A stretch of DNA of 36,929 nt, taken from Planctomycetaceae bacterium. GTDB lineage: Bacteria; Planctomycetota; Planctomycetia; Pirellulales; UBA1268. Positions within the stretch are counted from its first letter, which is position 1. Every line of letters starts with the position of its first letter. Shown in pieces: positions 1 through 36,929 of this stretch. The notes under the pieces were generated by a model that worked only from the letters and a program-made list of their open reading frames with translations, made no database searches and was not told the origin of the DNA. A program made the position numbers and the translations under genes. The stretch covers positions 1 through 36,929 of the forward strand of contig CANFQO010000028.1 of the NCBI GenBank assembly GCA_947449135.1, in the 5' to 3' direction.

Positions 1-1
1 C

Positions 2-2455
2 AACACGGGCGACGACGCCGATACGGTCAACGTGGGCAGCAAGGCCCCGACCGCTGGTGGCAATGTCAACTCGATCGGTGCGGTGCTCACGATCAATGGC
101 GACGGCGGTAGCGACACGCTGAACGTCGACGACACCGGCGACACGCTCGGCAACACCGGCACGCTCTCTGCCACGGAGATCAACGGCCTGGGCATGACCG
201 GCAAGATCGTCTACGGCACGCTCGAAGCCCTGACGATCGGTCTCGGCAGCGGCGGCGACACGTTTACCGTGGCCAGCACCCACGCTGGCACGACCGTGCT
301 GAACGCCAACGATGGAGCGGATACGGTGTACCTGTTGGCGACGAGCGGCGCCACGACGGTGAACGCCGGTGAAGGAGACGACGTGGTCAACGTCGGAAAC
401 GGCGACCTCGACCCGCTGCAAGGTGTAGTGGCCGTGACGAGCGGCGACGGCAATGATCGTGTCTACGTGGACGACGGGGCGACTGACAATAAGAAGAGCG
501 TCAACTATCGCGTCACGCCGTCATCGGTCACGTCCACGCTTCGGACGGGATCGCTGGCGCGGGCCTTCGCCGGCCTGACATTCGACGGAGCGACCGAGCG
601 GCTGTCCCTGGCGGGCACGAACGTCGCCAATACGTTCGCCGTCGTACCCAGCCAGGCGACAACCTTCGACATCAACGGCAACCTGCCGGCGCCCGGCACG
701 GTGCCACCTCGCTCCGGCGACAAACTTCTGATCGACCTGACGGCCGTTTCGGACTCGTTCCTGAAGTTGACGCCGGGCGTGCCGGGGTCGGGCATCTGGG
801 CGTTCGGCGATGCGTTGCCCGTCCGGTTCAAGAGCATCGAAATGTTCAACGACTCGGCGTTGGCTGTGGTGTCCGACATGGGGGTCGGCAGCACGTATGG
901 CGTGAAGGTGTTCGATGCCGCATCCGGCCTGCTGAAGTTCGAGGTTCCCGCGGAGCGGTTGTTTGGCACTACGAGCATTGTGGGCGTGCGGGCCGTGATG
1001 GGCGACGTCACCGGGGACGGCTTTGGCGATCTGATTGTGGGCCCGAACAAGGGTGTGCCCAACGCCTTTGTACGAGTCTTTGACGGCCAAGATGGTCATC
1101 TTGTGGCGGATCTGCGTCCCTATGGCGACCTCCGTAATCACGTGGGCGGAATCAACGTCGCGGTCGGCGATGTCAACGGTGACGGATGGAATGACATCGT
1201 TGTCTCGCCCGCGGGCCCCATGCGGGCGCCGATCCGTGTCTTCAGCGGCGAGCCGGGGCACTTCCTGGAGAAGGTCGGCCCGGATCTGTGGCCGATGGGC
1301 AGCTCGGCAGCGGCAGAGTTCACGATCGTCGTCGCAGATCAGGATCTCAACGGGCCGGCGAATCGAGGCCGGGTCTTCGTTGGCTCAGCCGTGAACGGGA
1401 TCGCGACCGTCCAGTCGTTCAGCCTCGCCGTCAATAATTCCTGGGTGGCGGCACCCGGCGGTAGGTTCCAGCCATTCGGCAACAGTGGGCGGGGGACGCC
1501 GCGGATGGCGGTCGTTGACTCGAACGCCGACGGCGTGCAGGACCTTATTGTGAGCCGGCCCAATGATGCCTACGGCAGGCAGCGGGTGTTCGATGGGACG
1601 AGGCTGGGGACGCCTTTGGGGAACGAATTCGCCACGATTGCCAGCCGGCAGCGTGCCAACGACGAGACGGCAGTTACCTTCGACTTGAACGGCGATGGCC
1701 GTGACGAGACGATCGCCGCATACCGCAGCACGATTGGCGTGGATCCAGCTGTCACCAAATTTGATGTGACGGGAAAAGCCACGGGTCGTTTCCTGACCAA
1801 CGTATCGAGCGCGAAGGAACTGACGGGATTCTGGCAGGTCAATGGCCGAACGGCGTACATCACGCAGAACGGCCAGGACATCTCGTTGACCTTTCCCGAC
1901 GGACATACCGCAACGGGACTGCTCGTCGGCACTCGGTTCATCAACGTGCTATCGGAAGGGATGAACGGCGAGATCAAGGGCGGCGTGATCACCTGGAACA
2001 AGGGCAAGGCCGCATGGCAGCGTGTTGCCGTCACGGGCACCTACGAGAAGGATGGAACCCTGTTCCACGTTCAGCAACAGGGGCGATTGCTGCGGGTGTG
2101 GAGCGACAGCGGCGATTACGGTTCGGGCACCATCGATGCGAACGGCGTTATCACTCCCAGGGCATCCAGCGGCCTGCTGAGCGGCACCATCTTCGACATC
2201 CATTGGGCGTCTGGCACACTTGGCAAGCGATTTGAGAGCACCGCCTTCTATACCGACTCTCGTGGCGCTCGTGTGCAGATGTTTGAAACTGCGAACGGTG
2301 ACCTCTCCTTCGTGGAAGCCTCCGGAAAGGCCGCGTATGGAAAGTGGATCGCCCCCGGGAAGATACTGGTGACTGACTGGAACGGCACGGTCGGGGTGGT
2401 GTCCAATGGCACAATCACGTGGAACGACAGCAGGAAGATGTGGAAGAAAGTCTGA
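2..2455 (+). CDS. FG-GAP / Asp-Gly-repeat surface protein, 5' end missing
   Basis: The reading frame is open from base 2, so the true start lies left of the window; the GTG at 32 is internal. The visible part begins with Gly/Asp/Asn-rich beta repeats resembling calcium-binding or parallel-beta repeats (GEGDDVVNVG near 369-398). It then carries at least four FG-GAP-like Asp loops: GDVTGDGFGD at 1001-1030, GDVNGDGWND near 1167-1196, DSNADGVQD near 1517-1543 and DLNGDGRDE near 1682-1708. These are typical of integrin-type beta-propellers. The C-terminal third is a different beta-rich module in which a short GxITWNxxxxxW motif occurs twice, the second time at the very end. It is probably a large secreted or surface-anchored protein; its ligand is unknown. 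The fold assignment is good, the function open. Confidence 0.85.
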   Translation, partial: NTGDDADTVNVGSKAPTAGGNVNSIGAVLTINGDGGSDTLNVDDTGDTLGNTGTLSATEINGLGMTGKIVYGTLEALTIGLGSGGDTFTVASTHAGTTVLNANDGADTVYLLATSGATTVNAGEGDDVVNVGNGDLDPLQGVVAVTSGDGNDRVYVDDGATDNKKSVNYRVTPSSVTSTLRTGSLARAFAGLTFDGATERLSLAGTNVANTFAVVPSQATTFDINGNLPAPGTVPPRSGDKLLIDLTAVSDSFLKLTPGVPGSGIWAFGDALPVRFKSIEMFNDSALAVVSDMGVGSTYGVKVFDAASGLLKFEVPAERLFGTTSIVGVRAVMGDVTGDGFGDLIVGPNKGVPNAFVRVFDGQDGHLVADLRPYGDLRNHVGGINVAVGDVNGDGWNDIVVSPAGPMRAPIRVFSGEPGHFLEKVGPDLWPMGSSAAAEFTIVVADQDLNGPANRGRVFVGSAVNGIATVQSFSLAVNNSWVAAPGGRFQPFGNSGRGTPRMAVVDSNADGVQDLIVSRPNDAYGRQRVFDGTRLGTPLGNEFATIASRQRANDETAVTFDLNGDGRDETIAAYRSTIGVDPAVTKFDVTGKATGRFLTNVSSAKELTGFWQVNGRTAYITQNGQDISLTFPDGHTATGLLVGTRFINVLSEGMNGEIKGGVITWNKGKAAWQRVAVTGTYEKDGTLFHVQQQGRLLRVWSDSGDYGSGTIDANGVITPRASSGLLSGTIFDIHWASGTLGKRFESTAFYTDSRGARVQMFETANGDLSFVEASGKAAYGKWIAPGKILVTDWNGTVGVVSNGTITWNDSRKMWKKV

Positions 2456-2519
2456 CGGCTGGCACGACGTCGTCGTGAGCCGATGGTAAGGATTCCCTTG
2501 ACAACCAAGGAAACGAACG

Positions 2520-3269
2520 ATGGCCAAGCAGTTGCTGATTTATGAGTCCGCGGTACCGGTCACCGCCGTCAAGCACGGCAAGGTCTGTTTTGATCCAACG
2601 CAGGACTACGCGTTCAGCGCCGGCATCAATGCGGTGCCCGTGATGGCTGTCGAAATTGTTCCCGCGGCCACTGAATATGCGATTGTCTTTACCGAGGCCG
2701 GTGACGACGTGATGCCGGCGGCGGTGCTCGGAGTGCGTGCCGAGCAGAATCTTTACCTCTCCTCCGACTCCAAGTGGCAGGCAAAATACGTGCCTGCGTT
2801 CATTCGTCGCTACCCGTTCGTTTTCTCGGTCAGCGCCGACAAAACAACGCTCACCCTGTGTATTGACGAGACGCATCCCGGTTTCAATGAGGAGGGCCGC
2901 GGCCAGCGGTTGCTGACCGACGATGGGAAGCCCACGGCCTACGTGGAACAGGTGCTGACGTTTCTGAAGGAATACCAGGCGCACTTCGAACGCACACGGG
3001 CTTTCGGAAAACGGCTGAAGGAACTCGATCTGCTCGAGCCGATGCAGGCACAGGTCACGACGCCCGCGGGTGAGAACGTCAAACTCGGTGGTTTTCTGGG
3101 CGTGTCACGCGACAGGCTCCGGGCGCTTGGCGGAGAGGCCCTGGCGACGCTCGCGAAGACCGACGAGCTCGAATTGATCTATCTCCACCTCTATTCGATG
3201 CGGAACTTCAATGAAGTGAAGGATCGCTTCATTGGAACCCTGGCGACGGAGTCGCCCGTTCGCGTGTAA
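2520..3269 (+). CDS. SapC family protein
   Basis: A 249-residue protein matching the SapC family along its whole length. It has the N-terminal QLLIYESAVPV, the central AKYVPAFIRRYPFVFS, LCIDE, a NEEGRGQRL stretch, then LLEPMQAQ and TDELELIYLHL near the C-terminus. SapC proteins are soluble and poorly understood; the founding member belongs to a Campylobacter S-layer locus, and proteobacterial relatives often sit beside tryptophan halogenases and TonB receptors. Neither neighbour is present here. An AAGGAA ribosome site lies seven bases before the ATG. The last 41 bases overlap the 3' end of the convergent QW-repeat gene. Family assignment is strong; role unknown. Confidence 0.88.
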   Translation: MAKQLLIYESAVPVTAVKHGKVCFDPTQDYAFSAGINAVPVMAVEIVPAATEYAIVFTEAGDDVMPAAVLGVRAEQNLYLSSDSKWQAKYVPAFIRRYPFVFSVSADKTTLTLCIDETHPGFNEEGRGQRLLTDDGKPTAYVEQVLTFLKEYQAHFERTRAFGKRLKELDLLEPMQAQVTTPAGENVKLGGFLGVSRDRLRALGGEALATLAKTDELELIYLHLYSMRNFNEVKDRFIGTLATESPVRV

Positions 3270-4176
3270 GTGCCATGACCCCGAGGCTTGTGGCAAAAAT
3301 CGACATTGAATCGATGGCACTCCAGATCACGCGGCCGCCGGTTTCCGGAACTCGGAACGTCCAGAGCGTTCCTCCGGGCCAACTGCCGTCCGCCCGTTGC
3401 TGGGAGAGCAGGAACTCAATGCCGTTCCGGCCAGCGGCCCCGGCATAGGCGGCATCAGAAAGCGATAGCAACGCCAACGCTGTCTCTTGCGATGCCGTGA
3501 ATCCTTCGGTCACGGCGGGCCATCGGCCATCGGGGAGTTGCCGGGCGAGCAGAGCGGACTCAACGCCCGCGGCTGCCTCTTGCTGTGCGGACTGAAGCTC
3601 GCAGATCAGCCAGCTAGAGTAGTTGTTCGAGGGATAGTGATAGTTGGCAGGCAGACCGTTTCTCAAGGGAAAAGGAAGGTATGGTCTCGGGGAGTGTCCT
3701 GTTTCGTGCAGCAGCAGGGACACATTCAGATGGACTTCAGGATGAAAACCGAAGACGGACATGTCGTTGATGTAATCGGTCGTCCACATGAACTGCGGCG
3801 GCGTGGGGCCGCAGAATGTCTGCCAGGAAAGCTGGCTTTCGAAAGGAGCGAGAGCAGACAGGACGTCGTTCGAGGAGGGGGCACTTCCCAGCAGACTCAG
3901 CGTCCGTAGTGCGAATGCGGTGTCGTCTGCATCAATCGGCGCAAGCGTGTCGTAGCTGTACGATGCCCCCTTCCTCGCCTGTTGTAGGTAGGACAGGAGC
4001 ACGGATCGTGCTCCTGCATCGATGCCGCCGCTGGCAGCAAGTGCTCTCGCGACGAAATAGGTGAGAAACACGCTGGATGAGTGAGCGGATGGCGGCATGC
4101 CAATGTTGGCATGGCAAGAGTCGTGGCATCTCGCCGAGGCGAGCGCATCGCAAAGAAAGGCCCGGGCACGGTCCAT
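3229..4176 (-). CDS. QW-repeat protein (prenyltransferase/squalene-cyclase-like alpha-alpha barrel)
   Basis: A 315-residue protein with two QW-type repeats, QLPDGRWPA (213-221) and QRADGSWPG (260-268), each followed by helices rich in small residues. This is the pattern of the prenyltransferase/squalene-oxidase repeat superfamily. Residues 82-88 read DADDTAF, close to the DxDDTA catalytic motif of class II terpene cyclases. At 315 residues it is about half the length of squalene-hopene cyclases, so it may be a single barrel with a non-cyclase role. No signal peptide is evident. A GAGG ribosome site precedes the ATG. The gene overlaps the convergent SapC gene by 41 bases. Fold likely; enzyme activity uncertain. 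Confidence 0.72.
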   Translation of the reverse strand: MDRARAFLCDALASARCHDSCHANIGMPPSAHSSSVFLTYFVARALAASGGIDAGARSVLLSYLQQARKGASYSYDTLAPIDADDTAFALRTLSLLGSAPSSNDVLSALAPFESQLSWQTFCGPTPPQFMWTTDYINDMSVFGFHPEVHLNVSLLLHETGHSPRPYLPFPLRNGLPANYHYPSNNYSSWLICELQSAQQEAAAGVESALLARQLPDGRWPAVTEGFTASQETALALLSLSDAAYAGAAGRNGIEFLLSQQRADGSWPGGTLWTFRVPETGGRVIWSAIDSMSIFATSLGVMALTRERATPSPGFQ

Positions 4177-4440
4177 GATGCCTCACAAGAGCACGGTCGA
4201 AGGTTGCCCGAAGTCTTTGTAGGGCGAGTACGAGGGCGTTGGCCCGGCCATGAGGATAGCGGCTTTGAGGGTCTCGCTACAAAGCTGGATTGGATGGTTC
4301 ACGTGCCATGACCGGCGTCACGCGAGGCCTCAACTGGCATCTTCTCGTCTTTCCGGAAGTCCCGAAGACTGTTTAGAGGCAATGTTTCTTATGCTACGGG
4401 CTGTCTTTCTCTGCTCGCTGTGGGTGTGAGGCCAGATCAG

Positions 4441-4653
4441 ATGTCCAACGAGAAGCCCCGACCATCCCTGTCTGAACCTGACTTCTATTTCGAGAACGGC
4501 CTGCTGGTTTACACGGCGGCCTATCACCTGAAACGAGGCTCTTGCTGCGGCTCAGGCTGCCGCCACTGTCCCTACGAGCCCAGGCACGTCGAGGGAGCCA
4601 GAAAGGTGGCTGATCTGGGTCACGGACGACCTGCGGATGACCGTGATAAGTGA
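4441..4653 (+). CDS. DUF5522-family cysteine-rich miniprotein
   Basis: A 70-residue protein with the hallmark of the DUF5522 family: an acidic/aromatic FYFENGLLVYTAAYHLKRG block followed by a Cys cluster CCGSGCRHCPY. The four cysteines and the histidine probably bind zinc, though no function is established. The ATG at 4441 is chosen over an in-frame start at 4420 because the family begins close to this point and GAGG lies nine bases upstream. The gene stands alone; the Bax-inhibitor-like gene begins 185 bases downstream. Confidence 0.82.
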   Translation: MSNEKPRPSLSEPDFYFENGLLVYTAAYHLKRGSCCGSGCRHCPYEPRHVEGARKVADLGHGRPADDRDK

Positions 4654-4838
4654 CGGTGTGCTACTCGTGGCTGCCTCGGGTCAGGTTGCAATCCGAGACC
4701 TTCAAGCCGCTTTGGGGCTTCACAGACGCTCGTGCGCCCCCAAACGTGTCCGTCCCGGTGAACACCGCTCACAATGAGCACCGCCGAGCTGTGTTATCCT
4801 GAAGGTCAGTCCCGTTCGAGTTACCCCGGAGCCAATCA

Positions 4839-5612
4839 ATGCGAACCGGCAACCCAGCCCTCAATGACAAGACGTTTGAGAATTTCGGGGTCTACCGACG
4901 TGATCTGGCCGCCGAGCAGTCCCCTGCCGGCACCATGACCATCAACGGGACTGCCCAGAAGACGATGTTCCTGCTGCTCTTGGCCATGGGATCGGCCTGC
5001 TTCACGTGGTCGAAGACGTTCGCGGGGCTCGAGGCCAATCCAGCCGCGGCGATGCCATGGGCTTTTGGCGGGGCAATCGTTGGGCTGATCACTGCCCTCG
5101 CGATCTGCTTCAAGCACACGTGGGCCCCTGCCCTGGCCCCGGTTTACGCACTGGCCGAGGGACTGTTTCTAGGCGGCGTGTCGGCCAGCTTCGAGGCCCA
5201 GTATCCCGGGATCGTGATTCAGTCGGTCGGTGGCACGTTTGGCACGCTGGCGGGGTTATTGCTCGCCTACCAGTCGGGGCTCATCAGGGCGACCGAGAAC
5301 TTCAAACTGGGGATCGTGGCAGCGACTGGCGGGATCTGCCTCGTCTATTTGATTTCGCTGATCGGAAGCTTTTTTGGATTTCCAATCCCATTCATCCATT
5401 CCGCCGGGCCGATCGGGATCGGATTCAGTCTGGTTGTGGTTGTGATCGCCGCCTTGAATCTCGTGCTCGACTTCGACTTCATCGAGCAGGCAGCCGAGCG
5501 TGGGGCACCCAAGTATCTCGAGTGGTACGGTGCATTCGCCCTGATGGTGACCCTCGTCTGGCTCTACATGGAGATCCTCAGGCTGCTGGCGAAGCTCCGG
5601 AGCCGGGACTGA
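4839..5612 (+). CDS. Bax inhibitor-1/YccA family membrane protein
   Basis: A 257-residue polytopic inner-membrane protein with about seven hydrophobic segments. It matches the Bax1-I/YccA-like branch of the TMBIM superfamily: an N-terminal hydrophilic region with a TMTINGTAQKT stretch, then membrane helices, the EGLFLGGVSASFE motif, and the acidic LDFDFIEQAAERGAPKYLEWYGA region before the last helix. Relatives are thought to act as Ca2+/H+ leak channels or FtsH-associated regulators; which applies here cannot be told. GGAG lies seven bases before the ATG. It is convergent with the next gene. Confidence 0.9.
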   Translation: MRTGNPALNDKTFENFGVYRRDLAAEQSPAGTMTINGTAQKTMFLLLLAMGSACFTWSKTFAGLEANPAAAMPWAFGGAIVGLITALAICFKHTWAPALAPVYALAEGLFLGGVSASFEAQYPGIVIQSVGGTFGTLAGLLLAYQSGLIRATENFKLGIVAATGGICLVYLISLIGSFFGFPIPFIHSAGPIGIGFSLVVVVIAALNLVLDFDFIEQAAERGAPKYLEWYGAFALMVTLVWLYMEILRLLAKLRSRD

Positions 5613-5689
5613 TGAGCCAGTCCTCTGCCATCACGGTTCTCGTCGCGTGCCCTTCTGCTCCTCCAGCGACGGTAGCATGCCCGTCGGAG

Positions 5690-6106
5690 TCACAGCACCT
5701 CGTAGAGAAACTCCCAGCCGGCATCTTTCACTGTCCGCTCGACGCTCTCACGAAACGCGCCAAATTCGAGAGTTCCGCCTCCGCCCACGCCCTTCTGCAC
5801 GCGGGTTTCCTTCACTCGGGAACCATATTGAGATGTGCTCTGGACGGTGAAAGTCGGCGGCGGCAGGCCCCATGAATTCTCGACGGCTGATTCCCGGAAG
5901 TGAGCCTCGTGGGTGGATGGATCGAGAACGCAGGTGAAGTTGCTCGTGACTGTGCGGCCGCCGAGCAACCACTTGGCCTTGATCGCCGTGAGTGTGCTCT
6001 TGACCGTGTTGTCATCGGGCATGGAAGGAGTTCCACCGTGGGAGCTGGCAACCAACGACAGCCTCTTCAGCAGTTCGGCCGGAGAAAAAGTGTTGACAGT
6101 GACCAT
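5690..6106 (-). CDS. Conserved hypothetical protein, 138 aa
   Basis: The reading frame is open to 6403, but the ATG at 6106 is preceded by a strong GGGAGG site, so the 138-residue form starting MVTVNTFSPAELL is preferred. The protein is soluble. It has a conserved-looking core (KAKWLLGGR, then FRESAVENSWGLPPPTF) and a glycine-rich GVGGGGTLEFG segment before an amphipathic C-terminal helix ending GWEFLYEVL. This looks like a small uncharacterised bacterial family; no catalytic motif is apparent. Bases 5690-5719 recur almost exactly at 12020-12049, where the rest of the gene is absent. It is divergent from the downstream DUF1559 gene. Confidence 0.72.
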   Translation of the reverse strand: MVTVNTFSPAELLKRLSLVASSHGGTPSMPDDNTVKSTLTAIKAKWLLGGRTVTSNFTCVLDPSTHEAHFRESAVENSWGLPPPTFTVQSTSQYGSRVKETRVQKGVGGGGTLEFGAFRESVERTVKDAGWEFLYEVL

Positions 6107-6111
6107 GGCGA

Positions 6112-6117
6112 CCTCCC
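6112..6117 (-). promoter_or_regulatory. Ribosome binding site setting the 6106 start
   Basis: On the minus strand GGGAGG lies five bases before the ATG at 6106. It decides in favour of the short, 138-residue form over the longer open frame that would start at 6403. Confidence 0.7.
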
Positions 6118-6375
6118 AAGAGTGAGCGAGTGGAGTGATGTCCGCTGGAATACTACGCGCGAAAGGATCGCACATCCTCGGGAGCATCACGGGCGATGCC
6201 GTTCGACTTGCTGCGAACGCCTGTTTTTGCAGGGATTGGTGTGTCCCTACGGCCCGTTGCTGCTGACTGCCGGCGGCAGCGACATCCTCACCAAATCCTT
6301 CATAAGCACTGGTAAAGAAGCGAGTGAGATAGCACACTGGCACCTGTCGGAGTTGCTCTTCTAAGGAGTCATCCC

Positions 6376-7533
6376 ATGCGTTGTTCCACTCGATTGTCGG
6401 CAAGGCGCGACGGTTTCACGCTCGTTGAACTGCTCGTCGTCATCGCAATCATCGGCACGCTCGTCGGCCTGCTGTTGCCCGCCGTCCAGTCGGCCCGCGA
6501 AGCGGCTCGCCGGATGTCATGTGGAAACAACGTCAAGAACATCGGGCTCGGTATTGCCCAATACGAAAGTGCTTCACGGTATTACCCCACGTCGGGTGAA
6601 ACGGTGGATTTCTCGAGTGGACGTGAGCGATTGTTCGTTCAGTCGTTCTTTCAGCAGCTTCTGTCCTTTACCGAGAACACCGTCATCTCATCGCAGTGGA
6701 ATACCAGCGCGCCCTACTGGTCAACGGCCGGCAACAACAACTGCAAGCTGGCTGCCACCAACATCCCGCTCTTTCGTTGCCCCAGCAGCCGGCAAGCCGA
6801 AAGCGGCGGCGGCACGAACAGCCAAGGGGGGACCTTTGGCGTGACCGACTACATGCCGTTTGCTTGCTGCGACATCAATCCAGCTAATGGCCAGCAAAAC
6901 CCGGCGGCCGTTACTGGCGGTACGTTGGTGTCCAATAGCTATGTCGAGAGCGGGCTTTCCAGTTCCATCAAGAAGTCGTCGGCAAGCATCAAGGACGGCA
7001 CCTCCAAAACCATCGCGTTCTGCGAAGACGCCAGCCGGGCCGGTTGGTATGGAGGCACGCGGGATGCGACCACGCAGTCCGGCAACACGGACTGGTATGC
7101 CTTGAAGGGAGGCGTGCCAATAGTCATCGCATCCAATGCCCCGAACTGGATCGACGGGACCTACCCCGACATGCCCTACAAGCAAGGCAGTACTTCGGCG
7201 GTCGGCAGTTGTGCTGGCCGCTGGGCGGATGGCGACTCGGGTGGGGGCTGGAATGGCCACCCGGCTGAATCAACGGTCGCCACACGCAGCCAGCCGATGA
7301 TCAACAATCAGGTCAAGGACGGAATGACGATCCTTGGCAATGCGTATTCATTTACGAAGGTCAATGTTGGCTCCAACTCCGAGCCCTTCTCCGAGCATCC
7401 CGGGGTGTGCATGATGGGCATGTTCGACGGCAGCGTGCAGTCCGTGAGCCAGGGCATCAGTGCCACGATCGTCCCGTTGGTCGTGAACCCAAGCGATGGG
7501 ATGACGTACGACACGAGCGTGCTTGGCCAGTGA
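6376..7533 (+). CDS. DUF1559 prepilin-like protein
   Basis: A 385-residue protein starting with a prepilin-type N-terminus: a short basic leader, then [15 protein letters not shown] and [15 protein letters not shown]. This is cleaved and N-methylated after the glycine in type IV pilins and type II pseudopilins. The remainder is the planctomycete-expanded DUF1559 domain with typical LFRCPSS and [18 protein letters not shown] near the C-terminus, the latter akin to the H-x-G-G family motif. Such proteins occur in dozens of copies per planctomycete genome and are probably surface or periplasmic pseudopilin-like components. AAGGAG lies seven bases before the ATG. It is monocistronic by spacing. 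Confidence 0.93.
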
Positions 7534-7576
7534 ACGTGGATGGCTGGGGTGGGAAGAGGTCTTCCCCGATAGTTTG

Positions 7577-8335
7577 TCACGCGTAGAGCGATACCACTGC
7601 TCCAGCTGCCACCCCAACTACCATCGCGAAGAGCCAACGACTCCGTAGACGCTCGAAGCCGCAGAGCCGCAAACCCGCGAACGCCGCCCCGAAGCCTGCC
7701 GTGAGTGCCGCTATCGACTCGACCTGCGAAGTGTGTTCAGGAGGCAGGCCGCTCACCATTCGCAGCATCGCGAGGCCAACGACCACGGCTAGCGGAACAG
7801 TCAGGATCGCCATGCTGCCGGCCCTTTGCCTCGCCGTGCTGGCGATCGGCGACGGCGTCCAGCGTATGACCGCTCCGATGGCACTGCCCGCTGCCAGGCC
7901 GAGCAGTGGGGCTGGGACTCTCGCCGCCAAAAACCGCTCGATCGGCAGCCCATATGCCCCGAGGCTCACCAAGGCCATCGCGGCGACCGCTGGCATGATC
8001 CAGACCGTGGCGATTCGGGATCGGCGAGGAATGTCGAACGCGGAGGCAAGCCACACCAGCCCCGATGCAATCGTGGCATCCAACACCCAACCATACGGCG
8101 GGAACCCTGCCCTGCCGTTGATCCAGTTCAGCAGGGGGCTCACCGCTGACCGAACTGGATCATCGTCTGGCACGCCCACGAAGAACCCGGCGAAGACCCT
8201 CAGCCCAAACGCTGCGAACGGGACAAGCCCCGCGACGAGTTCTGCCCACCTGCCAAGCTTGGGCAACGGAGCGAGCCAGACAACCATCCAGACAAGCGTG
8301 AACAGGATCAGCCGGAGCGTATCCAAGGTCGACAT
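7577..8335 (-). CDS. Polytopic membrane protein of unknown function
   Basis: About 252 residues with seven or eight hydrophobic segments (for example LILFTLVWMVVWLAPL, then IMPAVAAMALVSLGAYGL, and a Gly/Ala-rich C-terminal helix pair). No family was recognised. The ATG at 8335 gives MSTLDTLRLILF. An upstream in-frame GTG at 8353 directly abuts the TAG of the preceding small ORF and has AGGAGG twelve bases before it, so the protein may be six residues longer. Close spacing to the two upstream minus-strand genes suggests one transcript. It is convergent with the DUF1559 gene. Confidence 0.72.
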   Translation of the reverse strand: MSTLDTLRLILFTLVWMVVWLAPLPKLGRWAELVAGLVPFAAFGLRVFAGFFVGVPDDDPVRSAVSPLLNWINGRAGFPPYGWVLDATIASGLVWLASAFDIPRRSRIATVWIMPAVAAMALVSLGAYGLPIERFLAARVPAPLLGLAAGSAIGAVIRWTPSPIASTARQRAGSMAILTVPLAVVVGLAMLRMVSGLPPEHTSQVESIAALTAGFGAAFAGLRLCGFERLRSRWLFAMVVGVAAGAVVSLYA

Positions 8336-8353
8336 CGGTCTCTGCCCTGACAC

Positions 8354-8563
8354 CTACCGCTCGAGCCTCCTGAGGGCCTGAGTCGTCTCACACACCCTGT
8401 CGATGCCGCCCAGTGCAGCAATGGCGATGGCAAGTAGCCCAAGAGTCATTCGCCGCCGCAATGAGCGTAATTCGGCGGCAGCGATGTGGAAAGCGGTCGG
8501 CTGATAAGACAGGGAGCCTTTGAGCCACTCGGAGGTTTCACCATGACCAACCCACTGCTCCAC
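8354..8563 (-). CDS. Possible small single-pass membrane protein
   Basis: A 69-residue frame (GTG start) with a hydrophilic N-terminal half and one hydrophobic helix, MTLGLLAIAIAALGG, before a basic tail. It ends in TAG immediately before a GTG of the following membrane-protein gene, and its 3' end contains the AGGAGG that could serve that gene. This arrangement fits translational coupling. No clear ribosome site precedes its own start, and the open frame runs slightly further upstream, to a stop near 8605. No family recognised; it could be spurious. Confidence 0.4.
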   Translation of the reverse strand: MEQWVGHGETSEWLKGSLSYQPTAFHIAAAELRSLRRRMTLGLLAIAIAALGGIDRVCETTQALRRLER

Positions 8564-8634
8564 ACGTGAGGTGGGCTGAACCGTGCAGCTAGGACACTTC
8601 GTCTACGGCGACGCATGGCGTCGCACAATCCCGG

Positions 8635-9129
8635 CTAGCGAGTTGGCGGAAAACTACGCTTTGGCCCGGAAATACCGAAGGATGTTTCGGCAATCCGCAC
8701 GACTTCCGCATCGGTGAGGTCATCGATGTCGGCCCGAACATTCGCCACGATCCTGGCAGCCACGTCTCGGTGATGCTTCTCCAGATACGACTCCAGCATG
8801 TGGCTGAAGTTGGCCTTGCCACCGCCGTGTCCGAGCAGCAGGATTCGGTCGGCTGGCACCAGAGCGTGGGAGAGGGTTTTGAGGTATTCGAGCGTCTCGG
8901 GCTTGTCGATGTCGAAGCCGCCGGCCGGGTTACCGTGGTGATGGTAGATGTTGTGGTTCACACCGCGGGGGTCTGGCGCGACAACCTTCTCAGGCGACGT
9001 CCCGGCGGAACCGTCGATCGCGTAGATTCTCGCGTGATTGAAGTCAGCCACCACGACGGCACACTTGCCGGCGAGATTGACCAAAGGTTGGCCCTGTGCG
9101 CTGGCGTCATGTTTCCTGCTATCGGTCAT
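8635..9129 (-). CDS. baeRF / eRF1-domain-3-like protein
   Basis: A 164-residue soluble protein. The core AVVVADFNHARIYAI near residues 24-38, then RILLLGHGGGKANFSHMLES and the downstream HHRDVAARIV and LTDAEVVRIAETSFG, resembles bacterial archaeo-eukaryotic release-factor-like (baeRF) proteins. Those contain an RNase-H-like eRF1 domain 3 and a glycine-rich loop. Their role is unclear; links to ribosome rescue or RNA metabolism have been proposed. A strong GGAGGTGAT site precedes the ATG. It heads a likely three-gene minus-strand unit with the small ORF and the membrane protein. Assignment is by motif pattern only. Confidence 0.6.
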   Translation of the reverse strand: MTDSRKHDASAQGQPLVNLAGKCAVVVADFNHARIYAIDGSAGTSPEKVVAPDPRGVNHNIYHHHGNPAGGFDIDKPETLEYLKTLSHALVPADRILLLGHGGGKANFSHMLESYLEKHHRDVAARIVANVRADIDDLTDAEVVRIAETSFGISGPKRSFPPTR

Positions 9130-9132
9130 GGC

Positions 9133-9141
9133 ATCACCTCC
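9133..9141 (-). promoter_or_regulatory. Strong Shine-Dalgarno site before the baeRF-like gene
   Basis: GGAGGTGAT on the minus strand matches nine bases of the anti-SD complement and ends three bases before the ATG at 9129. It is one of the strongest ribosome sites in the window, suggesting high translation of this gene. Confidence 0.6.
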
Positions 9142-9211
9142 CCTGGAAATCTGTAAGTTACTGCTATCGTGGGGTGTCTTGAGTCGAAAGTCAATCGGGC
9201 CAGCCCCGGAA

Positions 9212-9288
9212 AAATGGGGACGGGAGTGAATTTCACTACGAGTGATTCTTTGGTCACGGGATTGAATTCGCTCCCGTCCCCAATTTCT
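9212..9288. repeat. REP/MITE-like palindromic element, copy 1
   Basis: Outer arms tggggacgggagtgaatt (9215-9232) and aattcgctcccgtcccca (9265-9282) are inverted repeats over 18 bases with one mismatch (a T:G pair). Inside is a second hairpin, TCACT-ACG-AGTGA (9233-9245). A second copy at 12549-12624 differs at about five positions, one a single-base gap. The layout (short, non-coding, palindromic, dispersed, intergenic) fits REP-type elements mobilised by RAYT transposases. No such transposase is in the window. Confidence 0.8.
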
Positions 9289-9374
9289 CCTTTAGCACTC
9301 GTCAGTTCGGAGCCAGACAGCGAGAATCATTGCTGGCCCATGAAGCGACCGAGATTCTTCCCCGAGGACACGCC

Positions 9375-9950
9375 ATGCTCGCGACCAGACTCCCACTGCT
9401 GCTGGCTGTATTTCTCATGCAGGCGGTGGCTGAAAAAGCACTCCAGCCACTGTTGGACTTCGCCGGCACTGATGCGGCCCAGAAGTGGCAGGCCGTGAAC
9501 GATGGCGTGATGGGCGGCGTTTCTGAGGGGCGGTTCAAGATCACAAACGACAAAACCTTGGAGTTCTCCGGGCGGCTGTCGCTGGAAAATAACGGCGGCT
9601 TCGCGTCTGTCCGAACCAAGCCGACGAACTACAACATCCACGCTGGCGACACTCTCGTGGTGCGGCTGAAAGGCGACGGGCGGGAATACGTCCTGAACAT
9701 CTACACGAAGAGCCGCCGGATGGCTTTTTCCTACCGGACAGCATTGCCGACCATGAAAGACGAGTGGACGGAGGTGTCGGTGCCGCTGGACGAGTTCATC
9801 CCCACGTCGTTCGGTAATCGGGTTCAGGGCATGGGTCCAGTCGAGCCTGAACAGATCAATAGCCTCGGTTTCATGCTGAGCGACAAGAAACCCGGGCCGT
9901 TCAAACTGGAAGTCGAATGGGTGAAAATCACACCTGCAGCAACGCCTTGA
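9375..9950 (+). CDS. CIA30-family protein, exported
   Basis: A 191-residue protein with an N-terminal signal-like helix (MLATRLPLLLAVFLMQAVA) and then a CIA30 (complex I intermediate-associated protein 30) domain. The hallmark WQAVNDGVMGGVSEGRF lies near residues 35-51, followed by FSGRLSLENNGGFASVR and the C-terminal lectin-like strands. Bacterial CIA30 proteins have a galactose-binding-like beta-sandwich and no proven link to complex I. The ATG at 9375 is chosen over a TTG at 9330 because it begins the signal-like helix and has GAGG upstream. Export is inferred from the N-terminus. Confidence 0.85.
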   Translation: MLATRLPLLLAVFLMQAVAEKALQPLLDFAGTDAAQKWQAVNDGVMGGVSEGRFKITNDKTLEFSGRLSLENNGGFASVRTKPTNYNIHAGDTLVVRLKGDGREYVLNIYTKSRRMAFSYRTALPTMKDEWTEVSVPLDEFIPTSFGNRVQGMGPVEPEQINSLGFMLSDKKPGPFKLEVEWVKITPAATP

Positions 9951-10030
9951 ACGCCTCGGGGATAGCCAGCCTGCTCAGTTCTCGAGCGTTTGAGGACGAA
10001 ATGCCCGATGTGCGTCGAAGGTGAACCCTG

Positions 10031-10174
10031 ATGCCCCACATGAAGCCCGACCTGCCAACGAAACTCTGCACTGTGTGCCAGCGCCCGTTCGTGTGGCGGA
10101 AGAAATGGGAGCGGTGCTGGGATCAAGTGCGGTACTGCAGCGAAAAATGCCGCAGAGCCAAGGAGTCTGGCTGA
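10031..10174 (+). CDS. DUF2256 zinc-ribbon miniprotein
   Basis: A 47-residue protein that size-filtered gene calling easily misses. It has the full DUF2256 signature: CTVCQRPFVWRKKWERCW, then DQVRYCSEKCRR, giving two CxxC-like pairs for zinc. The family is short and widespread in bacteria and has no established function. AAGGTGA lies seven bases before the ATG. It is convergent with the flavodoxin gene, whose stop is ten bases away. Confidence 0.88.
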   Translation: MPHMKPDLPTKLCTVCQRPFVWRKKWERCWDQVRYCSEKCRRAKESG

Positions 10175-10184
10175 ATCACGGTCG

Positions 10185-10760
10185 TCATAGTGACTTGCCC
10201 CCATGAGCGAAGCCAGTTTCTAAGTCACGGTTTTGTTCTCCAACAGACCAGCCCTGTGCGGCCGGATCAGCCAGCTTAGGTTCAGCCTGCGTCGCTGCTC
10301 GTATTCGACGGGCAAACTCAGCAGCTCGGCTTAGATCGCGCTCGTCTGGGTGCCGCCTGTTCATTCCACCAACCAGCCACAGAGGCCCCCAAGCATCAAA
10401 GCCGCGGCAATGAAACTCGCCAAAGATGTCGAAGCCTTTTCGGTTCAGTTCGTGCTTGAAGGGGCCATGCCAGAGCTTCCAGAGACATGGCAGCCCCGAG
10501 GTCGAGAACACGAACGCGGGCTTTTGGGATAATCGTTGGACAGGTAGGCCGCGAACCCAACTCCAGAGGGCTTCATGGAACGAGCCATAATAGACCCCTG
10601 ATCCAAAGCCAATCAGGTCGTAGTCATCGAGGCTGGTGTACGGCACTTCTTCAGGCGTCACAACAACGGCTCCGAGAACGTTCGCGATTGTGTGGGCTAC
10701 CCGGGCGGTATTGTTGTGATGCACCGACTTGCAGATCACGAGCGTCTTGGTGGCAGGCAT
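10185..10760 (-). CDS. Flavodoxin-domain protein
   Basis: A 191-residue protein with a flavodoxin-like fold. The N-terminal KTLVICKSVHHNNTARVA is a degenerate FMN phosphate loop. The central YDLIGFGSGVYYGSFHEAL and the AFVFSTSGLP segments match the 50s and 90s loops that cradle the flavin ring. It is longer than short-chain flavodoxins and resembles flavodoxin-family proteins related to protoporphyrinogen oxidase HemG. The ATG at 10760 has GGAGG upstream; a longer open frame to 10961 is rejected. Electron partner unknown. Confidence 0.82.
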   Translation of the reverse strand: MPATKTLVICKSVHHNNTARVAHTIANVLGAVVVTPEEVPYTSLDDYDLIGFGSGVYYGSFHEALWSWVRGLPVQRLSQKPAFVFSTSGLPCLWKLWHGPFKHELNRKGFDIFGEFHCRGFDAWGPLWLVGGMNRRHPDERDLSRAAEFARRIRAATQAEPKLADPAAQGWSVGEQNRDLETGFAHGGKSL

Positions 10761-10893
10761 GATGGGGCCTCCGGTGCTGGCTCGGCGGTAAGAGCTCCGG
10801 GAGAACGATATGGACAGCCATCGCCGACAGCCAAAAGAAGTTGGCTTGGATCGCGAGTTGGCAGCACGACGCTTGGGCGAAAAAGCCCCTGGG

Positions 10894-11040
10894 TCAGCCC
10901 GTGCCAGTGGGCTTCTTCTTGGCCGGCTGAATAGCGACCAGCGGCACCACCAGCCTGCCACGGAGCCGCATCGCCAAGACTTCGTCCTTGATGGCCAGCC
11001 GCCTGACTTCCTTGAGCAGGTACTTGTTTGCAGCGACCAT
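10894..11040 (-). CDS. Possible small basic protein or gene remnant
   Basis: A 48-residue frame starting MVAANKYLLKEVRRLAIKD and ending in a Lys/Pro-rich tail. Third-position GC is very high, as in true genes here, and AAGGG lies about ten bases before the ATG. The frame can extend to a GTG at 11079. No family recognised. Because the next 300 bases hold decayed genes, this could equally be the last piece of a broken gene. The other bases of 10761-11173 show nothing further. Confidence 0.35.
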   Translation of the reverse strand: MVAANKYLLKEVRRLAIKDEVLAMRLRGRLVVPLVAIQPAKKKPTGTG

Positions 11041-11173
11041 CAGATCGGCCCTTTCAGTGAGAAACCCCAGACCCCGCACTACCAGAGATATTTACGGATC
11101 TGGACAAGCTTAGGTCGCAGAAATCGGCCGCGATTATTGCGCGAAAAACACCTGGGGGTGCCCTGTTGCTCGC

Positions 11174-11314
11174 TCACCCGGCACCGTGCTCCTTGAAACA
11201 CTCCTGCAGGTTCTTCCACCCGTCGTCTACCTGTCTTTTTCTAGATGACCGTCTGTAATCGGCGTAGAACCCGTGAGGCGTGTCGGGATATGCGTGCCAT
11301 AGCCAAGAAACGCC
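11174..11314 (-). pseudogene. Dienelactone hydrolase C-terminal remnant
   Basis: Reading the minus strand up to the TGA at 11174-11176 gives about 46 residues matching the end of dienelactone-hydrolase family proteins. It contains LWHAYPDTPHGFYADYR, with the catalytic-histidine region of the alpha/beta hydrolase, then DDGWKNLQECFKEHG at the C-terminus. The frame closes at a TAG near 11357 and holds no start, nucleophile Cys/Ser motif or catalytic Asp. The N-terminal three quarters is therefore missing. The lost end faces the N-terminally truncated CPXCG gene, suggesting a deletion that removed both starts. Homology judged by eye. Confidence 0.6.
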
Positions 11315-11522
11315 CCAAACGCCACCATAGAAAGCGAGCCGCAGAGCGTGAGGCCGCCTCTATCTGCGATTCGTGCGGCGAAGAGGCCGTGATCCCAGTG
11401 GATGTCTCTGGGGACGCTCACGAGACTGCGTCGAGGACTGCCCTGTCTCCTGCCACTCAATGACTCTCCACGTAGAAATAGACCCAGACGGCGAAGCCCG
11501 GATTGAGGGAGAGCACGAATGA
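11290..11522 (+). pseudogene. CPXCG-motif cysteine-rich protein, frameshifted
   Basis: Two frames together encode a CPXCG-type zinc ribbon. The first frame gives ICDSCGEEAVIPVDVSGDA (from 11362), then drifts and stops at 11463. The frame one base back gives RDCVEDCPVSCHSMTLHVEI (from 11421) and runs to the TGA at 11520-11522. The switch lies between about 11413 and 11424 and needs a single-base indel. The second pair reads CPVSC rather than the usual CPVCC. The N-terminus before ICDSC is Arg/Lys-rich and unlike the family, so the original start may be lost. The 3' end overlaps the next gene as ATGA. It is either a recent pseudogene or a sequencing error. Confidence 0.7.
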
Positions 11523-11962
11523 ACCTGCTTCCACCCAGTGTGAACCAACTCTACAAGGGCTCTCCGGCCAGCGTATGGTTCCTCGGACTGTACGGCCTGC
11601 TGGAACTCGGTACCGGCTGCGTGCATTACTTCCTACCCGACGGTGGTGCCGGAGTGATTGCCGGCCTAGACCTTACCGCGAACAAACACACGATCATCGG
11701 CGTCTTTGCGTGGATGGGAGCCCTACAGATCGCCTATGGGCTCGGGATATTAGCCGTGGCGTTCTGGTACCGGCCGCTTGTATCCCTGTTTCTGGGGCTT
11801 GGTCTGCTTGAACGGCTCTTCATGTCGGTGGCTGCTTGGGTGACGAAGCCCAGCCCCACAGGACATCATCCGCCGGAGCACTACGCGAGCCTGTTGCTGG
11901 TGCCGGTACTGGCTGTGTTCTTGGCGATGGCGACGAGAAGCCGCTCTGGGGCGGTTCGTTGA
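11519..11962 (+). CDS. Four-helix membrane protein of unknown function
   Basis: A 147-residue protein with four hydrophobic helices: WFLGLYGLLELGTG, then the IIGVFAWMGALQIAYGLGILAV region, then LVSLFLGLGLLERLFM, and a last one near the C-terminus. A loop TKPSPTGHHPPEHY with two histidines lies between helices three and four. No family recognised. Its ATG overlaps the stop of the frameshifted CPXCG frame (ATGA), so translation was probably coupled to that gene. GGGAGAG about eight bases upstream supports the start. Confidence 0.7.
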   Translation: MNLLPPSVNQLYKGSPASVWFLGLYGLLELGTGCVHYFLPDGGAGVIAGLDLTANKHTIIGVFAWMGALQIAYGLGILAVAFWYRPLVSLFLGLGLLERLFMSVAAWVTKPSPTGHHPPEHYASLLLVPVLAVFLAMATRSRSGAVR

Positions 11963-12019
11963 GCCATATCAGAGTGGCAGGCATCGACGGCTGCCTCATC
12001 GGTGTGCCTGCTCGTCGAA

Positions 12020-12049
12020 GTTCACAGCACCTCGTAGAGAAAATCCCAG
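12020..12049 (-). pseudogene. Ghost of the 3' end of the 5690-6106 gene
   Basis: The 30 bases encoding GWxFLYEVL plus the stop are 29/30 identical to the end of the conserved gene at 5690-5719. Upstream in the same frame there are stops at once, so no gene remains. The copy lies directly behind the stop of the secreted-protein gene at 12073. It is too long a match to expect by chance, so it probably marks a past duplication or recombination between the two loci. Confidence 0.5.
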
Positions 12050-12072
12050 CCGCCAGGCCTTCATGGCGTCGC

Positions 12073-12399
12073 TCAGTGCTTGGCGTAGCCCTTTGTGGGG
12101 CTCTTCGTGCTCTTCTTGTGGCCGTGGTTGGTGCCGGTAACTCCCCTACGATTGTGGTCGTTGTCGTGCAGGGTGAGGAGGTCTTCGATATCCCGGCCGC
12201 TCGGATCAATGCCATGCGCGTCACGCAGATGGCTTTGGATCTCCTCGATCGTGGGGGTCCAGTCGCCGTTCACGTTCCAGCGAGGTCCGCCGATTCTCGA
12301 GACAGTTCTGGCGGCTTCTTGGGCGGCCAGAGCGAATGAAGATAGGAGAGACGTCTTCAGGGCGACGAGTAAATAAACGCAGGCGGATCTTCGGTTCAT
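12073..12399 (-). CDS. Small secreted protein with a Asp/His-rich segment
   Basis: A 108-residue protein with an N-terminal signal peptide (basic MNRRSA, hydrophobic core, ALAAQEA cleavage region). The mature part carries WTPTIEEIQSHLRDAHGID and then EDLLTLHDNDHN, a His/Asp cluster that could bind metal, followed by a lysine-rich tail. No family name recognised. GAGAGG lies seven bases before the ATG at 12399, which is preferred over a longer open frame to 12453. Function unknown. Confidence 0.65.
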   Translation of the reverse strand: MNRRSACVYLLVALKTSLLSSFALAAQEAARTVSRIGGPRWNVNGDWTPTIEEIQSHLRDAHGIDPSGRDIEDLLTLHDNDHNRRGVTGTNHGHKKSTKSPTKGYAKH

Positions 12400-12548
12400 G
12401 GTGCTGCCTCTCGAGTTCGATCCGCCTAGCAACATCCTACCACGCGCAGCCAATTCAGGCCGGGATCTTGAGGGTGTGCGTCAGCGGCTCATGCGTCTTG
12501 CTTCAAGATCGCATGTGAACGCCGGTCGAGGCTGTGCCGACGGGGGAG
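12400..12548. other. Intergenic stretch with a spaced inverted repeat
   Basis: No gene was seen. GATCTTGA (12464-12471) and TCAAGATC (12503-12510) form a perfect 8-bp inverted repeat with a 31-base gap. It could form a loose hairpin or be chance. Together with the palindromic element that follows and the unassigned bases up to 12817, this makes a 418-base gap between two minus-strand secreted-protein genes. Confidence 0.3.
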
Positions 12549-12624
12549 AAATGGGGACGGGAGCGAATTGCACTACGAGTGATTCCTGGTCACGGGATTG
12601 AATTCGTTCCCGTCCCCAATTTCT
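12549..12624. repeat. REP/MITE-like palindromic element, copy 2
   Basis: Arms tggggacgggagcgaatt (12552-12569) and aattcgttcccgtcccca (12601-12618) are inverted repeats over 18 bases with one mismatch. The interior keeps the cactacgagtg hairpin of copy 1. Against copy 1 (9212-9288) there are about five differences in 77 positions, one being a single-base gap. Like copy 1 it sits between genes. The 12625-12817 stretch after it has a short open plus-strand frame but no recognisable gene. Confidence 0.8.
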
Positions 12625-12817
12625 CGTGGAGGCCCGAGCCGCGGAGGTCCGCGTGACGTGGGCGCTGTCCGACTCGCTCCACCGGATGGGCATGCGCGAC
12701 AGTGGCACGTCAGCCTGCCCGAACGGGTTCGCCCCGGAACCGGCCCGCTGGATCTTCTCAACAAGACCGCCGAGCCGGCGCCCCTGTTAGTCGATGCTCC
12801 TGGGCGCCGTCTGGCAA

Positions 12818-13558
12818 TCAATGCGCCGCCTTGAAGGCCGACACATAGCCGACGACAAACGCATCGGCATCCTCGCCGTCGAGCTTGCCGGACTTCGCGG
12901 CGGCTTTGGCTCGCCGCATGACTTCCCGATCACCAAACTGACTGGCGTGAACACCGGCCTTCTGGACCGCGGTGTTTCCTGCCCGCCGGCCGTCATCGCT
13001 CGCGTGGTTATGTGGCTTGCTTGCGGGCGACTGGGCGGCGGCGGGTGCGGGGTCGGGCGCGGCAATCTCAAGCACCTTTGCAACCGCGTCTTGCAAGCCT
13101 TCGCACCCCTCGCCGCGCGTGGGGACCGTCATCCGTTTGCCGATCGTTTCGATCTGGAACGTGACAGAATCGCCTTCGAATACTTCGACGCAACCCCGGC
13201 CGGATGCTGGGATCGTCGCGGATTTATAGTTCATCCACCTCATGCGCCAGATGTTTGAGGATGGCTTTTCAATGTTCGTCGACCGGTGCGTGATTCGAAC
13301 CATCATCTCGTCGTCATTCGTCTTGTCGGGCCTGATCACGACAGCCGGCACAATACCCAACACCGGCTTTTGTCCTTGATCCACACGCAGGAAAATGGAG
13401 CCCAGATTATCCGAGGAGACAACCACTACAGAGCGAACCTCGCGGCCGCTGATCGCGTCTATCTCTTGCTTATAGGCAAACCGTTGTTCAGGCTCTGCGC
13501 CCCCGGCCGCCCCGCACACGCTCGCAAGAATCATCGAGGCCAACAGCTTTGTTTTCAT
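12818..13558 (-). CDS. Secreted protein of unknown function
   Basis: A 246-residue protein with a signal peptide (MKTKLLASMILASVCGAAGG). The mature protein has a beta-rich first half (REVRSVVVVSSDNLG, then FLRVDQGQKPVLGIVPAVVI), a probable disulfide pair (Cys in GRGCVEV and GEGCEGL), and an Ala/Pro-rich linker. It ends in a charged helical region with GKLDGEDADAFVVGYV. No family recognised. A strong GGAGGG site lies five bases before the ATG. It is divergent from the charged-protein gene at 13745, with 186 bases between them and nothing else visible there. Confidence 0.72.
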   Translation of the reverse strand: MKTKLLASMILASVCGAAGGAEPEQRFAYKQEIDAISGREVRSVVVVSSDNLGSIFLRVDQGQKPVLGIVPAVVIRPDKTNDDEMMVRITHRSTNIEKPSSNIWRMRWMNYKSATIPASGRGCVEVFEGDSVTFQIETIGKRMTVPTRGEGCEGLQDAVAKVLEIAAPDPAPAAAQSPASKPHNHASDDGRRAGNTAVQKAGVHASQFGDREVMRRAKAAAKSGKLDGEDADAFVVGYVSAFKAAH

Positions 13559-13563
13559 GGCAA

Positions 13564-13569
13564 CCCTCC
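13564..13569 (-). promoter_or_regulatory. Ribosome binding site of the 12818-13558 gene
   Basis: GGAGGG on the minus strand, five bases before the ATG at 13558, fixes that start and supports efficient translation of the secreted protein. Confidence 0.55.
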
Positions 13570-13744
13570 GGTTGGTAGTTGGGCAATCCCCAGACCGCCC
13601 TTGCTACGGCCCCACCCGTCAGAGGGTTCGCCGGGCTGCCGGGCGAGCAAAACAATGCTCCGGGATGCCGTCAGGGAAGCCGCGAGTTTCCTGCGAAGTT
13701 GTCGCTCCAGAACCTTTTCGCGGGTGCCTACGTAGGCTGCGTGT

Positions 13745-14161
13745 ATGGGACAGATACTTGTAGCGAACATGACGGCGGACGAGCTCGCGGCCCACCGCGA
13801 AAAGAAACGTCTCGCAGCGCGGGCGGCCAGGGCCCGGCGAACCCCCGAACAAAAGGCGATCGACGACGCAAAGGCCAGCGAGAAGGCCCTCGCGAGATAC
13901 CACTCTCTCACGCGGGAGGAGCGACGGCTCCGCGGCTTAAAAAACCACGCCAGGGAAAAGGAACTCCTGGCATCCGCACCGCCAGAGAAAAAGGATCGCA
14001 GGCTCCAACTGAAAAGGGCGCAATTCAAACGGTGGTATGACTCGAAAAGGGCCGCCGCCGTCGAGTCGATGAGCCGCCGCCGCGAGGCGCTTCCGGATCA
14101 CGAGAAGGAGTGCCGCGAGGGGCTGGTCTTCGGGGTGAAGCCGTTGCTCAATCCGGGGTGA
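13745..14161 (+). CDS. Highly charged helical protein of unknown function
   Basis: A 138-residue, strongly basic protein dominated by Arg, Lys, Glu and Ala (HREKKRLAARAARARRT; LTREERRLRGLKNHAREKE). It is predicted almost wholly helical and possibly nucleic-acid binding. High third-position GC supports coding on this strand rather than the overlapping opposite frame. No clear ribosome site precedes the ATG at 13745; a second ATG at 13769 is equally possible. No domain recognised and no informative neighbour. Confidence 0.55.
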   Translation: MGQILVANMTADELAAHREKKRLAARAARARRTPEQKAIDDAKASEKALARYHSLTREERRLRGLKNHAREKELLASAPPEKKDRRLQLKRAQFKRWYDSKRAAAVESMSRRREALPDHEKECREGLVFGVKPLLNPG

Positions 14162-14516
14162 CGATCGAGCCACGTCATGCCCACTCGGTGCCGCTGCCCG
14201 CTGGCGGCAGGTCACCCCCGACATAGGCTGGAGCGGCTTTCGTCTCTGGTGGTGCTGGAGACTGGCGGGGGCGGGGTGTCGGGACCGTGGGAGGCGGCTG
14301 ACCTAAACCGTGGGCTTCAGGGCAGCAACGGTTGGGACGGCTGTCCCCTACCCTGCTCAAAATTCCTGCGGGAAATAGCCGAAAACACGGGGTCGCTCAT
14401 CCGTGGACCGTGGTTATACTTCTTCAACGGGTTTGACGGATTTTCAGAGCGAGATGTATCCCTGTTGTAACCCAAAACGGGTTCTTGCTCGAAAAAGTGC
14501 TGTTTTGTCCGCGTTT
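14162..14516. other. Gene-free stretch before the tRNA
   Basis: This 355-base stretch has no frame that looks like a real gene on either strand. A TTATACT box near 14414-14420 and a TTGACG at 14433-14438 could be parts of a tRNA promoter, but neither has a well-placed partner box. Confidence 0.35.
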
Positions 14517-14598
14517 GGAGGGTAAGCGAATGGCTAGCGGCGACACTGGAAATGTCGTGCCGGGAAACCGGTTGTGGGTTCGAGTCCCATGCCCTCCG
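14517..14598 (+). tRNA. tRNA-Ser (anticodon GGA)
   Basis: Full cloverleaf. The acceptor stem GGAGGGT (14517-14523) pairs with GCCCTCC (14591-14597), with discriminator G at 14598. The anticodon stem CGACA/TGTCG encloses loop CTGGAAA with anticodon GGA at 14548-14550. A long variable arm (TGCCGGGAAACCGGTT) is typical of class II serine tRNAs. The T-arm is GTGGG-TTCGAGT-CCCAT. CCA is not encoded. It reads UCC/UCU codons. No integrase or duplicated tRNA end is seen beside it. Confidence 0.96.
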
Positions 14599-14695
14599 CT
14601 CTGATTGTCGACTGAAAAAGGCCGTCTGGTGCCGCGTTTCAATCTTTCCACGCAAATAGGGCGGATCCCCGGTACGCGGGTATTTCTAGGGCAGT

Positions 14696-15700
14696 ATGGA
14701 TGGTCGCCGCCACGCTGCTGCCCCCGCCCCGTCGGACCTCGAACTGCTGGTTGCCCTGCAGCCACTGGTCTTCCCGGAGGCCCTGCCCACAGGCCATGGC
14801 CTCGAGATCGTGTCCCGCAGGCGAAATGAATACACGAGCTCGTCCCAAAGCGAGATCGTCACGGTCCGCCCGCCCTCGGGGACATGCCGCGAACTGCTCG
14901 TGAAGTATGCTCGCGAGATGCCCGATCCCGAGCCACGCTGTCGGCAGGGGATCGAATACTGCGACAGGGTCTACCGCCAGCTTGTGGCCCGCCTGCCAAT
15001 CTCGCACATCACCGCATGGGGAATGATCCTTGTGGGTGATCCGCCCGTCGCAGGGCTCGTCATCGATCACCTCTCGCCCTGTCTCCGGGTCAGCGAGGCG
15101 CCGGAAGAGTCGGGCATTATCGCGGCGGCCGAATGGTGCGGACTGTTTCATCGCTTCGGCGAGACGGTCCGGCAGGATGAATCACTGCAATTTCTCGTGC
15201 GATACGACCGAGCGCATTACCGGGCCTGGGCCACGCGGGCGATGGCGATCGCGACTGCTACCGGTGGCACGCCCGACTGGCTCACGCGGCTCTGCATCGC
15301 TTTCGAGAAGCGGTGCGAGTTCCTTGCTGATAGCCCCGTGACCACCATCCACGGTGAGTTCGGGCCGCAGAATGTGCTCTGGCAGGAGGGCGTCATCTAC
15401 CCGATCGATTGGGAATCGGCGGCGATCGGCCCAGGTGAAATCGATCTGGCCGCCCTGCTCTTCAACTGGCCGAACAATATCGTCGACCGCTGCATTGCAA
15501 CCTATTGGCAGGCGCGCGGCGAAGCCCGGCCCGACTCGTTTGCGGCGGCATGGGATGCGGCTACGCTCTTCACCGCGCTCCGGTGGCTGCCCGACTTCGA
15601 CGGACCACGCGGCAATGCGGCTGGCAACGCGGGCGGCGAGTCGCTTCGGCACTCGCTGGCCATGCTCGAACGCACAGGCCAATCACTCGGGATCATCTGA
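14696..15700 (+). CDS. APH-fold phosphotransferase, paralogue 1
   Basis: A 334-residue kinase-like protein of the aminoglycoside/choline phosphotransferase (APH) family. A likely ATP-binding Lys lies in ELLVKYA. The Brenner catalytic loop is HGEFGPQN (219-226), and the metal-binding site is IDWE (238-240) followed by AAIGPGEIDLAAL. The gene at 19114-20118 has the same length and the same motifs within one residue, so the two are paralogues. Substrates of such proteins include sugars, amino alcohols and antibiotics. The setting next to an exporter and glycan genes points to a cell-envelope sugar or lipid head group (inference). AGGG lies four bases before the ATG. Confidence 0.85.
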   Translation: MDGRRHAAAPAPSDLELLVALQPLVFPEALPTGHGLEIVSRRRNEYTSSSQSEIVTVRPPSGTCRELLVKYAREMPDPEPRCRQGIEYCDRVYRQLVARLPISHITAWGMILVGDPPVAGLVIDHLSPCLRVSEAPEESGIIAAAEWCGLFHRFGETVRQDESLQFLVRYDRAHYRAWATRAMAIATATGGTPDWLTRLCIAFEKRCEFLADSPVTTIHGEFGPQNVLWQEGVIYPIDWESAAIGPGEIDLAALLFNWPNNIVDRCIATYWQARGEARPDSFAAAWDAATLFTALRWLPDFDGPRGNAAGNAGGESLRHSLAMLERTGQSLGII

Positions 15701-15728
15701 GGGACGTACAAGGCCACAGTGCCGGCGT

Positions 15729-16745
15729 TTACGGTGGATAGAGGCCCCACGTGATGCAGGTGGCCTTCTCGCTCGGCAGCCGAAACTTGTACGCCTGATC
15801 GCCCAGCCCAAGGTCGTAGGTGTGCATCCCTGCGTCCAGTGCCAGGAGCGTCGATTGCCGCAGGAGAACCTGGCCGGGCGATTGCTTGGCGTGCTCGAGA
15901 GCAAACACCCATAGGCCGGAGAATTGGGTCGATCGGTAATGCCAGTTCATGTCCATGCCGAGTGTGGCGCCGTTCCATTCCAGGCGGATGAACCGCAGCC
16001 AGCCGCGGTCTGCCGAGACCGCGACCCAGCGCTCCAGAAACTGGCGAACCTCCGGTCTCAGGAAGCCGCTCTCGATTCCTTTGAGCCGCCAACGGGCGAT
16101 GTGCATGTCGTAGAATTCAGGCAAAAGCGGCAGAACGTCCTTCGCCGTCGTGAGACGCTGGATGACGAGATCGCCACGCTGCCGGAATTGGTTTTCTGCT
16201 TTCCGCATCGAGCGGCTGACGGCCTGTCGCACTGCGGCGGGATCGGCGGAGATGTCGACCCTGACGGAATCGATGCTATTCATCTCGACGATATTGAGGC
16301 CGATGTGTTGTGCAGCGAGAGCGAGTGCCGGGCCAGTCTGGGAGCACTCGGGAACAAAATGCAGTTCGAATCCGAGGAAACCCGGGGCGCGATCCATTGC
16401 CGCTCGCATCAGCGCGGCCAGGATATCGGGGTCATGGCTGTCACCAAGGAAATTGTGCTGGTCTGCCTCTCCGACGCCCAGGAAATAGACCATTCCCGCT
16501 TCCGTGAAGAACGGCGCGATGCCAACGGGCGATTCATTACGGTCCGCGGCCAGAAGGATGAGACGCCCGCGGCAGAAGGTGTCGTACCATAGCCGCTGCC
16601 ATTCGAATGTCTGCGACACTGCTCGCGTGTCGCTCGCATCCAAGAGCCTTTCCCACACTGCGGGCAGGGCCGGGTCGTCAAAGGAAAGCTCGCGGACCGT
16701 GATTGGATGGTTCGCGTCGCCTCCGGCCGGGTGGCCGGCGCTCAT
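15729..16745 (-). CDS. CelD/BcsL-like GNAT acyltransferase
   Basis: A 338-residue protein matching the FemAB-related GNAT group often named CelD/BcsL (Acetyltransf_6). It has an N-terminal WERLLDASDTRAVSQTFEW, then a middle SVRVDISADPAAVRQAVSRSMRK and the helical FYDMHIARWRLKG. Late strands LRFIRLEWNGATLGMDMNW and TYDLGLGDQAYKFRL form the acyl-CoA-type fold. Relatives act in exopolysaccharide or cellulose loci and presumably acylate a sugar or lipid carrier. Its ATG overlaps the stop of the upstream ABC exporter as ATGA, so the two are translated together. Confidence 0.85.
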   Translation of the reverse strand: MSAGHPAGGDANHPITVRELSFDDPALPAVWERLLDASDTRAVSQTFEWQRLWYDTFCRGRLILLAADRNESPVGIAPFFTEAGMVYFLGVGEADQHNFLGDSHDPDILAALMRAAMDRAPGFLGFELHFVPECSQTGPALALAAQHIGLNIVEMNSIDSVRVDISADPAAVRQAVSRSMRKAENQFRQRGDLVIQRLTTAKDVLPLLPEFYDMHIARWRLKGIESGFLRPEVRQFLERWVAVSADRGWLRFIRLEWNGATLGMDMNWHYRSTQFSGLWVFALEHAKQSPGQVLLRQSTLLALDAGMHTYDLGLGDQAYKFRLPSEKATCITWGLYPP

Positions 16746-18547
16746 GCCTCGCTCCAGATTGCGCGGGCGGCGGCCTTTCGCTCGGCCTGCTTGTTTTGCA
16801 GCTCGAACAGCTGCCGGTAGAGGCCGTTGCTGGCAAGGAGTTCGTCGTGGGTGCCCTGCTCCACCACCCTGCCCTGGTCCATGACGAGAATCCAGTCAGC
16901 ACGGCGGATCGTCGACAGGCGGTGCGCGATCATGAACGTGGTCCGCCCTTCCATCAGCCGGTCGAGGGAATCGAGGATCACCGCCTCGGTCTTCGAGTCG
17001 ATCGACGAAGTAGGCTCATCGAGGATCAGGATCGGTGAATCCCGTAGGAACGCCCTGGCCACGCAGACCCGCTGGCGTTCGCCGCCAGACAGCCGGGATC
17101 CGCGTTCCCCCAGTGGCGTGTCGTAGCCCTGCGGTAATCTTGTGATGAAGTCGTGGGCGTTGGCCGCGCGGGCGGCCGCGATGATCTCGTCGTCGGTGGC
17201 GTCAAGGCGGCCGTAGCGGATGTTGTCCTTGATCGTCATGGAAAACAGCAGCGGCTCCTGCAGCACGATGCTGACATGCTGCCGCAGCGAATCGAGGCCG
17301 AGTTCCTTGATATCGACGCCGTCGAGCAGGATCGTGCCGGCTACGGCGTCGTAGAACCGGGGAATGAGGCTGATGAGAGTGGTTTTGCCGGCGCCAGTCG
17401 GCCCGACGATCGCCGTGACCTGCCCGGGCTTCGCGTTGAACGTCACGTCTTTGAGCGTGTCGGTGCGGCCCTCGTAGGCGAAATCGACGTGCTGGAATTC
17501 GATGTGCCCGCGGCACTCGTCTACCGTGATCGGGTCGGGCTTCTCGGCGATGTCGGGCTTTGTGTCGAGCAGCCCGAACGATGCACGAAGGTTTGCAAAC
17601 TGGTCCTGCCAGCCGCTGTAGGTGTAGGCGATCGCCTCCAGCGGGTCGTAGACCTTTTCGATGTAGGTGAGCACGATCGTCAGGTCGCCCACGGTCAGCT
17701 TTCCAGCCAGTGCCAGCAGCCCGCCAAACGTCCAGGCCACCGCGCGGCCAATGCCGGTCGACATGCGAATCACCAGCGAAAACAGGGTCTGACGCACCGT
17801 GACGCCAAGCCGGGCGTCGATCGCCCGCTGGGCGGAATTGATGTACCGCTGATGCTCGAGCTTCTGGCGGCAGAATGCGACGATCACCCGCATCATCGAC
17901 ATCGCTTCGTGGATCACCGAGAGCGACTGTCCCTCCATCTCCTTCGTGCGGCCGATCCGCTCCTTCATTTTCGTGGCGTAGTATCGCGACGCGAAGAAGA
18001 GTGTCGGGATTACGAAGAACGACACCGCCGCCAGGGTCCAGTGCATCATGAAGAGCACGATCAGCATGCCGATGAGCATGATCACGCTTTCCAGGAGCGC
18101 GGGCAGCGTCATCAGGAGCGATGCCACCGCCCCACCCTGGCTATTGATGATGTAGATCAGCATGCCGGAGCGGCGGTTGTCGTGATAGGCGAGCGAGAGG
18201 TCCATCGCGTGCGCGAACAAACGGCTCCGGAAATCCCGGTCGATGCACTGCTCGATCCGCGTTTCCAAATAGGTCTGCCACACCATCAGGAGTTGGTGCA
18301 GGAAGATGATCGCGATCTCGGTGCCTGCGCACGCATAGAGCAGCCGCAGGCGGAAGTTGTCAGGGCCGATCCAGGCCAAGAGCCACGCGGGCGGCTTGCG
18401 GTCGGAGAGCGCGTAGTCGATGAGAAACTTGAAGGGCCAGGGCGCGAGCAGCCCCAGGGCGCTGTTGATCAGGATCAGCGCCATCATCAGGCAGGCTGAC
18501 CACCAGTGGGGCCGCAGCAGATAGAGGGAGCGAAAGAGAAGGTTCAC
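16742..18547 (-). CDS. ABC exporter, fused membrane and ATPase domains
   Basis: A 601-residue half-transporter of the MsbA/lipid-exporter type. Six membrane helices occupy roughly residues 15-295, followed by the ATPase with Walker A GPTGAGKTT (382-390), Q-loop Gln430, signature LSGGE (486-490), Walker B ILILDE (506-511) and switch His542. It should work as a homodimer moving a hydrophobic or glycosylated substrate across the inner membrane. The start is GTG with no strong ribosome site. It lies 36 bases after the HEAT-repeat lipoprotein and overlaps the CelD-like gene, forming an operon with the phosphotransferase upstream. Substrate inferred only from context. Confidence 0.93.
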   Translation of the reverse strand: MNLLFRSLYLLRPHWWSACLMMALILINSALGLLAPWPFKFLIDYALSDRKPPAWLLAWIGPDNFRLRLLYACAGTEIAIIFLHQLLMVWQTYLETRIEQCIDRDFRSRLFAHAMDLSLAYHDNRRSGMLIYIINSQGGAVASLLMTLPALLESVIMLIGMLIVLFMMHWTLAAVSFFVIPTLFFASRYYATKMKERIGRTKEMEGQSLSVIHEAMSMMRVIVAFCRQKLEHQRYINSAQRAIDARLGVTVRQTLFSLVIRMSTGIGRAVAWTFGGLLALAGKLTVGDLTIVLTYIEKVYDPLEAIAYTYSGWQDQFANLRASFGLLDTKPDIAEKPDPITVDECRGHIEFQHVDFAYEGRTDTLKDVTFNAKPGQVTAIVGPTGAGKTTLISLIPRFYDAVAGTILLDGVDIKELGLDSLRQHVSIVLQEPLLFSMTIKDNIRYGRLDATDDEIIAAARAANAHDFITRLPQGYDTPLGERGSRLSGGERQRVCVARAFLRDSPILILDEPTSSIDSKTEAVILDSLDRLMEGRTTFMIAHRLSTIRRADWILVMDQGRVVEQGTHDELLASNGLYRQLFELQNKQAERKAAARAIWSEA

Positions 18548-18583
18548 GGTCGATCACGTCGGGACGCAGTCATGCGTTCCCGC

Positions 18584-19087
18584 TCATTTCTGCTTTTGGA
18601 GCTTGCTGAGCCGGCGGGCAGATTCCTTGGCGACGGCGGCGACGTCGCGGTCTCTGTCCTTCGTCAGTGTGATCAGCTTCGGCAGGGCTGGCAACGCGGC
18701 TTTTCCCAGCGTGCCCATCGCCCGGGCTGCGGCGTACCGAGGCCACATCTCCTTGGCGTCGAGCAGCGGAATCAGGTCGGGGGCGGCCTCTCCGGCCGCA
18801 GGGCCGATGGAGCCGAGCGTCTTGGCGATCTCTGCCCGCAGGGTGTCGTCCTTCGTCTTTGTGAGCAGGGATCGTAGTGCTGGGACGGCTGCGGCGGCCT
18901 GAGTCTCCAGTTCCTGCAGGTTGCTCAAGGCCTTGTATTGGTCGTCGATCGACTCGCCCTGAAGCCGGTCGATCTGAGTCTGGAGATCGGGCAAATCCGT
19001 CTTTCGGCTGCATCCGCCGGCCGACCAGAGTGCGGCGGCCGCGAAGCCTACGATCAGACAGTGCAGGAGTTGGAAGCGATGTTGCAT
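18584..19087 (-). CDS. HEAT-repeat lipoprotein
   Basis: A 167-residue protein with a lipoprotein-type signal: a hydrophobic N-terminus and WSAGGC, the Cys being residue 26. The lipobox is imperfect because Ala replaces the usual Leu at -3. The rest is HEAT/PBS-like helical pairs (AAAAVPALRSLLTKTKDD; EIAKTLGSIGPAAGEAAPDL; ARAMGTLGKAALPALPKL). It is probably a periplasmic scaffold. It lies between the second phosphotransferase and the exporter on one strand, spaced 26 and 36 bases from them, so it may assist that export system (inference). Confidence 0.8.
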   Translation of the reverse strand: MQHRFQLLHCLIVGFAAAALWSAGGCSRKTDLPDLQTQIDRLQGESIDDQYKALSNLQELETQAAAAVPALRSLLTKTKDDTLRAEIAKTLGSIGPAAGEAAPDLIPLLDAKEMWPRYAAARAMGTLGKAALPALPKLITLTKDRDRDVAAVAKESARRLSKLQKQK

Positions 19088-19113
19088 GGAAGTGCCATCC
19101 TCGCACCGATCCG

Positions 19114-20118
19114 TCAGGGGATCAAATAACAGGCGGGAATGATTCCCCAGCGGGCGGCTTTCCGCTGCACGGTTTCTAGGTGGCTGCGTACGCGGGCCTC
19201 ATCGCGACCATCGGGGCTGCTGAAAATCCAGTGGTACGCCACGTAGAGTCGCGCGGCCAGCATGACATCGGCAAATCCTAAAGGAGGAGAGCCCTGCCAG
19301 CGTGCCTGCACGTATGACGCTTCCAGGGACCGCACATCCTCAAGGTCCCAATCGAACGTGAACAACGCGAGGTCGATCTCCGCCGGGCCCACTGCAGCGG
19401 TCTCCCAGTCGATCACCATGATACGACCGTCCGCCCACAGGGTGTTGCGAGTGGTCAATTCGCCGTGAATGATTGTCTGCCGCTGCCTCGTGAGGAGCGG
19501 AATGCGTTCTCGGTAGGCCGTGGCGACCTGGTCCAGCCACGGAAACTCGTGTGCCATTGGGCGGGCCAGTGCGCAGGTAAGGTCGAGCCAATGGGCGTAG
19601 TACGCCTCGTCGTACCGCGTCAGGAATCCCCAACTCGGCTCGGCCACCTGGGACTCTCCCCAGGCGTGAAACGCTCCCATCCAGCGGATCAATTCGGTCA
19701 GCCCGCCCTGCTCGCAGGCCTGCGCGGCGGTCATTCCGCCAGAGTAGAACCTCATCACGAATGCGAAGTCGCCGGTCTCATCGTCCGTGAAACTCCCCCA
19801 ATACCGCGGCAGCAATACGGAGTCATGCCTGACGAGAGACTCGTAGACCCTTGCCTCGTGAGCCAAACCCTGATGCGGTGAAAACGGGAGACGCTCGACC
19901 CCATGGCCATACTTGCAGAGCAGATGTTCGCGGGAGCCATCGGCGAACTCCACGCGGATCACGTCCGCTGGATATGTGCTCAGGCGTGGGCTGGTGCGAC
20001 GGTGCCTGACACGCAGCGGCCCGCGGGTAGCGATCTCCGTAGAAAAGACCTGCGAGAGCCCGCGAGAGAGCGATTGCCGGGAAGGTTTGGTAACCGAGTC
20101 TGAGAGCGGAGCTTCCAC
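19114..20118 (-). CDS. APH-fold phosphotransferase, paralogue 2
   Basis: A 334-residue APH-family kinase with a likely ATP lysine in HLLCKYG (Lys69). The Brenner loop is HGELTTRN (218-225), and IDWE (Asp237) is followed by TAAVGPAEIDLAL. Length and motif spacing equal those of the 14696-15700 gene, and QARW/QARG and AxLFxAxxW-type stretches also match near the C-terminus. It is the first gene of the minus-strand operon phosphotransferase, HEAT lipoprotein, ABC exporter, CelD-like acyltransferase. Start is GTG with AGAGG twelve bases upstream. It is divergent from the GT4 gene. Confidence 0.86.
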   Translation of the reverse strand: MEAPLSDSVTKPSRQSLSRGLSQVFSTEIATRGPLRVRHRRTSPRLSTYPADVIRVEFADGSREHLLCKYGHGVERLPFSPHQGLAHEARVYESLVRHDSVLLPRYWGSFTDDETGDFAFVMRFYSGGMTAAQACEQGGLTELIRWMGAFHAWGESQVAEPSWGFLTRYDEAYYAHWLDLTCALARPMAHEFPWLDQVATAYRERIPLLTRQRQTIIHGELTTRNTLWADGRIMVIDWETAAVGPAEIDLALFTFDWDLEDVRSLEASYVQARWQGSPPLGFADVMLAARLYVAYHWIFSSPDGRDEARVRSHLETVQRKAARWGIIPACYLIP

Positions 20119-20305
20119 CGGCGATTACGACCTCTGAAACGTGGGGTTTCCTGCCAGCCAGCCGCGGGTCCTTGTGGACCATTGGACGGCGGAGCCTTGT
20201 AAGCGTAGGGATTCCGGTCGCCTCCCTGCAACGGGCCGGCGAGGCGACGCGGTTCCGGCGGCTGCGTGCGTGTCGCATTGTCGCGATTGAGGGTATCTTT
20301 GCGGC

Positions 20306-21577
20306 ATGAGAATCTGCCTGGTATCGCAGGAGTATCCGCCGGAAACCGCCTGGGGAGGGGTCGGCACGCAGACATGGGTTAAGGCGCGGGCGCTTTCTCG
20401 CCAGGGGCACGAGGTGCATGTCCTCACCTGTTCGGCGGACGGTCAGCCTGATCTGCGGACCGAGATCCACGACGGCGTCACCGTGCATCGCATCCACCCG
20501 CCGGGCTACGAATTCCCGATCTACGGCAAGCCGCTGTGGCTGCTCGGCTACACGTGGGGGGTCGTTACCGCGCTGCATACATTGATGGAGCAGCACAGGT
20601 TCGACGTACTCGATTTTCCAGAGTTCGGCGGGGAGGGCTTCGCCTATCAGATCGACCGCACGCGGTGGAACTGGGTGCCGGTCGTCGTGCAGCTACACGG
20701 CCCCATGACGATGTTTCTCGACCTGCTCGGCTGGCCGGAGCGGGGCAGCCGGCTGCACAAGCTGGGCATGTTCATGGAGGAATTCTCACTCCAAAATGCC
20801 GACGCGATCATGGCCTGCAGCGGCGGCGTGGCCGACGTGGCCAGCCAGGCCTACGGCCTCGATCGGAACGCGATCGACGTGGTCCACTGCGGCGTCGACA
20901 CCGCACTCTTCTCGCCCGCGGCGGCCGGCAGCCCGCTCGCCGATCGGCCCACGGTGCTGTTCGTCGGAAAAATGGTGAAAAACAAGGGGCCGCTCGTCGT
21001 CACCGAGGCGGTCCTGGCACTGAGGCAGAAGTATCCGGACATCCGCCTGCAGTTCATCGGCACTGGCACCGACATCCCGCTCATGATCGAGGCCCGGGCG
21101 CGGGAGGAGGCTGCCGAGGCCAACATCGAGTTGCTTGGCTTTGTCGAGCTCGATCGCCTGCCCGACTACTACCGCCAGGCCCACGTCTTCTGCTCGCCAG
21201 CCGAATACGAAGGCTTCGGGCAGGTCTACACCGAGGCGTTGGCCTGCGGCTGTCCGGTCGTTGCCAGCACCTCGGGCGGTGGCAGCGAGGCGATCGACGA
21301 CGGCGTGACCGGCCTGCTCGTGCCTCCCAACGACGTGCCAGCGACGGTGCGGGCGCTCGACGCGATTCTGGGCGACCCAGCGCTCCGCCAGCGGATGAGC
21401 GAGGCCGGCCTCCGTCGCGTCGCCGACTACTTCTGCATGGAGCAATACATCCAGCGTGTGGTGGCCGTCTACGAGAAGGCGATCGCGATCTCCCATCAGC
21501 TCCCAGACGAATTCAAGGACCAGACCGATTGGCAGACGCCGCGGCGACCGTCCTCCACGGGAGACGAGTCGGCGTGA
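20306..21577 (+). CDS. GT4 glycosyltransferase
   Basis: A 423-residue GT-B enzyme of family GT4. The N-terminal domain opens with MRICLVSQEYPPETAWGGVG. The C-terminal nucleotide-sugar domain starts near VLFVGKMVKNKGP and has the EX7E region PAEYEGFGQVYTEALACGCP (about residues 297-316), followed by GLLVPPNDVPA. It is a retaining cytoplasmic transferase using a nucleotide-activated sugar; donor and acceptor cannot be read. The stop overlaps the next gene start as GTGA, coupling translation. It is divergent from the second phosphotransferase across a 187-base gap that probably holds both promoters. Confidence 0.94.
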   Translation: MRICLVSQEYPPETAWGGVGTQTWVKARALSRQGHEVHVLTCSADGQPDLRTEIHDGVTVHRIHPPGYEFPIYGKPLWLLGYTWGVVTALHTLMEQHRFDVLDFPEFGGEGFAYQIDRTRWNWVPVVVQLHGPMTMFLDLLGWPERGSRLHKLGMFMEEFSLQNADAIMACSGGVADVASQAYGLDRNAIDVVHCGVDTALFSPAAAGSPLADRPTVLFVGKMVKNKGPLVVTEAVLALRQKYPDIRLQFIGTGTDIPLMIEARAREEAAEANIELLGFVELDRLPDYYRQAHVFCSPAEYEGFGQVYTEALACGCPVVASTSGGGSEAIDDGVTGLLVPPNDVPATVRALDAILGDPALRQRMSEAGLRRVADYFCMEQYIQRVVAVYEKAIAISHQLPDEFKDQTDWQTPRRPSSTGDESA

Positions 21578-22704
21578 AGCAGGCGAGGCACTGCCGCATT
21601 CCCGAAGGGCCGCACGACCTGCGCCGGCTCTGGAGCGAGGCCACGCCGCTGGCGGGTCGCCCGCTGCCCGACTGGCTGGCAGCCGAGGATGCCGACGACT
21701 ACCGCTGGCTGGGCAGCGTGTCGCTGGCCGGATTGTCTGACGAGGAGCGTGGCCAGGCGGAGGATGAGTGTGGCGAACTGGAACTGGCGAGGCTCGTTGT
21801 CGATGACGATCCGTTGGAAGGGCAGTTGCGCCATGTCTATATCAACCGGCCGCGGCCAGAGCCTGTCTGGAGCATTGGCATCCACGAGGGAGATGCGCCG
21901 TGGTCGTTATCGGATCGGCCACAGGAAAACCCGGTGCTCACCGCGGCGAGCGTCACCGATGTGCCGGCGACATCGGTTGCCGATCCATTTCTTCTCTTCA
22001 GGGACGGTCGCTGGTTCATGTTCTTTGAGGTGGTGAACTGGTGGACGTGGAAGGGCGAAATCGGCCTGGCCACGAGCGGCGACGGTCTTGCCTGGCGCTA
22101 CGAGCAGATCGTGCTGACCGAGCCCTTTCACCTCTCGTATCCCTATGTGTTCGAGGCCGACGACTCCATCTATATGATCCCGGAGACTTCGCAGGCTGAA
22201 GCGGTGCGGCTTTATCGGGCCACACGATTCCCGACGGAGTGGGAATACGTTGGCGACCTGCTCCAGGGCCTTCCGTTTGCCGATGCGTCGGTCGTCCGGC
22301 ATCAGGGCCGCTGGTGGCTGTTCGCGGAGACGAGTGGCGACCGCAACGACACGCTCCGGCTCTATCATGCCGACGCCCTCGCTGGCCCCTGGCAGGAGCA
22401 CCCGCAGAGCCCCGTGATTCAGGGTGACGCGGAAAACGCCCGGCCGGCTGGCCGGATCGTCGCAGCCGGTGGTCGTCTGCTCCGCTTCGCCCAGAACTGC
22501 AGGCCCGCCTACGGCACCGACGTGCGAGTGCGGGAGATCGTGCGGCTGACCACGTCCGAGTTTGCCGAGCAGCCGCTGGGCGCGGGGCCTATCCTTGGGC
22601 CCGCTCGGGCCGGCTGGAATGCGGGTGGCATGCACCACGTCGATCCGCTTCAAATTCCAGACGGCCGCTGGGTGGCTGCCGTCGACGGCTGGCGGATGGA
22701 GTAA
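21574..22704 (+). CDS. GINT1-like beta-propeller (glycan transfer) protein
   Basis: A 376-residue protein. After a charged 100-residue N-terminal part, residues from about 130 read VADPFLLFRDGRWFMFFEVVN, then SYPYVFEADDSIYMIPET and DASVVRHQGRWWLFAET. These repeated blades match the five-bladed propeller domain found in bacterial homologues of plant glucosamine inositolphosphorylceramide transferase (GINT1) N-termini. Its GTG overlaps the GT4 stop, with GGGAG about ten bases upstream, so the two are made together and may act on one glycan. An open frame reaching back to 20536 is out of frame with the GT4 gene and is not the start. Enzyme activity is not established. Confidence 0.72.
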   Translation: MKQARHCRIPEGPHDLRRLWSEATPLAGRPLPDWLAAEDADDYRWLGSVSLAGLSDEERGQAEDECGELELARLVVDDDPLEGQLRHVYINRPRPEPVWSIGIHEGDAPWSLSDRPQENPVLTAASVTDVPATSVADPFLLFRDGRWFMFFEVVNWWTWKGEIGLATSGDGLAWRYEQIVLTEPFHLSYPYVFEADDSIYMIPETSQAEAVRLYRATRFPTEWEYVGDLLQGLPFADASVVRHQGRWWLFAETSGDRNDTLRLYHADALAGPWQEHPQSPVIQGDAENARPAGRIVAAGGRLLRFAQNCRPAYGTDVRVREIVRLTTSEFAEQPLGAGPILGPARAGWNAGGMHHVDPLQIPDGRWVAAVDGWRME

Positions 22705-22720
22705 GGCACAGATAGTGCGT

Positions 22721-23944
22721 TTACAACCCGCGAATGGCTTCATCCAAGGCGGCGATTCGCTGCATGAGCCAGTTGCGCAGCCTGCTGCTGTCGGCCGGTA
22801 GCCGCATGTCCTCGTCGGTGGGGAACCTTCGGAGGTCCTGCTCCACGGAGTCATGGATGCTGGCGGCGACCGTGTCGAGATAGGCGGGCAGCGTGTCGAC
22901 GTGGGGAGCCTTGATCGCCGCCCAGCGGGCCTTGAGCCGCTCGCGGAAGGCGGGGTCTTTGAACAGATGCTTGAACCAGAACCGGTCCTTGAGAAAGAGG
23001 ACGTCGGTGGCGGGGGGCTCGTAGTCGTATGCATAGTCAAAATCCCAGAGCGGGCCGGCGGTGATGCGTCCGTCCACGCCGCGGTGGAAGAAACAACTCT
23101 TGGGATGCTGGGGCTCGTAGTTGTGGGTGATCTCGTGCACCAGAAACCAGTCGATGAGCGAATCGACGTCGACTTGCGCCGCATAGTCGCCGGGGCCGTC
23201 GGCGGCCGCGATCGTCGCCTCGAAGGTGTTGAACACGCCCATCACCCGTTCGATCGCCGCCGCGCGGGCCTCGCCCTCGAGCGACTCCACCTCGGGATAC
23301 TTGATCTTCAGCGGCAGATCGAGAGTCTGCGTCGAGAAAATCTCCTCGCTGGGATAGTCGTCAAACTCGACGAGATAACCCTCACGGGGATCGGTGACGA
23401 CCCGGCTGGAGGCCATCTCCGTGTGCTCCGTCAGCAAGTAAAGGCCCTGATAGGTGCCGTTGAGCACGAGATTGACGTGCCGTGCCTCGTGGGTGAACGG
23501 CACGCCGAGCCGGCGGCCGATTTCGAAGGCGAGCACGTTCCGCAGGCCCGTGGGGTCGATGTAGTCGGCCAGCAGCACCCAGTCCTTGTCGCCTCCCATA
23601 CCGAGCATGTCGATGGCATCATTGAACTTGAGACGCAGCGGTTTCTTGGGGTAGTCCCAGGTGGTGTTGCCGCGGCCCCGTACCTTCACGGGCGTGCTCG
23701 ACAGGTCATTGCAGGGGCGATCGAATGGGTCGACGTAGCCGTTGCGTGATAGCGAGATGCGGCCGCCCACGTAGGTCTCCGTGTCGGTGATCGGGGCTGC
23801 GCTCGTGGTGTCGATGCGGACAACCGGAAACCCCGGAGGTGGGGCCGCTGCCGCGGACTCCTTCTTCGTTCCGCTGCAGCCCGATAGCGTCAGCGTCAGC
23901 AGGACGAGCGTCAGTGTGCAAAGGCGGGTTGCCGGGTATTTCAT
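22721..23944 (-). CDS. CotH-family kinase, lipoprotein
   Basis: A 407-residue protein with a lipoprotein signal (LTLSGC, Cys23), hence anchored outside the inner membrane. Residues about 85-110 carry VKVRGRGNTTWDYPKKPLRL with the conserved Arg and Lys. Further on are DWVLLADYIDPTGLRN and GPLWDFDYAYDYEPP near 300, the catalytic/metal Asp region. CotH proteins are atypical secreted kinases; Bacillus CotH phosphorylates spore-coat proteins. Its ATG overlaps the DUF4956 stop as ATGA. The pair is commonly found with a VTC-domain protein, which is absent here. It is convergent with the GINT1-like gene. Confidence 0.9.
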   Translation of the reverse strand: MKYPATRLCTLTLVLLTLTLSGCSGTKKESAAAAPPPGFPVVRIDTTSAAPITDTETYVGGRISLSRNGYVDPFDRPCNDLSSTPVKVRGRGNTTWDYPKKPLRLKFNDAIDMLGMGGDKDWVLLADYIDPTGLRNVLAFEIGRRLGVPFTHEARHVNLVLNGTYQGLYLLTEHTEMASSRVVTDPREGYLVEFDDYPSEEIFSTQTLDLPLKIKYPEVESLEGEARAAAIERVMGVFNTFEATIAAADGPGDYAAQVDVDSLIDWFLVHEITHNYEPQHPKSCFFHRGVDGRITAGPLWDFDYAYDYEPPATDVLFLKDRFWFKHLFKDPAFRERLKARWAAIKAPHVDTLPAYLDTVAASIHDSVEQDLRRFPTDEDMRLPADSSRLRNWLMQRIAALDEAIRGL

Positions 23945-24621
23945 GCGTCACGCCGTGGCTGGTGAAGTTCCACGTTCTGCACCGACTCGATCCCTCTCAG
24001 TTCGGCAATCACTGCGGAGAGCTTTGAATCCCGCGGGAGTCGTAGCCTGTAGGTGAGGCTCAAGAACGCGCCCTTCTTGGCAGTCCCTCCTCCGACAATA
24101 TCCGCTTCCGGGTCAAGTCGCAGAATCGCCTGTCGCAGCAGCGACTCTGCTTCAGGAGACCAGCCGAGACGAATGTCGAGATCGTAGGTTCGCCTCCTCG
24201 TGGTAGTGCGATGGGGTGGCGGATCCCGAAGCAGCCAGGCCGCACAGCCAACCACGATGGTGCCCACCACGGCGACGGCCGGCTGCCCGGCGCCGATGGC
24301 CATGCCATCGACCACGGCAAAGATCACGAAAGCGGTGTCACGCGTGTCCTGCACGGCCGTTCGAAAGCGGACAATCGAGAGGGCGCCCACGAGGCTGAAT
24401 GCCAGCGCAACGTTCGTGCCGATCACCTGCGTGACCATCGCGATCAGCACGCACAGCAACGCCAGCGTGCCGGGGAAGGAATGCGACACGCGAGCCATGT
24501 CGCGGGTGCCACGGTGGATCGCGCCCACCAGACCACCGAAGAACGCGGCCAAGATGAGCCTAATCACCAGCACTTGCCAGCTGACGCCCGAATCGGTCAT
24601 AGGAGAGAGCCAATCGGGCAT
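23941..24621 (-). CDS. DUF4956 membrane protein
   Basis: A 226-residue protein with four or five membrane helices in the first 130 residues, including the family block ALAFSLVGALSIVRFRTAVQ and DTRDTAFVIFAV. A cytoplasmic ferredoxin-like C-terminal domain follows. This is the DUF4956 pattern, typically encoded with CotH kinases and VTC/polyphosphate-polymerase proteins. The ATG at 24621, with GGAGG nine bases upstream, is preferred over a TTG at 24657. It forms an overlapping two-gene operon with the CotH gene. Confidence 0.88.
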   Translation of the reverse strand: MPDWLSPMTDSGVSWQVLVIRLILAAFFGGLVGAIHRGTRDMARVSHSFPGTLALLCVLIAMVTQVIGTNVALAFSLVGALSIVRFRTAVQDTRDTAFVIFAVVDGMAIGAGQPAVAVVGTIVVGCAAWLLRDPPPHRTTTRRRTYDLDIRLGWSPEAESLLRQAILRLDPEADIVGGGTAKKGAFLSLTYRLRLPRDSKLSAVIAELRGIESVQNVELHQPRRDA

Positions 24622-24742
24622 GTAAACAGACCTCCAGCCGAAGACAGCAGCCACCAAATCGTTGACCCAGGACAGTAGCAGAACTTATAATCAACCACTG
24701 TGTTTCACGCCAATCGGCGACTCCCCAGCAGGCGCCCGCACG

Positions 24743-25666
24743 ATGTGGGGTTTATCGATGATTCAGCAGCGGCAGCGGGCGGCATTTACGCTGGTGGAAC
24801 TGCTCGTCGTGATCGCGATCATCGGCGGGCTGATCGGGCTGCTCCTGCCGGCGGTGCAGTCGGCGCGTGAATCGTCGCGAAACAACAGCTGTAAGAACCA
24901 GGTTCGGCAGACGGGGCTTGCGTTTCAGCGGCACCACGACGCCCTCTCATTCTTCCCGTCGGGGGGCAACGAGTGGTGGACGCCGCCGACCTATAGAGGA
25001 GGACAGCCCGCAACGGGGCGACAGCAGGATGCGAGTTGGGCGTTCCAGATCCTGCCCTACATCGAGGCAGACGCCATCTGGAAGGGCGTGGGCAGCGACG
25101 ACCAGAGCCGGTCGATCTCGGCGATCGCTGCAATGATTCCCACCTATTTCTGCCCGAGCCGCCGCGGGCCGCAGACGGTCAAATACACCTCGTCGACCGC
25201 GTACATCGCTCCGACGTATTCGCTCAGCGGCGAACTCACCCATGGCCTGATGGACTATGCCGGCTGTAATCTCGAGGGCACGGGCGTGCTCGTGCGCTCG
25301 GGGAGTGATCTGCTCATAGCGCCACGCCGGTTTAGTGATGTAGCCGACGGCAGCTCAAGCACGCTTGCCGTGGCCGAGAAGCGGTTGAACCTCCGGTATC
25401 TGGGGCAGAAGCAGCAGGACGACAACGAGGGCTACACCGCCGGCTGGGACGAAGACACCGTCCGGGACACCAGGAACACGCCCGAGCGCGACTATGTCGG
25501 CGATGACGACGGCGGCGACAAGTTTGGGTCGTCGCATCCCAGCACGTTCAATTCCGTCTTCGTGGACGGCTCCGTGCACGGACTGTCGTACGGCATCGAT
25601 GCCGCGGTCTTCAATGCGCTCGGCAATATCCGCGACGGCAAGGTTGTTTCCGGCGGTGAGTTTTAA
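24743..25666 (+). CDS. DUF1559 prepilin-like protein
   Basis: About 307 residues with prepilin N-terminus [18 protein letters not shown] and [14 protein letters not shown], then a DUF1559 domain including TYFCPSRRG and a C-terminal FGSSHPSTFNSVFVDGSVHG, the family H-P-x-x-x-N-x-x-x-x-D-G-S block. The residue before the FTLVE motif is Ala rather than Gly. Start is uncertain: ATG 24743 or ATG 24758; an open frame reaching 24662 is too long a leader. It is divergent from the DUF4956 gene. The second DUF1559 gene is at 6376; the two are not close in sequence. Confidence 0.9.
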   Translation: MWGLSMIQQRQRAAFTLVELLVVIAIIGGLIGLLLPAVQSARESSRNNSCKNQVRQTGLAFQRHHDALSFFPSGGNEWWTPPTYRGGQPATGRQQDASWAFQILPYIEADAIWKGVGSDDQSRSISAIAAMIPTYFCPSRRGPQTVKYTSSTAYIAPTYSLSGELTHGLMDYAGCNLEGTGVLVRSGSDLLIAPRRFSDVADGSSSTLAVAEKRLNLRYLGQKQQDDNEGYTAGWDEDTVRDTRNTPERDYVGDDDGGDKFGSSHPSTFNSVFVDGSVHGLSYGIDAAVFNALGNIRDGKVVSGGEF

Positions 25667-25712
25667 GGCAGTCTAGGGTGTGGGCTGTTGCGAGGCCCGA
25701 TGCCCAGAGCCA

Positions 25713-26783
25713 TCACTCAGGTCGACACTGCGGCGACAGCCCCGCGAGCATGTCCGTGGCAATGTCAATCGCCTCGGCAGGCGTGTTCGCGAACCGAACG
25801 AGCTGCGTTTCGTGGCTTTCCGGTGGACGAATCCAGGTATCGCGGTAGGCGAAGACCTTGCCATTGGAGGTGTCGCAGACCACATGCGGCAGCCCCATCA
25901 TCGTGCAGAGCAGGTGCGCGTGCAGCCGGTTGGTGATCACGACGCGGCCGCGGGCGAGGATGCGGCAGCCACGCAGTGTGCGGTCTTCAGCCAGCTGGTC
26001 CCAGAGCCATGGCATGTGCCGCCAGGCCAGACGTCGCCTGAGTGGGCACGGCTCGCCGCTGGCCGGCGGCTTGCCAACCCATTCCTTAAAAGATCTGGCG
26101 GCGGTGGTGAGCTGACGAGCCTCCTCGGCCGGCAGGACGCCGCCCTGCAGCGTCCAGTCACGCGAGATCCAGCCGTCGGGAAGTGGGGAAAGAACGGCCG
26201 ATGATTCCGCGTCGTTCCTCCAGAGCGCCATCACCGGCACGTCGGCCGTTCGATCGACGGCCGGCAGCTCCAGAGCCAGTGCGGCGTCGGGGCAGAGTGA
26301 GGTTGCCGTCGACGGGAAATGCTCCTGGGCCAGCGCGAGGCTCGCCTTATCGCGGACGAGGAGCGTGAAGTCGCGCCGGTAGGCCAGGAGCGAAGACATG
26401 TCATCGAGGGCCGCCGGTGATCGAAACCAGATGCTCTGCGGCAATTGAACGATCTTCCGGTCAGGGAAGTCTTCCAAGACTCGCAGCCGCAGTCCCTGCT
26501 CTCGGCCGTAGGCATCGCCAAAGTTTCCGCCCCCGAGCAGCAGGATCGGTCCCTCGGGCAGGGCCGTCCGCAGCCGACGGGGATCGTAGCTCCAGGGATC
26601 GCAGGCGTAGTCGACGACGACGCCCAACCGATCGAGAAGCATGCGTGTGCCCCACCAGATCGCCGAATCCCCCGTGTTCCAATGGTCGGGGTACATCACC
26701 AGGCCGCAGCGAGTGCCCCGTGGCAGCAGGCTGGCCACGGTGTTTGTCAGGATGCGTGTCGCTTCGGCATGCATGGAATTCAT
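25713..26783 (-). CDS. Polysaccharide pyruvyl transferase family protein
   Basis: A 356-residue protein with the pyruvyl-transferase signature. It has an N-terminal LVMYPDHWNTGDSAIWWGT, then ILLLGGGNFGDAYG, a VRDKASLALAQ segment, and the C-terminal VVITNRLHAHLLCTMMGLP followed by DTSNGKVFAYRDTW. These enzymes transfer pyruvate from phosphoenolpyruvate onto a sugar as a ketal, adding negative charge to a surface glycan. It is the last gene of the minus-strand series running from 30819. The start may also be the ATG three codons further in. Confidence 0.92.
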   Translation of the reverse strand: MNSMHAEATRILTNTVASLLPRGTRCGLVMYPDHWNTGDSAIWWGTRMLLDRLGVVVDYACDPWSYDPRRLRTALPEGPILLLGGGNFGDAYGREQGLRLRVLEDFPDRKIVQLPQSIWFRSPAALDDMSSLLAYRRDFTLLVRDKASLALAQEHFPSTATSLCPDAALALELPAVDRTADVPVMALWRNDAESSAVLSPLPDGWISRDWTLQGGVLPAEEARQLTTAARSFKEWVGKPPASGEPCPLRRRLAWRHMPWLWDQLAEDRTLRGCRILARGRVVITNRLHAHLLCTMMGLPHVVCDTSNGKVFAYRDTWIRPPESHETQLVRFANTPAEAIDIATDMLAGLSPQCRPE

Positions 26784-26890
26784 CGCGTCTTCATGTCGCC
26801 GCAGGCGGTCCTAGAGTCACTGGGGGCAGATGCTCGGGAAAGCTACAGAATACCCTCCCGTGCTACCGTGCTTATCGGGAGCCTGACGCG

Positions 26891-27715
26891 TCAATGCAGC
26901 CCGGCGTCTGCGGGCGAACGGATCTCGGGAAAAAATCGCTGCATGAGAGGCCCGCAATGCGTGTTCACCTGCTCCTGCAGGTGCGCGACCGGGATCTCTT
27001 GCACGATACGTTGCTTACTGGGATTGCGATACTCGTGGATGCCGCCCGTTGCGATCTGCGCAGGGCCAAACCCACCGAAGGCCGCAATCTCGAGGGCACG
27101 GTCTGCAATCTGGTCGGTACGGACGATCAACAGCCGATCAGCGGGCACCGACGCAATCGCCTTCGACACATGGGCGGTCCAGTACGATAGGTATCCGGCC
27201 AGCGTGTAGAGACCCTTCTCTTCGAGGATCTGTTCTGCTGTCGGGTAGGAGAACTGCCCCCTCTGAAATCGCCAGTCCGCAAACGCTCTCCAGGCGGCCG
27301 TCGGTGGGATCCGTAGGTAGTGGTTGAGCAGGGAGTCGAGCCACGAATAGCAGTCGCGAATCGTGAGGACGAACCGTGAGTCGGGGCTCACGTGCAGCAG
27401 CAGGTCGACGAGGAAAATGTTGAAGTTTGCGACATCGACCGACAGTGCCAGCCTCCGGTCGCGGTCGAGCACGAGCGTCTGCAGGGATCGCCAATCGCTC
27501 CGCCCTCCGGCGTAGTCGAGCACCGCGTGAATGACGGGCTCCGGCTCCGGCTCATGGGCGGTGGGGACTCCAGTGAAGAGGCTGGCCAGAGCGCTCGTGC
27601 CGCTCTTGCCTGTGCCGATGCCGTAGAGCCTCGGTCTCGCCGCCACCGGCGTCGGCCATGTAGCCGCCAAGCGTCGGCTGGCGGCTATCTCTTCGGGAGT
27701 GAGGCCGATTCTCAA
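26891..27715 (-). CDS. Sulfotransferase family protein (A)
   Basis: About 274 residues. The 5'-phosphosulfate loop is YGIGTGKSGTSALASLF (about 31-47), and RFVLTIRDCYSWLDSLL is the 3'-phosphate-binding block with Arg and Ser, the PAPS-binding pattern. It should move sulfate from PAPS to a hydroxyl on a glycan or other acceptor in the cytoplasm. The frame is open to a TTG at 27796 inside the upstream gene. The TTG at 27715, five bases after that gene's stop with GGTGAT before it, seems a better start, but neither is ATG. It is distinct in sequence from the other three sulfotransferases here. Confidence 0.82.
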   Translation of the reverse strand: MRIGLTPEEIAASRRLAATWPTPVAARPRLYGIGTGKSGTSALASLFTGVPTAHEPEPEPVIHAVLDYAGGRSDWRSLQTLVLDRDRRLALSVDVANFNIFLVDLLLHVSPDSRFVLTIRDCYSWLDSLLNHYLRIPPTAAWRAFADWRFQRGQFSYPTAEQILEEKGLYTLAGYLSYWTAHVSKAIASVPADRLLIVRTDQIADRALEIAAFGGFGPAQIATGGIHEYRNPSKQRIVQEIPVAHLQEQVNTHCGPLMQRFFPEIRSPADAGLH

Positions 27716-27719
27716 GAGA

Positions 27720-28859
27720 TCACCGTGACCGGTCTTGATGGCTGCTTTGCCGCGACAGGCATTCGTCGATGACCGAAACCACGTCGGCCCGTCCAAGATT
27801 GTTGGCGCGATCCCGCATCTTCCGATACATCCGCTTCACTGGCTCGCGATCCGACCAGAGGTCGCGGAGGGTGGCCATGGAGAACTCGCCGGCCGGAAAG
27901 GTACGGGCGCGCTCGCGGGCCCCTGCCATGTCAAGCGCGAGTAGCGTCCGGAAGCACTTTTCGCAGGCACCGCAGTTTCGCTCTGAGGCATCCCGCCAGC
28001 AGACGTGGAGGTGATTGATCGCCACGTCGGACGATGCGAGGAACTCGATCTTGCGCAGCCGGTCGCTGCCCGCCCCGTAGTGCCACACCCGCGTGGCTGA
28101 GGTCGAGCACAGCGGGTCGGTCAGGCACGTCGATCCCCACGGATCGAACTCGTCGTAGGCAACGGCGGCGGAGAGGAGCAACGTGTCCCACCGGTGCCCC
28201 AGAAGAAGACCGCTGGCGGCCACGGCAGGGCCGTGCACTATCGGGCCCCAGGTGTTTTTTCGCAGGCTGAGGCCCGTGTCGCGGAAGTTGGTAGCGAGTG
28301 TGATGAGCGTTTTGCCCGTTTCCTGTGCGACCGATTCGAGCGCCGCGCGCTTATGATCGAGCGAGCCCCGATTCCCAAGGGGAATGTCGTAGCCCTCGAC
28401 GTAGATCAGGTCGTCGATCGGCCGAAGATTCCACTCCGGATGCAGGCGTGCCATCTCGTCGTGGTGCAGCAGCGAAAAAAAGGAGTCGACGCCCGCGGTG
28501 AAAAACAGGCCCGTCCGCGATCCCTGCGGCTCGGACTCACCTGCCGGGTCGGCCGTCACTCGCACGGGGCTCTTGCCCGGACGCCAGCAGGCCCACACCT
28601 CCATCAATTCATGTGCGTTTCGCAGTAGTTCGGCGTCGACGGGCCCTTCGAGGACGAGATCCTCGCCGGTCTCGAAAGCGTGCGGCAGGAGCCAGAGGAG
28701 CCAGGCGTCGAGGCGTTGGGTTGCGTCGGCCGCGAACGCCTCCGGGACGTCGACCCACAGCACCTCGTCGTCGGCGCTGCCGGCCCCGGTGATACGTCCG
28801 GAAAGTCTCACGTGTCCAGGCTGCAGCCCAGCGTCGCGGGGCAGCGTCGTCAATCGCAT
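27720..28859 (-). CDS. PP-loop ATPase-like protein (QueC/Asn-synthetase-like fold)
   Basis: A 379-residue protein with a PP-loop variant TAGVDS (121-126; the usual form is SGGxDS) after a beta-rich 115-residue N-terminal domain. The middle has IYVEGYDIPLG and the TNFRD region expected of a HUP-type nucleotide fold. A Cys cluster follows (Cys287 in HVCW, then Cys296, 299 and 302 in CGACEKC), resembling the zinc site of QueC-type enzymes. Members adenylate a carboxylate or similar group using ATP. It sits 34 bases after one sulfotransferase and directly before another, so it belongs to this operon. Substrate unknown. Confidence 0.8.
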   Translation of the reverse strand: MRLTTLPRDAGLQPGHVRLSGRITGAGSADDEVLWVDVPEAFAADATQRLDAWLLWLLPHAFETGEDLVLEGPVDAELLRNAHELMEVWACWRPGKSPVRVTADPAGESEPQGSRTGLFFTAGVDSFFSLLHHDEMARLHPEWNLRPIDDLIYVEGYDIPLGNRGSLDHKRAALESVAQETGKTLITLATNFRDTGLSLRKNTWGPIVHGPAVAASGLLLGHRWDTLLLSAAVAYDEFDPWGSTCLTDPLCSTSATRVWHYGAGSDRLRKIEFLASSDVAINHLHVCWRDASERNCGACEKCFRTLLALDMAGARERARTFPAGEFSMATLRDLWSDREPVKRMYRKMRDRANNLGRADVVSVIDECLSRQSSHQDRSR

Positions 28860-28893
28860 GGTGGTGCCTGACCGAATCTCAGGGGAATGCAGG

Positions 28894-29577
28894 CTAGAAA
28901 CGAAGTGAAGGATCGTAGCCGAACAGCTCGAAATCCTTCACGTGGAGCTTGTGCAGGTAGTCGTAGTCGGCCTCGCCGGAGAGAAACTCTGCATGTCGGG
29001 TCCGCACCGTCGATGCGTTGTGCCTCTCGAATGGCTCCAGGTTGATGCCGATACGATGGGAAATCGTCCTCCTCGCCGCATCCAGATTCTCGAAACGTCC
29101 CACGAAATCGACGATGCAGCGGCCGTCGTCGTCGCAGCTCCACTCGACCTGCGGTCGGCCACCCAGCGACTTACGGAACTGCTCGTGACGGATGAACCCC
29201 GAAAAACCCCGCGACTCGCGGAAAGCGGTCGCCACTGGCCACGACCATTCAGTCGCGTCTGGCGGGGCGTTCCGGAGCGTCTTGTGGAGCCACGTGTAGA
29301 GCGACACGATGCGGTCGTAGGGATGCCTGACCAAGGTAAAAGTGAAATAGGATGACCAAACGTCAGCCCCTACCATGGCGCGAATCTCGCTGGCGGTCGA
29401 GTGCTTGTGCAGGCCGAAGCGTTCCCTGAAGGCGGGCTGAATCTGCTCGCCGAACCGCGTTCCGCCGATGGCGACGTCGTTCCATCGCAAGCATGGATCA
29501 ATCGCCGCCGATACGCTCGTCCCGGCCGTCTTCATGACGTGGACGAAGATGAACTTGTGGCTGTTGGATATGATCAT
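28894..29577 (-). CDS. Sulfotransferase family 2 protein (B)
   Basis: A 227-residue protein close to the carbohydrate (heparan/chondroitin-type) sulfotransferase-2 family. KFIFVHVMKTAGTSV (8-22) is the 5'-phosphosulfate loop and TLVRHPYDRIVSLYTW (81-96) the 3'-phosphate block; GRFENLDAARR is the usual C-terminal feature. The eukaryotic counterparts act on polysaccharide chains, so an acidic glycan acceptor is likely (inference). It lies 34 bases before the PP-loop gene and 81 bases after the glycosyltransferase gene on the same strand. Confidence 0.9.
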   Translation of the reverse strand: MIISNSHKFIFVHVMKTAGTSVSAAIDPCLRWNDVAIGGTRFGEQIQPAFRERFGLHKHSTASEIRAMVGADVWSSYFTFTLVRHPYDRIVSLYTWLHKTLRNAPPDATEWSWPVATAFRESRGFSGFIRHEQFRKSLGGRPQVEWSCDDDGRCIVDFVGRFENLDAARRTISHRIGINLEPFERHNASTVRTRHAEFLSGEADYDYLHKLHVKDFELFGYDPSLRF

Positions 29578-29658
29578 CGCCGCTCATAGTCTGGGAGGCT
29601 TCCATGCTACCACCGGCAGCGGACGGAATCGTCGGCTGCCGGACGGTCCTGCCGTCCC

Positions 29659-30819
29659 TTAGCCTGCCGCCAGGATCGCGTCGATCAGGGGGGGCAGCAC
29701 GCGGCGGGAGTCGAAGTGGTTCTCCGCGATCTCCCGGGCCTGGCGGCAGTGCCGTGGGTAGTCGGCGTTGATGGCGTCGATGGCAGCCAGAATGTCGTCG
29801 GTGGTGGCGAAGCCAAAGAGTCCCGCTCCGGTCGGCAGCCGCGACCCAAAGCCGGTGTCATGGGCGATCACGGGCCGGCCCGAGGCCAGGTAGCAGACAC
29901 TCCGGTCGCTGAACCAGCCGCATCGCGAGAGCACGTAGCCGCTCTTGGCGATCGCGAGTTCAGCCTTTGAGCCCTGCACGAACCGCTGGTAGTCGGCCGG
30001 CGTGCCACAGTGCTCGGCGGGATTAAGCAGCTGCCAGCCGGCATCGCGAAGGGCCGCCAGATCGTTGACCTCGTCGGGATGGATTGCGAGCGACGGCAGG
30101 CACTTTTCTGTGGTGAGCGTCGGCATCGCCATCAGCTCCCGCCAGGCGTGGGCCTTCTGGCCGTGGAAGATCCCGTCGTGCGTCACCGAGCCGTAGCTCC
30201 GCCAGTGGGCCACGGTGGTGAGGCCGTTGTGCACGATCTCGGTCGCCACGGGCCAGCGATCCAGCACGACCGGCTGCGGCGTGACGATCCATTGGCGGCC
30301 GCAGGTGGGCACGGTGCAGCCGGGGTGGCCGATGTTCCAGGCGATCGTGGCAAAGTGGGAATGCCTGTCGAAGCCCATGTCGATTCCCTGCGCCTGCCAC
30401 ATCTGGTTGAAGGCTGGATCGAGGTCGAGGAACACCCGCCGGGGCACCGGATCGGTCAGGGCTGGGTCACGGAGCATGCCCGAAATGTTGAGCAGGATGT
30501 CGGCGCGACCGGCGCGGCGAGCCAGTTCGTCGTGTGGCACTTCGACCGTCGCCGTGCTGCCCGACCGCACGAGGGCGGCAGAGCCCTCCAGGCCGAAATC
30601 GGCGACGAGCCGGCGGAAATACGCCGCCGCATCCGACGCCGCAAAGGCTGCGTCTGTCTGCTCGACCGGCACGTTTACAGGCTCGACGAGCGTGACTTCG
30701 TGCCCGAGCGCCCGCAGGCCGAGCACGTATTGCAGCACGGCACACGCCGCGCCTCCCTGGCCGGGCTGACCGGCGACCATCCCGGCGATCAGGATCGAGA
30801 TTCGGTCTGTCGTGCCCAT
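29659..30819 (-). CDS. GT-B-like glycosyltransferase, paralogue 1
   Basis: A 386-residue protein of a glycosyltransferase-like family that occurs three times in this window. The N-terminus has ISILIAGMVAGQPGQGGA and GLRALGHEVTLVEP, a GT-B donor-domain look. The middle has FATIAWNIGHPGCTVPTCG. The C-terminal domain has GWFSDRSVCYLASGRPVIAHD (near residues 295-315), then YPRHCRQAREIAENHFDS. The Asp-Arg-Ser-x-x-Tyr-Leu-Ala block with nearby Gly/Pro/Val fits a nucleotide-sugar site. It heads the minus-strand operon and is divergent from the sulfatase. Donor sugar unknown. Confidence 0.82.
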   Translation of the reverse strand: MGTTDRISILIAGMVAGQPGQGGAACAVLQYVLGLRALGHEVTLVEPVNVPVEQTDAAFAASDAAAYFRRLVADFGLEGSAALVRSGSTATVEVPHDELARRAGRADILLNISGMLRDPALTDPVPRRVFLDLDPAFNQMWQAQGIDMGFDRHSHFATIAWNIGHPGCTVPTCGRQWIVTPQPVVLDRWPVATEIVHNGLTTVAHWRSYGSVTHDGIFHGQKAHAWRELMAMPTLTTEKCLPSLAIHPDEVNDLAALRDAGWQLLNPAEHCGTPADYQRFVQGSKAELAIAKSGYVLSRCGWFSDRSVCYLASGRPVIAHDTGFGSRLPTGAGLFGFATTDDILAAIDAINADYPRHCRQAREIAENHFDSRRVLPPLIDAILAAG

Positions 30820-31070
30820 GATGTCAGGCTGGATGGCCTGATCCGCAAAACGTGAAGTGCCTCGACATCATAATCGTTGGGCAGGCATAAAAACGGCGAA
30901 AAGATCGGCCATTCGTGGCCTGCTGAAGTGGAACTATAGATGCATATTACAGCATTGTCGAAGCTACGGCGTGCGCAGTAGATTGTGTTTTGCGAAGGCG
31001 TTTGCCACCCTATTGCCTGCAAAGCCCACGGAAACCGCGACCTTGTGACAGCTTTCTTTCCGTGAACCAA

Positions 31071-32522
31071 ATGACACGATACGCATCGCTGGTTGCCATC
31101 CTGCTCTTGTCGTCGCTGCCATCCCCGCGGGCCACCGGGGCACAGGCTGACAGGCCCAACGTCCTTGTCATATTGTCCGACGACCACAGCGCGGCACACG
31201 TCGGTTGTTATGGTAATCCTGACATCAAAACGCCGAATCTGAATGCGTTCGCCGCCAGTGGTTTGCGGTGCGACAGAGCCGACGTCACCTGTCCCCAGTG
31301 CGTGCCGTCGCGGGCCAGCATCCTCACGGGGCGGTCGCCGGTGTCGATCGGCATGACGCGGTTTTCAGCCCCGTTGCCCCGCGACGTGCGAACGTTTCCC
31401 GAGCTTTTGCGGGTGGCAGGCTGGTTTACCGGAGTGGCTGGCCGCACGTACCATTTGGACGGCTCGCCTAATTCACCGGAGTCACGTGCCGTATTCGAAA
31501 AGCATGGGATGGTCACGTTCGTCGACCGCTTCGACTTTGTGAAGAAGGCTGGCGACAACGCCACGTCGTTGACTCAGTTCCGCGAATTCCTGGACCTGAA
31601 GCCACGGGAAAAGCCATTCTTCCTTCAGCTTTGCTCCGCCGACCCTCACCGGCCGCTTGCCGAGTGCGGCCCGGAGAAACATGATCCGTCCGCAATCACG
31701 TTGCCGGCGCACTACCCCGACACGCCGCTCGTGCGGGAAGACTTTGCGAGGTACTATGACGAAGTCTCGCATCTCGATGTCTTCTTTGGCGATGTCGTGG
31801 CCGAGTTGGAAAGACGGGGCTTGGCCCAGAACACCATCGTAGTCTTCATGGGAGACAACGGTGCCTCGCAGTTGCGCGGCAAGGGCACGCTCTACGAGTT
31901 TGGCATTCGCGTGCCGTTGCTGATCCGGTGGCCGGCGAAGATCAAGCCCGGCTCCGTCGCCGCCGAACTGATCAGTGGCGAGGACATCGCGCCGACAGTG
32001 CTGGAAGCAGCCGGCATTCCCGTGCCGCCCGATATGACTGGCAAGAGCTTCGTGAAGCTCTTGCATGGCGATGCGCACGAGCACCGGGAGTATGTCTTCG
32101 CCGAACGCGGCGCGCACGCCAGCAGTCTGCCGAACGGCAGTGCGTCGTTTGACCTGGGCCGCGTTGTTGTATCGCCGACTCACAAGCTCATTTACAACGT
32201 GACTTGGCAGTTGCCTTATCAGCCTGTCGACTTTAAGGGAGACCATTTTTGGACCGAACTGAAGCAACTCCACAGGGATAAAAAGCTGGATGACAGGTGG
32301 GAAAGCCTCTATTTCTCGCCCACGCGGGCCATGTTCGAACTGTACGACCTGCAGGCCGATCCAGCGGAGCTGAAAAATCTTGCTGGTACTCCTGCCGCGG
32401 CCGTGGTCGAGGGCAAGCTGAAGGCCGCGTTGCAGGAGTGGATGATTCTTGAACGAGACTTCGTGCCCCTGCCAGTCGCACCGGAAGCCATGGCCGGTCA
32501 GGGTGACGAGGGCAAGGGCTAG
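31071..32522 (+). CDS. Type I sulfatase, exported
   Basis: A 483-residue alkaline-phosphatase-superfamily sulfatase with signal peptide (MTRYASLVAILLLSSLPSP, then ATGAQA). Metal ligands LSDDHS (Asp37, Asp38) and GDNG (Asp262, Asn263) are present, and CVPSR (77-81) gives the Cys that is oxidised to formylglycine. The C-terminal YDLQADPAELKNLAG is typical. It resembles heparan-N-sulfatase-like planctomycete enzymes and cleaves sulfate esters or sulfamates outside the cytoplasm. Sitting divergently among four sulfotransferases, it may trim the same glycan. A formylglycine-generating enzyme is not in the window. The start could also be a GTG at 31062. Confidence 0.93.
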   Translation: MTRYASLVAILLLSSLPSPRATGAQADRPNVLVILSDDHSAAHVGCYGNPDIKTPNLNAFAASGLRCDRADVTCPQCVPSRASILTGRSPVSIGMTRFSAPLPRDVRTFPELLRVAGWFTGVAGRTYHLDGSPNSPESRAVFEKHGMVTFVDRFDFVKKAGDNATSLTQFREFLDLKPREKPFFLQLCSADPHRPLAECGPEKHDPSAITLPAHYPDTPLVREDFARYYDEVSHLDVFFGDVVAELERRGLAQNTIVVFMGDNGASQLRGKGTLYEFGIRVPLLIRWPAKIKPGSVAAELISGEDIAPTVLEAAGIPVPPDMTGKSFVKLLHGDAHEHREYVFAERGAHASSLPNGSASFDLGRVVVSPTHKLIYNVTWQLPYQPVDFKGDHFWTELKQLHRDKKLDDRWESLYFSPTRAMFELYDLQADPAELKNLAGTPAAAVVEGKLKAALQEWMILERDFVPLPVAPEAMAGQGDEGKG

Positions 32523-32540
32523 CCGGTAGTCGCCATTGGC

Positions 32541-33215
32541 TCAGGCCTCGGCACGGGGTGGGGCATCGCGACGGCTCATCCGCTGGATGTAGGGCTGGCC
32601 GCCGAAGTCGGGCAGGAATCGCTGCTCGCGGAGCTTGCGAAACACAAGGGCTTTTCCACCCTCGAGCGTCTGAACGAGTTCGAAGCCGGGATCCTCCTGA
32701 AGAAAGCGGGCCAGCTCGCCCACCGAATGCAGCTGGATATCGTCCACCAGGAGCAGGCCGCGCGGCCTCAGGATCGCGTGGAGGTAGCAGAAGTCGACGA
32801 ACACGGTCGGCCAGCCGTGACCGCCGTCGATGATGCCGACGTCGAACCATGTGTCGGCGGCGATCTCGCGGGCGGCCAGAGGGGGCAGCGCCACCTCCGA
32901 CCGCTCGATGCACGGCGTCAGCGACGTGGTGGAAATCCCACGAGAATCACAATAGGCCAGGATGCGGTCGAACAAATCCTGGCGAGGTGCGATCGAAACC
33001 AGTTCGGCGGGCTGGGCGAGCAGCATCGCGATCGTGGTGTTGCCGGCGCCGGTCTCGCAGATGCGCGGCCGTTCGCCGGCCTCACGGAGTACGAGCGCAT
33101 GAAGCTCGCGGAGCGATGGGCCCGAGAAGCCACCCGTGTTCCACTGCTTCTGGTTCGGCCAATAGTGGAGAAGCGGTGGGTCGGCAAAAAATACCTCGAT
33201 TGCAGGTGTTGTCAT
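32541..33215 (-). CDS. Class I SAM-dependent methyltransferase
   Basis: A 224-residue methyltransferase of the Methyltransf_24-like type. RICETGAGNTTIAMLL is the SAM-binding glycine motif, ELVSIAPRQDL the acidic/second strand region, and FDVGIIDGGHGWPTVFVDF the catalytic-strand region, followed by LLLVDDIQLHSVGELARF. Relatives methylate sugars or other small acceptors in polysaccharide and antibiotic clusters. The ATG at 33215 with GGAG eight bases upstream is preferred over an open frame to 33281. It is convergent with the sulfatase. Confidence 0.87.
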   Translation of the reverse strand: MTTPAIEVFFADPPLLHYWPNQKQWNTGGFSGPSLRELHALVLREAGERPRICETGAGNTTIAMLLAQPAELVSIAPRQDLFDRILAYCDSRGISTTSLTPCIERSEVALPPLAAREIAADTWFDVGIIDGGHGWPTVFVDFCYLHAILRPRGLLLVDDIQLHSVGELARFLQEDPGFELVQTLEGGKALVFRKLREQRFLPDFGGQPYIQRMSRRDAPPRAEA

Positions 33216-33523
33216 CGACGTATCTCCGTGCAGACGACAGAGGGCATGGCTCAGGGTGTCATCGAAAAACCATGCGGTCATTCAGCAGTTGGCGTTCTGC
33301 TTGCGGCCACGTGCAACGAGGCAGCATTGTACCGTGATTCATGGGCCCGTCCCGCCCACGCACGACGGGCCAGTCTGATCATGTCTCTTGCGAGGAATCC
33401 AGGAGGCGTCTGGTAGACTGGCAAAGATACGCCACCACCGAGCGGTTGTTGGGGTGAACTTCCTGGTAATCATTCTGGTAATCCTCCTGGCAATCTCAGC
33501 TTACCGAAACGGAGTGACGGATC
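33216..33523. other. Divergent intergenic region with a 12-base tandem repeat
   Basis: No ordinary gene. Three imperfect 12-base units follow each other: ctggtaatcatt, ctggtaatcctc, ctggcaatctca (33463-33498). A short frame from GTG 33454 to TAA 33558 reads hydrophobic through them (LVIILVILLAIS) and enters the sulfotransferase gene. The region lies between the methyltransferase and sulfotransferase C and should contain their promoters. Confidence 0.4.
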
Positions 33524-34303
33524 GTGTGCCTCTCATACGCCTACTTCGGACACCATAAGTGCGCGACGCAATGGATTCAGGACATTGTGCGCGATGTTTG
33601 CGCGGAGCTGGGGCTCCGCCAAACGATTTACAACAGCCCGCGGGAGTTTGGCGACGACCTGCCTGCTGCGCTCCGAACCAGTCCGACAGACTTCCTCTGC
33701 TATCCGAATGCCGTAGCGCATCACGTCTCAGTTCTGTCCGGATACCGAGCATTTCATGTCGTTCGAGATCCTCGCGACATCATCGTGTCGGCATATTTCT
33801 CCCATAAACATTCCCATCCGCTGCCGAACCCCAGCGCAGGAGTCAGTTGGTTGACGGCGGACTATCGCCGAACGCTCCAGGAGGTCGATCCGGAAGCCGG
33901 ACTGCTGATGGTGCTGGAGAGACGAGCACATCAATTCGATCAGATGCTGAAATGGGACTACGGACAGCCGCACATCAAGGAAGTCCGGTTTGAAAATCTC
34001 ACGACTGATCCGGTAGATGAGTTTCGCGGTATTTTCCAGCACCTCGGGCTTCTCGACACAACCTCACCGACGAACGGAACGGTGCTTCCAGGCGAACTTC
34101 TCGACAGCATCCTGTGCCGGCACAGTTTCGCCAGCAAGTCGCATGGCCGCATGCCCGGCGAAGAGGACCCGACGGCTCACTATCGAAAGGGAATGCCCGG
34201 CGACTGGAAAGCCCACTTCACTCCTGCACTCGTCGCACGTTTCAAGGCACGGCACAACGATCTTCTCGTCACGCTTGGCTACGAGAAGAATGCCGACTGG
34301 TGA
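33524..34303 (+). CDS. Sulfotransferase domain protein (C)
   Basis: A 259-residue protein of the sulfotransferase-1 type. FGHHKCATQWI (8-18) is the 5'-phosphosulfate loop with Lys12. HVVRDPRDIIVSAYFSH (78-94) is the 3'-phosphate block with Arg81 and Ser89. HYRKGMPGDWKAHFTP near the C-terminus is the classic RKGxxGDWK motif. The full set supports an active PAPS-dependent enzyme. GTG start with GGAG about ten bases upstream. The 3' end overlaps sulfotransferase D by 35 bases in convergent orientation. Acceptor unknown, glycan likely from context. Confidence 0.9.
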   Translation: MCLSYAYFGHHKCATQWIQDIVRDVCAELGLRQTIYNSPREFGDDLPAALRTSPTDFLCYPNAVAHHVSVLSGYRAFHVVRDPRDIIVSAYFSHKHSHPLPNPSAGVSWLTADYRRTLQEVDPEAGLLMVLERRAHQFDQMLKWDYGQPHIKEVRFENLTTDPVDEFRGIFQHLGLLDTTSPTNGTVLPGELLDSILCRHSFASKSHGRMPGEEDPTAHYRKGMPGDWKAHFTPALVARFKARHNDLLVTLGYEKNADW

Positions 34304-35054
34304 ATGACGGCACAGGTCGATCCGCGATCCGGCGAGCCAGCTGCGTCACGCGGGTGAGCGCATCGTGATCGGCCGCGGCCGTGATGAACGCCACGTCCTC
34401 GGCGGTGAGTCTCTCCGCGCCAGCACCGGGCTTGGGTTGGCTCTCCAGCCGTGCCTTGTTCTTCCAGCCGGTTCGCAGCGGCTCTGGATCGATGCCGAGA
34501 AACGCCGCCACGCCGTCCACCGTTGCTTCTGAGGCAACGAGGTCTTCATAGAAAACGGGTAGGATCGGCGCGACGTCGGCGTACGCGAGGATTGCCTTGA
34601 GGGAGGCGTTCCAATGCTCGACCGCTATCCGCGGACCCCAGTCAGGATTCCAGTCCGCCACGTCACGTTTCCGCGACTCGTAGCTCGCCGCGACGTCGAA
34701 CACGTTGCGGACGAGACAGATGAAATGGACGTCCGGAAAGTGGGTGACGAGGTGGTCGAAGCACTCGTATCCGCGTGGCACCTTGTCGCCGACGTAAGCG
34801 GCCGAGTCGTAATGCGCCTCGGCACGCCGCTGTCGCCAGGGGAAGTGCGACAGGTCGTCATACCAGGTGTCGCCGGTTTCCATGCGGAAAAATCGCTCTC
34901 GTTCAAAGTCGGTGGGCATGAGCGCGCGGGCGAATAGCCGCAGATTAAACCGCTCCGTGCCCAACGCGATCGCCGGATGCCAAACAAGGATGGCTTGGAA
35001 GTAGCTCGTGCCGCTCCGCGGGCACCCACAGACGAAGAGGAACTTTTTGTTCAT
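34269..35054 (-). CDS. Sulfotransferase family protein (D)
   Basis: A 261-residue protein. FLFVCGCPRSGTSYFQAIL (5-23) is the 5'-phosphosulfate loop in the Sulfotransfer_3-like form CPRSGTS, and HFICLVRNVFDVAASYESR (110-128) the 3'-phosphate block with Arg116. It ends with a polar tail encoded in the overlap with sulfotransferase C. GAGG seven bases before the ATG lies just past the glycosyltransferase stop (nine-base gap), so it is the third gene of an operon with the two glycosyltransferases upstream. Confidence 0.88.
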   Translation of the reverse strand: MNKKFLFVCGCPRSGTSYFQAILVWHPAIALGTERFNLRLFARALMPTDFERERFFRMETGDTWYDDLSHFPWRQRRAEAHYDSAAYVGDKVPRGYECFDHLVTHFPDVHFICLVRNVFDVAASYESRKRDVADWNPDWGPRIAVEHWNASLKAILAYADVAPILPVFYEDLVASEATVDGVAAFLGIDPEPLRTGWKNKARLESQPKPGAGAERLTAEDVAFITAAADHDALTRVTQLARRIADRPVPSFTSRHSSRSQA

Positions 35055-35063
35055 GGTCCATCC

Positions 35064-36224
35064 TCACCCAGTTCCGGATGAACCCGCATCAAGGCCCACA
35101 TCACCAAGCAGACGGTTGAGAACGCGGCTGGACTCAAAGTGCTCAGCGGCCAGATTGCGGGCCGCGGCGGAGTGCTGGGCGTAGCGGGCCAGAATGTCCT
35201 CGGCGCCGGCGGCGGCCTCGTCGGGCGTGCGGAATGTCACGATCCCCTCGCCACTGGGAATCGTCACAAGGCCCGTGTCCTGCACGAGCACAGGCCGGCT
35301 GCTGGCAAGGTAGCGGGTGCTGCGGTCGCTGAACCAGCCGCTCCGGGCGTGGGCGTAGACGCCCTGGGCGACGGAGAACTCAGCGGCGGAATCCTGGATG
35401 TATTTCTGGAACGACTGGGGAGTGCTTACGGTCTCGGCGGGAGGGACGAGCCGCCAGCCGTGCGACGTAAGCGCCTCGCGGTCGCGCCCGTCGCCCTCGT
35501 GAATGTCGAGCGCGATCTCAAACTCGGCTGGGACGCGCTCTGGCAGGTGAAAGACCTTGCGGAATTCGTGCAGCTTGAGGCCGTACGTGGTGCCCTCCCA
35601 GGCGACTGCGCCGAATCCGCACCGCCAACTGGCGATCGTGGTGAACCGGCGGAGTGACGACGCGGGACCGCCTGGTGACGGGGCGGCGGGCCAGAGGTCG
35701 AGTAGCAGCGGCTGCCGCGTCGGCTTCCACGGCAGGCCGCCTGTGGGGATCGGGCATCCGGGCGTGCCGATATTTTCCCCGATCGAGAAATAGTGGTCGT
35801 GTTGGGGCACGGCGTAGCGTGTTGCCGGATCGGCGTGCCAGATCTGCGTAAAGCCAGGGTCGACGTCGACGTAGGCGGTGGTGCCGACCGCCTCAAAGAC
35901 TTCCGGCACGCTGAGGTTGCCGCTCAGGTTCACGAGCAGGTCGCTTGCCGCCGCAAACTGCCGCAGGTCGTCCCATGATCGCCCACGGGTCCAGTCGCTC
36001 GTGCGATCGAGAATCGCTGTCCTCTGCTCGAATCCGAAGAAACGTGCACACTCGGCAAACCAGTCGAGGGCCGCGGCCGACGGGACGCCGACACACTCTT
36101 CGACGAAGAGCACGTCGAAGCCGAGTTGCCGCAGGCCTACGGCCCAGCTGAACCGCTCCCACGCGCCCCCCGCGTTGCCGGGCTTGGCGGCGAGCGGTCC
36201 CGAGACGATGGCTTTGCGGTTCAT
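35064..36224 (-). CDS. GT-B-like glycosyltransferase, paralogue 2
   Basis: A 386-residue paralogue of the gene at 29659-30819, identical in length. Shared features are the start KAIVSGPLAAKPGNAGGAW and GLRQLGFDVLFVEE, the middle NIGTPGCPIPTGG, and the C-terminal GWFSDRSTRYLASSRPVLVQDTG and AAEHFESSRVL. Like paralogue 1 it has a conserved central PLLLDLWP/PVVLDRWP-type stretch. Its ATG overlaps the stop of paralogue 3 as ATGA, and it is followed by sulfotransferase D. The tandem arrangement suggests successive sugar additions or a heteromeric pair. Donor not known. Confidence 0.82.
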   Translation of the reverse strand: MNRKAIVSGPLAAKPGNAGGAWERFSWAVGLRQLGFDVLFVEECVGVPSAAALDWFAECARFFGFEQRTAILDRTSDWTRGRSWDDLRQFAAASDLLVNLSGNLSVPEVFEAVGTTAYVDVDPGFTQIWHADPATRYAVPQHDHYFSIGENIGTPGCPIPTGGLPWKPTRQPLLLDLWPAAPSPGGPASSLRRFTTIASWRCGFGAVAWEGTTYGLKLHEFRKVFHLPERVPAEFEIALDIHEGDGRDREALTSHGWRLVPPAETVSTPQSFQKYIQDSAAEFSVAQGVYAHARSGWFSDRSTRYLASSRPVLVQDTGLVTIPSGEGIVTFRTPDEAAAGAEDILARYAQHSAAARNLAAEHFESSRVLNRLLGDVGLDAGSSGTG

Positions 36225-36929
36225 GCGAGCACGTCGTCAAGGAAATGTGTCAGGACACGGTCGGAGTCGAAATGAGCCTGAGCGATCTCGCGGGCGGCGC
36301 GGCAATGCCGCGGATAGTCGGCGGCGATGCTCAAGGCGCCGGCCGCGGCCTCGTCGAGCGTGGTAAAAGTTAGCAACCCCTCGCCACAAGGGTAGAGATT
36401 TCCGAGGCCCGTGTCCCGGGCGAGGACCGGCCGGCCCGTGGCCAGGTAATAGCAACTGCGGTCGCTGAGCAGACCGCTGGCCGTGTCGACGTACATCTGC
36501 TTCGGCACCATGAATTCCGCCTTGGAGCCGGCGATGTAGTCGTGGTAGAGGCGGGGGCTCCCGGCCGCGGCGACCGGATCAACGAGCCGCCAGCCATGGC
36601 TGTGCAGAGCCGCGATGTCTTTGGCGTCGCCCGGATCGATCGCGAGCGCCTGCTCGAAGGTTTCGCCGGGGCAGCAGCCCGGCAGCGCAAGAAACTTCCG
36701 AAACTCGTGGCACCGTAGGCCGTAGAGGTGCCCGTGATACTCCACCGGACCGTTCGGCCCTCGCCAGGCGCCGATGCCGGTGAAGGCCCCGGTGGGCCGT
36801 GGCGGCGATACGGGCCAGTGCTCGAGTACGACCGGCTGGGGCAGCGAGGTCCAGGCGAGGCCGCAGGTCGGCACGCTGCAGCCGGGCTGGCCGATGTTTC
36901 GGGCCAGCGTGGCGAAGCGGTTGTGGCCG
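36221..36929 (-). CDS. GT-B-like glycosyltransferase, paralogue 3, 5' end missing
   Basis: The frame continues off the right edge. The visible 235 residues start at HNRFATLARNIGQPGCSVPTCG and correspond to the C-terminal two thirds of paralogues 1 and 2. They include PQPVVLEHWP, the ASGLLSDRSCYYLATGRPV block and AAREIAQAHFDSDRVL. It is closest to paralogue 1 in the DYPRHCRxAREIA region. A GTG at 36874 is internal, not the start. It shares an ATGA overlap with paralogue 2, so three genes (paralogue 3, paralogue 2, sulfotransferase D) form one transcript. Confidence 0.82.
   Translation of the reverse strand, partial: GHNRFATLARNIGQPGCSVPTCGLAWTSLPQPVVLEHWPVSPPRPTGAFTGIGAWRGPNGPVEYHGHLYGLRCHEFRKFLALPGCCPGETFEQALAIDPGDAKDIAALHSHGWRLVDPVAAAGSPRLYHDYIAGSKAEFMVPKQMYVDTASGLLSDRSCYYLATGRPVLARDTGLGNLYPCGEGLLTFTTLDEAAAGALSIAADYPRHCRAAREIAQAHFDSDRVLTHFLDDVLA

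Follow-up and report, generated by a model that had tools for sequence, protein, structure and literature searches.

Here we present a locus in a Planctomycetaceae genome that probably directs the assembly of a surface polysaccharide, either a capsule or an exopolysaccharide, and that carries a sulfation and pyruvylation module among its glycosyltransferase genes. The window, by which we mean the whole stretch of DNA analysed (36,929 nucleotides), is the complete contig C28 of a 3.69 Mb genome assembly in 169 contigs, and would hold the left part of this locus (Table 1). We infer that the locus makes a surface glycan, and that the sulfotransferases (STs) encoded beside the glycosyltransferases (GTs) act on it.

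By open reading frames and Pfam searches, every gene named in an earlier sequence-only reading of this DNA was recovered in its place. Its four sulfotransferases of distinct PAPS-loop type fall into four different Pfam families, with all four loop strings present; the pyruvyl transferase, methyltransferase and secreted sulfatase that it listed match PF04230, PF13578 and PF00884; and the profiles it had proposed for checking (PF00685, PF03567, PF13469 and PF04230) matched ST1, ST2, ST3 and the pyruvyl transferase, respectively. Its gene list stands for the genes named, but overlooked one of QueC type. The tight minus-strand operons it described are present as two runs, GT-ST2-QueC-like-ST4-pyruvyl transferase and GT-GT-ST3, in which sulfotransferases are interleaved with glycosyltransferases in the same direction, but the plus strand carries the PF00685 sulfotransferase and the sulfatase, which are outside both runs.

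Table 1. Genes of the locus and its left flank in the window, with the evidence for each assignment
Feature	Position	Strand	Evidence
APH-like kinase	14696..15700	+	PF01636; related genes in loci of G048, G015, G046
GNAT/FemAB-like acyltransferase (PF13480)	15729..16745	-	Pfam
ABC exporter, fused membrane and ATPase domains, candidate flippase	16742..18547	-	PF00005 and PF00664
Second APH-like kinase	19114..20118	-	PF01636 7.4e-16
GT4 glycosyltransferase	20306..21577	+	PF00534 7.1e-37; orthologs in loci of G046, G048
GINT1_N-domain protein, probable glycan enzyme	21574..22704	+	PF24793 8.6e-63; follows GT4 also in G046, G048
Polysaccharide pyruvyl transferase (PF04230)	25713..26783	-	Pfam 1.9e-25
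ST4 sulfotransferase (PF17784), GTGKSGTS loop	26891..27715	-	Pfam 27.7 bits against a cut-off of 22.8
QueC-type ATP-pyrophosphatase	27720..28859	-	Cys motif alignment; AF2 model; Foldseek
ST2 sulfotransferase (PF03567), MKTAGTS loop	28894..29577	-	Pfam 7.6e-16
GTa glycosyltransferase paralog (GT-B, GT4-like)	29659..30819	-	Alignment with paralogs; relatives in all five other loci
Secreted formylglycine-type sulfatase	31071..32522	+	PF00884 7.3e-47; CVPSR
SAM methyltransferase (PF13578)	32541..33281	-	Pfam 6e-7
ST1 sulfotransferase (PF00685), HKCATQW loop	33524..34303	+	Pfam 1.5e-12
ST3 sulfotransferase (PF13469), CPRSGTS loop	34269..35054	-	Pfam 8.5e-21
GTb glycosyltransferase paralog	35064..36224	-	AF2 pLDDT 94.5; Foldseek to BshA/GT4, E 6.8e-9
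GTc glycosyltransferase paralog, C-terminal part	36221..36929	-	Paralog alignment; cut by contig end

Glycosyltransferase paralogs and a second contig

The three glycosyltransferases read earlier as paralogs are indeed so, with a mutual identity of 36-50%, the third being truncated by the end of the contig. They have almost no Pfam match. An AlphaFold model built from 27 relatives has a GT-B fold, whose best matches in the PDB by Foldseek are BshA and other UDP-bound GT4 enzymes (E 6.8e-9, TM about 0.6), and judged by this predicted fold all three are glycosyltransferases.

The gene for GTc is split, with its C-terminal part on C28 and its N-terminal part very probably on another contig of the same assembly, C53, and neither part has another copy or partner in the genome. 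The last 324 bp of C28 and the first 324 bp of C53 are 89.8% identical, as overlapping versions of one GT gene, and 22 of the 33 mismatches fall at third codon positions; an exact overlap between the two contigs was sought and not found. The order WbsX-GTc-GTb across the two contigs is that seen in relatives. Because of the gene overlap, the want of any other partner for the two halves and this gene order, we read C53 as very probably carrying the locus on, in an assembly that would contain strain differences. It encodes a WbsX protein, a sulfotransferase, a GT4-WbsX protein, a GT2 protein, a second sulfotransferase, a GT4-GT2 protein, a further GT paralog, YdjC and another GT2 protein; both of its sulfotransferases belong to PF13469 and stand among the WbsX, GT4 and GT2 genes. 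The combined locus spans about 28 kb and holds six sulfotransferases.

In the mechanism that we propose, the chain would be built in the cytoplasm by the GT-B paralogs together with the WbsX-type and GT2/GT4 multidomain enzymes, and would then be decorated by up to six PAPS-dependent sulfotransferases, the pyruvyl transferase and the methyltransferase, each decorating enzyme probably serving one residue or position.

Sulfotransferases and their neighbours in relatives

The curated Pfam cut-off is passed by all four sulfotransferases of the window and by both on C53. In each window enzyme the 5'-PSB loop is followed downstream by a 3'-PB-like segment (RDPRD, RHPYD, RDCYS and RNVFD), the forms in ST3 and ST4 being divergent. 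ST1 carries the SULT-type RKGMPGDWKAHFT, and its RKG..GDWK..FT segment aligns with the same segment of SULTs; ST3 has weak similarity to tyrosylprotein sulfotransferases, and a sequence search found no solved relative of ST2 or ST4. ST4 is also matched by PF13469, below the cut-off, and its start was moved to a TTG at 27715 (the earlier ORF ran 26891-27796), which gives a protein of 274 aa beginning four bases past the preceding stop. No sulfotransferase or glycosyltransferase had an NCBIfam equivalog above the cut-off. The locus offers, across four families, candidates for bacterial polysaccharide sulfotransferases.

Sulfotransferases alone do not make the locus special, since those of PF13469 are common in the family, with a profile search finding them in 67 of 72 genomes. 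Their clustering is far above chance. Profile searches with PF13469 and PF03567 found 12 sulfotransferases genome-wide, five of them inside the 27.7 kb locus (0.75% of the genome) against 0.09 expected (binomial p = 1.8e-8); ST4 was left out of this count because PF17784 was not searched across the genome. Contig C45 of this assembly encodes a sulfotransferase fused to a WbsX glycosyltransferase, which lends independent support to the view that sulfotransferases serve glycan assembly. Their donor can be made, as APS kinase is encoded twice, on other contigs of the genome. PAPS is also produced for sulfate assimilation.

Among the 72 family genomes, the GT family was found in six, the window's own included, with several copies in each, clustered on one or two contigs. 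In the loci of relatives the genes are not scattered, and the synteny comparison that the sequence-only reading had called for came out in favour of linkage: glycosyltransferases and sulfotransferases lie together and are conserved as one unit. The locus of G048 holds four sulfotransferases, namely an ST2 that adjoins the QueC-like gene as it does in the window, a Stf0 sulfotransferase and two of PF13469; that of G015 holds a pyruvyl transferase and four sulfotransferases, namely ST4, ST2 and two of PF13469. The sole PF03567 gene of G048 and the sole one of G015 both lie in this locus. The pyruvyl transferase, whose best solved relative is Pyruvyl transferase 1 (5ax7, 2e-34), has orthologs in the same locus of both genomes, adjoining the ST4 ortholog in G015 and GTa in G048. 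No PF13469 or PF03567 match was found on the locus contigs of G046, G040 and G041; in G046 the available sequence runs from the GT4 gene to a contig end within the last GT2 gene, and in G040 and G041 contig ends truncate the locus. With four sulfotransferases in each of G048 and G015 and none seen on these three sets of contigs, the GT core persists while the sulfotransferases vary. Relatives of ST1 turned up in five further genomes of the family, but never on a contig of a GT-core locus, so the linkage of ST1 is not conserved.

These data bear on the alternative that some or all of the sulfotransferases have small metabolites or lipids as acceptors and stand among GT genes by chance. ST1 has the features of SULTs, whose cytosolic members act on small molecules, and PF13469 enzymes occur throughout the family's genomes; against this stand the enrichment in the locus, the conserved pairing of sulfotransferases with glycosyltransferase, pyruvyl transferase and QueC-like neighbours, and the ST-WbsX fusion, and we regard this alternative as very unlikely. 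The best reading, on which sulfotransferases of the locus modify its glycan, is that the sulfation and pyruvylation module is exchangeable, an optional cargo on a recurring GT core. The core is widespread; the sulfation module would come and go from one lineage to another.

With one genome per species scanned, the glycosyltransferase is encoded at 278 places, from which 72 loci were kept, assigned by record title to Planctomycetota, Actinomycetota, Verrucomicrobiota, Chloroflexota, Gemmatimonadota, Acidobacteriota, Cyanobacteria and others. By single-sequence searches, which may miss divergent genes, at least two GT paralogs are present in 61 of the 72 loci, YdjC in 30, an APH-like gene in 24 and ST-like ORFs in nine, G048 and G015 being among the nine. 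The tally of ABC genes lumps different ABC types together and is left aside. In an Antarctic Chloroflexi MAG, five PF13469 ORFs follow one another within a related cluster. Record titles naming Loclat, LaPlata and DEBay suggest fresh or brackish water for some of the relatives.

The QueC-type gene, the sulfatase and export

The QueC-type protein between ST4 and ST2 belongs to no Pfam family, and no solved relative was found by sequence, so that its assignment needed a fold search. Its AF2 model (pLDDT 91.7) has QueC 3bl5 as its best Foldseek match (probability 1.00, E 3.5e-3). The published QueC signature combines a C(x)8CxxCxxC zinc motif with SGGxDS (PMC13329287). The window protein shares with QueC (PF06508; PMC13329287) this zinc motif, the position of the PP-loop and the fold, and its C-x8-C-xx-C-xx-C cysteines (C287, C296, C299 and C302) are invariant in the 23 sequences aligned. 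Unlike QueC, it has an extra N-terminal domain, a glycan-locus context and a degenerate PP-loop, TAGVDS, which is SGGVDS-like in most of the 23 relatives; because of this loop, and because no PF06508 match was found at E up to 10, we describe it as having a QueC-type fold and do not file it as QueC. Relatives occur in 21 of 294 genomes of the phylum, the window's own included; in two of the loci compared they clearly adjoin a pyruvyl transferase, with a weak case in a third locus. The O-antigen N-sugar amidotransferase WbpG has been placed among the clusters of the wider QueC family (PMC13329287). Our guess from the modelled fold is that the QueC-type enzyme may use ATP to activate the carboxylate of a sugar, for instance in the amidation of a uronic acid, and it would perhaps be a further decorator of the chain.

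The sulfatase had been taken for the locus' own, a claim that our analysis does not support. Moving its start from 30990 to 31071 gives a signal-peptide-like N terminus, its CVPSR lies at residue 104 of the ORF and together with PF00884 gives the C-x-P-S-R signature of S1 sulfatases, and its best solved relative is the S1_8A sulfatase 9bb9. With this catalytic motif and N terminus, and a position between two locus genes at gaps of 170 and 18 bp, the enzyme could be an integral part of the system and remodel the same glycan extracellularly. We consider this unlikely. The gene is on the opposite strand, has no ortholog in the loci of any of the five relatives (those of G048, G015 and G046 contain no sulfatase), and has its closest family relatives, at 43-45% identity, in five genomes without the GT core; the genome holds about 24 sulfatases, and the chance of one falling in the span of the locus is about 0.17. 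Its membership of the glycan system is therefore doubtful. Of the glycan bearing sulfate, pyruvate and methyl groups that the sequence-only reading had envisaged, an assembly locus with several sulfotransferases, a pyruvyl transferase and a methyltransferase is supported, with linkage that recurs in relatives; the part given to the sulfatase is not.

The left flank adds the genes listed first in Table 1, from the APH-like kinase to the GINT1_N-domain protein. A tRNA-Ser gene, conceivably the boundary of an island, lies at 14517-14599. The ABC exporter may move the product out of the cell. Among the genes checked, none was recognised as Wzx, Wzy, Kps or an initiating transferase. The locus could instead make a protein- or lipid-bound glycan, such as an S-layer or stalk glycoprotein or a glycolipid, with the sulfotransferases decorating a short oligosaccharide rather than a free polysaccharide. 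That no polymerase was identified among the genes checked, that the exporter has fused domains like flippases of single oligosaccharides, and that the many distinct glycosyltransferases suggest a non-repetitive oligosaccharide all point this way; no oligosaccharyltransferase was seen in the window, however, and the assembly is so fragmented that missing genes mean little. We hold this alternative possible, if on the unlikely side, and prefer a surface polysaccharide as the product.

Known sulfated glycans and the place of planctomycetes

In the open-access literature searched we found no description of planctomycete sulfotransferase loci; there, planctomycetes are known mainly for removing sulfate from algal glycans. 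A survey of microbial mats found a sulfotransferase gene in only some planctomycete MAGs, by BLAST cut-offs stricter than the profile search used here.

Clusters in Cobetia, Vibrio and Synechocystis combine glycosyltransferases, ABC or Wzx/Wzy export and sulfotransferases (PMC11766843, PMC11641403, PMC13125312). That for the sulfated capsule of Cobetia marina KMM 1449 resembles the window locus in its glycosyltransferases, sulfotransferase and ABC transporter, and Cobetia clusters also hold a pyruvyltransferase, as here; it differs in specifying a Group III capsule and including PAPS genes, whereas the locus described here has its PAPS genes elsewhere, another GT family, six sulfotransferases and a QueC-type gene (PMC11766843). 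The 80-gene cluster of Vibrio sp. KMM 8419 is alike in its glycosyltransferases, ABC transporter and three sulfotransferase genes, and the absence of a sulfotransferase gene from a sister strain resembles the sulfotransferase exchange at the window locus, but it comes from a marine gammaproteobacterium, has different glycosyltransferases and includes PAPS biosynthesis genes (PMC11641403). The synechan (xss) cluster of Synechocystis likewise joins exopolysaccharide machinery to sulfotransferases, and loss of one of its two, xssA, abolishes the polymer; it differs in its dedicated XssQRS regulation, its glycosyltransferases and its two sulfotransferases against six here (PMC13125312). Within the PVC superphylum, Pontiella sulfatireligans F21 has a putative sulfated glycosaminoglycan cluster with a PF13469-type sulfotransferase among GT2 and GT4 genes, and a sulfated GAG-like polymer was measured in this strain; it differs in its one sulfotransferase, and the portion of the account drawn on here reports no pyruvyl transferase or QueC-like gene (PMC7356697). 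By these analogies the window locus resembles known sulfated-capsule systems and differs in its GT family, the number of its sulfotransferases and its QueC-type partner.

More speculatively, and with rather low confidence, we suggest that some Chloroflexota and some planctomycetes, several of the latter from lakes or estuaries to judge by their record titles, may produce multiply sulfated surface glycans. These would share a GT-family backbone not described before, and the pair of QueC-type enzyme and PF03567 sulfotransferase would carry out a likewise undescribed glycan modification such as uronic acid amidation. An assembly locus with several sulfotransferases would make some planctomycetes producers of sulfated glycans. 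The same GT core in close relatives with and without sulfotransferases provides a natural comparison, in which the role of sulfation is directly testable.

Genes bordering the sulfotransferase locus

The GT4/GINT1 genes are separated from the sulfotransferase locus by a pair of genes, overlapping by 4 bases, for a CotH-kinase protein and a DUF4956 membrane protein; this pair was not found among the 72 wider glycosyltransferase-encoding loci. At the edge of the locus lies the gene for a DUF1559 pilin-like protein; in two genomes of the family, G040 and G041, close relatives of this protein are likewise encoded beside the locus. Immediately left of the glycan-type flank genes is a tRNA-Ser(GGA), which could mark an island boundary.

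Coordinates of the features discussed
Feature	Position
tRNA-Ser(GGA)	window 14517-14599
CotH-kinase/DUF4956 pair	window 22721-24657
DUF1559 pilin-like protein	window 24662-25666
Contig-end overlap	window 36606-36929; L031:1-324
Tandem sulfotransferases	L077:2823-8959
Three-sulfotransferase cluster	L178 (G011:C3:50000-69900)
Fusion ORF, 1024 aa	L179:4477-7548 (-)
PF13469 sulfotransferase domain	residues 39-236 of fusion ORF
WbsX glycosyltransferase domain	residues 591-929 of fusion ORF

Contig end and other sulfotransferase genes

The window and its presumed continuation, L031, overlap at their ends with an identity of only 89.8%, a sign of strain mixture within the assembly. On contig C45 of the same genome, one ORF joins sulfotransferase and glycosyltransferase domains. 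G011, of the same genus and without the glycosyltransferase core, carries a cluster unlike the window's, with three sulfotransferases amid GT2/GT4-type genes. In an Antarctic Chloroflexi MAG (QHBP01000308.1), five PF13469 sulfotransferase ORFs stand in tandem within a locus of glycosyltransferase paralogs that also holds APH-like and YdjC genes.
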